A stretch of DNA of 64,000 nucleotides, taken from the NCBI GenBank assembly GCA_938743325.2, contig OW568878.1, forward strand, positions 248,001-312,000. Direction: 5' to 3'. A program made the position numbers and the translations under genes. The notes below the pieces were generated by a model. That model was not told where the DNA came from. It was given only the letters and a program-made list of their open reading frames with translations, and did no database searches. The stretch comes from Pycnococcus provasolii (Eukaryota > Chlorophyta > Pseudoscourfieldiophyceae > Pseudoscourfieldiales > Pycnococcaceae). This document shows positions 1 through 64,000 of this stretch, piece after piece. Within the stretch, counting starts at the first letter, position 1. Every line of letters begins with the position of its first letter.

Positions 1-63
1 GGTTTTAAGTTTTTCCCATTTTCCATTTGAGGCGATCCGACCTATTCCGAAGCAAAACCATCA

Positions 64-1135
64 ATGTCGTCAGCAGCAGTAGTAGTAGGAACACCCTCAT
101 CACAGCAGGAACCTGTCGTGGAATAATACGACTCTGAAAATGTCGCGTACGACGCGTTCAGGCTCGTGTTTATCCCGTGGCAACGCCGACGCCGACTCGC
201 GCGTGAGCAAGAGCGCATGCACATCAAGCGCAGGAGTAAAACACTGTCTGTTGGCTTGTATCAGCCGTTTTATGCGCTCATCGACGGTGACGTCGTGTAC
301 TGGGGTGGAATCGGCGAATACAATTTACCTGACGAGATGCATGGATGTATTTTCGAGATGAAGGATAATTTCATCTCAGTATCCGCGGGTGTCCGTCACT
401 GCATAGCACTGCAAAGCGACGGGAACGTGATGTGCTGGGGCGACAACGACCACGGTCAAGCACCTCCCGAGTCCCGACGGCATGGCAGGCGACTTCGTCG
501 CGATTGGCGCGGGTGGCTCTCACTCCCTCGCGCTACGACGCGACGGGAGCGTCGCTTGCTGGGGCAACAACAATGGGGACCAGGCACCTCCCGCCGGTGT
601 CGCCGGAGACTTCGTCGACATCGCCGCCGGTACCGGCCACTCGATCGCGATTCGACGCAACGGGAGTATCGCGTGCTGGGGACACAACGGCTACGGCCAG
701 GCGCCTCCCGACGGCATCGAGGGCGACTTTGTCGCCATCGACGCGGGTAGTCAGCACTCGTTGGCGCTCCGACGCAATGGGAGTATCGCGTGCTGGGGCA
801 ACAACGACGAAGGCCAAGCGCCTCCCGACGGCGTCGATGGTGACTTTGTCGCTATTGCTGCGGGTACATATCACTCGGCGGCGATCAAACGTGACGGGAG
901 CCTCGCATGTTGGGGCACGGACGTTAACATATGTACCGGAGAGAATCGCCCTTTGCACGCGCCTCCCGAAGGCATCGCCGGTAACGGTGGCTCGTTTGTT
1001 GCCATTGCCGCAGGTGGCAATCGCGCGCTAGCCATACGGCAAGACCGCGACGGCAACGATGATGCCATCGTGTGCTGGAGTGGCACCGAATTCATTGAAG
1101 TCGAAATGAATGAGGAGTCTGAAGAAGAAGAGTGA
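64..1135 (+). pseudogene. RCC1-repeat (beta-propeller) protein gene, apparently broken
   Basis: The translation carries at least six repeats of the RCC1 type, each with a core like GSIACWGNNDEGQAPPDG followed by GDFVAIDAG and HSLALRRNG. In family terms these are blades of a seven-bladed propeller that acts in protein binding; no partner can be named here. The best start is the ATG at 64 (MSSAAVVV...). An in-frame TAA follows at 124-126, after which the same frame continues openly to the first clear blade. At 465-477 a direct repeat (tcccga-g-tcccga) adds 7 bp relative to the other blades and shifts the frame; the remaining blades run from about 482 to the stop at 1135. A small intron of about 47 nt (gt near 115, ag near 161) could remove the TAA but not the 7-bp shift. 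So it is a recent pseudogene, or it carries a sequence error. The C-terminus is acidic. Confidence 0.6.
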
Positions 1136-1290
1136 GGAATGAAGAGTGAGGAGACGACTTCAAGTGGGCTAAAACGTTGTTACTGTTTTTCCTTCCCACT
1201 TTCCCCTCCTCCTCCTTTCTTTTTAGTTGTAACTTGTAGCAGTCGTTCAAAATCTAGCTAGTTGTTGTTGAAGTCGCTCTCCTCCTCCTC

Positions 1291-2328
1291 CTACACGTCG
1301 TCGTCGTAGTTGTAGTAGCTGTCACCACCCGGCCCTGGAGCTGCGTCGTCGTAGTAGTCTTCATCGTCGTAAAACTGAATGATGAGACGTTCAAGTTCAG
1401 GGTCGTCTGAACTTGCACGCGTCGTGGCTGTTCGTGGCACGCCTTTATTTTGTATCTTGTTTTTGCTCAGGGTTGCGAGAAGTTTTTCAGGAGCGATGCC
1501 CGCTGAATTGGCGATACGCCTCGCTCGCGAAATGTCCTCGTCCGACAAGCCAGGCCACGCCGACGCGGTCTCGTCTGAGACGCCGCGATTTTGCAGAACC
1601 GTAGCCTCAACAGCCTTCTCGTCGTTGCTGCTGCTGCCACCGCCGCCACTCTGAGCAGTGGAAGTGCATCGCACAACCTGCGTTTCCACAGGGGATATGC
1701 ATGCACCGCCACCCATGGGACGTGAACGAGTCATGGTGCCGCTTGCCGCGTCACAAGAATCCCACGCGCTCCATTCTCCCGCAGGTACACACGAGCTCTT
1801 CCCGTTAGCGCACTGCGGATTCGTGGGATTCGTGTTGCCGGCATTGTACAGGCATTGTCCTCCAGCACAGCGCTGGCTTCCATCAGGGCATGCTCTCACG
1901 CACATGCCATTTTGCACGCTCGTGCACCTGTTCGATGCCGCGGCTGAGACACTTCCCAGTCCCGCATCCATGGGCAGGAGGGCATTGCGGTACTCGCTCG
2001 GCGGGTCCTGCAGCACGACGTTGTTTTGAAACCCGGTGGCGTCGTTGAATCTCGGATCAAATCGGTTGCGGTTGACGTAGCACGCGCTCATGCACGCGTT
2101 GGAGTTGGCTCCGTGTCGTCGTTGGCAGTCGCTGCAGCTCTGCAGGAGCCGGCGTGACGCCGGCGTGAGTCGTGCGTGCGTGGACATGAGCTGACGTAAC
2201 TGGAGCACATGCGGTGGCTCCTCCTCAGCAGACTCCTGCGACGACGACGACGACGACGACGACAAGTCAGAGGTAGCGCCGACGTGAACGACAAAGCAAG
2301 ACGCGAGAAGAAGGCGCAGCATCGCCAT
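1291..2328 (-). CDS. Secreted cysteine-rich protein with a TSP1-like segment
   Basis: The ATG at 2328 (MAMLRLLLASC) gives a clean signal peptide ending near VGATS, so it is preferred over an open frame extending upstream to about 2565 through non-coding-looking 30-bp repeats. A TATA-like box lies about 33 bp upstream. The mature protein of about 325 residues has a Ser tract, a Cys-rich stretch (CSDCQRRHGANSNACMSAC), a second Cys cluster (CVRACPDGSQRCAGGQC), then GEWSAWDSCDAASG with TMTRSR, the WxxW/CxxxxG pattern of a thrombospondin type 1 repeat. The C-terminal end is very acidic with Tyr/Asp runs. It is probably an extracellular matrix or cell-surface protein. The family beyond the TSP1-like piece is not recognised. 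It is divergent from the gene at 2682. Confidence 0.7.
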   Translation of the reverse strand: MAMLRLLLASCFVVHVGATSDLSSSSSSSSQESAEEEPPHVLQLRQLMSTHARLTPASRRLLQSCSDCQRRHGANSNACMSACYVNRNRFDPRFNDATGFQNNVVLQDPPSEYRNALLPMDAGLGSVSAAASNRCTSVQNGMCVRACPDGSQRCAGGQCLYNAGNTNPTNPQCANGKSSCVPAGEWSAWDSCDAASGTMTRSRPMGGGACISPVETQVVRCTSTAQSGGGGSSSNDEKAVEATVLQNRGVSDETASAWPGLSDEDISRARRIANSAGIAPEKLLATLSKNKIQNKGVPRTATTRASSDDPELERLIIQFYDDEDYYDDAAPGPGGDSYYNYDDDV

Positions 2329-2360
2329 GGACGTTGTCGTTGTTGGTGTGCCGTGACTCG

Positions 2361-2368
2361 ATTTATAG
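2361..2368 (-). promoter_or_regulatory. TATA-like box
   Basis: Read on the minus strand this is ctataaat, 33 bp upstream of the ATG at 2328. Spacing implies a very short leader. This is a sequence match only. Confidence 0.45.
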
Positions 2369-2460
2369 TGCAGAAATAACAAAGGGAGAAGGGAAGCTAT
2401 TTTTCTCGTCCCCGTCCGGGCAGCCGGGGGCCGTACCCGTACGGTTTTGTCGAGAGTCGT

Positions 2461-2550
2461 CGAAATTGATTTTCCGGAATTAGGGGTCGTCGAAATTGAT
2501 TTTCCGGAATTAGGGGTCGTCGAAATTGATTTTCCAGAATCCGAATTAGG
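2461..2550. repeat. Three tandem 30-bp repeats in a divergent promoter
   Basis: The unit begins cgaaattgattttccggaat and ends taggggtcgt. Copies at 2461 and 2491 are identical; the third, at 2521, is altered in its second half. They sit between the divergent starts at 2328 (-) and 2682 (+), so they may be shared upstream elements. A coding role is unlikely, because the translated repeat precedes the obvious signal peptide of the minus-strand gene. Confidence 0.85.
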
Positions 2551-2681
2551 GGTTGGGTGATGCAATCCGATGCCGATGCGGGAGATTCGGTTCGAACAAC
2601 CACAACCGTTGTTTCAACAAGAACTGATCAATCTGACCTTCTTTCAAACCCTGCGACCACTCCCTCCTTCTGTTTCTGAAG

Positions 2682-3380
2682 ATGACGACGACGATGCTCG
2701 CATGCATGCTCACGCTCCTCCTAGTCCTAGCTACCGCGGCGACCACTCCTCATCATGAGTGCCACGCGCAGGCTTTGCACCGTCCCTGTGATAATGATCA
2801 CGCGAATGCCGTGGACGGGGAAGTGAAAGCGGCGACGGCAGAACTCAACCCTGGATCGGAGTCGACGATGAACATGACGACGAATACGACGAATGATGCG
2901 ACGCCGACCCCTGCAAAGGCGTTCGCGGTATCGACGAAGGCGATGTTCTCCTCCTCCGCCGCCGCCAACACCAACGATGGCCCGATCAGGCAGGCGCTCA
3001 AGTCAGCTTCGGAGCAGATTCAAGGTCTCGCGCAGCCAGGACAGCTTCAGACTGCCGTGCAATCGGTAACCGAGGGACTGAGGTCAGCTTCGGAACAGGT
3101 TCAAGGTCTCGCGCAGTCTGAGCAGCTTCAGACTGCCGTGCAATCGGTAACCGAGGGACTGAAGTCCGCTTCGGAGCAGGTTCAAGGTCTCCTGCAGTCT
3201 GAGCAGCTTCAAACTGCCGCACAATCGGCGATCAAGCAAATCTCTGAAAGTGTCACCACTCTCACGCAGTCGCTTCAGCAACGAGGAGGAGGAGGATCGG
3301 GTGATGGCTTCTTAGCGAAGAAGGTGGAGATGAAGAAGAACATGCTCGCTCGTGCTGGCCTCGGTGGTCAACAGCCTTAG
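2682..3380 (+). CDS. Secreted protein with three 27-residue amphipathic repeats
   Basis: This is a 232-residue protein. The first 23 or so residues (MTTTMLACMLTLLLVLATAA) form a signal peptide. Residues about 105-185 hold three tandem 27-residue units of the form LKSASEQVQGLAQSEQLQ followed by TAVQSVTEG; the underlying DNA repeats with an 81-bp period. The units have the spacing and composition of long amphipathic helices, as in LEA proteins or apolipoprotein-like coiled coils, but no family is recognised. A Gly run and a basic tail (LAKKVEMKKNMLARAG) follow. Several Asn-X-Thr sites lie between the signal and the repeats. It is divergent from the secreted Cys-rich gene at 1291-2328 and may be co-regulated with it through the intervening repeats. 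Confidence 0.75.
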   Translation: MTTTMLACMLTLLLVLATAATTPHHECHAQALHRPCDNDHANAVDGEVKAATAELNPGSESTMNMTTNTTNDATPTPAKAFAVSTKAMFSSSAAANTNDGPIRQALKSASEQIQGLAQPGQLQTAVQSVTEGLRSASEQVQGLAQSEQLQTAVQSVTEGLKSASEQVQGLLQSEQLQTAAQSAIKQISESVTTLTQSLQQRGGGGSGDGFLAKKVEMKKNMLARAGLGGQQP

Positions 3381-3889
3381 AAGAGGATCTTCTTCGCACG
3401 GTGAGTGAGAAAAAATGATATCCGCATGCGCGTGTGCATTTGAGTTTTGATAAACGGTGGATGTTGCGACAAACAAGCCGACGGTGAACAGTCGAGGCGA
3501 GAGGAGGAGAGATGCGCACACTCGCCGCAGGATGTTTTAAGGTTTAGTTAGTTACTACTACAAGTTAGTAAGTAAGAGGAGTCAACTTCTGTTTGTTTCC
3601 CAAATTTCTTATTTGGCTTATGCCGCCACACACAGGTGTGCTACCTAGCTAGTGCGAGCTACTCTACTCCTCCTCCTCTAACGAGACAAGCCCTCCTCGC
3701 CTGCGCTTATTTATTATTCATCGCCGCATCAAGGAAAAATCACCGAGATAGATCTCGTCTCGGGGTTAGTTTTAAAAAAGTTTAAAGATGCTCCCCCGGC
3801 CGTTGTTAGTTGAGGAGGAACCCCCGAGTGAAATGTGTGTGAAACTTCAGCGTGCAGACAGACGCGTCAGCACTTGACAGCTTGGTTGC
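3381..3889. other. Intergenic, no gene seen
   Basis: AT-rich stretches with poly-purine tracts and no protein-like reading. It probably contains the 3' end of the secreted repeat protein gene and the promoter of the PTGES2-like gene. Confidence 0.6.
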
Positions 3890-6015
3890 ATGAACCTGTA
3901 CCAGTACGTCGCAAGCACGTTTCGTTCAAACGCTATTGTGAAGACGTCGACGATGGACAGCAGCAGCAATGACAACAACGACAACATCTCGCCGTCGGCG
4001 GCGGCGGATATATTCACGCCCAACCGAGTATATGTGGGAAACTGTAAGTTTAGATTTTCTGATATCAAGGGTGATACCCCGGATTTTTCCTTGATATCAA
4101 GGTGCCGCAACCTTGATAATCGCCTGTTTGCCTTGATAATTCCGATTAGGGGTTTCAAAAAAAATATTCAATCGCCGATATCATGGTTAAATCAAGGTAC
4201 GCACTACGATATCAAGGCGCCGTAGCGCTGATATCAAGGATATCAACGCAACTATCAGCGCTGCTCCCTCCCCGACCTATCTTCCCGACCAAACCTGTGC
4301 TGCCAAACTCTGAACTTATCCTCCATACTAAAGGGTCCCTTTATTATTTACCCTGATATCTGACCTCTTGGTCCTGATATCAGGCCTACCATGCATGATA
4401 TCAAGGCGACTTGTCTCCACAGCTTCTCCCCTCCCTCAGGATCCTGATATCTGACCTCTGGGTCCTGATATCAGGCCTACCATGCATGATATCATAGCAG
4501 CCCCTTCATCCTTCGTTCATGAACTTTGACTGAAAGTTACATGCACATATTATTTAGGGGAAAATCACCTGAAAAACCCCTCTCCACCACCACCGCCGCT
4601 TCCAAACAGCCAATTCTTGCCGCCTCCCACACGCTGCTTCCAAACAGCCGCCGATTCTTGCCTCCAATCAAGGATCATGACCTCGATATCAAGGATCAAA
4701 ACCTTGATATCAAGGATCATGACCTTGATATCAAGGATCATGACCTTGATATCAAGGTTTTGATCCTTGATATCAAGTCCAATTCTATGATATCAACGCG
4801 TAAAACCCATGTGTCAAACTGTGTCCCCTTGGTACAATGCGACTCTTGGGGGGGAGGGGGGAGCTCTGAGACCTCTTCGCAACCCTCCCTTGATTTCCCT
4901 TCCCGGCTATCAAGGTAGGGGAGCTCTGAGACCTCTTCGCAACCCTCCCTTGATTTCCCTTCCCGGCTATCAAGGTTGGGAAGAGCTCTGAGACCTCTTC
5001 GCAACCCTCCCTTGATTTCCTATGGGCGGGGGACCAATGTCGGTCTGAGTTTGGTCGAGGTTCTCCTCATTGAGCCTTTTTTTGCCTTTTTTGGGGGGGT
5101 TGCCTCTGTTTACAACGGAGGGTTTCCAAAGGGACATTATCAAGGTTAGCATTATCAAGGCAAGGTTGCGCCCCCCACTGGAACCTCTAAAGTTGCAGTT
5201 TCCCACATATAATGCCCAACCAGGAAGGCGAGGAGGCGCAGGCGCTTCCCGCTTCGTGGCGCGGAAAGCCGTCGGCACTCGAGCCCGTGACGCTGTACTC
5301 GTGGCGTGTCTCACCACCCGCGGCGAAGGTGCGCACGCTCCTGCGCCTATTCAACATCAACTTTCAGCAAATTGATGGACGCATGCCTGGATCGAAGTAC
5401 CGCAAGGTGCCCGTTCTTCTCGTAGGTCCAGGCAAATTCCAGATCAACGACAGCTTTGCGATCGCAAAGGCACTATGCCCAGTGCTCACAGGACGAGAGA
5501 TGCCAGCCACGGAATGCGAGCTCGAGAAGGCGATCACCTACAAGCTGATGGTGGCACTCGAACTTCAGGTGTTTCAATCTCGGGAAGATTTCCTGAGATT
5601 CTCAGCGCAATTCTCGAAAACAGCCACCAAGGATGGCTTCTTCGCAAAGGCGAAGCGGTGCATGCTCACCACGATGCATGCTTGCGTGCTACAGCGCCTC
5701 GCACCTAACATGATCGCAAAGCGGTACCCTGATGCGAAGGGTGGGAAGGAATCTGCTAGCGACGTGCTCTCGCTACTCAAGAAGTTTCGAGATGCGGCGC
5801 CTGATCGCAAGCAATTCCTCTCCGGAGGAAACCAGCCTGGAGTGCTTGACGCGAGTTTGTTTGGTGCAGTCGCCGTCTTTGTCGAGTGCGACATTCCCTT
5901 CGTCAAGGAGATGCTGACTGAATCAGGCTTCTATCCGACGTGGTACGAGTCCATCAAGACCCGCCTGGATGGCGACGTCTTTGGAGACAACCTGTCGTCG
6001 TCTGTCAGCAAATGA
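3890..6015 (+). CDS. PTGES2/GST-like thioredoxin-fold protein, split by an introner-like element
   Basis: Proposed exons are 3890-4027 and 5224-6015 (309 residues). Exon 2 reads VTLYSWRVSPPAAKVRTLL, KYRKVPVLL and INDSFAIAKALCP, the thioredoxin-fold pattern of membrane-associated prostaglandin E synthase 2 with the conserved VP turn, followed by a GST-C-like helical domain ending in FGDNLSSSVSK. The usual CxxC is replaced by SPPA, so classic redox chemistry is doubtful. The start at 3890 gives a leader rich in Ser/Thr/Arg/Lys without acids (MNLYQYVASTFRSNAIVKTS), possibly organellar; the ATG at 3953 is the alternative. Between the exons lies an inverted-repeat element. A GT at 4028 and AG at 5223 give a phase-0 intron, joining TPNR to EGEEAQ. 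If unspliced, translation could only start at the ATG of 5212, at the element's right edge. Confidence 0.75.
4353..4494. repeat. Direct repeat of about 52 bp inside the element
   Basis: A segment starting cctgatatctgacctc at 4353 recurs at 4444 with one clear mismatch (ttgg versus tggg) and ends catgcatgatatca in both copies. Each copy contains two palindromes centred on gatatc. Confidence 0.8.
4672..4780. repeat. Tandem array of palindromic ccttgatatcaagg units
   Basis: Units of about 24 bp (tcaaggatcatgaccttgata) repeat four to five times, some with the variant gatcaaaacc. Each includes the perfect 14-bp palindrome ccttgatatcaagg. The array can fold as alternative hairpins. The same palindrome is scattered through the rest of the element and was not seen elsewhere in the window. 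Confidence 0.85.
4857..5022. repeat. Three direct repeats of about 61 bp
   Basis: The unit begins gagctctgagacctcttcgc and runs through aaccctcccttgatttccc. Copies start near 4860, 4920 and 4984; the last is cut short. They lie in the right half of the introner-like element. Confidence 0.85.
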
Positions 6016-6150
6016 GTGACTTCGGAAATCGAGCAATCAAAAGGAGTATTTGGCGCTTCGCGCGTTTCGTTTTTCCTTTGTTTTTTTTGTTTTATGCTTC
6101 AGTTTTGTGAGTGCTACAGACAGTAAAAGGGGAAAAAATCGTAATCGTCA

Positions 6151-7077
6151 TCAATCAACATTTTTCATCAGATTGGTTGGTTTGCGCATGCCCATCGCGC
6201 CGAAGAGCAGCCTGTAAGCCGCGCCAAAAGGCGTGAGAAAGCGTATGTAGCGCATGCGTCCACTGCAGCTGCACGGCACACCACGAAGCCTTGGAACGAG
6301 CCACGACGCCACCTCTGCAGGCTCGGCGACGAGGTTCGATAGGACTTTCACGGTGGACGTCGATGAGAAATCTACCGCACCACGGAGCAGACGTGTATTC
6401 ACCATGCCCGGCGATGCCATGTGCACGCCCACTTGAGCGAGCTTCTGCTCAGTCACTTCTTTTCTCAGTGTTGCCGCGAGCTGTGTGATTCCTCTCTTGC
6501 TGCACCCGTAGACGGAGTTGCCCGGCGTGGCGTTGCCCCACGCTCCCGTCCCATCCATGAAGAAGAGCGTGCCTCCACAACTTGCGAGCGCAGGGATGGC
6601 TCGACGTGCGACGATGAGTGCCCCTGTCATGTTCGCGTCGACCATCGTGCGGAGCTGCCCATCCACTGCCATGTCGACGAGTCGCATTTTCGGCGACTGA
6701 GAAAGTGCGGCGTTGTTGAGCACCAGGTCTGGCGGGCCACCCATCGCCTTCTCCGCGCTTTCGAAGAGGCGGTCGACATCTCGATAGTCCGACACGTCGC
6801 ACTGAACTGCGTGGCATCCCAGCGACTCCGCCGCCTCTGTCACAGCACTCTCGTCACGGCCGCACACCGTCACGGAGTCGCCAAGAGCCAGAAACTCACG
6901 CGCCATCGCGAAGCCGAGGCCTCGCGTCCCACCCGTTATGATGACGCGACGGGAGCGCGAACGGGACGTATCGGGCGAAACATGACCTTCGAGGAAATAC
7001 CGCAACAAGGAAGGAAGGTGAGCGAGAGAGGCGCCGAGCACAAGGCCGCCGAGCAACGACGGGACGGAGACGGACAT
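6151..7077 (-). CDS. Chlorophyll(ide) b reductase-like short-chain dehydrogenase (NYC1/NOL family)
   Basis: This protein of about 308 residues starts at the ATG at 7077, where a hydrophobic N-terminal segment (LLGGLVLGASLAHLPSLL) suits a membrane anchor; an open frame upstream to 7182 has no support. It shows the NAD(P)-binding TGGTRGLG, the NNAA motif, and the catalytic YGCSK. The following blocks are diagnostic for NYC1/NOL rather than a generic SDR: FMDGTGAWGNATPGNSVYG, VGVHMASPGMVNTRLL, WLVPRLRG and IRFLTPFGA match the family's MDGAGS...TP...VYGSTK, GLHTASPGMV, LVPRMR and NYLTPP blocks. The known family reaction is NADPH reduction of the C7 formyl group of chlorophyll b in thylakoids, the first step of chlorophyll b turnover. 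It ends about 135 bp from the convergent PTGES2-like gene. Confidence 0.85.
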   Translation of the reverse strand: MSVSVPSLLGGLVLGASLAHLPSLLRYFLEGHVSPDTSRSRSRRVIITGGTRGLGFAMAREFLALGDSVTVCGRDESAVTEAAESLGCHAVQCDVSDYRDVDRLFESAEKAMGGPPDLVLNNAALSQSPKMRLVDMAVDGQLRTMVDANMTGALIVARRAIPALASCGGTLFFMDGTGAWGNATPGNSVYGCSKRGITQLAATLRKEVTEQKLAQVGVHMASPGMVNTRLLRGAVDFSSTSTVKVLSNLVAEPAEVASWLVPRLRGVPCSCSGRMRYIRFLTPFGAAYRLLFGAMGMRKPTNLMKNVD

Positions 7078-7228
7078 GGCAAGATCTGAATGCCCCGCGC
7101 GCAAGGGAAGAAGGGAAGGAGGGAAGGAGGAGGGAAAAAAATGAATTTCGTGGCTCAAGTTTCGTGGGAGAAAAAATCTCACTCAGAAAATCAGTGAAAA
7201 ACGCAAGTCCAGGCTGTCAATTCCCACG

Positions 7229-8091
7229 TTACATGAGCAGCGATGAAGGGGCGACGCCGTTCTTGCGCTCGCCGAGAGCACGCAGCTTCATCACGCGCTC
7301 AAGCTGGCTGGCCAGCGACGACTTCTCGCTCGCCGCAGCCTCCAGCCCGCGCACGACGCGGGACGTCGAGCGAGACAGGGCGCCGCACGTGCGCGTCAGA
7401 CGGCAGAGCAGCGTCAGAGACAGCGAGAGCGCGTCAGGTTCGTCGTTCTTTGCGGCATCTGCAAGGTACCGGTCAAGCGACGCGTCGCACGAACGGTCAT
7501 CTAAGGGCGCAGAGAGACGCTGGTAGTCGGCACGGTTGCTGTCGTCGCCGTCGTCGTCCGAGTCGCTGTCCGCGCTCGCGGGGAGGTCGACACGCTCGGC
7601 ACGGCGGCGAGATGTGTCGGAGGCGATTGCCGCGTCCCGAGCTTGTTTGAGAAGTGTAAACACTTCTGAGGTCATTGCGGTAGCTGACTGCGTCCTTTCT
7701 TTTTCCGCACGTTCGGCTGAGAGCTCAGCCAGCAGCGCGTCGGCGCGCGCCGTGGCTGCCTGCGCAGCGGCCCTGGACGAGGCGACGGATGCCTCCGCCT
7801 CGGTGGCACGCTTTGCCGCCGCCGCGGCATCTTTTTCAGCCTTTGCGGCACGTGCCTCCGCGGCTGCTGCCACAGCCTCCGCGGTGGCAAGCGCGCTTGC
7901 GCTTGTTATTTGCGCCTGCTCCAGCCGTGCTGCCGCGGATTCGGCGGATGTGCGCAGTCGCTCCATTTCCTCGAGCTCGATTTTGTGGTAGTCCGTCTGC
8001 TCTAGCAAGGATGTCTTCGTGCGCTCGAGTGCAGAGCGCAGCGACTTGTCGAGAAGTGAGCTGACGGGTGTACCTGAAATCAAGGAGGCGA

Positions 8092-8127
<36 letters not shown>

Positions 8128-9145
8128 CTGCTGGCGATCTCTCTTGAGCTGCAGGCTCGCTCTTCGGAATTTCTGAAGAAGTTGTCTCGAAGTTTGTCGG
8201 TGACGCAGGAGGAGGAGACGTCTCCTCTTCTACCCCAGGCTTGACAGGCACATCGGCAGCGGCCTTCTCAGGCATATCCTCATGTGCGGCGGTGGCATCC
8301 TCCTGAACCTGCTCCTGCTGCTCAGGTGCGACGTCATCAACCACCTGCGTCTCCGTCATCACAGCCTCCTCCTCCTCCTCCTCCTGAGCCTCCTCCTCCT
8401 CCTGAGCCTGCTCCGTCGTTGCTTCGTTTTCCTCAGGTGCCGCCACCACAGCCTCCTCCTCCTCCTGAGCCTCCTCCTCAGCCTGCTCCGTCGTCGCTTC
8501 GTTTTCCTCAGGTGCCGCCACCACAGCCTCCTCCTCCTCCTGAGCCTGCTCCGTCGTCGCTTCGTTTTCCTCAGGTGCCGCCACCACAGCCTCCTCATCC
8601 TCCTGAGCCTGCTCCATCGTCGTAGCCTGCTCATGTACCGCTACAGCCTCCTCCACCTCCTGAGCCTGCTCCGTCATCTCAGTCTCCTCCTGAGCCTGCT
8701 CCGTCATCTCAGTCTCCTCCTGAGCCTGCTCTGTCATCTCAGTCTCCTCCTGAGCCTGCTCCATCGTCGTAGCCTGCTCATGTACCGCTACAGCCTCCTC
8801 CACCTCCTGAGCCTGCTCCGTCATCTCAGCCTCCTCCTGAGCCTGCTCCGTCATCTCAGTCTCCTCCTGAGCCTGCTCCGTCGTCGCTTCGTTCTCCTCA
8901 GGTGCCGCTACAGCCTCCTCCTCCTCCTGAGCCTGCTCCTCATGTGCCGCTACAGCCTCCTCCTGCGCCTGCCCCCCACGTGTCCCCTCCTGATCGTGCG
9001 CCAAGCCCGCCTTTTCAGATTCGTTCGAGAACGCTGCTTCCGGTTCACAATCCTGAGAGTTGGCGTATGAACGAGGAGGCAGAATGATCGTCGCATCGTT
9101 ATCTTCCAGCTCAAGCTCACTGTTACTTTCAAGCGGAGCAAGCAT
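7229..9145 (-). CDS. Acidic repeat and coiled-coil protein, family unknown
   Basis: This is a 638-residue protein. Residues about 55-270 are Glu/Gln/Ala repeats of the type TEQAQEEEEAVVAAPEENEA, with sub-blocks TEMTEQAQEE; they come from a coding minisatellite. A Pro/Thr/Ser linker follows, then from about 355 to 520 a strong heptad-like coiled coil (MERLRTSAESAAARLEQAQ followed by long AEKDAAAAAKRATEAEA stretches). The C-terminal 120 residues include an Asp/Ser cluster (ADSDSDDDGDD) and a helical end (LASQLERVMKLRALGER). There is no signal peptide or membrane segment. It could be a structural or cytoskeleton-linked protein; I do not recognise the family. The start at 9145 is the first ATG after upstream stops. 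Confidence 0.7.
8340..8960. repeat. Coding minisatellite (Glu/Gln/Ala repeats)
   Basis: Plus-strand motifs tcctcctcctgagcctgctc and cgtcgcttcgttttcctcag recur in blocks of about 60-90 bp. All length changes seen are multiples of three, preserving the minus-strand frame. The tract is a probable site of length variation among strains. Confidence 0.85.
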
Positions 9146-9761
9146 AATGTCTTGGGAATGAATGAATACAAATAATAGAAAGGGAGCGTGTATAGTTCTA
9201 CCTGTCAGTTTCTGTTTTCTCCAAGGGTTGGTTGGTTGGTGGGACCACCTGCGAGAACACCCAACCAGGGGAAGCAGGGGGGGGGGGGGTTGAAAAATTA
9301 TGTTAACAAATCACACAAGAAAAGGAGTAAGGAATTATGTAGCGCTGAAGCATTTGTATGGGACTGGTGCAAGACCAGGGACGGGTTCCCTCTCCTATGG
9401 AGGGTTTACTACCTGGGCAAAAACTGGTGCAAAAACTGGTGCAGACTAAATTCACGTTGCAAGAGTTGAATATTTCTAGGAAGCACGACCTGAGTGCCCG
9501 TACTCTCGTACCGGGTTTGGGTGAAGGGCCGACCTATCGCCCCGTTGTTCCCCGCCGACCTAACGCCCCGTTGTGGAGAGGTCCTCCTGTTTTTTTCGCT
9601 ACCTCCAGGAGCCTCCTGGAGGTAGCGAAAAAACGGCCATCTCCGCCATCGCCATCACCACTCACCGCCCTTCAACACTCCCCTCCTTCGCTTGTCTGAC
9701 AGGCACCTGGGGCAACGCCCTCCTGCACAATCAAACGGGCAAGAGCCGCGGCCGCGGCCAT
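9146..9761. other. Divergent intergenic region with a strong hairpin
   Basis: It lies between the coiled-coil gene (-) and the S28 peptidase gene (+). It contains a G run (9280-9290), short direct repeats (aaaactggtgc twice near 9420; gccccgttgt near 9540 and 9564) and a perfect hairpin at 9591-9633. No protein-like reading was found. Confidence 0.6.
9591..9633. repeat. Perfect 20-bp inverted repeat with 3-base loop
   Basis: The arm 9591-9610 (ttttttcgctacctccagga) is exactly complementary to 9614-9633 around the loop gcc. It lies about 130 bp upstream of the S28 peptidase start. It could fold in RNA or extrude in DNA, or be the scar of a palindromic insertion. Confidence 0.9.
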
Positions 9762-11411
9762 ATGTTCCTGTTCGTGCGCCATGTTCATGTTGTCTTCAGC
9801 CTTTGTGTTTGTGTTTGTGTTTGTGTCTTGTGTACCAGTTTTTCGGTAATAGTCGCAGAAGGAGCACGATTTAAAAAAAGTCCTGGTGGTGGTGGTGGTG
9901 GTGGTGGTGGTAATCCTTTGTCATCCTTCGGTGGTCAGGATTGGTGGTTGGATAGGGTGGACGCATCATGGTCGTCGTCGTCTTGGACTTGGTCTTGGAA
10001 CTATTCATACATGCACCACCTTCGCATACCGTTCACTCCACCCGCTTCCTCCGACGACCTCGACTCCTCCGACCCTCGGACTTCCCATGATGTCAAGCTC
10101 GAAGTTATTCAGGTGCCGCTCGCGCGTTTCTCTCGAAGGCGCAATCAAAACAGCGAGACACTGGACCTGCACGCGTTCGTGCGCAAGTACACGACAATGC
10201 AGCAGACGCAGAAGCCCGGGGGAATTGGAATCCTCGTGATGGGTGGAGAAGGACCTTTGCCAGGCCTGCCAGGAGGATACGCCGAGACTCTCGCTGAAAA
10301 GTACAACGCAGCGCTGTATGTTGCCGCAGAGCACCGTTTCTATGGAAACTCACTTCCCACCGCATGCAAGGGCAGCGTTGCTTGTGGTCTGACCACAGAA
10401 AATCTTAAACACCTCAACGTTCAGGAGGCTCTGGCTGACCACGCCGATGTGATCAAAACCTTCGACCCGAATCTGGAACTGAAGTGGATCGCCGTCGGCG
10501 GCAGCTATTCAGGTGGCCTCTCGGCGTGGTTCCGTGTCGCGTATCCTGACTTGACTGTCGGTGCGCTCGCGAGCTCTGGAGTCGTCAACGCCCTTTTCGA
10601 CTTCCCGCAGTTTGACACGGCTGTTCACGGCGCCATCGATACCAACTGCGCGATGGCACTGCACCAAATCACAAGCGAAGTTGACGACAGGCTCAAACTG
10701 GCTCACCCTGCGGCAAATATCAAAAAAATGTTCGGCGCGCCACAGCACCTCACCGACACGGACTTTCGCTATCTTGTTGCCGATGCGTTCAGCATGGGCG
10801 TGCAATATGGACACAAGCATTTTTTATGCGATTCCCTCTTGAAGCCATCGCCAGCGTCAGATATCAACGAGTTGCTCGAACGGTACGTGACATGGATATC
10901 AAAGCAGTACGGATCTAGCTACGGCGCAGGTTGCTTCTACGACGCGGAGTGCATACGTGATGCATCGAGCGCCGACAAGTGGCAGCCTACTTCTCGCGCG
11001 TGGCGGTGGCAAAAGTGCACGCAGGTTGCCTTTTTGCAGTCGGCACCCGTGTCGTCTGCTTTGAGGTCGCCATCTCTCAACCTGATCTCGCTCATTCAGG
11101 AGTGCAATCAGATGTTCGGAGAGGAGACGACCGCAGAGCTGGCGGAAACGAATCGCGCATTCCAGAAGCGATTTGGCGGCGATCATCCTCGGGTGGATCA
11201 CGTCTTCTACAGCCAATTTTCGGATGATCCGTGGAGGGAGGCTGGTGCGCACGACGTCGCTGACGAGGCGTCGTGCCTTGCGGTGTGCGACGGATGTGGC
11301 CACTGCTCGGATCTTCGCACGCCCACGAACGACGACCCTGCTGGCGTGAAAGCGTGTCGCGCGAAGTTCGAGACTCTGCTCGCCAAGAAGTGGCTTGCAT
11401 CAGCAGCGTAG
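9762..11411 (+). CDS. Serine carboxypeptidase, peptidase family S28 (PRSS16/PRCP-like)
   Basis: This protein of about 549 residues starts at the ATG of 9762 (MFLFVRHVHVVFSLC...), which gives a signal peptide with an odd VCVCVCV core, then a poly-Gly run. The peptidase shows GGEGPLPG, VAAEHRFYG and the nucleophile motif AVGGSYSGGLSAWFR (Ser near residue 249). The catalytic Asp is likely in FSDDPWREAG (about 488) and the His in CGHCSDL (about 514), the order expected for this alpha/beta-hydrolase family. Paired cysteines around CDSLL, CFYDAEC and WRWQKCTQ fit a secreted or lysosomal enzyme. Family members cleave after proline near the N- or C-terminus at acid pH. The protein looks full length and has no introns. 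An in-frame extension upstream to 9573 crosses the hairpin and is not credible. Confidence 0.9.
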   Translation: MFLFVRHVHVVFSLCVCVCVCVLCTSFSVIVAEGARFKKSPGGGGGGGGGNPLSSFGGQDWWLDRVDASWSSSSWTWSWNYSYMHHLRIPFTPPASSDDLDSSDPRTSHDVKLEVIQVPLARFSRRRNQNSETLDLHAFVRKYTTMQQTQKPGGIGILVMGGEGPLPGLPGGYAETLAEKYNAALYVAAEHRFYGNSLPTACKGSVACGLTTENLKHLNVQEALADHADVIKTFDPNLELKWIAVGGSYSGGLSAWFRVAYPDLTVGALASSGVVNALFDFPQFDTAVHGAIDTNCAMALHQITSEVDDRLKLAHPAANIKKMFGAPQHLTDTDFRYLVADAFSMGVQYGHKHFLCDSLLKPSPASDINELLERYVTWISKQYGSSYGAGCFYDAECIRDASSADKWQPTSRAWRWQKCTQVAFLQSAPVSSALRSPSLNLISLIQECNQMFGEETTAELAETNRAFQKRFGGDHPRVDHVFYSQFSDDPWREAGAHDVADEASCLAVCDGCGHCSDLRTPTNDDPAGVKACRAKFETLLAKKWLASAA

Positions 11412-12018
11412 TATGTAGAAGGGGCAAAAAGTAGTATGTACTACTTATTCTATTTATTTTATGGTAGAAAGATGATGCGCAGACACGTACGTGTGTCACT
11501 CACTCACTCACGTGTGTGTGCTAAATACTACAGCACCTGTTTTTTTTAAAGAAACTAATTCGTAGACAACTTAAACTGATCGTACTGTACTGTACATATA
11601 CTGTAGTTCGATAACGTACATAATACGGTAACTTAAGTAACGTGCTTAGACTAAGCGTGACGTGACTGCTTGCGCCCAAAATCAAAATCAAACTTGCCTA
11701 AGGTTAACCCTGGTCACCACCCTGGCTACCACCCCCCCAGACACCAGATGGTCCTGCCACACGTCCTGCCCGTGCTTGAACCCGTGAGTCTAATGAGCGC
11801 CCACTTCAGAAAACTTTACCGGGTAGCTTTCTGCTACCCGTCTGAGTTGACGCGTTGGCGTTGGGGATGGCGGGCAAACCCGGTAAAATACAGGCAACAG
11901 GTCCGGCATACCCTTAAAAAGAAGTCGTTCTCCCAACCGGTATTTAAAAAATGCCTTAACAAACAAACCCCTAGTTGGGCCGCCTCTAGGCTTGGAATAT
12001 TCTTGCTCTGGGTCATCC
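11412..12018. other. Intergenic, AT-rich
   Basis: The first part is probably the S28 3' region, with alternating gta/tac tracts (11580-11640). A small hairpin lies at 11820-11840 (cgggtagc, tttct loop, gctacccg). Open readings across it have no protein-like features outside the overlap with the DnaJ gene. Confidence 0.55.
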
Positions 12019-13044
12019 ATGGCGCAGCAGCAATCAATCTCGTCCTTACCCTTAAGTCGAAGTGCTTGTCGTCGTCGTCGGTCTATGAGATCTATGTCAT
12101 TCATGTCCTCAGGGTGCTCCTTCGTGCGGCCATCATCGTTGTCGCTTTCTTTATTGCTTTTTCTTTGCTTATGGTTGCTCTTCATGTGTGGTGTGCTGTT
12201 CGCGGCCGCTCTGGTCGATCCGTGGGCCATGCTCGGTGTGGATAAAGACGCGACGTTGCCGGAGATCAAACGTGCGTTCAAGGCGAAAGCGCTCCAAGTT
12301 CACCCGGATAAAGGTGGGACGGAGGAGGAATTCGTTAACCTCAGAGCTGCATACGACACGGTAACAGGGCATGATGCGGAGAGATGGAGAAGGCAAACGC
12401 AAGCAGAGCAAGAACAGGATAGCACGTTCGACGACTTCTTTAGCTACTTCGATGGGCGGTTCCGTGAATCGCACGCTCGAATTACTCTCTACATGAAGAG
12501 CGAAGGCGCGACGTTCGAGTTTTCGTATGCCGAGTTCGCCAAGCACGACTTTGACATGGAAAGGATCTTTCGCGCAAGCTTTGATAATGGCGCGAAGGTG
12601 ACGGCGACGGGATACAACGAGGGCGGCGAGGTGATCATGCAGGGTGCGGTGCACAGCCACGTCGCGCCAAAGAAGAAGCACATCAGCGGTAAGAGTGGTG
12701 GTGAAAAGAAGCTAAAGTATAAGCGAAAGATCGCGACTGCGACTACAGAGGAGAAGGAGGAGGATGGTGACTTGGAGAGTCGCGTTAGAGCGGAGACTCG
12801 TCGCCAGAGAAGAGTATACATTGTGGTCTGCGCGTGGATGAGCGTTGGTTTGGCGCTTATGATTTCCATGGGCGGGTACATTTTTTGGAGTCTATTTCGT
12901 TTGCACAGTCGCGGCATGAGCGGGAAGTCACCGCCGAGTGAGCTGATAGCGAAACTCCGAAACGACGCCGAGGACTTGGACGATTTGCCGTTTCCGATGG
13001 TGGCGATGCTCAACGCATCCACCACCACCAAGAAGGATACCTGA
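12019..13044 (+). CDS. Membrane-anchored J-domain (DnaJ) protein
   Basis: This protein of about 341 residues starts at ATG 12019. Order: basic Ser/Arg N-terminus, a hydrophobic segment (LSLSLLLFLCLWLLFMC, about residues 43-65), a J domain (DPWAMLGVDKDATLPEIKRAF, then KALQVHPDKGGTEEEFVNL) with the HPD motif that stimulates Hsp70 ATPase, a middle region without recognised domains, and a second membrane segment (VYIVVCAWMSVGLALMISMG, about 265-290). There is no Cys-rich or C-terminal DnaJ peptide-binding domain, so it is a type III J protein. The J domain directly follows the first TM, as in ER-luminal or cytosol-facing ER J proteins; orientation cannot be decided. The Hsp70 partner is unknown. 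The middle region includes a Lys-rich stretch (APKKKHISGKSGGEKKLKYK). Confidence 0.85.
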   Translation: MAQQQSISSLPLSRSACRRRRSMRSMSFMSSGCSFVRPSSLSLSLLLFLCLWLLFMCGVLFAAALVDPWAMLGVDKDATLPEIKRAFKAKALQVHPDKGGTEEEFVNLRAAYDTVTGHDAERWRRQTQAEQEQDSTFDDFFSYFDGRFRESHARITLYMKSEGATFEFSYAEFAKHDFDMERIFRASFDNGAKVTATGYNEGGEVIMQGAVHSHVAPKKKHISGKSGGEKKLKYKRKIATATTEEKEEDGDLESRVRAETRRQRRVYIVVCAWMSVGLALMISMGGYIFWSLFRLHSRGMSGKSPPSELIAKLRNDAEDLDDLPFPMVAMLNASTTTKKDT

Positions 13045-13455
13045 TATACAACACTGCCAATATATTATATATAGACTATTTAAATATTATAGTGAATCAA
13101 CACGACAACACAACAACACAGCACGACTCCCTAGACTAACTTAAGATTTAAGAAGTACTTTATGTGCGTGGTCTCAGAGAGCTTAGACTAAAATGGCGTT
13201 CATGTTCTCATTCTTCTTACGTGTAGGACTATTCAACAACGGCCCCCCCCCTATCAGGAAGTACTAATCTCCACAGCTTTACTGTATGCGTGCCTTGCCG
13301 CATTTTGGCGAAGCAGGCTTGCTCGTTTGACCTCCTCCATGGTAAGGTCACCTGGTGGTCCCGCCTTCCCCTGATGAGGTCGTTCCACACTCCACAGCAG
13401 GGTCTTTTTTGAGATTCATTTCAAAACGTCTGTCTCTTCCTCCTCGAGGCTGTCC
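13045..13455. other. Intergenic, no gene seen
   Basis: AT-rich 3' region of the DnaJ gene with an eleven-base C run near 13245, then the leader of the BRCT gene. Nothing else could be supported. Confidence 0.6.
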
Positions 13456-15129
13456 ATGGCGCATATTCGTGTCAGTGATCCATCTCCAGATTCTCCAGCT
13501 GCTGCCATGGCTACTACGGTTAGTGGTGGTGGTGGTGGAGTGTTTGGTGGTGGTGGTGGTTCCCCTCCTTTAGCTTTCAGATTCGTCGTTCCGGATGACC
13601 CTTTGTTGCACTCCGACTTAAACGCGTGTGACATGGCGCAGTTTTGCGCGGAAACGTCCGAGCTGATTCGTCAGAACGGAGGCGTCGTGGTATCGTACTC
13701 TCAGGTGGCTTCTTCACATCTTCTCTCGGAAGGGGTACCTCCAGAGAAAATAGACTACTTCGTGCTTGCGTCCTCGTCGTACGAAAACTTTGACAGCATT
13801 GCTAAACTCGCTTCACAACTCAACGCTGCACTCGTCTCCGACTTCTGGATCGAACACGTCATCGAACAAAACTGTGTCGGTGACCCGAACGACGTGAGAA
13901 TACACCACACGCCACTTCCTGCAGGCGGAATACCCGCGCTCGCTAACGTGAAAATCGCAATCACCGCAGTCAAGTCGCGTTCAGCTAAAGACGAAATCAA
14001 GGCGATGGCGAGTGTCGCGTTTCCAACCATGGAAGTGTGTCGCGACGACACGTTCACGCACCTCATTGCCGGCGAGCCGAGAGGAAAGAGGTACGAAGCG
14101 GCGACGTCTCGAGGGGACGTTCACATCGTCACGCCGAAGTGGCTGGAGGAGTGCCTCAGGAGGTGGGAACGCGCACCTGAGGAGGAGTTTGCACTTGCAG
14201 TCCAGCAGGAGGAGGAGGAGGAGGAGGAGGAGGAGGAGAACGAGAACGAGACGGCGGCGCCGGCGGCGGAGGAGGAGAAGGCAGCAGCGCTGGCAGTGGA
14301 GGAGGAGGCGGCGGAGGCGGCGGCGGAGGAGAATGAGGAGACAGTGGCGGCGGCGGAGGAGGAGACAGTGGCGGCGGAGGAGAATGAGAATGAGGAGCCA
14401 GCGGCGCCGGAACCGACCAAGCCAGACAAACGACGCGCCGAGCGCTCAAACGCGTGGGCGGCGTCGGCACCCAAAAAGGCGAGAGGTGCGAGAGGTGCTG
14501 CTGACGGTGGCATGCGAGGATTGGCGAGGATTGCAACATCATGCTGCCATACGGACGAAAAGCGAGATTTTCAACAGCTGGCTCGCCAGCGCGGGTTCCT
14601 GGTGCTGCAGGGGAAAAAGTGGCCATCGCCTCCACCGACGCACCTTGTGCTGCCGCGCCTGTTGCGTGTCGAAAAGGTTGTTTGCGCGCTCGCGGCGGGC
14701 GTGCCGCTAATGAAGCCGGCATGGCTTCACCAGCGGACATCGTCCTCCGTCGATACGCATGCCTGGACGGACGGGCTCGCGGAGGCGAGCGCTCATTGGA
14801 GGGCACGAGGTGGATGTGCGTTTGAGGGGCTGCGTGCTGCGGTGGTGGGCGGCAGCTTGACGCCGCCTCGGTCGACCATTGAGGCGATTCTACGCGCAGG
14901 TGGTGCGCAGTTGGTGGCGCCGCGTGCGGCGCAGATCGTCGTGTGCGCGGAGGCGCCGGCGGGAGATCATCTCCTGCGTGTGTCGCCGGAATTTATTTTA
15001 AGTTGGGTGACGACACTCGACGAGCCGCTCGCGGCGTGCGCGCATGGCACGCCAGCGAGCGGCGACGATCGGTGGGCGGAGGTAAACGCTCTAGCGGCGC
15101 GACTGCGTGGCGGAGTTGGTGTTTTTTAA
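13456..15129 (+). CDS. Multi-BRCT protein, probable DNA-damage mediator
   Basis: This is a 557-residue protein. A Gly-rich N-terminus precedes BRCT-like domains: residues about 35-135 (ending SDFWIEHVIEQN), about 155-240 (TFTHLIAGEPRGKRYEAA, then IVTPKWLEECLRRW, with the classic W), a long Glu/Ala linker (about 250-325), a third from about 370 (THLVLPRLLRVEKVVCAL, then MKPAWLHQ), and a fourth from about 455 (GLRAAVVGGSL, then AGGAQLV, ending SPEFILSWVTTL). Paired BRCTs bind phosphopeptides; the order and the degenerate C-terminal pair resemble PTIP/Rtt107/MDC1-type scaffolds, but no single orthologue can be assigned. It is probably nuclear. The Glu/Ala linker is encoded by gga/gcg minisatellite DNA (14205-14400), likely variable in length. 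Confidence 0.8.
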   Translation: MAHIRVSDPSPDSPAAAMATTVSGGGGGVFGGGGGSPPLAFRFVVPDDPLLHSDLNACDMAQFCAETSELIRQNGGVVVSYSQVASSHLLSEGVPPEKIDYFVLASSSYENFDSIAKLASQLNAALVSDFWIEHVIEQNCVGDPNDVRIHHTPLPAGGIPALANVKIAITAVKSRSAKDEIKAMASVAFPTMEVCRDDTFTHLIAGEPRGKRYEAATSRGDVHIVTPKWLEECLRRWERAPEEEFALAVQQEEEEEEEEEENENETAAPAAEEEKAAALAVEEEAAEAAAEENEETVAAAEEETVAAEENENEEPAAPEPTKPDKRRAERSNAWAASAPKKARGARGAADGGMRGLARIATSCCHTDEKRDFQQLARQRGFLVLQGKKWPSPPPTHLVLPRLLRVEKVVCALAAGVPLMKPAWLHQRTSSSVDTHAWTDGLAEASAHWRARGGCAFEGLRAAVVGGSLTPPRSTIEAILRAGGAQLVAPRAAQIVVCAEAPAGDHLLRVSPEFILSWVTTLDEPLAACAHGTPASGDDRWAEVNALAARLRGGVGVF

Positions 15130-15228
15130 TACTTTTTTAATTAAAGATACAAGTTACATACAAGTTACATATTTCACAGTAAGTAAGATTTAGTAGTAGT
15201 ACATTTGTGTACATACAATACAGTATAC

Positions 15229-18200
15229 CTAGTCATCGTCGCTGGTAGAAGACAGCAGGCGGCGGCCACCACCACCACCACCACCACCACCACCACCATC
15301 ACCACTGTCGGTAGAGCTGTCCAGGAGTGCTCGTTCCGCCAGCTTCCTCCTCATGTTTTTGATCCACTCTCTCAAAACGTGAGCTGCAGCACCATCAGGA
15401 CGCGGGATCGGAGCATTCCTAAACCTTCCTCCCACGTCATCCATATCCGTCTCCGTGTCCAAGTCGCTCAGCATCAAGTTGTCGCGGCTCTTCTGCGCCG
15501 TTCCTCTCCTCTTCTTGGCAGCATCTAGCCACTGGCGAATGAGGGACAGCGACTGGGGATGTAACACCATCTTCGTCGATCGCGTCATCGCCGCCGCCGC
15601 GTCGTCGCTGCCCGAGTCGTCGTCGCTCTCCGAACTTAGCACAGCCTGCTGTGCAGGCTTGCTGTGCATAGCCTTGCGCTGACCGCTCGCCCTCGCGTGA
15701 GAGAGCCAGGTGACCAACATCATTCGACTTCGAGGCGCCAAAATAACCGGACCCAAGTTTCTCATACGTCGTCCTCGTTCCGATCCATCCGAGCTCGAGT
15801 CGTCGTCCGAGCTGCTCAACGCACGCTTCGTCGTGCCGCGCTCGCCTCGCGCTTGACGCGCGGCGGCGAGCCAGCCTAGCAGGAGAGCCTGCGCGTCGTC
15901 TGAAAGACGCACGGGTCCGCCAAAGCGACGCATGCGTGCCGCAATGCCACCATCAGAATCGGAATCGGAGCTCGAGCTCAGCCCACCCACACGCCGGCCA
16001 AAGTGACCGCTCGCGCTCTGTCGCGCGTGCGAGAGCCACAGCCGTAGAATTCCATACGAGGATGGCGACAAATTCACAGGTCCCTCGAAGCGCATCTCCG
16101 GCCCATCATCGTCGGAATCAGAGTCATCCGAGATCGACACGCGTGCTCCTCCCTTCCTCAGCTTGCTAAGGCGCTTGGCGGTTCGCGGCGTTAAAATCTC
16201 AGTCAGCTGTTCCAAAATCCAGCTTCTATTGTACTCGAGGAACCTGTGCCGGAATGCCGTCGACGTCAAATCGGCAACAGTCAAGTCATCGATCGAGCTC
16301 CATCGTCCGCCACGCCCTTCGTCCTGAATGTCCTGCTTGACAGTTTCGAATGGCAGCTCATCGGGATCGTCGAGCAAGCCGTCCGAGAAATTTCGGCCGT
16401 CACTCTTGATGGCCCACAGCCCGCCGTAGTTCGCGATCAGCATTGCCGCACGCTGCACCATCGAGCAGCTGCCAAGCGTCAGCAAGCAGCAGAAGGAAAG
16501 CATGGGATCCTTGAACATGTTATACTCCACTCGCAGCATCATGGCGATGCTGAGCGCAAACACGAAGACGCCCGTCCCGGCAATTCCCACGATGAAGTAG
16601 AACTGCGACGAGAAGCAAAGCAGGTCAATGCTTCGCAGGCTCTCGCTGATCGACTGATCAGTCTGCGCCTCGAATCCCTTCCAGCGAGCCGAGCGATTAT
16701 TAAAGCGGTAGCTGGCGTACTTCATGTACTCGTACACCTTCCACCCGTGGAACAGCTCCTGCGTGTTGAAGATGAAGATGTCCATCACCATCTGGAATGG
16801 CATAATCACGAGAGCGAACAGAATGTAGATGATCAAGTCCTTCGTGCGGATGCCAAAAAGCTCGGCAAATTGGAGCTGCTCGTTGAAGTCGAAGTAGAAA
16901 TAAATCATGAAGGGGGTCATAATCAGCGTAACGCTGTTCACTCCCCAACCGGTGAGAAAGCTCATCAGGTCTTCCACAACACTTTCCTCACTTTCCACGT
17001 ATCCGCCCGCAAGGTCCGCGGCGACCAAATTGCCGCGAAGGCGATAGTACGTCCTTGTAATAAATGAATTGGCTCTCCCAACGTACTGGAACACCGCACC
17101 AAGGGCGGCATCCAAGAAGACGTACTCACCCAGACTGATCACGAAGTCCATGTACGTACCAAGCGTGAAGTCCGTAAAGTCCTCCGCAGCAATGGTGACG
17201 AGGCCACCTGTCATAGCCAGTCCCACGGACGTGGGACATGAAACGAGGTCCTCCTGCAGAAATTCGCCGACGTAGTTCTCAACCACAAGGTGCAACGCCT
17301 TCATTGCCACGAAAACTGTGAAGAAATTTTCGGAGTAGAACGTGGTGAAGGAGAACTCGATCAGTGCGATGTTGAGGCCATTCACCAGAATGTTGATCAG
17401 AATATAGTGTGAGCGCTTCCACGCCTCAGGATGAAAGATCGTGTCCTCATCCTCCTCGATGAACATTCCATCCGTCGTCGCTCTCTTCGGAACTAGAATT
17501 TTCGACGATGCCACCATCATGAATACGCTCACTACCATGAAGCACACCGCCATGCGCCCATTCATCGCACGCGTCACCTCGTTCGACGACAGCGTCTTGC
17601 CCAGGTTATCCAGGTCATCGGGGAAACCATCAATACCAATGTTGGCAATCAGGAGGCGCACTCCGTACTGTGCGGTGAAGAAGGGAATCATGGCAAGGAT
17701 CGTGCCGTAGAAAGGCGCCGTAGTTGCCACCGAAAGGTACGGCAGGAATCGGAACTTCGGCGGCTCGCGCAGGCGCGTGCAGATTCGGTTCAATAACCAG
17801 AAGGAGGCGTTGATGAAAACGGCTAGTCCGCCGAGACCGATGAAAAGCAGGATGTAGAAGAGGAAGTCGTATCGGAAGCTGTTAAGAAGGTTGAACCAGT
17901 TCAGCGCTTCCAAGCTGATACTCAGCTTGTACTCGCCATCGTGTTTCTTCACATTGACAAACTCGTCGAGCGTGAGTTCAATCTCGACCATTTGCTTGTC
18001 GTAGAAGGACTTCTGCCAGAAGCTCATATCCATTGACACTGAGGTGGGCGCCGTGCCCTTCTGGTACTGGCCAGCGGCTGAGGTGAATGTCACGGGGATA
18101 ATCGACTGCGAGGCTATGTCCGCCGCATACGCGCTCGTATCCATCGGCGGATCGGTGTCGTCTCGCGCTAGCATCGAGCTTTGGAACATCTTTTTGTTGG

Positions 18201-21200
18201 GCTCTGGACTCTCCGTGATGTAGAAAAGAGTATCCTGCTCCGCCTCGAACCAGCGAGAGAGCGCCGCAGCCTCAAGAATGTTTTCCTCATACAAGCACTG
18301 AAATTCTAGATTGCATCCGTCGGCATTCGGCATTTGCTGCTGCGGTGCCCACTGGAAAATGAAGATGGTTTCCTCTGGCGTTACGAGGTCGCATCCGCCG
18401 TAGTTGCCGATGGTGCTCGCCTCTCCCGTGCTCGACGTCAGCTCGTACTTTTGATACGGAATCTCTAAGATCTGGTAGAGATGCATGTAGCTGTCGAAGC
18501 CGCGGCAAGCGCTGAAGAAGGGTAGGTAGGATGCCGCGAAGAGATCTCGGTCGCCCTTCCAGTACTGGCTGGGATCCTCGAGAACATTTTTCTCAATCTC
18601 AATAATATCCGATACGAGGTTGCTGACGACCGTGCCGTCGTTCTGGCTCGCGAGCTCTCCCGCCGCAGCAGTTGCCTGATTGATTGCATCTTCGCTCTGC
18701 AGGAGGGTTCTTCGACGCCCCCTCGTGGCTGCAAGCGGATCACCGATGCTGACGCTGACGTTGTGATTTGCACCACTCCGGCCGAGCATGCGACGGCGCG
18801 CCAACACGAGATCTACCCCGAGGTCAAGAACCTCATCGGTGCCGTCTTTTTTCGCAAAAAAATCAGGATTCGCCTCGAGGAAGGCGTAGTACTCCTTCAC
18901 CTCACTCGATCGGCTTGAGTTGAACGACATGGCGAAGTTTGGCTCGGCGTTACGGCATGCCGGAAAGGGATTATCTTCATTGCAGTAAATGTACTCCTTG
19001 GACAACTGGCGGAATCGGATTTCCGTCAGCGGGATGTTGAGCGGGAGCTGGTAGTCGTCGTTTCGCGGCGTGATGACGTGGAATGCCGAATCTGGGGCAC
19101 CCGCCGCTCGCACACTCTCAGTCATCTCCATGCAGAGCGTGTCTTGGAATCCATCGCGGCTCTGCGCTTGGTACAAGCCGTGCAGCAGACGAATCTCCAC
19201 GCGGAACTCTGTTTCAATAAGCCCCATGATGTTCAGCTCGACAACGGTACGCTTTCTAACGAAATCAAGACCCTCGTACGGCTTGGTAGGATCCTTGATG
19301 GGATTGCCTTCCGGAGGACTCCAGAAAGACAGCCAGTACGGCAGCTCGATCGCAGATGTCGAAGGGGGGCACTTCTCCTCGTACTGGCGATCTTCTATGA
19401 TACCCATGGTCTTCACATTGATGCCATCACCGGTGTCATACGGCGGGCAAGGAACACGCTTGCGCTCGGCGGTGTCCTTCACGCAAGCCGTGCGGTCGAC
19501 TGCGTTGCCGGTGAAGACGATAATCTCGTAGTGCAGCGAGTAGTAAATCTCCGGATTGATGTTGCGGAAGTCGAATGTCAGTTTAGCAACATTGTTGTGC
19601 TTCAACTTGTACTTTGTCATCACGCGCCCGAGCGTGTCATTGTAAGGAATTTTGGGTTGAAATACAGCGCTAAGCAGATCGCGCTCCACGAAGACAATTT
19701 CGGGTTCCAACCGGTGGAAATTTTTCCCCAAGCAGGGTGCGAGATCCACGGGACCCGACGTGGTGTCAATACCACTGGTGCCATTGGTGCTCGTGCCATT
19801 GGTACCATTTACCGATGATGCGTCTAGTACTTCCACTGGAGTCGGGGGTGGAGGTGCCAGCACGGCATCGGGTGGCAACCCTGGCGGTGTCGGAGGCGGC
19901 GGAGATGGTGGAAAGCCTGCGAGCACGCTGTAATCATAACTGGGATCGTACGGCTGGGTACCGCCTTCGCCGTCGCCAGTGCTATTTGAGTCACCAGTAG
20001 CAAGATTGCCAAGCTCGCGGGCCCACACGTACATGAGCTGATCCGAACGAAGCGGCTGCACCTGCCAAAATGTGATACCATCGGCACGGCAGTCGAAAAT
20101 AGCTGTAGCGCCGGGAGACGATTCCGTACCCTCCACGCAGCGCGGGAGGATAACTCCGGTGCCAGCCGGGCAGTAGTGGCATCTCTGGCAGATGAACTGG
20201 AAACGAGACGATGCACTCGCACCCTCTGGACAGTAGTAGCCCGCTGGGCAGAGGTTGTGAAATTGCGACTCCGGCGTGGTACCGTAGCCACAGTAATATC
20301 CATCTGGGCACTTTTCTGTCGCGGTTGTAGTTCGCGCGTCGCAAACGTAACCCTCAGGGCAGAGTGTCGCCTTGCCAAGCGGCTGCGTCTCTACCATGTA
20401 GCAGCTTGCGTCAGCCTCTGGATCAGCATTCTCGCCAAGTTTACTCTGCGCATCCTCGCACGCGGTAACGAACTCGTTCGTGGGAATCTTGAGATCCTCG
20501 CCGAACGGCTTGTTGTTCTGCATTCCCTCAACGCCACAAACCGTTCCAGGATTGCAGGGAATGCAGAGACTCTCCTCAGTTACTCCCGTTGCCGGACTCC
20601 AAGATCCCATCGGGCAGTTTCGGCACGTGATTGAATCGCGAAGCGAGCGGAACGTGCCGGCACGGCAAATGCTCGGCTTGAAAGTGCCGTCGAATGGCGC
20701 TTCGTATCCCGCGGGGCACGGAAGGCACGAGTCGAAGCCTTCGTAGTGCGTGTAGGTTCCTGGCAGGCAAGGCGTGGGCTGAGCATTGCCGATGCCTCGC
20801 GCGAACGATCCACGAGGCGCGGGAATGGGGATGTAAGTGCCCTTTGGGCAGTAGTGACCGGCGGGGCACTTGAACATCGGATTGCTGATGTCGATGCCAG
20901 TCTCTCCACCCTCGGTCTCCTGTGTCTGAAGTACGTCCGTCTGCCGATCCGAGGTGGCCCACTCGCAGTAGCTGCCCTCCTTGCACGGCTGAGGCGCGCT
21001 GAAATCACCCTCAATTGTCACATTGCCAGTCACACCGCTCGTACAATACGTGGCGGGCAGGCAAGGCTTCGGGCGAAAGTTTTCGACGTTCAGCGCAAGA
21101 GGGCTCGACCGCAGAAGCTGAGCCTCGTCTAGACTTGCGAGAGGATTCATGGTGAGCGTATTTGCCAAGCAGTAGTGACCGGCTGGGCAACGTTTCGACG

Positions 21201-24200
21201 CCTCAGCAAGGCCGAGGATGTCGCACAAGAAGCCTCTCGGACAAATCACAGGATATTCTCTGGCAAAGCCGGGGCAAATGGTGCCAAGGGGGCACAGCTT
21301 ACAGCTGCTCTTTCCGTATTCCTGATTGTACGAACCTGGGGGACACAAGCGAGGCTCCGTGTTTGCGACGCCGGGACAGTAGGCTCGAGGGGGGCACGCA
21401 ATCATGCGACCTGGAGGACAATACATGCCGGAGGGGCACGGACCCGATCCTTGCGGCGTTTGGCTACCCGGCTCACAGACGTAGCCAGCATAGCATGGCT
21501 GAGGTGTCGTGTAGTTGCCTATGATCGATTTATCCGTTGTCGCACCTGGACCGCAGTAGTACCCAAATGGACACGGAAGTGGCCTTTCTGGCACCTCAAA
21601 GTCGGTAAAGTTGGCGGTCCACGTCCCCTCAAGGCAGTAGTGACCAGCCACGCACGGCTTGATCAAGATGCGCAGACCCGTCTCATCGCAAATCCATCCC
21701 GGCGGGCACACCGTAGCTGTCACTAGGCCAAAATCGGGTGCATAGTGGCCTGCGGGCGAAGGCAAGCATCCCGAGCTCCCTTCATGCGGCTGGATAGTGC
21801 CAGGTGGACAAAGTGTAAAGTTGGTGTTGCCCTGGCCCGGACAGAACGATCCGCGAGGACTCTTGATCGGTTCTCCGCTCGAGGCTGGACAGTAGCTTCC
21901 GCTCGGACAGACGGTGTACGTGAAGAGCATGCGATCGGCAGTGTAATCAGCCCCATTGGTACTCAATTCAATGAAGACCGGCCCAGCCCTTGCCGCTCTC
22001 GGTGCAACACATAGTACGCTTGCAGAGCTCAGGAACGTCGCCTCGCTTTCGGTGGCACCAAATCGACATTTCAACATACTTGAGTTGACGAAGTTGTACC
22101 CGACGATGAAAACGGGCGTTCCACCGGTCATGACGCCCACATTGGGCACCACGGCCCGAATCGTTGCCGGCTGCCTAGGCTCGAACGTCAGCATCGGCAG
22201 TGAGCTCACGAAGCTTCGTCCACGATCCATCGATACGGACAGAAGGCCGTCGCCGCCAGGGTAGCTTGCAGGGCTTAAACACTTGAGTAAGTGAGGCGAC
22301 TCCACACGTGCGTGCACGGGCTGAATGGGGCCAAACCTGCACGCCATCGCGGAGTGTGTCGCACCTTGCAGTAGACTCGACGCTCGAAGCACAATTTGAC
22401 TGGACATGGAGTCGCTGAGAAAGTTGTCGCCAAATACAGAAACGATCGAACCGCCCGCCTCCGGCCCCGCAAGCGGCTGCGCGCCGCTGATACGCATCGG
22501 CGGTGCTCTATGCAAGGTGACACCGACGCCGTCGCCACCAGCACCCACACGAGCAACATGCACGCTTTCATCTTTCCAGCCCACATTTACGAATTCCCAC
22601 GTTTGCATTCCCGCCGGTGCAGGACAGCGCAGTACCGTAGAACTGAGAAGATCGCCTCTCGAGGCTTCCGCAGAAAATACGCAAACATCACCGAGTAGAT
22701 GCTCTCCGAACAACAGAATTGGCTCCGGCGAATTCGCATCGACAATCGTGGGCATAATCACTCGTGCGATGGAAGGCTCGAAGAATTCAAGGGTAATGGG
22801 ATCAGAGCCCACTCGCTTGGTTGAGATCGGCACTGAGGGGCTATCGGGCATGGTCACCTGCAAGGAAACCTCGGAAAATCCAGCGCGTCCATCCACGGGG
22901 GCGGTGCACACGGCAGCGCTGGCAGACATTGCGAACGCTGCAGTCACATGTGATCCAATCAGGCACGCCATATCAGAGCTAAGCCGTGCACCGTGAACCT
23001 CAAAGCTCACCGCCTCCATGCGAATCACCGACGCGTGCGGTATGATGGCACGCAATTCTGGATCCGATGCAAACATGTAGGAGGCAAGCGGTGTAGTGCC
23101 ACCAAACGCAAATTGAGTTGAGATTTGGCTTAACGATGCGCCAGCCGGAACACGCATATCCACCGCGTGCGCGGGGGTAACGCATTCAATGTGCCCGGAT
23201 GCTATGTGACGCCCAATCAGCGGTCCAATGGTGCCGATGTGGCACGAAAGATCTGATAGCGCTTCGGTATCGACGGTGGCGTACACACTGACGGTTGCAC
23301 CTCCCATGCCGCTGCCAGCACTCGGATGTATTCCGGTGGAATCCATCGGACGCACGAACTCCAGTCCTAATCCTGAAGCCGTGTTTCGCACAGGCTCTTC
23401 GCCGATCGAAACGATTGCAAGATTTACTTCGCCCATGCCCTCAGGATTATTGCGACTTTCGCAACTTATGAGCGCTGAGGAAATCTGCCTTGCGCTCGAA
23501 AATTGGCCAACTTCATCACAAAGGATCTCCTCACCAATGAGGTGATCTCCTTCAGTAAAAACAATGGTACCACCATCAGATAGTGCAACACTTGGTCGAA
23601 TGAGATATTGCTGCATAGGCAACGCTCCTTCAATCGTAAAGATATCCTTCGATCGCAATCGACCGGGATCTTTACCGAAGGCATTTATCGTCACAGACGC
23701 GAAACCTTGGCTCGTTATATCCGAGAGAGAGCACAGCATTATGTCACCACCTCCAGAGCCAACAGATTGTGCAACGATCCCACCAAGTTTGCAAAGAGGC
23801 GAAAACAGTGGATTCAGGGATGACATTCCTCCCACATGAACAACAGCGTAGCCATCTGCACCAACGTAAGATCGTGATGGAGAAATATCTTCAACAGACG
23901 CCCGTAATAAACTGATGAAGGTAAACATAGCCTCCGACGACGTGAAGTCGCGCGCGTTCACCGTCAGCTCCACGGGCACGGCGCCCTCGACGTGAGCCGG
24001 ACTCACGCAGCTCGCCTCGCCCTCGAGCACAAGCGTCGCCTCTACCGGCCCGAGCGTGCCGAAACGACAGCCCAGCTGCTCCGTAGACTGCAGACCCAGA
24101 GAGTACACGCGCACCTCCGCGCCGCCCTCGTCGGTTCCGGACGGCGTCGACACGCCGTCCACGCCGCTCAAGTGCATAAACTCGAAGCTGCCGACGTGCG

Positions 24201-27200
24201 AGCTCAGCTGCATGCCCAACGGATCCGCGCTCATCGACACTGACGCGACGCCCTCGTCGTGCGCCGGCGTCTCGCATGCCATCAGTGACGTTGACACCAG
24301 CGTCGCGCTCGTCGGGCCTGCAAGACCGATCACGCAGTACGTCTCAGCCGCGAGCTCGCGACCGGACACGTGCACGACCGACCCGCCAGACGATGCGCCC
24401 ACCTTCGGAGTCACCATATCCACGCGCGGATCCTCGCGATACTCGTACACGGACTCGTACCGAGCTTTGCCAACGTCCACGGAAGCGAATCCAACGTGTC
24501 GGCCCGGAGGCGCCGCGCATATCACGACGTTAGAGCTCACGTACATACCCGGCGCAGACTCGCCGCCGAAACGACAGCGCAGGTCCGCCCGAGGTACGAA
24601 GCCCGCGCCCACAAGCGTCACAGATGCGCCGCCCTGCGACGAGCCGAACGAAGGGGTAAGCGCAGACACGTAGCTACGTGCCGCCTTCTCGTACGTGTAC
24701 AAAGCCTCCGACGACGTGAAGTCGCGCGCGTTCACCGTCAGCTCCACGGGCACGGCGCCCTCGATGTGAGCCGGACTCACGCAGCTCGCCTCGCCCTCGA
24801 GCACAAGCGTCGCCTCCACCGGCCCGAGCGTGCCGAATCGACAGCCCAGCTGCTCCGTAGACTGCAGACCCAGAGAGTACACGCGCACCTCCGCGCCGCC
24901 CTCGTCGGTTCCGGACGGCGTCGACACGCCGTCCACGCCGCTCAAGTGCATAAACTCGAAGCTGCCGACGTGCGAGCTCAGCTGCATGCCCACCGGATCC
25001 GCGCTCATCGATACTGACGCGACGCCCTCGTCGTGCGCCGGCGTCTCGCATGCCATCAGTGACGTTGACACCAGCGTCGCGCTCGTCGGGCCTGCAAGAC
25101 CGATCACGCAGTACGTCTCAGCCGCGAGCTCGCGACCGGACACGTGCACGACCGACCCGCCAGACGATGCGCCCACCTTCGGAGTCACCATATCCACGCG
25201 CGGATCCTCGCGATACTCGTACACGGACTCGTACCGAGCTTTGCCAACGTCCACGGAAGCGAATCCAACGTGTCGGCCCGGAGGCGCCGCGCATATCACG
25301 ACGTTAGAGCTCACGTACATACCCGGTGCAGACTCGCCGCCGAAACGACAGCGCAGGTCCGCCCGAGGTACGAAGCCCGCGCCCACAAGCGTCACAGATG
25401 CGCCGCCCTGCGACGAGCCGAACGAAGGGGTAAGCGCAGACACGTAGCTACGTGCCGCCTTCTCGTACGTGTACAAAGCCTCCGACGACGTGAAGTCGCG
25501 CGCGTTCACCGTCAGCTCCACGGGCACGGCGCCCTCGATGTGAGCCGGACTCACGCAGCTCGCCTCGCCCTCGAGCACAAGCGTCGCCTCCACCGGCCCG
25601 AGCGTGCCGAAACGACAGCCCAGCTGCTCCGTAGACTGCAGACCCAGAGAGTACACGCGCACCTCCGCGCCGCCCTCGTCGGTTCCGGACGGCGTCGACA
25701 CGCCGTCCACGCCGCTCAAGTGCATAAACTCGAAGCTGCCGACGTGCGAGCTCAGCTGCATGCCCACCGGATCCGCGCTCATCGATACTGACGCGACGCC
25801 CTCGTCGTGCGCCGGCGTCTCGCATGCCATCAGTGACGTTGACACCAGCGTCGCGCTCGTCGGGCCTGCAAGACCGATCACGCAGTACGTCTCAGCCGCG
25901 AGCTCGCGACCGGACACGTGCACGACCGACCCGCCAGACGATGCGCCCACCTTCGGAGTCACCATATCCACGCGCGGATCCTCGCGGTACGCGTACAGCG
26001 ATTCCGCCGATGCGCTCGCACCGTCCAGTGTCACGCTCGTGAAGTGCGCGCCGCCCATCGAGCCTGGCACGTAGCAAGATACCATGTCAGAGCTCACGTA
26101 CATACCCGGCGCAGACTCGCCGCCGAAACGACAGCGCAGGTCCGCCCGAGGTACGAAGCCCGCGCCCACAAGCGTCACAGATGCGCCGCCCTGCGACGAG
26201 CCGAACGAAGGGGTAAGCGCAGACACGTAGCTACGTGCCGCCTTCTCGTACGTGTACAAAGCCTCCGACGACGTGAAGTCGCGCGCGTTCACCGTCAGCT
26301 CCACGGGCACGGCGCCCTCGATGTGAGCCGGACTCACGCAGCTCGCCTCGCCCTCGAGCACATGCGTCGCCTCCACCGGCCCGAGCGTGCCGAAACGACA
26401 GCCCAGCTGCTCCGTAGACTGCAGACCCAGAGAGTACACGCGCACCTCCGCGCCGCCCTCGTCGGTTCCGGACGGCGTCGACACGCCGTCCACGCCGCTC
26501 AAGTGCATAAACTCGAAGCTGCCGACGTGCGAGCTCAGCTGCATGCCCACCGGATCCGCGCTCATCGATACTGACGCGACGCCCTCGTCGTGCGCCGGCG
26601 TCTCGCATGCCATCAGTGACGTTGACACCAGCGTCGCGCTCGTCGGGCCTGCAAGACCGATCACGCAGTACGTCTCAGCCGCGAGCTCGCGACCGGACAC
26701 GTGCACGACCGACCCGCCAGACGATGCGCCCACCTTCGGAGTCACCATATCCACGCGCGGATCCTCGCGGTACGAGTACAGCGATTCCGCCGATGCGCTC
26801 GCACCGTCCAGTGTCACGCTCGTGAAGTGCGCGCCGCCCATCGAGCCTGGCACGTAGCAAGATACCATGTCAGAGCTCACGTACATACCCGGCGCAGACT
26901 CGCCGCCGAAACGACAGCGCAGGTCCGCCCGAGGTACGAAGCCCGCGCCCACAAGCGTCACAGATGCGCCGCCCTGCGACGAGCCGAACGAAGGGGTAAG
27001 CGCAGACACGTAGCTACGTGCCGCCTTCTCGTACGTGTACAAAGCCTCCGACGACGTGAAGTCGCGCGCGTTCACCGTCAGCTCCACGGGCACGGCGCCC
27101 TCGATGTGAGCCGGACTCACGCAGCTCGCCTCGCCTTCGAGCACAAGCGTCGCCTCCACCGGCCCGAGCGTACCGAATCGACAGCCCAGCTGCTCCGTAG

Positions 27201-30200
27201 ACTGCAGACCCAGAGAGTACACGCGCACCTCCGCGCCGCCCTCGTCGGTTCCGGACGGCGTCGACACGCCGTCCACGCCGCTCAAGTACATAAACTCGAA
27301 GCTGCCGACGTGCGAGCTCAGCTGCATGCCCACCGGATCCGCGCTCATCGATACTGACGCGACGCCCTCGTCGTGCGCCGGCGTCTCGCATGCCATCAGT
27401 GACGTTGACACCAGCGTCGCGCTCGTCGGGCCTGCAAGACCGATCACGCAGTACGTCTCAGCCGCGAGCTCGCGACCGGACACGTGCACGACCGACCCGC
27501 CAGACGATGCGCCCACCTTCGGAGTCACCATATCCACGCGCGGATCCTCGCGGTACGAGTACAGCGATTCCGCCGATGCGCTCGCACCGTCCAGTGTCAC
27601 GCTCGTGAAGTGCGCGCCGCCCATCGAGCCTGGCACGTAGCAAGATACCATGTCAGAGCTCACGTACATACCCGGCGCAGACTCGCCGCCGAAACGACAG
27701 CGCAGGTCCGCCCGAGGTACGAAGCCCGCGCCCACAAGCGTCACAGATGCGCCGCCCTGCGACGAGCCGAACGAAGGGGTAAGCGCAGACACGTAGCTAC
27801 GTGCCGCCTTCTCGTACGTGTACAAAGCCTCCGACGACGTGAAGTCGCGCGCGTTCACCGTCAGCTCCACGGGCACGGCGCCCTCGATGTGAGCCGGACT
27901 CACGCAGCTCGCCTCGCCCTCGAGCACAAGCGTCGCCTCCACCGGCCCGAGCGTGCCGAAACGACAGCCCAGCTGCTCCGTAGACTGCAGACCCAGAGAG
28001 TACACGCGCACCTCCGCGCCGCCCTCGTCGGTTCCGGACGGCGTCGACACGCCGTCCACGCCGCTCAAGTGCATAAACTCGAAGCTGCCGACGTGCGAGC
28101 TCAGCTGCATGCCCACCGGATCCGCGCTCATCGATACTGACGCGACGCCCTCGTCGTGCGCCGGCGTCTCGCATGCCATCAGTGACGTTGACACCAGCGT
28201 CGCGCTCGTCGGGCCTGCAAGACCGATCACGCAGTACGTCTCAGCCGCGAGCTCGCGACCGGACACGTGCACGACCGACCCGCCAGACGATGCGCCCACC
28301 TTCGGAGTCACCATATCCACGCGCGGATCCTCGCGGTACGCGTACAGCGATTCCGCCGATGCGCTCGCACCGTCCAGTGTCACGCTCGTGAAGTGCGCGC
28401 CGCCCATCGAGCCTGGCACGTAGCAAGATACCATGTCAGAGCTCACGTACATACCCGGCGCAGACTCGCCGCCGAAACGACAGCGCAGGTCCGCCCGAGG
28501 TACGAAGCCCGCGCCCACAAGCGTCACAGATGCGCCGCCCTGCGACGAGCCGAACGAAGGGGTAAGCGCAGACACGTAGCTACGTGCCGCCTTCTCGTAC
28601 GTGTACAAAGCCTCCGACGACGTGAAGTCGCGCGCGTTCACCGTCAGCTCCACGGGCACGGCGCCCTCGATGTGAGCCGGACTCACGCAGCTCGCCTCGC
28701 CTTCGAGCACAAGCGTCGCCTCCACCGGCCCGAGCGTGCCGAAACGACAGCCCAGCTGCTCCGTAGACTGCAGACCCAGAGAGTACACGCGCACCTCCGC
28801 GCCGCCCTCGTCGGTTCCGGACGGCGTCGACACGCCGTCCACGCCGCTCAAGTGCATAAACTCGAAGCTGCCGACGTGCGAGCTCAGCTGCATGCCCACC
28901 GGATCCGCGCTCATCGACACTGACGCGACGCCCTCGTCGTGCGCCGGCGTCTCGCATGCCATCAGTGACGTTGACACCAGCGTCGCGCTCGTCGGGCCTG
29001 CAAGACCGATCACGCAGTACGTCTCAGCCGCGAGCTCGCGACCGGACACGTGCACGACCGACCCGCCAGACGATGCGCCCACCTTCGGAGTCACCATATC
29101 CACGCGCGGATCCTCGCGATACTCGTACACGGACTCGTACCGAGCTTTGCCAACGTCCACGGAAGCGAATCCAACGTGTCGGCCCGGAGGCGCCGCGCAT
29201 ATCACGACGTTAGAGCTCACGTACATACCCGGCGCAGACTCGCCGCCGAAACGACAGCGCAGGTCCGCCCGAGGTACGAAGCCCGCGCCCACAAGCGTCA
29301 CAGATGCGCCGCCCTGCGACGAGCCGAACGAAGGGGTAAGCGCAGACACGTAGCTACGTGCCGCCTTCTCGTACGTGTACAAAGCCTCCGACGACGTGAA
29401 GTCGCGCGCGTTCACCGTCAGCTCCACGGGCACGGCGCCCTCGATGTGAGCCGGACTCACGCAGCTCGCCTCGCCCTCGAGCACAAGCGTCGCCTCCACC
29501 GGCCCGAGCGTGCCGAATCGACAGCCCAGCTGCTCCGTAGACTGCAGACCCAGAGAGTACACGCGCACCTCCGCGCCGCCCTCGTCGGTTCCGGACGGCG
29601 TCGACACGCCGTCCACGCCGCTCAAGTGCATAAACTCGAAGCTGCCGACGTGCGCGCTCAGCTGCATGCCCAACGGATCCGCGCTCATCGACACTGACGC
29701 GACGCCCTCGTCGTGCGCCGGCGTCTCGCATGCCATCAGTGACGTTGACACCAGCGTCGCGCTCGTCGGGCCTGCAAGACCGATCACGCAGTACGTCTCA
29801 GCCGCGAGCTCGCGACCGGACACGTGCACGACCGACCCGCCAGACGATGCGCCCACCTTCGGAGTCACCATATCCACGCGAGGATCCTCGCGATACTCGT
29901 ACACGGACTCGTACCGAGCTTTGCCAACGTCCACGGAAGCGAATCCAACGTGTCGGCCCGGAGGCGCCGCGCATATCACGACGTTAGAGCTCACGTACAT
30001 ACCCGGCGCAGACTCGCCGCCGAAACGACAGCGCAGGTCCGCCCGAGGTACGAAGCCCGCGCCCACAAGCGTCACAGATGCGCCGCCCTGCGACGAGCCG
30101 AACGAAGGGGTAAGCGCAGACACGTAGCTACGTGCCGCCTTCTCGTACGTGTACAAAGCCTCCGACGACGTGAAGTCGCGCGCGTTCACCGTCAGCTCCA

Positions 30201-33200
30201 CGGGCACGGCGCCCTCGATGTGAGCCGGACTCACGCAGCTCGCCTCGCCTTCGAGCACAAGCGTCGCCTCCACCGGCCCGAGCGTGCCGAATCGACAGCC
30301 CAGCTGCTCCGTAGACTGCAGACCCAGAGAGTACACGCGCACCTCCGCGCCGCCCTCGTCGATACCTTGAGTATCTCCATCATGGAAATTTTGAACGGCA
30401 TAGACTTCCGGGTCAATGAAGATGGAGAAGTCAAGACTCGATGTACTGAAATCAGTACCATTTGAATCAGTGGCGACCTCAATGTTGACGACGCCTTCAC
30501 CATACTCGGGAAGTTCAAATCGAAGATGCACGCTTGATACGAATGTGCTATCTAAGATTGCAGCATAACCGACGCTGACGAATCTACCTTCGCTATTCGG
30601 TGTCTGCGGCAGCTGAACCATGTCTTTGCCTAAAATGTCAACAATCGTCCCTCCTGCTTCGGTACCATGCGACGGCACGACCTGCAAAATGGTGGCTGGT
30701 TCCACAAATAGAAACATTTTCTCTTCGTTCAGTCTTCGGTCATCGTAGACGTCTGTGAGGCGAATTGAAGCAAACCCAGCTGAGTGAGATGGCGATCCCA
30801 TGCATGCGACACGCGTTCCCTCAAGATTAATTCTTGCCTCCACAAAGCCATTGCCTCCAAAATGGCAGACCATGTCTTCCTGCATTTCAATCGCTAAACC
30901 TTCGAGTAGAACTAGTGTCCCTCCGGTTGTTGGACCATCAAACTTATGCATCGATTGTACGATAGAGCGCACGATGTACTTAAATGTTGCACCCATCCAG
31001 CTGTGCTGGAGAACATTCAAACCAGTCGTAAGAGGAACGTATGACTCGTAATGACTTGGAGCGGCGCACAGAATCTCAGATGGACTCAGCCAAGCTCCAG
31101 CGATCGGTCGCAGTGTTCCAAAACCGCACTCGAACGTAGACTCTTCCACGAATCCTTCTCCAGTAATCGTGACCGTTTGACCACCATCCTGCATACCGCG
31201 ATATGGATAAATGCCAGTTGGCTCGACATCAGGAATGTATGTAATCGTGTTCAAATTGATCGTCCAGTCCTCGTTGTTATTTGATACCTCAACAACGTGA
31301 TCCCCCGCATTGCTCGCTGGCGTCTCGCAGAGCAGCAAAACACTCGATATGAATAAAGTTGGCGAAGTAGGATAGGTTCCGACGCGGCAAGCGCTTTGTC
31401 CAACACCGCCGAGATCGATATAATTAGTGAGATCTACGAAATTTTCGCCGACGATGGGTAAAATGGACCCTCCCAATTCTCTCTCATACGGCATTACCAG
31501 ATTCTTCACAAAAGCTCGTGCAAGGTACAGGTACTGGCTGCCTGCACTTGACGTGAGCAATCCGTTGATAATCTCAAACGTCGTAAAACCTGCTTGCATG
31601 GCCGGTGCGTGACAAATCATCTGGAAATTGCTTAACCAAGTGGCGGCCGCCTGCGTTACGCCAAAGCGACAGCTAAGACTTGAACGGTCGAAACCAGTGC
31701 CACGAATGTAAATCCTCGTACCGCCAGGAGTATGTCCTGCCAGGAGATTTACGGAAAGGATGCGCGGAGTCGCAGTCGTTGCGAAGCCGGCAACCTGCGC
31801 AGGTGTCAAAGCATCATCGCCTTCCGTCGACACAATTTTAAGGTCGGCATTGAAGTATGTTCGCGTATTGGTTGCTCCTGGCACGTCGAGACACGCCTCG
31901 CGAGAAAGGGGATGCAATCCAATGGTGAGCTCGTATAGTTTAGCGACCGCGTCATCGAACGGGGCAATAGCTGGAGATTTTATGACCTGCTGTGTGCGAC
32001 CTGTAACAGTCACATCGAAGACGTATATTGGACCGAACGCGACGTAGGCCTGTGGAGTGTCCGTGAAGTTGTCGCCCGATAGAGTGACGGTCGTTCCACC
32101 AGCCGAATTTATCGTTTTTGGGTCGATCGAGGTCCACTTCGGCGCAGCATAGTACGTCGTCATTCCGATGCGCTTTACCGATGCGTCATTTGATGTGCGA
32201 AAACCCATTTCCACCTCATCTTGATAGAGAGCAAATATGATGTTTTGGTGCGGGACAAATGCATGCAGCAGCGCAGTACTCACGAAGTGTACGTCGGTTG
32301 CGTGGACAATGCCATTCGCCGTCAGAACATCAATATCTTGTGTGAAGTGCGCACCAGTCACATACATCGGCGTGTGACCACAGCTCGCAAATTCTTTCGG
32401 CATGTAGTCGATAACGTCATACCCTGTTCGATATTCGAAAATGGCATCGTCATCTCGCACGCGCACGCCTCCAACATCAATTTCATTAAGACCAAATGCC
32501 GGTTCGTCCGTGCAGGGTGGCGCGCAAATCTGCACGTGCTGAAATCCCGGTCTCTGCTCTGGGTACCGACAGACAGCGAGGTTATCAGACAGAGCGATTC
32601 CAAGACTCGATGCCTCGCCAAAACGACAAACGATTGAACCGCCATTGCGAGGATCGTCGGACATTGTCGCTGCCGCGAATCCCACGCCTGAAACAGTTAC
32701 CATTGAGGAGCCGTCCGTGTGGCCGTGCAGCGGGAAAATGGTTGTCGACGTTGGTGATCTGAGGTAAGAGAATGTCGCATGATCCGCTGAGCTGTCGCGA
32801 CCCGCGTTCACACCCAGGCGGAATTGCGTACGCCCGTCTGCGTGTGCAGGGCTCACGCAGTTCGCGTGATCACCTGATGTGCGCGCGGAGACGATGATCG
32901 TTCCAAATCCACATGTCAGCCGCGTGCTTGAGGCGACGAGGCTTAGATCGTGCCCATATGCGACAACGTCAGCACCACCAGAGAAGTGGCCCGTTGACGG
33001 CTCCACCCCAGCAGTGGTGGCAAGCAGCACGGCATCAAGAATTGGAGCGCGACCAGTGCCGGCCGAACTTGCACCACCACCTGCCAAGTGGTGAGGATCG
33101 AGCTCCACGTCGAGCGCACCAGCTTCCAGCTCCACTGGGGGTGCGACGCAACGTACAAGCGCGCTGGATACATGGTGCATACTCGATGGTGGAAACATTC

Positions 33201-36200
33201 CGATTTGGCAAATGCCGCGCTCGGACGCCACGCCAGGATAAAGGTTTTCTCCGTAAACGTGCACGACCACCTCCTGATGCGGAAGTGTGGCAAGCGGGTC
33301 CACCGCATATGGCAATGCCGATTCGTGATAGATAAATTGATCCTCACCTGCCACGAATGCACGTCCCACCGCGCTCGGACCGACGGAGAGAGGCTGGCCG
33401 TATACCAGTAAACGAACGGCGGCGAAACCTGCGCCACCAGATGGGCTCGACGGTACCGTGCATCCAACGTACTGTTCGTGTGCGGATGTGATCGCGGTGA
33501 GGGCATTATCAAAACCGCACTGCAGTCCCTCCAGCAGAGACATTCCGAATGCCGAACTTGCGCTGGGCATTCCTCCATTCGACATGCCTGGAATTGAGAG
33601 CACCATTGTAATAGACTTGCCTCCCGCACCTTCCTTTCCAGAGCCGGCACCAAAGGGCACCAAGGCCTGCGTGGCGAGGCTTGGAAGCACAGTCAGTTGT
33701 AGCTCCTGGGTGGTAAAGCGTCCGCCAATGCCGAGTACTGGATTGATTTCAACAGCGGCGGCACCTGGATACGTGGCGGGTAGCAAGCACTCAACCTGCG
33801 ATTCTTCCACGGTATGCGCGGAAACAGGCCCGATGCTGCCAAATTTGCAGAACGACGCAGTGGCAGCGGCGAGATGTCCTTCACCTGCACCGACGTACAC
33901 AGTCATCTTACTGCCTCCTGACTCACTCGCCGCCTGAGGCCACACAGCATCGATGGAGAGCACCGGTGCGAAGCCAAAGGGTACAGATTGTGCCGATGTT
34001 GGCCGCGCGGAGGCGTCATTCATCGCGGATAGCTCCTGCCAGCCGGATGGTGCTGGCAGTAGCACCGCCAAGCTCGACGGACCCACTGCATCCACTGCCG
34101 GCGCTTCGCATCGCGTCAGCACACTGGATACCGCAGAAGTGAGACTTTCCATGTGCACTGCAAGAGGATCACTGTATTGGCTTGCTCCCTTTGCACGTGC
34201 AAATGCGCAGCGATTAGCCTCAGCCGCGGCAACGCCACCGCCCGCAGTTAACGAGCCAATAAAGTGCCTGCCTGCAATATGAATGACTTGACCACCGGTG
34301 ATCTCGCCAAGGGATGGCTGGGTGGATCGTACACGCGGTGAAAATGTGTATAAGATCTGACTTGCGACATCGCCGACCGTTGCAGTGTAGTCCTTCGCAT
34401 TCAGCGACACTTCCACAGACGTAAATCCGGGTGACCCTGCAGGCGCTGCACATAGTGCGATGCTGCCATCGGAAACGTAGCTCGCCGGCACCGCCTTACC
34501 GCCAAAGCGACAGCTGAAGCGGCCACTGAGAGGGAAAGCCACGCCCATCATGCGAACGAGAGACCCGCCACTTGCCTCAATGAGCAGTGGAGTGGTGGTG
34601 CCAGGATCGAGACGAGTCGGCGATGTATACGTGAATGTAGGAGCCACCGCGCGCGACGACCCGCGTGGCCATTCACCCGCATCTACGAGCTTTGCCAGGG
34701 AACTGCTAATGCGAACGCGGGCTAGTCCTGGAACGCTTGCCGGCGTGCGGCAAACGATCGTATTCTCCGTGCGAACATGTGCTGCCAGTGGACCTATTGT
34801 CCCGATCACGCACGCTAGCTCCTCCGAAAGGTCAAATGCACGCATTGTATCGCCAACTCCCGAAGACGATGCATCGTCGCCTAGTCCCTGCGCCGAGGAT
34901 GCTGAGAGAACAAGCGATGTGCCACCCTCGCTGGATCCGCGAGCCGGTAGCATGGCTTTGGCTGCAAGCGCAGCCCTGACTCTCGCGCTTGGGCCAGGGG
35001 CTGACCATGTCAGCCCGTCGTCGTTCGTTATGGCTAGCGCGTACTCTCCCCTTGGCAAGCTTGCTGGCTCACACGCGATCACCGTGCTGCTAATGAAGTG
35101 ACCCTGACTTCCCGTGCGGCGACGCGTGGAGCTCGCTACACCATCGCCAATTTCGCAGGTGGCATCGCCGCCAAAGGAGTGACCGTATATGAAGAGTACC
35201 CCAGCAGGCCCGCGTAAATTCGTGCGATCGACAGCAAGTATGACTGGTACTCCGCCGCGGTAGTAAATGCCTGACCCGTAGAGGAAGCCGTGACCGGAAT
35301 ACAGATCTCTCTGGTGCTGCGCGTGCGCGGCATCCTCAGGATGTGCCAGCGAACCACCGCCAGCCCCGTGGCTAACGCTTACCATGCTTGCGTCGCATAG
35401 GCTCTCGGGAGTCGAGCAAAGCACAGTGTGAGCATCCTGAACGGTGCCCGATGAAAAAAGACCGTTGCCAAATCCACATACCACGCTCGTGCCCTTGCTG
35501 CCAAGCGCGGTCGCGCCCACGACGGTTGTTGCGCCACCGGGCAAGTCGGGCGGGATCACCGTCGACACGTCCATGGATGCTGAGTAGAGAAGGCTCAGAA
35601 GCTCTGGCCGCGGCACGTCCACTCGCGACGACCACGTCGCGTCTGCCGCCACGTCGAGCGCAGCGCGCCCCGCACCGTGGCTGGGCGCAATGCAGCTAAC
35701 GCGAGTTGGATTGAGCAACAGTGCCATCACTGGCGATGTGCTACCGAATCGGCAGCCGAGTCTTCGGGCGTCGTCTGGGAAATTCGCGCCCGCGATGGTC
35801 ACGCTCGCGCCTCCTTCCACGGCAACGGCGGGTGGATACGCGGCGTGGATGACGTGAGCTGGCACCACAGCCAGTTCCGGGGCTTGCGAGAGTTCGCTAG
35901 CCGCAATCGGCGCGTCGGGCAAGGACGTCCGAACGTGCACCGAGGGCGTGGGCAGGTGCACGGGAGCCTCGCATCGGCCGTAGCTCGATGATGTGAATAT
36001 GACTGGACGCCTGTCCTGCCCAAAGACACATGCAAGTGGTGACGTGCCACTGCCTGGTGATACGAGGTCCTCGCCGAACACCTCAACCAAAGTCACGTCC
36101 TCAGGTGCGACGGCGGATGGGAAGAGCCTTGCCACCTTCGGCGGCGTTGCGCTCTCCCATGCGATGCCCCCCTCGAGCAGCGATCCTCCGGCGCGGATGA

Positions 36201-37329
36201 GACGGATGGTGCCAAATCCCGCGTGCAGCTGTGGCACGGCACACCGCACGCCGCCCTCAACGCGTGTGCCGGCCGACGCCGCGCCACTGGCTGTGAATAC
36301 GCACGCCATTTCAAGTTTCGGTGGAATGCGCGAGCTGGCTATAGTGATGTAAGCGCCACCGGCGATCGCTGGAACTGTTGCAGGCTTGATCGCGAAGAGC
36401 ATCAGGTCGCGCATTACGTACATGTTGTGCCCCTGCATGTCCGACCGCGTCCATGCCGGCAAAAGCCGTCCTCCCGCGCCGTGGCCGGCGCGCAGCGCGA
36501 CGATCGTGCCCATGGGTCGCATCGCGGGCGCGACGCATGCGATTCTCGTTGGTGTCCTCGCGGCGCCACCGACGGAAACACCCCCGCCGAACACGCAGTG
36601 GACAGCAAGCTCGCGCAGCAATCCAAAGCCGAAGACGGTAATCTCGTTACCGCCAAGTTCCGGGCTTGCAGATGGCGCAACGTCCGTGGTGGCTGCTGGT
36701 GGCATGAACGTGAAGGCGACGCCTGCACCGCCGACGAAGTCGCGCCCATTGTTCGCGACGCCAACGTCGGTCGTGAGTGGTGCCGGCGCGCCAACGGGCA
36801 TCGTCACCTCGCATCCCACGAGGCTACTGGAGTAGAATACAGCCTCTGCTGGTAGTCCTGCGCCGGCACGACATGCAGGTGGAAGGGCGTGGTGGAAGTG
36901 CGAGCCTGCAATCTGCGCGACGGTTCCCTCGAATCCGAGCGTGGGCAACACGGCGCCAACCTTCGCATCCTCGAGATAGAGAAATCCCAAGTCGAGCACG
37001 GCGTATTCGGACGTGATGTTGAATATGGTGTAGTCGAGGTGAACAAATCCCGGCCGGCCAGCTGGCGGCGTCTCGCACTGCACGTGCGTCTCGCTGTGCA
37101 CGACGGCGCGTACGATACTCGCGTCGAACTTGCATCCGGTATGTGGCAGCGACGCGAACCCGGTTCCGGTGACGGTGACGACGGTCCCGCCCTTAACGGA
37201 GCCGGCGGCCGGAAAGACGGACGCGATGCGCGGGAAGTCGTATCCCACGGACGTCATGCAGAAAGACGTGAGCAGAAAGACGTGAAGGATGAGCACGAAG
37301 GAGCGCTTGAGTGATTGCGAAGTCGTCAT
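15229..37329 (-). CDS. Giant IPT/TIG - GCC2/GCC3 - multi-TM surface protein (7,366 residues)
   Basis: It starts at the ATG of 37329, giving a signal peptide (SFVLILHVFLLTSFC). An open frame to 37764 adds only low-complexity sequence. Residues about 30-5130 are IPT/TIG domains in series, by spacing about fifty, recognisable from repeated GGxxVxVxGxxF, CxFG and VxCxxP motifs; residues 2323-4467 are a near-identical tandem array. Residues about 5140-5750 are GCC2/GCC3 (ephrin-receptor-like) Cys repeats (CPPGSYNQEYGKSSCKLCP and similar). A Pro-rich linker with NGTNGTSTNGTSG sequons and a long extracellular region follow, then about ten membrane segments from about 6485 to 6960 (first: FLFYILLFIGLGGLAVFI). 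The tail (about 6990-7366) consists of Ser/Asp clusters alternating with short amphipathic helices. There are no introns in 22 kb. It is likely a surface or flagellar receptor or adhesin; function is inferred only. Confidence 0.85.
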   Translation of the reverse strand: MTTSQSLKRSFVLILHVFLLTSFCMTSVGYDFPRIASVFPAAGSVKGGTVVTVTGTGFASLPHTGCKFDASIVRAVVHSETHVQCETPPAGRPGFVHLDYTIFNITSEYAVLDLGFLYLEDAKVGAVLPTLGFEGTVAQIAGSHFHHALPPACRAGAGLPAEAVFYSSSLVGCEVTMPVGAPAPLTTDVGVANNGRDFVGGAGVAFTFMPPAATTDVAPSASPELGGNEITVFGFGLLRELAVHCVFGGGVSVGGAARTPTRIACVAPAMRPMGTIVALRAGHGAGGRLLPAWTRSDMQGHNMYVMRDLMLFAIKPATVPAIAGGAYITIASSRIPPKLEMACVFTASGAASAGTRVEGGVRCAVPQLHAGFGTIRLIRAGGSLLEGGIAWESATPPKVARLFPSAVAPEDVTLVEVFGEDLVSPGSGTSPLACVFGQDRRPVIFTSSSYGRCEAPVHLPTPSVHVRTSLPDAPIAASELSQAPELAVVPAHVIHAAYPPAVAVEGGASVTIAGANFPDDARRLGCRFGSTSPVMALLLNPTRVSCIAPSHGAGRAALDVAADATWSSRVDVPRPELLSLLYSASMDVSTVIPPDLPGGATTVVGATALGSKGTSVVCGFGNGLFSSGTVQDAHTVLCSTPESLCDASMVSVSHGAGGGSLAHPEDAAHAQHQRDLYSGHGFLYGSGIYYRGGVPVILAVDRTNLRGPAGVLFIYGHSFGGDATCEIGDGVASSTRRRTGSQGHFISSTVIACEPASLPRGEYALAITNDDGLTWSAPGPSARVRAALAAKAMLPARGSSEGGTSLVLSASSAQGLGDDASSSGVGDTMRAFDLSEELACVIGTIGPLAAHVRTENTIVCRTPASVPGLARVRISSSLAKLVDAGEWPRGSSRAVAPTFTYTSPTRLDPGTTTPLLIEASGGSLVRMMGVAFPLSGRFSCRFGGKAVPASYVSDGSIALCAAPAGSPGFTSVEVSLNAKDYTATVGDVASQILYTFSPRVRSTQPSLGEITGGQVIHIAGRHFIGSLTAGGGVAAAEANRCAFARAKGASQYSDPLAVHMESLTSAVSSVLTRCEAPAVDAVGPSSLAVLLPAPSGWQELSAMNDASARPTSAQSVPFGFAPVLSIDAVWPQAASESGGSKMTVYVGAGEGHLAAATASFCKFGSIGPVSAHTVEESQVECLLPATYPGAAAVEINPVLGIGGRFTTQELQLTVLPSLATQALVPFGAGSGKEGAGGKSITMVLSIPGMSNGGMPSASSAFGMSLLEGLQCGFDNALTAITSAHEQYVGCTVPSSPSGGAGFAAVRLLVYGQPLSVGPSAVGRAFVAGEDQFIYHESALPYAVDPLATLPHQEVVVHVYGENLYPGVASERGICQIGMFPPSSMHHVSSALVRCVAPPVELEAGALDVELDPHHLAGGGASSAGTGRAPILDAVLLATTAGVEPSTGHFSGGADVVAYGHDLSLVASSTRLTCGFGTIIVSARTSGDHANCVSPAHADGRTQFRLGVNAGRDSSADHATFSYLRSPTSTTIFPLHGHTDGSSMVTVSGVGFAAATMSDDPRNGGSIVCRFGEASSLGIALSDNLAVCRYPEQRPGFQHVQICAPPCTDEPAFGLNEIDVGGVRVRDDDAIFEYRTGYDVIDYMPKEFASCGHTPMYVTGAHFTQDIDVLTANGIVHATDVHFVSTALLHAFVPHQNIIFALYQDEVEMGFRTSNDASVKRIGMTTYYAAPKWTSIDPKTINSAGGTTVTLSGDNFTDTPQAYVAFGPIYVFDVTVTGRTQQVIKSPAIAPFDDAVAKLYELTIGLHPLSREACLDVPGATNTRTYFNADLKIVSTEGDDALTPAQVAGFATTATPRILSVNLLAGHTPGGTRIYIRGTGFDRSSLSCRFGVTQAAATWLSNFQMICHAPAMQAGFTTFEIINGLLTSSAGSQYLYLARAFVKNLVMPYERELGGSILPIVGENFVDLTNYIDLGGVGQSACRVGTYPTSPTLFISSVLLLCETPASNAGDHVVEVSNNNEDWTINLNTITYIPDVEPTGIYPYRGMQDGGQTVTITGEGFVEESTFECGFGTLRPIAGAWLSPSEILCAAPSHYESYVPLTTGLNVLQHSWMGATFKYIVRSIVQSMHKFDGPTTGGTLVLLEGLAIEMQEDMVCHFGGNGFVEARINLEGTRVACMGSPSHSAGFASIRLTDVYDDRRLNEEKMFLFVEPATILQVVPSHGTEAGGTIVDILGKDMVQLPQTPNSEGRFVSVGYAAILDSTFVSSVHLRFELPEYGEGVVNIEVATDSNGTDFSTSSLDFSIFIDPEVYAVQNFHDGDTQGIDEGGAEVRVYSLGLQSTEQLGCRFGTLGPVEATLVLEGEASCVSPAHIEGAVPVELTVNARDFTSSEALYTYEKAARSYVSALTPSFGSSQGGASVTLVGAGFVPRADLRCRFGGESAPGMYVSSNVVICAAPPGRHVGFASVDVGKARYESVYEYREDPRVDMVTPKVGASSGGSVVHVSGRELAAETYCVIGLAGPTSATLVSTSLMACETPAHDEGVASVSMSADPLGMQLSAHVGSFEFMHLSGVDGVSTPSGTDEGGAEVRVYSLGLQSTEQLGCRFGTLGPVEATLVLEGEASCVSPAHIEGAVPVELTVNARDFTSSEALYTYEKAARSYVSALTPSFGSSQGGASVTLVGAGFVPRADLRCRFGGESAPGMYVSSNVVICAAPPGRHVGFASVDVGKARYESVYEYREDPRVDMVTPKVGASSGGSVVHVSGRELAAETYCVIGLAGPTSATLVSTSLMACETPAHDEGVASVSMSADPVGMQLSSHVGSFEFMHLSGVDGVSTPSGTDEGGAEVRVYSLGLQSTEQLGCRFGTLGPVEATLVLEGEASCVSPAHIEGAVPVELTVNARDFTSSEALYTYEKAARSYVSALTPSFGSSQGGASVTLVGAGFVPRADLRCRFGGESAPGMYVSSDMVSCYVPGSMGGAHFTSVTLDGASASAESLYAYREDPRVDMVTPKVGASSGGSVVHVSGRELAAETYCVIGLAGPTSATLVSTSLMACETPAHDEGVASVSMSADPVGMQLSSHVGSFEFMHLSGVDGVSTPSGTDEGGAEVRVYSLGLQSTEQLGCRFGTLGPVEATLVLEGEASCVSPAHIEGAVPVELTVNARDFTSSEALYTYEKAARSYVSALTPSFGSSQGGASVTLVGAGFVPRADLRCRFGGESAPGMYVSSDMVSCYVPGSMGGAHFTSVTLDGASASAESLYSYREDPRVDMVTPKVGASSGGSVVHVSGRELAAETYCVIGLAGPTSATLVSTSLMACETPAHDEGVASVSMSADPVGMQLSSHVGSFEFMYLSGVDGVSTPSGTDEGGAEVRVYSLGLQSTEQLGCRFGTLGPVEATLVLEGEASCVSPAHIEGAVPVELTVNARDFTSSEALYTYEKAARSYVSALTPSFGSSQGGASVTLVGAGFVPRADLRCRFGGESAPGMYVSSDMVSCYVPGSMGGAHFTSVTLDGASASAESLYSYREDPRVDMVTPKVGASSGGSVVHVSGRELAAETYCVIGLAGPTSATLVSTSLMACETPAHDEGVASVSMSADPVGMQLSSHVGSFEFMHLSGVDGVSTPSGTDEGGAEVRVYSLGLQSTEQLGCRFGTLGPVEATHVLEGEASCVSPAHIEGAVPVELTVNARDFTSSEALYTYEKAARSYVSALTPSFGSSQGGASVTLVGAGFVPRADLRCRFGGESAPGMYVSSDMVSCYVPGSMGGAHFTSVTLDGASASAESLYAYREDPRVDMVTPKVGASSGGSVVHVSGRELAAETYCVIGLAGPTSATLVSTSLMACETPAHDEGVASVSMSADPVGMQLSSHVGSFEFMHLSGVDGVSTPSGTDEGGAEVRVYSLGLQSTEQLGCRFGTLGPVEATLVLEGEASCVSPAHIEGAVPVELTVNARDFTSSEALYTYEKAARSYVSALTPSFGSSQGGASVTLVGAGFVPRADLRCRFGGESAPGMYVSSNVVICAAPPGRHVGFASVDVGKARYESVYEYREDPRVDMVTPKVGASSGGSVVHVSGRELAAETYCVIGLAGPTSATLVSTSLMACETPAHDEGVASVSMSADPVGMQLSSHVGSFEFMHLSGVDGVSTPSGTDEGGAEVRVYSLGLQSTEQLGCRFGTLGPVEATLVLEGEASCVSPAHIEGAVPVELTVNARDFTSSEALYTYEKAARSYVSALTPSFGSSQGGASVTLVGAGFVPRADLRCRFGGESAPGMYVSSNVVICAAPPGRHVGFASVDVGKARYESVYEYREDPRVDMVTPKVGASSGGSVVHVSGRELAAETYCVIGLAGPTSATLVSTSLMACETPAHDEGVASVSMSADPLGMQLSSHVGSFEFMHLSGVDGVSTPSGTDEGGAEVRVYSLGLQSTEQLGCRFGTLGPVEATLVLEGEASCVSPAHVEGAVPVELTVNARDFTSSEAMFTFISLLRASVEDISPSRSYVGADGYAVVHVGGMSSLNPLFSPLCKLGGIVAQSVGSGGGDIMLCSLSDITSQGFASVTINAFGKDPGRLRSKDIFTIEGALPMQQYLIRPSVALSDGGTIVFTEGDHLIGEEILCDEVGQFSSARQISSALISCESRNNPEGMGEVNLAIVSIGEEPVRNTASGLGLEFVRPMDSTGIHPSAGSGMGGATVSVYATVDTEALSDLSCHIGTIGPLIGRHIASGHIECVTPAHAVDMRVPAGASLSQISTQFAFGGTTPLASYMFASDPELRAIIPHASVIRMEAVSFEVHGARLSSDMACLIGSHVTAAFAMSASAAVCTAPVDGRAGFSEVSLQVTMPDSPSVPISTKRVGSDPITLEFFEPSIARVIMPTIVDANSPEPILLFGEHLLGDVCVFSAEASRGDLLSSTVLRCPAPAGMQTWEFVNVGWKDESVHVARVGAGGDGVGVTLHRAPPMRISGAQPLAGPEAGGSIVSVFGDNFLSDSMSSQIVLRASSLLQGATHSAMACRFGPIQPVHARVESPHLLKCLSPASYPGGDGLLSVSMDRGRSFVSSLPMLTFEPRQPATIRAVVPNVGVMTGGTPVFIVGYNFVNSSMLKCRFGATESEATFLSSASVLCVAPRAARAGPVFIELSTNGADYTADRMLFTYTVCPSGSYCPASSGEPIKSPRGSFCPGQGNTNFTLCPPGTIQPHEGSSGCLPSPAGHYAPDFGLVTATVCPPGWICDETGLRILIKPCVAGHYCLEGTWTANFTDFEVPERPLPCPFGYYCGPGATTDKSIIGNYTTPQPCYAGYVCEPGSQTPQGSGPCPSGMYCPPGRMIACPPRAYCPGVANTEPRLCPPGSYNQEYGKSSCKLCPLGTICPGFAREYPVICPRGFLCDILGLAEASKRCPAGHYCLANTLTMNPLASLDEAQLLRSSPLALNVENFRPKPCLPATYCTSGVTGNVTIEGDFSAPQPCKEGSYCEWATSDRQTDVLQTQETEGGETGIDISNPMFKCPAGHYCPKGTYIPIPAPRGSFARGIGNAQPTPCLPGTYTHYEGFDSCLPCPAGYEAPFDGTFKPSICRAGTFRSLRDSITCRNCPMGSWSPATGVTEESLCIPCNPGTVCGVEGMQNNKPFGEDLKIPTNEFVTACEDAQSKLGENADPEADASCYMVETQPLGKATLCPEGYVCDARTTTATEKCPDGYYCGYGTTPESQFHNLCPAGYYCPEGASASSRFQFICQRCHYCPAGTGVILPRCVEGTESSPGATAIFDCRADGITFWQVQPLRSDQLMYVWARELGNLATGDSNSTGDGEGGTQPYDPSYDYSVLAGFPPSPPPPTPPGLPPDAVLAPPPPTPVEVLDASSVNGTNGTSTNGTSGIDTTSGPVDLAPCLGKNFHRLEPEIVFVERDLLSAVFQPKIPYNDTLGRVMTKYKLKHNNVAKLTFDFRNINPEIYYSLHYEIIVFTGNAVDRTACVKDTAERKRVPCPPYDTGDGINVKTMGIIEDRQYEEKCPPSTSAIELPYWLSFWSPPEGNPIKDPTKPYEGLDFVRKRTVVELNIMGLIETEFRVEIRLLHGLYQAQSRDGFQDTLCMEMTESVRAAGAPDSAFHVITPRNDDYQLPLNIPLTEIRFRQLSKEYIYCNEDNPFPACRNAEPNFAMSFNSSRSSEVKEYYAFLEANPDFFAKKDGTDEVLDLGVDLVLARRRMLGRSGANHNVSVSIGDPLAATRGRRRTLLQSEDAINQATAAAGELASQNDGTVVSNLVSDIIEIEKNVLEDPSQYWKGDRDLFAASYLPFFSACRGFDSYMHLYQILEIPYQKYELTSSTGEASTIGNYGGCDLVTPEETIFIFQWAPQQQMPNADGCNLEFQCLYEENILEAAALSRWFEAEQDTLFYITESPEPNKKMFQSSMLARDDTDPPMDTSAYAADIASQSIIPVTFTSAAGQYQKGTAPTSVSMDMSFWQKSFYDKQMVEIELTLDEFVNVKKHDGEYKLSISLEALNWFNLLNSFRYDFLFYILLFIGLGGLAVFINASFWLLNRICTRLREPPKFRFLPYLSVATTAPFYGTILAMIPFFTAQYGVRLLIANIGIDGFPDDLDNLGKTLSSNEVTRAMNGRMAVCFMVVSVFMMVASSKILVPKRATTDGMFIEEDEDTIFHPEAWKRSHYILINILVNGLNIALIEFSFTTFYSENFFTVFVAMKALHLVVENYVGEFLQEDLVSCPTSVGLAMTGGLVTIAAEDFTDFTLGTYMDFVISLGEYVFLDAALGAVFQYVGRANSFITRTYYRLRGNLVAADLAGGYVESEESVVEDLMSFLTGWGVNSVTLIMTPFMIYFYFDFNEQLQFAELFGIRTKDLIIYILFALVIMPFQMVMDIFIFNTQELFHGWKVYEYMKYASYRFNNRSARWKGFEAQTDQSISESLRSIDLLCFSSQFYFIVGIAGTGVFVFALSIAMMLRVEYNMFKDPMLSFCCLLTLGSCSMVQRAAMLIANYGGLWAIKSDGRNFSDGLLDDPDELPFETVKQDIQDEGRGGRWSSIDDLTVADLTSTAFRHRFLEYNRSWILEQLTEILTPRTAKRLSKLRKGGARVSISDDSDSDDDGPEMRFEGPVNLSPSSYGILRLWLSHARQSASGHFGRRVGGLSSSSDSDSDGGIAARMRRFGGPVRLSDDAQALLLGWLAAARQARGERGTTKRALSSSDDDSSSDGSERGRRMRNLGPVILAPRSRMMLVTWLSHARASGQRKAMHSKPAQQAVLSSESDDDSGSDDAAAAMTRSTKMVLHPQSLSLIRQWLDAAKKRRGTAQKSRDNLMLSDLDTETDMDDVGGRFRNAPIPRPDGAAAHVLREWIKNMRRKLAERALLDSSTDSGDGGGGGGGGGGGRRLLSSTSDDD
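15240..16160 (-). other. Cytoplasmic tail repeats of the giant IPT protein
   Basis: This is coding DNA for about five degenerate repeats. Each has an acidic Ser/Asp cluster (LSSSSDSDSDGG, LSSSDDDSSSDG, LSSESDDDSGSDD) followed by a short block with the core LxxWLxxAR (ILRLWLSHARQS, LLLGWLAAARQA, MLVTWLSHARAS, LIRQWLDAAKKR, VLREWIKNMRRK). The acidic clusters are typical CK2 phosphorylation contexts. The repeat is not one I recognise. Confidence 0.75.
23930..30363. repeat. Eight tandem 774/783-bp coding units plus a partial ninth
   Basis: Using the recurring motif cgccctcgtc as anchor (30351, 29577, 28803, 28020, 27237, 26454, 25671, 24897, 24123), unit lengths in the coding direction are 774, 774, 783, 783, 783, 783, 774, 774 bp. 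Each encodes three IPT domains. The two unit types differ only in the second half of the middle domain: type A reads VVICAAPPGRHVGFASVDV, type B reads MVSCYVPGSMGGAHFTSVTL and is three residues longer. Elsewhere copies differ by only scattered bases, indicating recent duplication or ongoing gene conversion. The partial ninth unit diverges after about 190 bp. Confidence 0.95.
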
Positions 37330-37876
37330 GACGAAAGCGCCGAATGAAAATAATGGGAACGTGAATGTGGATGTGAATGTGGACGTGGATGTAGAAAAAG
37401 TCGCATGCGAACGTGCAAGTGTTCTTCCACTTCTGCAAGTTCTTCTTCTTCGAAACACCCACACTGTGAACGCCCATGTGAAAGTGCTGAAAGCTAGCAG
37501 ACATAACAACATACAAGAGCATACAAGAGTGAAAAACTCATATGCATAGGAATACAAATCACAACATGAAGAAGGCGTGAAGATGAAGAAGAAGCCAAGG
37601 CTGAAGATTTTGAAGAAGAAGCCAAGGCTGAAGATGGGAAGCAGCCACGGCGACCAAGACGGCCAAGACGGCCAAGGCGGCCAAGACGGCGTGGCTGCTG
37701 CCACCACACCTCCTCCTCCTCCTCCTCCCCCTCCCCCTCCAGGCTCTTCTCGAGAGAAGGCCATGGCGCCTGTTTTCGCTGGGCAAGGCGGGGCTCGTGG
37801 AAACTAATATCCCCCACCAACAGGACACACTCCCGCCACATGGCTCACTCACCCCCCTGTTAGGTGCCAGGGACCG

Positions 37877-38075
37877 CTAACCCTAGCAATAACCCTACAC
37901 CCTAACCCAAAACCATACACCCAAAACCATACACCCTCCACCCTCCACCCTCCACCCTCCACCCTCCACCCTACACCCTACACCCTACACCCTACACCCT
38001 ACACCCTACCCTTACACCCAAAACCCTACACCCAAAACCCAAAACCCTACACCTACACCCTTGACCCTACCTCTA
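37877..38075. repeat. Degenerate telomere-like minisatellite
   Basis: The tract has runs of ccctaac, ccctaca, ccctcca and aaaaccctacac in one orientation. It is close to a CCCTAA telomere repeat but heavily degenerate, interstitial, and flanked by unique sequence on both sides. Confidence 0.85.
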
Positions 38076-38394
38076 CTTCCTACCAACTACGAGCGATGGA
38101 GGAGGCGACGGGTGAGAGCGATGGAGGAGGCGACGGGTGGCTACCTTAAGCGCGGTTTGACTAACTACAGTAGTACTAAGATGCCAAGCAAGGGTGCATG
38201 AGAAGGTTGTTAAGCCTTAGTTAGCGTGGAGTAAACTTACCACTATCTATGCGAGCAACTTATTAACTACTGTATGTACAGTACCTATTAACTAGAATTA
38301 TCACCTATTTAAGTACTATGTACTGTACATACAGCACAGTACTTTATGTGTTACAGGTACCTACCTTATTATCTAACCTTGCCCCCCCCATATG

Positions 38395-38464
38395 TACACA
38401 CACACTCACTCACACTCACACTCACACTCACACTCACACACACTCACACTCACACTCACACACA
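38395..38464. repeat. (CACTCA)n simple repeat
   Basis: About 70 bp of acacac/actcac units lie immediately downstream (minus-strand sense) of the polycystin stop codon. Confidence 0.9.
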
Positions 38465-38492
38465 ATTAAAGACGAAGTTGCCCACCTTAAGG

Positions 38493-41400
38493 CTATGATT
38501 TCTTCATCATCATCAGCGGGTCACCCACGACGTCTTCGGACGTGGGACTTCCAGCGAATGACTCTTGATGCTTCGCACCAAGCGCTATCGTCGATAAATC
38601 AACCACGGCACCCAAGGCTTGCATCATGTCCAGCGTAATGCTAGCCATGCCGCGCGTCGTGTCGTACCCTCTCTTAAGGCTCAGCTGCACCAGCGGCAAG
38701 CCACGGTACAAGTCGAACTCCGAGCCACCACGGACTCCAATGTCGCCAAGAATACGCCTCGCCACAACTTTGCAGGCATTCATCTGCGCATTCTTAATCT
38801 CCTCATCGTTCATACCATTCAGCATGCTCTGAACCTCGTCTTTTTTCAGGTGACGATCTTGTCCAAAGCTCCGATAACGAGTCAACTTGTGATGATGATC
38901 GCTGCCAAATACATGCTCGTACTCCGATTGGGGCACGAAATTGAAGAGCGAGTAATCCAGCTTCGGAAGAGCACGCGCCTGTTTCATCCGCGCCAACGCA
39001 TCCACGCGACCGGATTTGGCTCGTTTAAATGGGGTTGAGGTTGAGGCATCGGACAATTTCATACTTGCGATACTTGCGAGATCGCTCTTCGGGGCCTTCA
39101 AAGAATTCGATGGCGCCGCGGTGAATCCTGCTGCCCATCCTGCGCGTGTTTGCATCGTTCGGATATCCTTCAAACACCTCATGTGTAGATCGTGGATCAT
39201 CTCTCCCGTAGCTATTACACCGACAGTGCCAACAATGGGAAGATTGATTGATCGGTAATGCGCGTGGTTCATACGAAGCCATCGAGCTCCTTGAGCCTGC
39301 AATTGTTCGTCACTCATTTCTTCAAGCTTATGCTCCCGGGAGAGGTCGAGCGTCGCGGCAGTCTTGCGATCAATTACACCGTCAGAAAGATCCTCCGCGC
39401 GGTTCGCCGCATTCACGAGTCGTGCCAGCGCTCGCTGAAGCTCCACAATTTCGTGCCTCGCATCTTGACGTTCCTGTGCCGAGGCGGATCCCTTCGTGAG
39501 TACGTTGCGCTTCATACGAATTGCATGGTGTATCCCTGACCAGATTTGCTTCCTTTTTTGCTCCATCGCGTTCTTCGCATTCGTGTGCTCCACAGCCGAG
39601 TGAACTCCCCGCGTTTCGCGATCCATCAAAGTCTTTGAAGCCATGAGGCCAGTCAGGACATTTTCCTCAAAAAATCGGCTTTCAAATGCTGTCGATTTAC
39701 GCGGCACCTTGCCACCATGACTTGCCTTATCGCCAGGCGGCCAGACGGAAAATGTTCTCTCCACTGCCTGCGTTTTCGTGATGTACGCTTGCATGCGAAG
39801 ACAGCGCTTCAAAAAATTCGAACCTTTATCCTTAAGCAGAGCAACTCCAATCCACTTCAAGTCAAGTGCCTTGAGGATGCTAATCACGATCTGCAAATAT
39901 GGGCCATATTGTGATGTTGGCGAGGCTGTCACCTTCCTAAATAGCAGTTCGCCATCACTCAGGTTAGCTTCTCGGAACTCAGAAGACTTCCGTTTTTGTT
40001 CCTGCTCCTGCACGTAATAATCGACGATAATTGCCATGAAGAATTGAATAAGAATGTACCACATGTAGAATGGGTAGGCGGCATAAAATAGGCCAACCAC
40101 TACATCCGTGATCGCATCATTCAACACACCAGCAGGCATAATCGCCTCACGAATAAAATTACCCTCATCGGCAAGAGCATACTCGAAGAGCTCAGTCTGA
40201 GCTTTATTGAAAGTATTGAGATGCTCGATATGATCGCCCAGAATCATGAGAGCTATAAATGCAAATCCCCATGTCAAGAATGCTATAACCACGGTGAGCA
40301 CCGCTAAATCAGGAATTGCACGCTGCATGGCACGCGTGAATGGATAAAAGGCGCTAGTTCTGCTGAGCAGACCCATTAGGTTACCGACGATGAGCAGTAG
40401 AATGGGCAATTGCAAGAACGTGTGGGACTGCCAGATCTGAACCATGCTGTCGATACGATCGAGTATGTGTAAGTACTCGCTGCGCTCTTGCCCATCAATC
40501 GGCAACGACATGCGCCACGCTCCGATAGGCATGCCAGGCGACACGTCCTGCGAAGCCGCGAGTCGCTTCGGCAAAAGCCAGCGTGCGTCCGCGCTGCCGA
40601 CATTATCGTAAAACTAGAGAGTGCATGTGTGCGTGTGTGTGTGTGATGTTAGTGCTTGTGTTAGCGCCGTGAAAATTGTTGTGCCTGGACACAAACAAAC
40701 AAAGCAAAGTAAAACAAAGCAAAATTCTCTCCACAAAGAAAGAAAAACGAAACGTACCTGGTACACATCCTTGTATCCAAACGTTTTTGAGTAGTTGAGA
40801 GAGTAGTACCATTTTAAGACAATAGAAGATCCGATCAGCATGGGGATGGCTAGATTGTCGAGATCTGACACGACATCCCACGAACTGTAAAGCAAGAATG
40901 AAGACCTTACGACAGCAAAGCGATTTTGCCGCTTCGTATTTTCGGCGTGAGCACGTCTTGCACGCTTTGCAAGTATGAGTAGCTCGTTCAATGTCAAAAA
41001 CGTGGTGATGCCCACGAATAGTACTTCGAAAATTAGGCATATCATGCCACGTCTGCTCGTGAAATAATTATAGTCGGCAGGAAGCATGGTTGTGGTTGGC
41101 GTGGCAAAATATTCGCCTGACGGGCCGCGTTCGTATGTGATCGTCACATCCATGATTGTGTCAAGCTTATGATTATGCATGGGAATACGAACGATCATAG
41201 CTTCCGTGCGATTGTCAAGAAATTGGCCATAGGCCATGGAACCGAGAATTTTTCGTGCCCTTGTCGACGAAATGCTGCCAGTGATGAATACCTCAAATGT
41301 TGAGTCCGCGCCAGAACGAGTATCACCATAACTGTACGATGCGTTGTAGTATGCATAGGGTGCGCCCGTTTTGTTGCGGATCTCACCACGCGACGCATTA

Positions 41401-41882
41401 TAAAATGCATCCATGTGTGGCGCTAAGTTGGGATTGTACAGCAGGCTGTCCAAAAGATCTGTGTGTAATTCAGAACGCTGAATATGTGTAATCGATGCAT
41501 CAAATCCATAAGGCGCGCCTCGGCTGACAGATGCGCATCCACCAGCCGAGAAGAGGGGAGCGAACCGCTTCTTAAATCGGCGATCGGCGGGACATCCGAT
41601 AGGGCGTTCTCGACGGATTGTTTTGATATATAAGCCACCAATCACTCGCATATCGTCAAGGGCGCCCAACGCACGTGGCTTGCTATATTTGATCCAGTCA
41701 GTTGAAGCCAATTTCTCAATGAAAGACTGCTGCTTTTGGTCAGTCGACAGGTAGCCAGCTCGATCCGCAATTCCAGTCTTACCGGGCGCCGCAAGTAATT
41801 TAGCTCTGGACGTGGTAGAGGTCGAAGTTCGGAGAAGCTTACGCGAAGCTGCATTGGCAGTGTTATTTTCCACCGCAGCCAA

Positions 41883-41927
<45 letters not shown>

Positions 41928-44900
41928 TATCGACTGCGATGGCAATTCACCTTTCCCTGTGAGGACAGTGTACTCTGCAAAATAGGCGTCATCATCGAAA
42001 CCTGAGCGATTGCAAGTCGGAAGCTCGGTAGATGCGTAGCTATTCTTAATGGTGGAAGCTTGTGAAGCGACAGTATTTCGATATGTGTACAAGCTCTCAA
42101 CTATGGCAGTCATCTGAGATAGTGAGCTGAATTGAGTGCTCTTCAGTCGTGACGAAAGTTGTTCTGCCATTTCATTCTGCTTGGTGATTTCATCTGCAAG
42201 TTTTGTGGTCAGTGCCAAAAGTTCCGCCGCAAGCTTCATTGTAATGCTTTGTCCGTCAGCAGCCAGTCTAGTGATGCCAACAGTGTCCGATTGAAAGCTA
42301 GAATCACCGTAACCTCGTGTCGAGTCGACATCACGTGCCAATACTCGCATAACGTCGGTGGCCTCGCCAGTGCTTCCCTCAAGCGATGACGCAGATACAA
42401 TTGCAGATTCGACTTTCCTGGAGACATACTCAGGTCCAGATGCTTTTGGCGATACCACAGGTGCCGCTGTCTGAACGATAGCAGCCCGGCGAACTGCACT
42501 CATGCGCCGACGATGCTTCATCGCCTTCGGCTTCGTCGCCAACGATGCCTGCTGAACCACGGTTGCGGAAAAAGCAGCACTATTTGCACCGGTCGATTCG
42601 CATGATGTCAGATGTACGGCTCCCATCGTCACACTGTATTCGGCAGCCACGATGGATCGTGCACGCACACAAATGTCCGACTTGGGATCCGCCAAGGCTT
42701 TTGAGCAGTCTTCTACGTCGTCGAGTGATACACTCAATTCTAGTTGAGCGCCCTCAACAATGCTCACAATGAGACGTGTCGATGCCTCGCCACTTTTCGA
42801 GGGGCGAGGAGGCTTAACCAGGCTAGTCGCTGATGCGCTGAACACGTATATGCCTGCGTCACAGTTGCCCGCATTGAAATTCAACGCAGAGCACTTTGCC
42901 TCATTGGAACTTTTGAACTCTACAGATAGTATGCCATCGGCATCACTTCGAGCCGAGGCACCGCACAATGGCCACGTAAGGCCTTCGTATGCACCAGCAC
43001 AATCCTGCGTGGGTCCTGCGAGGTGTGGTGCATTGTACGGGACTGGGCGCTTTCCATACAGGAAAACAAATGGACCTTCCGATGAAAGTGGAGCACGAAG
43101 ATCAACTCTTGGCGTGTAGTCAGAAGTCGGCTCCGACGTTGCGAGGGTGGCAAGTTCCGCCAAAGATTCGCAGCTTTTCACCACCTGGCATCCGCCCTCC
43201 GGGTTATTCTCGGGACACCACGTCTCGCCTTCTGCACACGGCTCGACGATTGTGATTGTGCGCGTTACCTTTGCTATCAGCCCTTCACTGTCAAAGGCTG
43301 TGAATGTGATTGGAAAGACAGTATCGACCGTCGCGGATATATTGATGCAGTGAGCAATGCCAACCTGCTTCACTCGGTACTGCTTGCATCCGGTGGACAT
43401 ACAGCTCTCGGGTGCACACGCCACAACTTTATCGAGAAGATTGTTCTCCTCATCTTGCACCGTGACTCCAGGTTCGCAAATTGTCTGGCTTCCCTCCTTG
43501 CACATGGTGTACGGCGTGAAGCGGGGAAGTTTGGGCGCAACGTTGACAATACGCGTGATATTAAGCGTGATTGTTGGCGGAGCATTTACCGCCTTTGGCA
43601 CGTCGTCTGTGACCTCTCTGAGGTCATCCTCACATGGAACCCCTTGGGGCGTGCACGATGTTCCTTCAGAGCAAGGAACGTAGCCGTCCGGGCATTCGAT
43701 GAGCTTTTTCACCCGACGCGTGGCCGAGGCTGTCAGTCCCGCACCATCCGTCACGGAAAACACTATATCATGGATTCCAGGTTTTGCGAGCTGCTCTGCG
43801 CATCCGTCTAGGCCATCTGTCTTGAACCTTTTGCCGCATACCACGATTCTGTCTTCAAGGTCATTGCCACGATAGTCCGTAGCTGTGGCGCCGTTATCGC
43901 ACAGAGCATTCACCTCAGCATTTGGTGGGCAGCGATCATACCCTACATTCTCTGGTACGACGCGATAGTCTTGGCCAATAAGCTTGATGGTCGGTGGCTG
44001 TGCCGTCTTCTGGACTTCCCCTGCAATTTGTTGCTGTGTCGATTCGATCCCCTCGATAGTGACGACGCAATCCCCTCGATAGTTGCTGCATTTCCCATTT
44101 GGGCACAGTATGTCGCCATCACCCTCTTTCATAGGACAAGCTTTCAGAACCTTGATCCATCGCTGCACCTCAGGCGCTTCGTTGCCCGCTTCGTCACGAA
44201 GCGTGTATCGAATGACTTGATATTTTCCCTTTCCCTTCTCGGGCGATGGTTTCGAAGTATCGACGGCGTCATCGCCGAACACATTTGGCGCCAGCGTCAG
44301 ACGAGATTTATCTTCCAAAATGTCATACGCCTCCACGCCTTGATCTGTGTACTTTGAACCCTGCATCACTTCCACGATCAGCACCTTAATACCGGATTTC
44401 GTCTTGCCATAGGTTCCGTCTCCGATTAATTGTAAGATGGGCGGCGTTGTGTCAACGGGAGGTGGCGTCGGCGTGCTAACCGTCGCGTCACCATTTCCTG
44501 CACTGTCAAGGCAAAATCCTGATACTGTACAGGTGCCGTCAACGCACGTTGGAAGTTCATTCGGGTCCTCGCAAGGATTTTCAACGGAAACTTCACGTAT
44601 AGCCTCTGCCACGAGTTTTGCGTCATCAACGCAGTGATACGTGATCGTGTAAATACCTGTGCGAGATGTATCCACTTTCTGAACTGCTTCGTTTGCAACG
44701 CCGTAGGTGATCTGCGTATCGCTGATGGCGATCAGCCCGTCACGGTTATCCGTGCAGGTTGCACCTGCGTCGATATACTTTTCTGGATTGAGCAAGCGAA
44801 TTGTGACTAACTTGCTCCCTTTTAGTTGAATGTCAGGTTTTTCCGTATCCACCGGCAAAGGAGCGGCTGTAGTGACTATTTGTACGAGGAAGTCTTCGCC

Positions 44901-46242
44901 GATGCCAGCTGTATCCGCATCCGTTCCCTCCTCTGTTTCGATGCCGTCATCTTGGTCTTCAAGACCGGTAATCGTGATTTCGGGAGGGGGTGGGGAATTT
45001 GGTGGTGGCCTTGGTGGTGAAGGAGGAAGTGGTGGGTTTGGTGGTGAAGGAGGAAGTGGTGGGTTTGGTGGCGGTGGTAAAGGTGGTAAAGGTGGTGGAC
45101 AGGCTGGCCGGTGTCCTGTAAACGCAAATGTGTAATCATTTGTCTCGCCACCACAATTTGCGTCGCAGCATACCCTGAGAGTCACTGTCGTTGGTCCGCA
45201 CGAAGCGTGCCTGATTGTCGTGTAGGATAGCTCCTGCTGAGGCTGCGGTGTAGAGCTTGAGACCTCACATCCAACTCCTTCGCACTCCACGAATACATAC
45301 GATGCGCTTGACTTGGCTATTGCGTACAGCGTGACAGATAGCCAGGTTTCCACATCTACCATGGGCGAGATGATCGGATAGGTAAAAACGGTTGGAGAAA
45401 AGCTGGGGAACTGAATACCAGAACCAATCGATGCGCTAGGTGCTCCCGGGAAAATATAATCTGGCATATTCCTGGCGCCAGCTTCGCATATTTCAGAGCA
45501 CTTAGCTTGACACGAATTTTGAACAGCGTCAATTTTGCTCACGGAAATTGGCGGTTCCGGAGGAGAAGGTGGTCGAGGAGGAAGTGGTGGTAGAAGGGGA
45601 GGAGCATGTGGTGGGAAGGAAGGTGGTTCCGGCGGTTGCGGCGGCAGCGGCGGGCTCAGCTCTTCCACGATCGCAGCCTCCGTCACGACAGGGACCACGG
45701 AATCAAATCCTTCATCGACCAATGCTTGTGAGAGCGAATCGGTAAATGTTTCCCCGCCATTCACAGTTTCGGCGACAAATGACGAGACAAAGCTCGGAGC
45801 TGTAATCTTCACATTCAACGTCACGATGCCATAAACCTGCTGAAGATGGCGTCTTTTGAAAGGCTCCGGGTCAGTACTTCTCCAAACAGTCACACGAATG
45901 TTCTCGCCCGGTGCTGTCTCAGCCATTACTCCTTCTATTGCCGTCTCAAAAGCACGACTCGTCTCGGCATTCCAAGGTCCCAAATTCCCAATTAACTGCA
46001 TTGAAAACCGAATTGCATTTTCCGGCTCGGGAGGCATAGTCGTCGTATCGACGATGTCGGTGTCGGTGTCGGTGCCGGTGTCGGGCATAGTCGTCGTATC
46101 GACGATGTCGGTGTCGGTGCCGGTGTCGGGCATAGTCGTCGTATCGACGATGTCGGTGTCGGTGCCGGTGTCGGGCATAGTCGTCGTATCGACGATGTCG
46201 GTGTCGGTGCCGGTGTCGGGCATAGTCATCGTAGTCGTCGTA

Positions 46243-46293
<51 letters not shown>

Positions 46294-49200
46294 TCGGATG
46301 GCACACATACCTCAGGGTCGATCATCACCGTCCCGTCGTCCATGGGTATCACCTCCACGATCGGGTTCGTTGTCTCTTCGTCACCCTGAATCAATTCCAT
46401 GAATGTCACCGAGTCGCTCAGATGCGTGCGCACCGTATCAGTCAACTCGGACATCAGCATGACATCGCTGGGATCGATATCCAGAACATCGAACACATCG
46501 ATACACTGATCGCAGCTCATGCACCCGATCCCGAACGAGATCTCTGCCGAGTCGATGCCGTCAATCAGCTCAGGAGTCACGCGCCTCATCACGATATCTG
46601 CAACCGTGATCGCATCGTACTCCAGATTCGTGGACAGCATGTTCCACATCGCGTTCTGGAATCGAACCCCAATCTCTTTCCAGTCATCGGAAAGAGGTGT
46701 CAGGTCCATCAAGGACACGTCCACGCCCGTGACAACCATGTCACCCAAAAATGCGAAGCGGAATGGCGTGAGCTCAGTCCACGCAAAATCAGATGATGCA
46801 GTCGTTTCTCCGCCGGGCATAGTCGTCGTATCGACGATGTCGGTGCCGGTGCCGGTGTCGGGCATAGTCGTCGTATCGACGATGTCGGTGTCGGTGCCGG
46901 TGTCGGGCATAGTCATCGTAGTCGTCGTATCGGTGTCGGTGCCGGTGCCGGGCATAGTCATCGTTGTCGTCGTATCGGTGTCGGTGTCGGTGCCGGGCAT
47001 AGTCATCGTAGTCGTCGTGTCGGTGTCGGTGTCGGTGCCGGGCATAGTCGTCGTAGTCGTCGTGTCGGTGTCGGTGTCGGTGTCGGTGTCGTCGGATGGC
47101 ACACATACCTCAGGGTCGATCATCACCGTCCCGTCGTCCATGGGTATCACCTCCACGATCGGGTTCGTTGTCTCTTCGTCACCCTGAATCAATTCCATGA
47201 ATGTCACCGAGTCGCTCAGATGCGTGCGCACCGTATCAGTCAACTCGGACATCAGCATGACATCGCTGGGATCGATATCCAGAACATCGAACACATCGAT
47301 ACACTGATCGCAGCTCATGCACCCGATCCCGAACGAGATCTCTGCCGAGTCGATGCCGTCAATCAGCTCAGGAGTCACGCGCCTCATCACGATATCTGCA
47401 ACCGTGATCGCATCGTACTCCAGATTCGTGGACAGCATGTTCCACATCGCGTTCTGGAATCGAACCCCAATCTCTTTCCAGTCATCGGAAAGAGGTGTCA
47501 GGTCCATCAAGGACACGTCCTCGCCCGTGACAACCATGTCACCCAAAAATGCGAAGCGGAATGGCGTGAGCTCAGTCCACGCAAAATCAGATGATGCAGT
47601 CGTTTCTCCGCCGGGCATAGTCGTCGTATCGACGATGTCGGTGCCGGTGCCGGTGTCGGGCATAGTCGTCGTATCGACGATGTCGGTGTCGGTGCCGGTG
47701 TCGGGCATAGTCATCGTAGTCGTCGTATCGGTGTCGGTGCCGGTGCCGGGCATAGTCATCGTTGTCGTCGTGTCGGTGTCGGTGCCGGTGCCGGGCATAG
47801 TCATCGTTGTCGTCGTATCGGTGTCGGTGCCGGTGCCGGGCATAGTCATCGTAGTCGTCGTGTCGGTGTCGGTGTCGGTGTCGGTGTCGTCGGATGGCAC
47901 ACATACCTCAGGGTCGATCATCACCGTCCCGTCGTCCATGGGTATCACCTCCACGATCGGGTTTGTTGTCTCTTCGTCACCCTGAATCAATTCCATGAAT
48001 GTCACCGAGTCGCTCAGATGCATGCGCACCGTATCAGTCAACTCGGACATCAGCATGACATCGCTGGGATCGATATCCAGAACATCGAACACATCGATAC
48101 ACTGATCGCAGCTCATGCACCCGATCCCGAACGAGATCTCTGCCGAGTCGATGCCGTCAATCAGCTCAGGAGTTACGCGCCTCATCACGATATCTGCAAC
48201 CGTGATCGCATCGTACTCCAGATTCGTGGACAGCATGTTCCACATCGCGTTCTGGAATCGAACCCCAATCTCTTTCCAGTCATCGGAAAGAGGTGTCAGG
48301 TCCATCAAGGACACGTCCACGCCCGTGACAACCATGTCACCCAAAAATGCGAAGTGGAATGGCGTGAGCTCAGTCAAAGCAAAATCAGACGGTACAGGCG
48401 TTGGCGACATGTCCACAGGCGGGAACGTCGTTACTCCGCCGGGGAACGGCGCTGGCGACATGTCCACAGGCGGGAACGTCGTTACTCCGCCGGGGAACGG
48501 CGCTGGCGACATGTCCACAGGCGGGAACGTCGTTACTCCGCCGGGCATAGTCGTCGTAGTCGTCGTATCGGTGCCGGTGCCGGTGCCGGGCATAGTCGTC
48601 GTAGTCGTCGTATCGGTGTCGGTGTCGGTGTCGGTGTCGTCGGGTGGCACACATACCTCAGGGTCGATCATCACCGTCCCGTCGTCCATGGGTATCACCT
48701 CCACGATCGGGTTCGTTGTCTCTTCGTCACCCTGAATCAATTCCATGAATGTCACCGAGTCGCTCAGATGCGTGCGCACCGTATCAGTCAACTCGGACAT
48801 CAGCATGACATCGCTGGGATCGATATCCAGAACATCGAACACATCGATACACTGATCGCAGCTCATGCACCCGATCCCGAACGAGATCTCTGCCGAGTCG
48901 ATGCCGTCAATCAGCTCAGGAGTCACGCGCCTCATCACGATATCTGCAACCGTGATCGCATCGTACTCCAGATTCGTGGACAGCATGTTCCACATCGCGT
49001 TCTGGAATCGAACCCCAATCTCTTTCCAGTCATCGGAAAGAGGTGTCAGGTCCATCAAGGACACGTCCACGCCCGTGACAACCATGTCACCCAAAACTGC
49101 GAAGTGGAATGGCGTGAGCTCAGTCACAGCAAAATCAGACGGTACAGGCGTTGGCGACATGTCCACAGGCGGGACCGTAGTCGATGTTGTGCTGAGCGTT

Positions 49201-51218
49201 GTATATGTTGTGCTTGTGGTTGTGGTCGGAGGCGACATGTCCACAAGCGGAAGCGTAGTCGCTGTGGTTATCGTTGTCGTTGTCGTGGGTATGGTTGTCG
49301 CTATCGTTGTCGCTATCGTTGTCGTTGTCGTTGTCGTGGGTATGGTTGTCGCTATCATTGTCGTTGTCGTTGTCGTGGGTATGGTTGTCGCTATCGTTGT
49401 CGTTGTCGTTGTCGTGGGTATGGTTGTCGCTATCATTGTCGTTGTCGTTGTCGTGGGTATGGTTGTCGCTATCATTGTCGTTGTCGTTGTCGTGGGTATG
49501 GTTGTCGCTATCATTGTCGTTGTCGTTGACTCATCTGGTGGCGTTCCCACAATGGGTGCTGGTGCATAGTCCTCATAGTCATAGTCAAATTCACCAATGG
49601 GAAGTTGCTGAAGTTTGCGACGGCCGAGATTGATGTTTCCCAAAGCTTCGTTCAGAGCATCCTTCACGCTCCTTGGTGGCAAGGGTGGACTGGGAGGTGG
49701 TGGTGGCGGAGGGTGAGGAGGCGTGGATGGTGGGAATGGTGAGAGAGGTGATAGTGGCGGCGGAGGATTCGGTGGTGGCGGCGGCGGTGGAAACGGTGCT
49801 GGCGGTGGATGCGGCGGTGGCGGCAATGGTGGAGGCGGCGGCATACCCGGTGGCGGAAATGGTAGAGGTGGCGGCATACCCGGTGGCGAAGACGGCGGTC
49901 TTGTCGGCATGTGCGGCGGCGCGGCTGGTGCGTCGGGGAAGGGTGGTGGTGGCGGCGGGGGCGGCAGGATCAACGCGCGATTCACGAGCGCCTTGCACAC
50001 GCTCCACGCAGCATTCAAGCTGCGTATGCCTCTCGGCGGCGAGGCGACGTCGGTGTTCGACTTCGCCGCGCCAGTGCCAGAGGGTTGGCTCATACCACTC
50101 GCCGCGGCGGCCACCGCGGCGACGAACCCGTCGTTGTCGACGATGGCGCCGTCGAGTAGAAGGCCGTGCGTGCGCCCGGTGGGATCACCTTCCACCTTCA
50201 GATACCACGTGCCATTGCCGAGCTTATGGCGCGCGAGCAACTGTCTGTTGTTCGCGAGGTCGTCGGGAAACTTTTGGTTGTCGGCGTACACGCAGAGGTC
50301 GTCGGTGAACCCTGCGAGGCTCCTCTCGACGTCTCGTCTGCAGATGTTCCATCTTGCCGCTTCCCTTAGAGCCGCCTCGCTCAGCTGTGGGTGCGAGAAG
50401 TCGCCAAACACGACGGCTATAGCGTCGAGAGCGCCGTCGTCTCCACCGCAGTCGACGAAGCACCCGAGCCTATCTGTCGTCTTGGGACTTTCGTACGGCC
50501 TCTCGCAGATTCCGTCTCCGCACACGGGGTCTTTCCATGCCGTCTGCACGAAGTTGTCTCCGAGATATAGCAGGGCATCCTCAGGTTTTTCGAGCTGTCC
50601 CTCTTCCGCGTCGACGACATGGTTTGTCGCGACGTGCGCCTCGAACATTTGCTGCGGCCGAAGTTGTTCGTTCAGCAGAAGGAAGTACGAGAGCAAAATC
50701 ATTACCCACACGACCACCTTGACGGCGGATAGCGAGACTTTCGCCATCTCCTGGAGTTCGTCCTCGGCCGCTTCGCAGAGTGAGGTTATCACAGAAGCGA
50801 GTGCTTTGTTTGCTTCTATTTTATCTTGCAGGTGCACGACTCGGTGAGCAGAGGAGGCCCCTGGCCCTGGCCCTGGCCTGGGCCCTGGCGGCGGCGTGTT
50901 GTCACCACCACCTTGCGACAATAATGACTCATCTTCTTCTTCAAGAGAAGTGGCCGTGCTTGCCGTGCGAGCAGAGGCTGCTGTGTCAAAAGCTGCTGCT
51001 GTCTTCAGAGCAGGCGGAACCTCCAATGGCGGAGTAACAAACGAGACTTCCAAAGTCTCCTCCTCCGATTCCCCCGAACCACCCTCACCATCTTCGAGAC
51101 CCTGAGATGACATACGCGCGACAAGTGCCAACGTCTGCACACGCGTGAGCATCGAGGAGGCAGACTCCTTAGGCTTCCTCCGCTTCTTATGCTTGTGACC
51201 GCGAGCATGGAGTGGCAT
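38493..51218 (-). CDS. Giant polycystin-family (PKD) cation channel
   Basis: Exons are 51218-40758 and 40613-38493 (3,487 + 706 residues). The ATG at 51218 gives a basic cytoplasmic N-terminus (HKHKKRRKPK), then TM1 (VVVWVMILLSYFLLL, about 161-186). The extracellular part has an LNR-like knot (CGDGICERPY... CFVDCGGDD), polyproline (about 420-513), Thr-rich linkers, four near-identical repeats (about 693-1640), an SEA-like segment, a Cys-rich segment flanked by PPxPP tracts, about four Ig-like (DUF5011/HYR-like) domains (SRTGIYTITYHCVDDA), and a polycystin extracellular domain (about 3193-3386). S2-S3 end exon 1; exon 2 carries S4-S6 (FTRAMQRAIPDLAVLTVVIA; WYILIQFFMAIIVDYYVQ) and a long cytoplasmic tail. 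Polycystins are ciliary or surface cation channels. The filter region reads ALADEGNF instead of the usual LGD-type motif. Confidence 0.88.
40614..40757 (-). other. Phase-0 spliceosomal intron (144 nt) in the polycystin gene
   Basis: The donor is CAG|GTACGT (first intron base 40757) and the acceptor CTCTAG| (last base 40614), with a branch-like CACTAAC about 35 nt before the acceptor. Splicing joins GYKDVYQ to FYDNVGSADARWLLP and restores the polycystin S3-S4 continuity. Read unspliced, the intron has no stop until the acceptor's own TAG. Confidence 0.88.
41886..41928. repeat. CGT trinucleotide run in coding sequence
   Basis: About fourteen cgt units encode a poly-Thr tract in the polycystin extracellular region; this is a likely microsatellite. 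Confidence 0.85.
46020..49530. repeat. Four near-identical coding repeats with TD/TTMP minisatellite linkers
   Basis: The conserved block (about 500 bp, starting DFAVTELTPFHFA and ending DPEVC) lies near 49140-48640, 48390-47890, 47595-47093 and 46795-46300, periods 750, 795 and 800 bp. Linkers consist of ggtgtcggtgtcggtgtc units encoding (TD)n and tcgtcgtatc/gccgggcat units encoding TTTTMPGTG, varying between copies. A Thr/Ile-rich minisatellite (49260-49530) precedes copy one. Confidence 0.92.
49680..49960 (-). other. Polyproline (extensin/pherophorin-like) coding tract
   Basis: It encodes about 90 residues of P-rich sequence (PPPHPPPAPFPPPPPPPNPP and similar, with SPP and TPP). A second shorter tract lies near 45000-45115. 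Such tracts are hydroxylated and glycosylated in green-algal surface proteins and form stiff rods. Confidence 0.85.
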
Positions 51219-52292
51219 GGCGAGCGAGCAGTGCTGATGGCGAGTGCTGATGGCGAGCAAAATGAACAGAACAAAGGGGACAGGGCCCAGGGGACAGGGA
51301 GGGCAAAGGCGGGTGCAACAGACCAACCCCTGGCCCTGGGGAAAAACATAGTACTAAATTCAATCATTCGCAGTGGGGGGCAACCCCTTGGGACAGATAA
51401 ATCCCCCTGGATCCATGGACAGATCAATCGCACGCACCAAAAGCCTTCCCTTCCCTTCCCATCAAATAACTTGCTGAAACCCCCATTAATTATTCCAAGC
51501 AGGCGTCAGCCGAGCATCAGCCGAGGGATGTAGTTCAGAGGCGAGCATAGGATGAAGTTGGTTCGGTCGAGGGTTTGCAAAGGGCGAGAATTACTGTATG
51601 TAAATAACGGTGTGTCATACCAGAACTTGGTCTACCTTTATCGGTGAGGCAACAGGCGTGCCGTGCCGTCCCTGTTCTGGCTCTTGGGATGACTTTTGGA
51701 CTGCGCGTGAGTGATCCCCTGAAAATCAGCCTGAACTTATTAGTTGGTAGAAGACACTGGGAGTGAGTGACACACACGCGCAATTATGTAGCTGCGCGCT
51801 TGCCTCGGGACCCGGCCACCTGCACCTGCTTGCCTCGCTTTCTCTCGTTCCGTCCTGGATCCATCATATGTGGTCATAGGTAGTTCTTACATAATTCTTA
51901 GGGACTCGTCACGGGAGGGAGTGGGATTTGCACGTGGCGTTCAAGCCCGCGTTCGTATCCCCCTTCCTAGCTATCGTATTTCGCTTCTGCCTTCTACCTT
52001 AGGTGTTCGTTCGTGTTCAAGACTCGCTGGCTTTTGACTTCGCTGGTCTTCAGAGGTGGTCTCCACTCTCCAGTTGCCTCCTGTTCGCCTTGGGAACACG
52101 CCTTTTCTTCCCTCCTTATTTAGAAAAACAAAAGGCTGCGAAGATTTTTCCCACTCCCCGGCAACCTGGGAAAAGTTAGGGTTAGGGTAGATTGGTTAGG
52201 GTTAGGGCTAGGGTTAGGCCGAGGGTCGCTTCACACCAAAAACGGAACTTTCGAAACTTGTCCCCTCCTGTCACGCATTGTGTGTGTCACCA
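51219..52292. other. Divergent intergenic region
   Basis: About 1.07 kb between the polycystin start (-) and the four-TM gene start (+). Apart from the TTAGGG-like tract near its right end and a short duplication (gcgtcagccgagcatcagcc), I see no gene or clear motif. Confidence 0.55.
52172..52216. repeat. Interstitial telomere-like (TTAGGG) tract
   Basis: ttagggttagggt, then ggttagggttagggctaggg: five to six TTAGGG-like units in plus orientation, about 80 bp upstream of the start at 52293. Confidence 0.85.
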
Positions 52293-53993
52293 ATGGCGTC
52301 GCTCCCTACGACAGCCATCTCGGCGCCGGCATCGTCATCACAGGGAGGAGGAGGAGGAGCAGGAGGAGCAGGAGGCCAAATTCACGCACGACGTCCCTTT
52401 CTTCAGGAGTCTGCTGCGGGTGATCTCAACGCGCACTCTTCTCGCGATGATAATAATAATGCTGCTGCCAATGCACCTCGTGTGCGCCGAATGAGGCGTG
52501 CTGCTGCTGGATGCACGCCGTGGTGGTTTCCTACGACGAATAATTCGTGGCAGTGGCGCACGTGCTCCGCTGTACTGTGTGCGATGGAGATACTCGTGGG
52601 AATCTTCCTCATCTGCGATGGAACGTTCTTCGGACAATTCGCACAGGCGTCGCGTGCCACAATTGTCGGAATCGCACTCGCTTTCGTTGGGACAATTGGT
52701 GTCGTCGGATCCACGCTCGCACGACGAGCGCTGCTGAACTTCCACTTAGCTCTCATACTAGGATGCCTGTTCCTTTCGTGGGACCTCGTCGCGGTCGTGA
52801 ATCGCGAAGGACTCGTCGACTGCAGCTTGGCAGCACTCTACGCAAAACTCGATCGGGCAGAGATGGTGCACAACGCAATATCGAGGGCAGGCGAGGGATT
52901 CAACACCGTGTCGATGCGTCTCGAGGCTCTCGAAGGCGCAATCGACGACGGACTCGCTCGAGCGCACGCTTTCCAGAACCGACCGATTGACCTCAGCGCG
53001 AGCGACGAGGCGCTCATTCACGGACATGACGAGAAGGAGGACCTTGCTGTTCTGCTCGGAAATAGCCTCGATGTCGATGATGCCGCCGCCTCCGGTGACA
53101 GCAACATCTTCGACGACGTCAATTACCTGCGCACCGGTTCACAGGATCTCGTGCGTCGCACTTTCGAGGTGACCGATGCATCGTTCGTCAAGGGACGTCT
53201 CGCAAAACTCGCCAATCTCGTTCAGGAAGCCAAGCAGGCGCTCGCGGCGTCAAGGAATCTTCAGCGCGGTAATGCGCTGCATCCTGACGAGAAGGGTGGC
53301 GCTCGCGATTCGATGAGGCAAAACTACCTGAGCCATCTTCCTGACAGACATGCCGAGGAGGTGATCGACGCGGTGGCGAATCGCCTTGCCACCGCGGAGA
53401 ACATCGCTACGCCCATCATCCAACGCATCGAGCGTTTGCAGGAGAGGAGCTCGAATCACAAGGATTCTTTTGTTGCTCAGGCATTCGAGGAAATTACACC
53501 ACACGAATACGAGAGACTGCTCAATGCCCTGGACATGGCATACTCAGCCTTCGAGAAGGGTCACGAGGATGTTGGTGTCGAGGTTACGAGCAGCATGGCG
53601 GTACGCCAGGAGATGACAACGCCGACGTGGCTCAAACAGCTCAAGGGAGAGCTTCCAATCTTTCACACTGCTTTTCAGAGGCTCAAGACGCATGCTTACG
53701 CCAGCATGCCGATCGAGGACATCAAGACTGTGAGGGATATGTGGAAAGAACGCTGGTCGGATGCGATGAAAGATGTGAGTCAAAGCATTCAGAAGGTGAA
53801 GTCTGGCATGCCACGAAGCGCTGCGAAGGATGGCATTAACGTCGAAGCTGACTTACCTTCTCACTGTCGCATGGATCTTCGACAGCGCAAGTTCATTGGG
53901 CTTCTTGCTTCGGCTGTCGCAGGCCTCACGGTGGCGGCTGGATATTTCGTCACAGCCACCGCATTCATGCTCCCCAAAGTGAATGTGGATTGA
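52293..53993 (+). CDS. Four-transmembrane protein with a large helical loop, family unknown
   Basis: This protein of about 566 residues starts at ATG 52293 (MASLPTTAIS). A Gly/Ala-rich cytoplasmic-looking N-terminus precedes three close membrane segments (VLCAMEILVGIFLICDG; IVGIALAFVGTIGVVGS; FHLALILGCLFLSWDLVAVV), then about 330 mostly helical residues (ALEGAIDDGLARAHAFQ; LAKLANLVQEAKQALAA; IIQRIERLQERSSNHKD) and a last membrane segment near the C-terminus (LLASAVAGLTVAAGYFVTAT). The 3+1 topology with a large loop resembles tetraspanins, but there is no CCG motif and the loop is far longer and nearly cysteine-free, so that assignment is weak. No function is assigned. Confidence 0.75.
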   Translation: MASLPTTAISAPASSSQGGGGGAGGAGGQIHARRPFLQESAAGDLNAHSSRDDNNNAAANAPRVRRMRRAAAGCTPWWFPTTNNSWQWRTCSAVLCAMEILVGIFLICDGTFFGQFAQASRATIVGIALAFVGTIGVVGSTLARRALLNFHLALILGCLFLSWDLVAVVNREGLVDCSLAALYAKLDRAEMVHNAISRAGEGFNTVSMRLEALEGAIDDGLARAHAFQNRPIDLSASDEALIHGHDEKEDLAVLLGNSLDVDDAAASGDSNIFDDVNYLRTGSQDLVRRTFEVTDASFVKGRLAKLANLVQEAKQALAASRNLQRGNALHPDEKGGARDSMRQNYLSHLPDRHAEEVIDAVANRLATAENIATPIIQRIERLQERSSNHKDSFVAQAFEEITPHEYERLLNALDMAYSAFEKGHEDVGVEVTSSMAVRQEMTTPTWLKQLKGELPIFHTAFQRLKTHAYASMPIEDIKTVRDMWKERWSDAMKDVSQSIQKVKSGMPRSAAKDGINVEADLPSHCRMDLRQRKFIGLLASAVAGLTVAAGYFVTATAFMLPKVNVD

Positions 53994-54217
53994 TCCGTGA
54001 GGAGGAGGGAGGTGGTGGATGTTTGCTTTGTTGTTTCTTTCGTGTGGGTGCTAAGAAGCAAGTTCATTTTGGCGGTGGTGAGTGATTGAGTAGTGATTGA
54101 TGATGATATGGTGATGGTGATAAGAGTTTTTTTTTTCAGTTGTAGACGTTACAGAAACAAACTGTTAACTTCCAACAAAAGTAACGTAAAGTCGTCACTT
54201 CATTCATTCATTCAAGA

Positions 54218-55210
54218 TTAGCCCTGCGCCGCCCCTGTGATGCTCAACACGCTCAAGAAGATGTTGATCACGTCGAGGTACAAACTGATGCTCGCCGCCA
54301 CATAGTCGTCTGGGGTGTATGACATCCCACGCGCGTGTTTTCCGCCCACAATCAGTTGCGTGTCGTATACCAAGAATGCGCTGAACAATCCCGCGATCGC
54401 AACGGCTACCGCGATTCGCAAAATGGACGAATATCCGAGTAGCCATTGCATCACAATAGCTAGCAAGGCAAACAGCAACACACTAAGCGAGGCTGTAAAG
54501 AGTAAGCCTGACTTTAGCGTGAAGTCGATTTTTGTCTGGATTGCGAAGAGTGTCAATCCGAGCGTCAGTGCGAACGTCGTGCCCACGGCAATGAGCACAG
54601 CTTGTTCGTTGTAGAAGGCTGCCACAGTTGCCACCATAAATCCCATCGCAAGCGTAAAAATGAACATGATGATCAGATTTGTTGGATGTTGGCGTATGGC
54701 TGCTTGACAACAGCATACGAGGCTGATCAGCGTACCGAATCCGACCGCCCAGCTCGCTGCAAACATCCATATGCCAGCCGGCGAACGAATGTAGTCGCGT
54801 ATCGGCGGGTAGAAGACGAACAAGAAGGTGAGTCCAAAAGTGAACGCGAGCTGCATCAACAGGAGAGCATACGTCTTTCGTATGAACCCGGCACGCACAT
54901 ATTTATCGGCGAACGGCGTGGCGTATAAGTTGTTGTTGTTGTTATGCTGCTGAGACTCGACGTCGAAGGATTGCACGACGCCGGAGGCTGCCTGCTGAGG
55001 ATGCGGAGGAGGAGGAGCATGATGGTGGTGGCTGTATTGGCTGTATTGCTGTTGCTGCTGCGGATTGTAGTATCCTATACGAGGATCCTGTACGCCGCCG
55101 TAAGGCTGGTACGAAGAAGGCTGCTGCTGCTGCTGGTACGAAGAAGAAGGCTGGTACGGCGGCGGCGGCGGCGGTTGTTGTTGCGGCTTCATGCCTGAGT
55201 ACGACGACAT
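54218..55210 (-). CDS. BAX inhibitor-1/lifeguard (TMBIM, LFG) family protein
   Basis: This is a 330-residue protein. Residues 1-95 are Pro/Gln/Tyr/His-rich (PPPPPPYQPSSSYQQQQQ), as in animal and plant LFG proteins. The core begins VRAGFIRKTYALLLMQLAFT and carries seven membrane segments, including FALTLGLTLFAIQTKIDFT and LVYDTQLIVGGKHARGMSY, signatures of the family, and ends YLDVINIFLSVLSITG. The conserved C-terminal Asp residues of the proposed pH-sensing calcium leak pore are present in DTQL and PDDY. Family members sit in the ER, Golgi or plasma membrane and restrain cell death by moderating Ca2+ stores. It is convergent with the four-TM gene, about 220 bp apart. Confidence 0.92.
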   Translation of the reverse strand: MSSYSGMKPQQQPPPPPPYQPSSSYQQQQQPSSYQPYGGVQDPRIGYYNPQQQQQYSQYSHHHHAPPPPHPQQAASGVVQSFDVESQQHNNNNNLYATPFADKYVRAGFIRKTYALLLMQLAFTFGLTFLFVFYPPIRDYIRSPAGIWMFAASWAVGFGTLISLVCCCQAAIRQHPTNLIIMFIFTLAMGFMVATVAAFYNEQAVLIAVGTTFALTLGLTLFAIQTKIDFTLKSGLLFTASLSVLLFALLAIVMQWLLGYSSILRIAVAVAIAGLFSAFLVYDTQLIVGGKHARGMSYTPDDYVAASISLYLDVINIFLSVLSITGAAQG

Positions 55211-55349
55211 GGATTGTTACGAAATATGTTCCACTTCCACCCCCGAAACGTCCCAGGAATTAAATTCCTCAGATCATCAACGCTTCCCGGCGGGATCCGT
55301 CGTAGAACGACCTTCTTGCACGTGCCTGCGATCGCCATCACAAAGCTCG

Positions 55350-55372
55350 CCCCCCCCCCCCCCCCCCCCCCC
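55350..55372. repeat. 23-base C homopolymer
   Basis: A run of 23 C lies 140-162 bp upstream of the LFG start codon (poly-G on that gene's coding strand). It could form G-quadruplex or i-motif structures and is prone to length error in sequencing. Confidence 0.95.
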
Positions 55373-55589
55373 GCTTGGGATCCCGGTCGGTCAGAAGGTC
55401 TATTAGAGGGTAAGCAAAGAAGACTCGCCGCAGTGGCCGCACCGTTGATCATGGACGGTTTCTGACGTCTGGCACGTCGAAGGACACGTACACAGAGATC
55501 GAGCGTCTGGCATCTCCGATTCTCTACTGGGTGGCGATTACGAAAATGAGCGACTCGAGATTACTCTCGCATATGATCCTAATCAATCG

Positions 55590-55990
55590 CCACCCCGAAC
55601 ATCGAGGACGTTCCACACAAAGCCGGGAGGCGGACTCCGGTTTTGCGTGGATTTCAGAGCTTTGAACCGCGTGACACGCCGCGAACATTTCCCCATCCCG
55701 TCCATCGACGACCTTCTCGAAGACCTGGGCACTTCCTCCGTGTTCTCTGCGATCGACTTATATGCATCGTACCATCAGCTGAGGCTAAAGCAGCCTGAAC
55801 TTACGTCGTTCATAACGCCCTCTGGCCAGTACGAGTACGTCGTCGTGCCATTCGGGCTCGTCAATGCGCCGTCAGCCTTCTCCAGATTCATCCACAACGC
55901 ACTGAAAGACGTGGATGACGTCGCCCGAAACTACCTCGACGACGTCGCCATCGGGCATCGGCTGCTCTTCCGACGAAACTCATGCCGACG
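55590..55990 (+). mobile_element. Ty3/gypsy-type LTR retroelement fossil (reverse transcriptase fragment)
   Basis: A short remnant of a reverse transcriptase domain is recognisable by FRALNRVTRREHFPIPSIDD, FSAIDLYASYHQLRL and the YLDD catalytic box. Protease, RNase H, integrase and LTRs are not seen nearby, so this is a small broken piece of the element. The RT motifs are well kept, suggesting modest age. It lies between the LFG and TRM5 genes. Confidence 0.85.
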
Positions 55991-56149
55991 ACCTAGCTGT
56001 TGCACATAAAAACCTTTAGGGGTTTCAGCCCCACCGCCTTTTCTGAACAATTCCCCGGCCGCCGACCGAGAGGTCTCGCCGCCGCCATCCGCCGATTATT
56101 CCTCCCCCTGTGATGGTGGAGCTCTAGATGATGCGTGTGTAAGTAAGTC

Positions 56150-57967
56150 ATGCTGTCCGCCTTCTTCAGTGTTTCCTCTGGCAGCTCCAATTGGCGTCTC
56201 ATTCATCTACCTTTACCTTTAAAGAGATTTTATTTTACTCGCGTCAGCGTCAGCGTCCGTTCTAAAAAGTTAGTCCTTAAAAGTGGTGGGTCCACATCAT
56301 CATCATCATCACCTCATCATCATCGACATCGTTGTTGTTCATCATCGTCATCGTCCTCATCGCGACTCGTCAGGAGGATGACTTCTTCTTCCTCTCATTC
56401 TCATGCTCGTCATCACGCCAATAATGCCTTGTCGTCCTCGCAACCTCCGGTGTTTTTGGAAACAGATATCTCGCTTTCCTTAGCGACGTTCGGCCTGTCC
56501 GTACCTGCAAAACAAACGTCGCGTTTCAGAAACCTGCTTGGGAAAGAAAGACTGCTCAAGAGACCGAACGTCAACCCCGTGCAAGTCTCCGAACATGCGC
56601 CTGACCGACGCATACTTCTCATCTCCGTCGAATACGCGTCGCTAAGTGAACTGCTATCCGCCATGCCCGTCGAGTCAACCTCAATCATTAAAGACGCCAT
56701 CGACACGTCAGAAGTGGAGGTCATTCAACCGTACGAAGTTAACGTGCCGTACGACGCTCTCACCATGCAGGAGTGCCTGAGACAAATCATTCCGCTTGCA
56801 GAAGTCAAGGACGACGACCTGCAGGGCAGCTTCGAGCTCGTGGGACGTGTCGCACACGTCAACCTGCGAGACGCACTGCTTCCGTACAAACGCGCGTACG
56901 GAAAGGTTCTCGCGGACAAGAATCCACGCGTCGAAATCGTCGTCAACAAGACGTCCGCGACCAAGAACGAGTTCCGCGTGTTCCCGATGGAAGTCATACA
57001 CGGACCGCCGTGCATCAACGAGGACGACGGGAAGCTGTCTCTCGTCACCGAGGTCAAACAAGGACACTTCAAGTACCAGCTCGACTACGCGCGCGTCTAC
57101 TGGAACTCAAGACTCGAGCGAGAACACGCGAGGCTTTGCGAGACGCACTTTCTCAGAGAGCCGAAAGGGGGCGGACAGGTGGTTCTCGCTGACCTGTACT
57201 GCGGCATCGGGCCATTCGTCGTGCCCGCCGCCTCGAGCGACGGAACCAAAGGTGGATGCAACTGCCTCGTGTACGCGAATGACCTCAACCCGGACAGCGT
57301 CAAGTGGCTCAAGGAAAATTTGAGGAGAAACAAGTGCTCGTCGAATGTCGCGGAGGCGTCTGTTGACGATGCCGTCTTGTACGCGCGCAAGCTCGTGCGA
57401 CGCGGCATTCGATTCGACCACGCGGTTATGAACCTGCCCGCACTTGCGGTTGACCATCTCGTTCCGGCATTCCAAGGTATTCTCAACTTTGACGAGCTTG
57501 CGACCGACGCGGGAAGCGAGGTGTCGCAAGTCGCCACGGCGGCCTGGGATGGTTGGCAGGACGATCCGCCGTGGATTCACTGCTACTGTTTCGTGCGCGG
57601 AAAAACGTCGTCCGGTGGCCTTGGCGACGGCACAGGCAAGGCGGCAGCGGCGCGCGAGGTGGAGCACGTTCGCGACGCAAAGCGGCTTGTCATGCACCGT
57701 CTATGCATTGGCACGCCTGCACAGCGTGCGGCGAAGCGGCAACGCGCGGACGACGACGGCCAAGGCGGTGGCGGTGACTTCGAGGCGACGTACGCGCCTG
57801 AGGACCTCGAGTCCATCGACGCGGACGAAGAGGCGCGCTTCGAGTGCAAGGCACACGTCGTGCGCAACGTGGCTCCAGGGAAAATCATGGTGTGCGTCTC
57901 GTTCCCACTACCCGTGGAGGTGGCGTCGACGAGGTCTTCACCTAGCGATGTGCTTGCGCGGCTATGA
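56150..57967 (+). CDS. TRM5: tRNA (guanine37-N1)-methyltransferase TRM5
   Basis: This protein of 605 residues has an N-terminal D1 region, then the class I methyltransferase core typical of eukaryotic/archaeal Trm5: EVKQGHFKYQLDYARVYWNS with RLEREHARL, SAM-binding LADLYCGIGPFVVPAA, ANDLNPDSVKWLKENL, and the substrate motif FDHAVMNLPALAVD. It transfers methyl from SAM to N1 of G37 in tRNAs, preventing frameshifting. From ATG 56150 the first 75 or so residues contain no acids and are rich in Arg, Lys, Ser and aromatics (RFYFTRVSVSVRSKK), like an organellar presequence; ATG 56378 would give a cytosolic form lacking it. Dual forms from one gene are known for yeast Trm5; here that is inference. 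A Ser/His tract separates the two starts. There are insertions between later core motifs and the C-terminal block (GKIMVCVSFPLPV). Confidence 0.92.
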   Translation: MLSAFFSVSSGSSNWRLIHLPLPLKRFYFTRVSVSVRSKKLVLKSGGSTSSSSSPHHHRHRCCSSSSSSSSRLVRRMTSSSSHSHARHHANNALSSSQPPVFLETDISLSLATFGLSVPAKQTSRFRNLLGKERLLKRPNVNPVQVSEHAPDRRILLISVEYASLSELLSAMPVESTSIIKDAIDTSEVEVIQPYEVNVPYDALTMQECLRQIIPLAEVKDDDLQGSFELVGRVAHVNLRDALLPYKRAYGKVLADKNPRVEIVVNKTSATKNEFRVFPMEVIHGPPCINEDDGKLSLVTEVKQGHFKYQLDYARVYWNSRLEREHARLCETHFLREPKGGGQVVLADLYCGIGPFVVPAASSDGTKGGCNCLVYANDLNPDSVKWLKENLRRNKCSSNVAEASVDDAVLYARKLVRRGIRFDHAVMNLPALAVDHLVPAFQGILNFDELATDAGSEVSQVATAAWDGWQDDPPWIHCYCFVRGKTSSGGLGDGTGKAAAAREVEHVRDAKRLVMHRLCIGTPAQRAAKRQRADDDGQGGGGDFEATYAPEDLESIDADEEARFECKAHVVRNVAPGKIMVCVSFPLPVEVASTRSSPSDVLARL

Positions 57968-58022
57968 TTTTATTCATGATGTGATATTATTTGATGTACA
58001 AAAATATTTTCGTTTTACATTT

Positions 58023-58985
58023 TTACATGGCGTCACCGCCACCCTCCTCGTCCACCTTAACGAACAGTCGAAACTCGCCAGCATCGACGAGCGGCGAGCG
58101 ATGTAAAATCGCCGATCCCTTTACGGCACCAGGCCACTTCGTTCCTTTGATGAGAACGACGTCATCCTCACGCGCCTGTTTCATTGGAAGACGTTCGGCC
58201 ATCGACTTGAGTGCGTCGCCAAGTGCGTTTCCTCCGTCGCTTACTACAAAGCCGATGGTCCGGCTCACCTGATCCGCGTCAAGCCACTCCGTTCCTTTCC
58301 CAAAGAACGTGCACATCGCGCGTGCGTGAACGTGGTCGACGTGAAGTCGTGAGCACATCGTGCTTCGTATCAGTGACACTTGCACGTGTGCTTTGGGAAG
58401 CTGCGTGGCTTGCATCCACGTGTGCGCGATACTCATGATATCTTCGTACATATCCACCAAGCCCTCGGCAAGCACGCTGTTATCGTCGTAATCACCATCA
58501 TGATTTTTCAAGAAGTTGGAAAGAGCCAGAGACGTTTGCATTTGCTTAATGGTGGTGTCGGCAGTCACAACCGCTTCGGCGTGAAAGTCTTCGCTTGTTG
58601 AACACAAGCGCCTTACCGCTTCTCGGCACTGTTCTCTCCGAAGACTCTCAGATGTCTTCTGAGAGGAGTCAGTACTTGTATCCCTATGCAGAGGTATGCA
58701 CTCGACGAGCACTGACGGTTCACGCAAGGATGAAGATGCGACGAGCACCGACGGTTCACGCAAGGATGACGATGCGCGTAATGAGAATGACATACGAGAA
58801 CGACGAGTGGTGTGACGCATCAGACTCACGCATGACGACGACGCTGATGGCGACGCACGACGCAGCAGGTGAGCCCTGTGGTTTCTAACTCCGAGGACTC
58901 CGACGGGGGAAAGCGCCATCGTCGTCGTCATCGGGAAAAATGACGCCCAAACCCCCAGGGGAAAAGGAGAACCACGAAATTCCAT
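58023..58985 (-). CDS. DUF1826 family protein
   Basis: This is a 320-residue protein. The C-terminal two thirds match the DUF1826 pattern: RLHVDHVHARAMCTFFGKGT and EWLDADQV, then DDVVLIKGTKWPG, AILHRSP and FRLFVKVD. The conserved HVD and HRSP histidines suggest a metal-binding (possibly cupin/2OG-oxygenase-like) fold; the biochemical role of the family is not established to my knowledge. The N-terminal 100 residues are Ser/Arg-rich and contain a 12-residue duplication (ASSSLREPSVLV twice), and may hold a targeting peptide; M19 or later Met codons are alternative starts. The MULE transposon lies only about 31 bp upstream of this ATG, so the native promoter has been displaced. Confidence 0.82.
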   Translation of the reverse strand: MEFRGSPFPLGVWASFFPMTTTMALSPVGVLGVRNHRAHLLRRASPSASSSCVSLMRHTTRRSRMSFSLRASSSLREPSVLVASSSLREPSVLVECIPLHRDTSTDSSQKTSESLRREQCREAVRRLCSTSEDFHAEAVVTADTTIKQMQTSLALSNFLKNHDGDYDDNSVLAEGLVDMYEDIMSIAHTWMQATQLPKAHVQVSLIRSTMCSRLHVDHVHARAMCTFFGKGTEWLDADQVSRTIGFVVSDGGNALGDALKSMAERLPMKQAREDDVVLIKGTKWPGAVKGSAILHRSPLVDAGEFRLFVKVDEEGGGDAM

Positions 58986-59015
58986 TCGCAGATTCCAGAT
59001 TTCGCGGGCAAGTTC

Positions 59016-59082
59016 GAGAAATGGCCAGATTATAGGCCAAAATCGCTGTTTTTGGCCAGATTATAGGTTTTTCCTAACCCTA
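59016..59082 (+). repeat. MULE left terminal inverted repeat (67 bp)
   Basis: It begins gagaaatggccagattatag and contains ggccagattatagg twice, about 30 bp apart, a likely transposase-binding pair. It ends in cctaaccct. Confidence 0.95.
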
Positions 59083-59165
59083 GACCTAACCCTACACCCT
59101 AATCCCTAACCCTACACCCTAATCCCTAACCCTACACCCTAATCCCTAAAACCTATAACTTCCGC
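59077..59165. repeat. Telomere-like repeats inside the MULE left end
   Basis: Repeats of ccctaaccctacaccctaat, about four units, begin at the inner edge of the left inverted repeat; the right repeat ends in the complementary tagggttagg. Confidence 0.88.
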
Positions 59166-59314
59166 CCTATCCCCGTTGTCAAGGGTTGTCCGCTGGGTTC
59201 GGATTTAGTCCGTTAACGCCAAAATCGCAATTTGTGTCACCGATCTTGAATGCACATACACGTGGCATGAAAATGAGTCTTTTTTTTGCGTTGCTTGGTG
59301 TCTTTTAAGTCCTA

Positions 59315-59462
59315 GTAGTAGTGTAAGGTGTGTAAGGTGTCTGCGGAGGAGCACGGCACAAGGCGGGAACACCGGGGCGCGCGCCTTGCGCGCCCCGGTA
59401 TGGAGCCTTAGGCCGCGCGCACGGAGCAGACACCTTACACTACTTACACACCTTACACTACT
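59315..59462. repeat. Fold-back structure within the MULE
   Basis: The left arm 59315-59344 (gtgtaaggtgtgtaaggtgt then ctgc) pairs with 59426-59462 with a short insertion. At its centre 59371-59382 (accggggcgcgc) pairs exactly with 59388-59399. It lies just past the transposase stop, so it may act at the transcript 3' end, or be a nested fold-back insertion. Confidence 0.8.
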
Positions 59463-59556
59463 TACACTCTGACCAGTGGTTAAGTATGTGGAACTCTGTT
59501 ACCCCCCTTTTTTTTTGTTACTTTGCCGTTATCATCCCACCCACAATCCTATACTT

Positions 59557-61704
59557 CTACGCGTGTTGCTTCCCCTTGCCCTTCTTATCGTTCAGCTCCA
59601 TCGCACCTTTCATGCGCTTGTGCTTCGAAGAAGGTCCCTTCTTCTTCTTCAAGTCGCGTCGCGGCGGCGGTGTGATCTTCCCGTCTGCTTCGTCCGGCTT
59701 CAAGCCAAGCACGTCGCCGTCAATCGACGGCGCGCATACGATGCATGTTGACACGGCTGCAACCGCATTTATGCGCTGGTGGTATGCCTTCACATGCAGC
59801 GTAGCGAAATCAGCGTAGTCAAAGCCCTTCCCGCGATGCTTTGCTGCAGCAACTTGGTGCGGACACGGCACTCCGTACTGTGAGTAGATTCCGCACGCGC
59901 ATTCGAGAGACGTCACGATGTCATCATCCACCGGCATCCGCACTGTCACGGTTTGGACGTCATCGACGACGAGGGCGGTCGTCGGAGAGGACCACGTGAC
60001 CTTCAAATGCGCAGCATCTTGGAGGCTCTTCTCCAGCAAAGTCGTCGCACGGTCCAGCAAAATCGATGTCGTATCAGCGCTCACGCGCCTATGAAACTCA
60101 GCAAGCTGGTTGACGACACGGACGTGCGCCTCTTGAAAAAATCCAAGCGGCGGGAGGAAGCGTGCGCTCTTGCACGTCTTGCTCATGGCTGCGTTGATGC
60201 TCTCTGCGAACTGACTCGTCACCCTGCCGTGCAAGGCAACGCCTGCCTCGTTCGCCGCGAAGACAGAGTAACGGCATATGTCGAGTTTTGCCAAGTACGC
60301 GTGTGCAGCATGGCTGCTTGCCCGCAGGTTCTGCATTGCCTCGTCGTAGTCGTCGCGTGTAACCGCTTTCACCACAGCCCAGAATAGAAAGGCTCGGTGG
60401 CCAAGGCATGCTCTGTTGCCCTTCACAACCTTGTACAGATTCTGGAGCAAGTGCCATGCGCACCAAAAGCTGAATGCGTCAGGAAACACGGCCGCGAGTG
60501 CTGCTGCTAATCCTTTGTCCCTGTCGCTAAAGATCACTTTGTTCGCGAAGAATCTGGTCAATCCTGCGCGAGCGCAGTTCCTTAGGAACCACGTCCACGA
60601 TGCGGTGCTCTCTGAAGGAACACATGCCCAAGCGAGGAGGAGGATCGTTCCCTCAGGCGTCATCACGGTGAGGGTGAGGTACACGCCCTTGTAATAGCGG
60701 TGCTTCGAATGTGCACCGTCCAGCGCTCCTACCGGCAAGACTGCATCCGCGAGGCTGTCGGCGGGTACAGCGAAGAATGCCGAGTCGAACGTGCTCGTAG
60801 CTGGCAGGACGTTCATGTCGAACGTGGCCCCGGGCGTCGCTTCGGTCGCGAGGCGCCCCCAACGCTTGAAGGCGCTGAAGCTATCGTCGTACGCCTCGTC
60901 GAGCAGGTCGAGCACTATGTGCTTGGCGTTCATTATCGTGCGACGGGCCGGGACAACGACGTTCGGCCTATCCTCCGCAACGTGCGACAGCAGGTCCGAT
61001 GCACTTATTCCGCGGTTCTGTCTGACCTTACGCTCACAGAGTGCTGCGAGTTCTTTCGCCGTCAGGTTCTGCTGCCCCCCGCAGTTCACGTGAGGGGTAA
61101 CCTTCACCAGCGTCCACGGATTGTGCACGTCGGCGCACTTCCGTTCCCGCGTTAAGGAGCTCCCGCCTGGACAGCCTTTGGACTTCCAAACAATCTTCTG
61201 TGCCTGATAGCTGCCTCGCTTCGCCCCAGCGCGTGCCTCCTTCGTCGCTGTCACGTCCACCGCGTCGCGGCATCTAAGCCTGATGGACGCGTTGTTTGAG
61301 CCAGGCACTTGGACAAGACTCTTTCCTGGATGAGCCTCCCTCGCGCCCCGGAGTGCGTCCTCGCGGGAGTCGAACGTGGTCCCAACAATGCTCACAATGC
61401 TTCCTGGCTTTGTGAGAAGAAGCCTTGTGCCTGCACTCGCACTCGCCGCACTCGCCGCACTCGCACTCGCACTCGCACTCGCCGCACTCGCACTCGCACT
61501 CGCCGCACTCGCACTCGCACTCGCACTCGCCGGAACCACCGCAAGCTCATGATCCTTCTCCTTCTCATCATCGGACCAAGACCAATCGACATCATCAATC
61601 TCGTCGTCAATATCCTCCCCCTCATCATCCTTCTCAGGCACATCAAGTAGGTGAGCTCTTACCTCGCCGAACGCTTCCCAAAACGTCGAAAAGGTTCGGA
61701 GCAT
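59557..61704 (-). CDS. MULE transposase
   Basis: This is a 715-residue protein. N-terminal acidic region, then an Ala/Ser run (about 59-92, encoded by cgcactcgcactcgc repeats), a DNA-binding-like region with CPGG... CADVHNPW... HVNCGG (zinc-ligand pattern), then the MULE catalytic domain: first Asp in VGALDGAHSKHRYYKG (about 330), second in VIFSDRDKGLAAAL (about 392) with FWCAWHLLQNL after it, Glu in SQFAESINAAM (about 504). A SWIM-type zinc finger follows (LECACGIYSQYGVPCPHQ, about 605). The C-terminus is basic (RRDLKKKKGPSSKHKRMKG). The DDE triad is intact and no break is seen, so the gene could be functional. The ATG at 61704 is the only good start. Confidence 0.93.
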   Translation of the reverse strand: MLRTFSTFWEAFGEVRAHLLDVPEKDDEGEDIDDEIDDVDWSWSDDEKEKDHELAVVPASASASASAASASASAASASASASAASAASASAGTRLLLTKPGSIVSIVGTTFDSREDALRGAREAHPGKSLVQVPGSNNASIRLRCRDAVDVTATKEARAGAKRGSYQAQKIVWKSKGCPGGSSLTRERKCADVHNPWTLVKVTPHVNCGGQQNLTAKELAALCERKVRQNRGISASDLLSHVAEDRPNVVVPARRTIMNAKHIVLDLLDEAYDDSFSAFKRWGRLATEATPGATFDMNVLPATSTFDSAFFAVPADSLADAVLPVGALDGAHSKHRYYKGVYLTLTVMTPEGTILLLAWACVPSESTASWTWFLRNCARAGLTRFFANKVIFSDRDKGLAAALAAVFPDAFSFWCAWHLLQNLYKVVKGNRACLGHRAFLFWAVVKAVTRDDYDEAMQNLRASSHAAHAYLAKLDICRYSVFAANEAGVALHGRVTSQFAESINAAMSKTCKSARFLPPLGFFQEAHVRVVNQLAEFHRRVSADTTSILLDRATTLLEKSLQDAAHLKVTWSSPTTALVVDDVQTVTVRMPVDDDIVTSLECACGIYSQYGVPCPHQVAAAKHRGKGFDYADFATLHVKAYHQRINAVAAVSTCIVCAPSIDGDVLGLKPDEADGKITPPPRRDLKKKKGPSSKHKRMKGAMELNDKKGKGKQHA
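61432..61535. repeat. cactcgc coding minisatellite in the transposase
   Basis: Units of cgcactcgcactcgc encode the Ala/Ser run near the transposase N-terminus; the frame is preserved. Confidence 0.85.
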
Positions 61705-61982
61705 GACGTGTGATGATGGTGGTACGTGTTCGTGAGAGAGTCTACTCGGATGATGGGTATGATGCTCACTAACGCTCTTGAGAATGGTGCTGATGATGAA
61801 CCTTAAGGGGGAAGCGTACAGTCCCAGAAGGAAGGGGGAAGGGCTGACTGCGTCTTACAAAGGAGGTGCAACGAAACTCTGCTCAGGAGGAGAAGCCGGA
61901 GGAGAAGCCGACCTGACGACAGGACCAGAGGCGAGGCAGGGATCCCTTCCTGGTCGAAACCGCTGGTCCTGTTATTTTATAT

Positions 61983-62049
61983 TAGGGTTAGGAAAAACCT
62001 ATAATCTGGCCAAAAACAGCGATTTTGGCCTATAATCTGGCCATTTCTC
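61983..62049 (-). repeat. MULE right terminal inverted repeat (67 bp)
   Basis: It is the exact reverse complement of 59016-59082, ending ggccatttctc, followed directly by the target duplication. Confidence 0.95.
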
Positions 62050-62059
62050 GGGCAAGTTC

Positions 62060-62978
62060 TCTCCCCCTCCTTCCCCGGGCCTCCGGGCCCGGGCCTTCGG
62101 CGGGCCTTCCCGTCCGGCCTGCTGACCCGTGTCGCGCACTACAACCATTGAGGACTGCATTTATTTGTAAACGCTTACGATCCGTCGTCTCAAGCTCGAT
62201 GAGCTTCTCAAGCTTGTTGCCTTCGGCGTCCCAATCGACCCATCCCAACCACCACGCAGGCGACTCCGTAACTCCGTTTCGGTGGATGATCGCACACGTT
62301 TGGTTTTGTTGGCTGGTAGATGATCAATTGTCGGCGCAATGACTTCATCTGCGGCGTCATCAGTGGCGTTGTCCTCCGGGGAATGCTCCACGGAAGTGGT
62401 TGCATCGGATAGTAGTGGTGCTGTGCGCATCTCCTTGCGTACGTGCCGTCGATCGAGCGCTGAGAGCCTGAGACGCCATTGACCACATTCTCACAGCATT
62501 CTTAGCCCAGGTATCTCCCATCCACATCCACATCCTCGCGCGCTGTCCACCACAACATCCTCGAACGTGCGAAACGCGTTGCCCCGGGCACACTTCGCTG
62601 GCGTGGATTCAGGCGTGCCCACTTCGCATTTCCTCTTCCGTTGCATTCCTAGGGTTTTTTTTCAGAAGGTTAGTCCAGTAGACTATGAGTGCCCGAAACG
62701 TCGATGTTTCGGGCTCCATACGTCGCGGCGACATACGCTTGGTCATCGTTACGGTGCGTCGTCGAGGTGCGTGAGAACAGACTCCGAGAAGCTCGGCACA
62801 ATTTTGTACAACAGGGGTTCAAAGGATACGTGCAACGATGCATCCCGCATCATACAAGCAAGTCACACCGATTGACCGAGAAGGAGTGCATGAGGTGGCA
62901 CCCTTCAAGGGACAAGAGAGCGAAACTAAATTAAAAAACGCATTCATCATCATCGCCCCGGCCGCACCTCGCATTGTC
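62060..62978. other. Intergenic with patchy protein-like reading, family unknown
   Basis: A GC-rich palindromic patch (gggcctccgggcccgggcc, near 62080) is followed by 62150-62430, where minus-strand readings look protein-like (for example SPAWWLGWVDWDAEGNKLEK near 62200-62260) but no continuous gene is seen. It may be an eroded gene or element remnant. A small inverted repeat lies at 62691-62714. The last part is the WASH1 promoter and leader. Confidence 0.45.
62691..62714. repeat. 9-bp inverted repeat, 6-base loop
   Basis: gcccgaaac, loop gtcgat, gtttcgggc: perfect stem about 265 bp upstream of the WASH1 start. Role unknown. Confidence 0.8.
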
Positions 62979-64000
62979 ATGGCCGCGGTTGGTTCGTCGT
63001 CATCCATGTCATCGGGGGCATCATTGCCGTACGCGCAGCCTTTGATATCGCACGACCTCAGTAACTCTGAGTCGTACGCGCGTATCCTTGACGCGCTCTC
63101 CTCCTTGCAGGCGAACGCAGGTGAACAGTTCCGCTTGCTCGACACGCGCCTGCACGCGGAACGCACGCGACTCAACGACATAAGAGCACGGGTCGACGTG
63201 TGCCGACAGAAAATTGAGTCGCTGAACGGTACAGGAAAAGCGGTTACGCTCATCGCTCGCGCACGTGTTCCTCGCCTCGAAGATCCTTCGTTGGCGCAGT
63301 TCAAATCCATCAGCCACGCCGTGCCAACCGCAAGGAGACCCAAGCTGTACACAGCGACAACTGAGACCGTTCTGGCCAGCCACAACGCTAACAACGCCGC
63401 CGCCGCCGACGACGACGAACTCGCGATGAACGCCATGAGAGGTTCCGAAACCGCAGGTCTGTACCAGTTCGTATGGAGCGACGGGCCGGCGGCGGACAGG
63501 CAGCAACAACAAAACAACGCAGCCACGCGACTCGGGGAGGCACCCGCAGACGTCTCCGCCGCAAGCCAGCTTCTGCTGTTCGGGGCCAGCGCATCGCCGT
63601 ACAGCGCCGACTCAGATACCCTTGGCGCAGCGGCGCTGGGTCTTGCGGATGACGCAGAGGACGCAGACAGGGCGGCGGATGCTGCAAAGAGGCAGAGACA
63701 ACGGGACGCCGTGCTCATGAGCGAAGCACCAACATCCATCAACGAGGGTGCGCGCTCCGAGGCGAGCTTCGCACTGAACTTGGACGCCGCGTACGAGTAC
63801 AAGCCAACGCTAGGGCCGGTTCCTGAGCTCAACTTGCCAAGCGTGCTGCCAATGCTCGACGGTGTCAGCGAGGATGTCAGCTGGGGACTCGACGGTTTCG
63901 CGGTTGCTGATCTGCCGTCCATAGCACCGTCCGCGGGCATCAGCGCGGACGCGCTGCCAGACATCGACTTCGTGGCACCTTCCCCCGTACCAGGCTCACC
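62979..64000 (+). CDS. WASH1: WASH complex subunit 1 (WASH1), 5' part, runs off the window
   Basis: 340 codons from ATG 62979 are open to the window edge with no stop. The N-terminal WAHD1-type domain is recognisable: LPYAQPLISHDLSNSESYAR, ALSSLQANAGEQFRLLDTRL, RVDVCRQKIESLNGTGKAV (match to the WASH1 KIEKIKGSKKAI block), then SQLLLFGASASPY and the conserved stretch YEYKPTLGPVPELNLPSVLP with LPSIAPS. In known biology WASH1 activates Arp2/3 through a C-terminal VCA tail to make actin patches on endosomes, within the WASH (SHRC) complex; the VCA part would lie past the window. Inserts rich in Ala/Asp (AAAADDDELAM; DDAEDADRAADAA) are longer than in animals. A minus-strand open frame over the same DNA is a shadow. 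Confidence 0.9.
   Translation, partial: MAAVGSSSSMSSGASLPYAQPLISHDLSNSESYARILDALSSLQANAGEQFRLLDTRLHAERTRLNDIRARVDVCRQKIESLNGTGKAVTLIARARVPRLEDPSLAQFKSISHAVPTARRPKLYTATTETVLASHNANNAAAADDDELAMNAMRGSETAGLYQFVWSDGPAADRQQQQNNAATRLGEAPADVSAASQLLLFGASASPYSADSDTLGAAALGLADDAEDADRAADAAKRQRQRDAVLMSEAPTSINEGARSEASFALNLDAAYEYKPTLGPVPELNLPSVLPMLDGVSEDVSWGLDGFAVADLPSIAPSAGISADALPDIDFVAPSPVPGS

Follow-up and report, generated by a model that had tools for sequence, protein, structure and literature searches.

The origin of new introns is an old question. Giroux et al. in 1994 are said to have shown by RNA that insertions of the maize element Ds, which belongs to hAT, are spliced as introns, and introners bounded by inverted repeats and duplicated target sites were reportedly described by Huff et al. 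in 2016. Introner families comprise from 5 to more than 2,000 copies, with median lengths of 30–654 nt (Gozashti et al. 2022, PMC9860276). Among the KDZ (Kyakuja-Dileera-Zisupton) transposons, the target duplication measures 8 bp in Zisupton and Dileera and 7 bp in Kyakuja (PMC12730594).

Here we analyse a window of 64,000 nucleotides from the marine green alga Pycnococcus provasolii CCAP 190/2, whose genome has been described as 32.2 Mb in 44 chromosomes plus two organelles (PMC11130579); the assembly that we searched holds 32.3 Mb in 46 contigs. A PTGES2-like reading frame in this window (3890–6015), which amounts to 309 codons once the element is removed, is split by a 1,188-bp insertion at 4026–5213. 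The initial annotation had read the insertion as a transposon-born intron of the introner type. We consider it probable, with good confidence, that a non-autonomous KDZ-like deletion derivative was inserted a single time and recently, that it does not belong to an introner family, and that the GT-AG fit is coincidental.

Structure and origin of the inserted element

The element is a real insertion, far beyond chance, and its annotated length, inverted ends and position within the gene were all confirmed. The left inverted repeat (4026–4059, plus strand) holds a GT at 4028 (GTATAT) and the hexamer GTAAGT at 4044, and the right one (5181–5213, minus strand) reads TTGCAG in sense, ending at 5198. 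Terminal repeats of 24 bp with three differences had been annotated; inverted ends are indeed present, and the repeat measures 31 nt at 87% identity (4029–4059 against 5181–5211) with an exact 16-bp core, TATATGTGGGAAACTG. On both sides the element is bordered by the duplicated target sequence GCCCAACC, at 4018–4025 and 5214–5221. Because the base outside ATTATATG is identical in all three right ends of the family (C18, C7 and C4), the element may extend to base 5214, in which case the duplicated sequence would be the 7-bp CCCAACC (right copy at 5215–5221). The duplication itself therefore stands as annotated, whereas its length is either 7 or 8 bp.

Comparison with other copies in the genome shows that the element joins a left end that also occurs on C9 to a right end that also occurs on C7: positions 4026–4755 are 99.6% identical to C9:195075-195805 (chromosome 9), and 4702–5214 are 98.3% identical to C7:641215-641727 (chromosome 7). 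The overlap between these two parts falls in an array of palindromic 21-bp repeats (CCTTGATATCAAGG; 4667–4777), so that the deletion junction is likely to lie there. By this comparison the element is evidently an internally deleted, non-autonomous DNA transposon. The internal deletion would have arisen within the palindrome array, and a transposase made elsewhere would have inserted the shortened, KDZ-like cut-and-paste derivative once, recently, in the N-terminal coding region of the PTGES2-like gene of CCAP 190/2. Allowing one mismatch at most, CCTTGATATCAAGG occurs 26 times genome-wide, and the C7, C9 and C18 copies account for 21 of these occurrences. The palindrome is nearly confined to this transposon family (window 4060–4812; stretches L016, L017 and L018), and the introns of the transposase gene are also filled with it; it is possible that it represents a candidate transposase-binding site.

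Inward of its end, the C7 copy continues into an intron-containing gene that matches CxC5 (PF18718; E 2.1e-5, 25.1 bits against a curated cut-off of 26.9), a cysteine cluster linked to KDZ transposases. The catalytic KDZ domain (PF18758) was not found in the genome, and the control genomes gave no match either; it was likewise not found in the C9 pieces or the C4 relic, and there was no intact copy among the sequences. Protein searches with the transposase pieces, limited by their length and by shared words, returned no relatives outside the genome, and within it diverged relics occur on C1 and C4. With a CxC5 match below cut-off, the catalytic domain not found and no transposase relatives returned by these protein searches, the assignment to KDZ is probable, not proven. 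As for viral relatives, the 16-mer occurs in 21 viral contigs, the remainder of the repeat in none of the contexts listed; a search for a viral relative of the host protein found none.

Further observations concern the surroundings of these copies. The C4 relic (stretch L080, ~2400–4000) is 42% identical to the C9 piece, with another short motif, GCCTGACACA, crowding its spacers. A 102-bp stretch opening the frame MAAPGGADQPELAEQ recurs at 99% identity beside two relics of transposons (L080 1917–2018 on C4; L016 3901–4002 on C9), and is therefore probably part of another repeat. On C7, an open frame of the transposon joins a 401-bp near-copy (99.75%) of part of a neighbouring HtrL/YibB-like gene, giving a chimeric frame of 181 codons (stretch L017, 6617–7162 and 2667–3067). 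Telomere-like GGGTTA repeats lie chromosome-internally near the broken C9 copy (L016, ~3620–3720). The window itself also contains long-period repeats of ~783/774 bp and 798/750 bp (22000–31500 and 45500–50000) and, on the minus strand, a stop-free frame of 3,579 codons (40617–51353).

Membership in an introner family, as initially proposed, is not supported by the genome searches. The left 120 bp of the element matched C18 and C9 only, and the right 120 bp C18 and C7 only. A search with the 16-bp end at two mismatches, which scores the best candidates only and which strongly diverged copies could escape, gave seven places in the genome compared with two for a control; on C4 this is a lone, diverged right end, and the places on C8 and C17 share the core only. 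The inserted element is the one complete copy that these searches recovered, and none of the single broken ends on C9, C7 and C4 was seen to split a gene in the open reading frame lists and the sequence. The annotation had suggested looking for genome copies by their end sequence, and this outcome, together with a length above the published family medians (PMC9860276), speaks against its family claim; the searches with 120-bp and 16-bp ends led us to reject an introner family in this genome. The element does have terminal inverted repeats and a target duplication, traits that are frequent among introners, albeit not universal. Neither KDZ elements nor Pycnococcus occur in the main text of PMC9860276, and a literature search combining introners with Pycnococcus brought up only work on euglenid introns.

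The interrupted gene and its ortholog

The first part of the split frame (3890–4027, plus strand) comprises 46 codons from the ATG at 3890, with an in-frame stop at 3875 upstream of it, and the ortholog P0001 from Pseudoscourfieldia marina begins at the same residue. The second part (5224–6015, plus strand) encodes the GST-like domain and the stop, as indicated by domain and structure matches. The label PTGES2-like holds: the solved PTGES2 structure 1z9h matches ortholog residues 67–137 (E 1.4e-4), and Pfam GST matches to the product of the split gene fall under their cut-offs.

A search of ~5.8 billion proteins at E <= 0.001 returned one cluster, P0001, a predicted protein of 309 aa that, compared at the protein level, is identical to the pre-insertion frame in 306 of 309 residues; the two algae share 100% 18S identity (PMC11130579). 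Across the insertion site P0001 reads TPNQEGD without interruption, as the empty site in a relative was expected to do. At this position the pre-insertion frame predicts Gln, and splicing from 4028 to 5223 predicts Arg. As we tested 4,235 GT/GC-AG pairs in the insertion-bearing allele and none yields the Gln junction of P0001, the P. marina gene most likely does not carry the insertion, and the uninterrupted ortholog with its Gln suggests that the insertion is recent. We therefore regard a young transposon insertion beside an uninterrupted ortholog as secure at the level of these comparisons. The continuity of the ortholog protein also led us not to favour an ancestral intron starting at 3904.

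Reading through the element from the first gene part meets in-frame stops. This is consistent with a null allele, in which the gene is merely disrupted, possibly on just one haplotype; the deposited assembly represents one haplotype (PMC11130579), and since the insertion is young, the undamaged frame beyond it says little about function. The argument for such an allele begins and ends with the insertion itself, and we hold it as a tentative reading, possible enough to be taken seriously.

Splice signals and the chance of a neat fit

The intron proposed initially runs from the donor GTATATG at 4028 to an acceptor, CCAACCAG, which consists of the right target copy plus a host AG and ends at 5223. 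Both sequences are present as described, and removal of 4028–5223 does produce a phase-0 junction and 309 codons, with a single altered codon (CAG to CGA, Gln to Arg). To judge these sites we turned to the genome's own introns. The genome is intron-poor, with 99 of the 130 kinase-domain matches listed covering the domain in a single open frame (start <= 10, end >= 250); among eight partial kinase matches looked at, three are split by introns and five are unsplit. Ab initio intron finding was abandoned as too noisy: three control motif sets produced 38, 33 and 35 candidates, compared with 35 for the real motifs. The introns used here come instead from kinase, Ras and UQ_con domains that are split. 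Thirteen partial- or split-looking stretches were fetched, of which five proved unbroken and eight (L066, L067, L068 and L074–L078) gave nine introns, the one in L078 sitting in a single unbroken frame, so that it could be an insertion.

The donors of these introns are GTACGT in six cases, and GTACGA, GTACGC and GTTCGT in single cases; a C at +4 and a G at +5 are invariant, and all nine introns contain a CTVAC branch motif with its A 26–67 nt before the intron end. The base at +4 is commonly A, and the strict GTACGT-like donor combined with CTVAC in nine domain-supported introns is unusual in this respect. Four introns placed in the C7 transposase agree in part (G at +5 in all four, C at +4 in three). 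A search for U1 RNA, which would have allowed donor pairing to be tested, gave nothing above threshold.

Judged by these signals, use of 4028/5223 is unproven and appears disfavoured. GT and AG are present and the frame is kept, but by the standards of this genome the signals at donor, acceptor and branch point are weak. The donor at 4028 has neither the C at +4 nor the G at +5, and scores -0.1 compared with 9.3–12.7 for the true donors, 12.0 for a GTACGT at 3904 in the first exon and 4.4 for GTAAGT at 4044; 18% of the GTs in the window score at least as well as 4028 and 4.7% at least as well as 4044. The acceptor at 5223 reaches 0.65, that at 5198 reaches 4.4, and true acceptors lie between 6.4 and 15.0, the true scores being optimistic since the same nine introns both trained and tested the matrix. 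Upstream of 5223 no CTVAC occurs within 90 nt. In favour of this acceptor over 5198, it is preceded by a CTAAA at 33 nt, a distance usual for a branch point and inside the range of the nine introns. This motif, like the small size of the intron set behind the matrix, also counts against our preferred account of a coincidental fit.

How often such a fit arises by accident was estimated from 4,000 simulated insertions of the element in the same orientation into 55 open reading frames of at least 900 nt, overlapping frames being left in. A frame-preserving GT-AG pair near the ends was found in 77% of the insertions and an exact-length pair in 11% (74% and 6.3%, respectively, in the opposite orientation). 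These rates make the neat exact-length fit weak evidence for an intron, though not nothing, and we rejected it as strong evidence; conversely, a chance of only ~11% also weighs against coincidence. The specific geometry of 4028/5223 recurred in 5.5% of the insertions, which, together with the restored protein length and the existence of such introns elsewhere (PMC9860276), speaks for the proposed intron. Set against this are the weak signals and the competition of the stronger donors at 3904 and 4044, and we regard splicing at 4028/5223 as quite improbable. The same low probability attaches to the larger picture that it would imply, a nascent intron, absent from a near-identical relative, which a KDZ-type transposon created in a single step in an intron-poor green alga with otherwise strict GTACGT-like donors. 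If that picture were true, the family ends would be asymmetric, donor-like on the left (CTGTAAGT) and acceptor-like on the right (TTGCAG), and the transposon would bring its own splice sites, lowering the cost of insertion into genes.

Other splice sites would produce altered or leaky isoforms, using the host donor at 3904 or the element donor at 4044 with the TTGCAG acceptor ending at 5198. Among donors from 3890 to 4100 and acceptors from 4600 to 5260, 31 GT-AG pairs, 4028/5223 included, leave the frame uninterrupted up to the regular stop; 3904/5198 is the best of them (16.4), whereas 4028/5223 ranks sixth (0.5). Within the family, CTGTAAGT is present in both left ends, and TTGCAG in sense in two of three right ends. 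However, the acceptor at 5198 has no CTVAC nearby and its sole CTAAA is too close (8 nt), and GTACGT is common enough (65 in 194.5 kb of one strand) for the hexamer at 3904 to be due to chance. Paired with each other, 4044 and 5198 leave 41 extra bases followed by a stop, so the family end sites, splice-like as they are, do not rescue the gene; the initial annotation had correctly called this pair out of frame, and 4044 with 5223 meets a stop as well. On balance such isoforms seem unlikely, if less so than the exact-length intron.

The insertion also created an in-frame ATG at 5212–5214 from the element end and the first base of the target copy. Transcripts running through or starting from the element could be translated from it into a 267-aa product that lacks 42 N-terminal residues and retains the entire GST-like domain. 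The A at -3 and the start of the domain match well downstream, at ortholog residue 67, are consistent with such a restart. A promoter in the element is hypothetical, however, upstream ATGs would need to be bypassed, and 11.6% of the simulated insertions likewise placed an in-frame ATG at the right end; we consider the restart a doubtful course, ranking just behind loss of function. If the allele makes protein at all, this ATG or the better-scoring sites (donor 3904 or 4044, acceptor 5198) are likelier than 4028/5223, and a null allele is about as likely as those routes. We give restart, splicing through other sites and loss of function more weight, each by itself, than splicing at 4028/5223; the exact-length GT-AG pair most likely reflects the chance position of the insertion.

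Comparison with known systems

With an alga that can be cultured and an ortholog that is uninterrupted, this young insertion offers a system for asking whether such an element is spliced at once or breaks the gene. The simulations supply a baseline for this question, since roughly three in four insertions of this element at random possess a frame-preserving pair and about one in nine an exact-length pair, so that such a GT-AG pair by itself argues only weakly for an intron.

Like maize Ds, the element is a non-autonomous deletion derivative within a gene, and splicing via sites near its ends, said to have been shown by RNA for the hAT element Ds, is here only possible; the evidence at this locus is sequence, and the end sites used as a pair lose the frame. 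It differs from introners in having one complete copy of 1,188 bp and unproven proposed splicing, and resembles them in its DNA-transposon ends and short target duplication and, if spliced, in combining a splice site of the element with one supplied by the duplication (Gozashti et al. 2022, PMC9860276). With regard to KDZ transposons, the CxC5 match lies just below its cut-off, the catalytic profile was not found in the genome and the copy in the window carries no gene. The family copy on C7 is the one with this CxC5-type match, and the locus shares with KDZ transposons the inverted ends and a duplication of 7 or 8 bp that fits the published lengths (PMC12730594).
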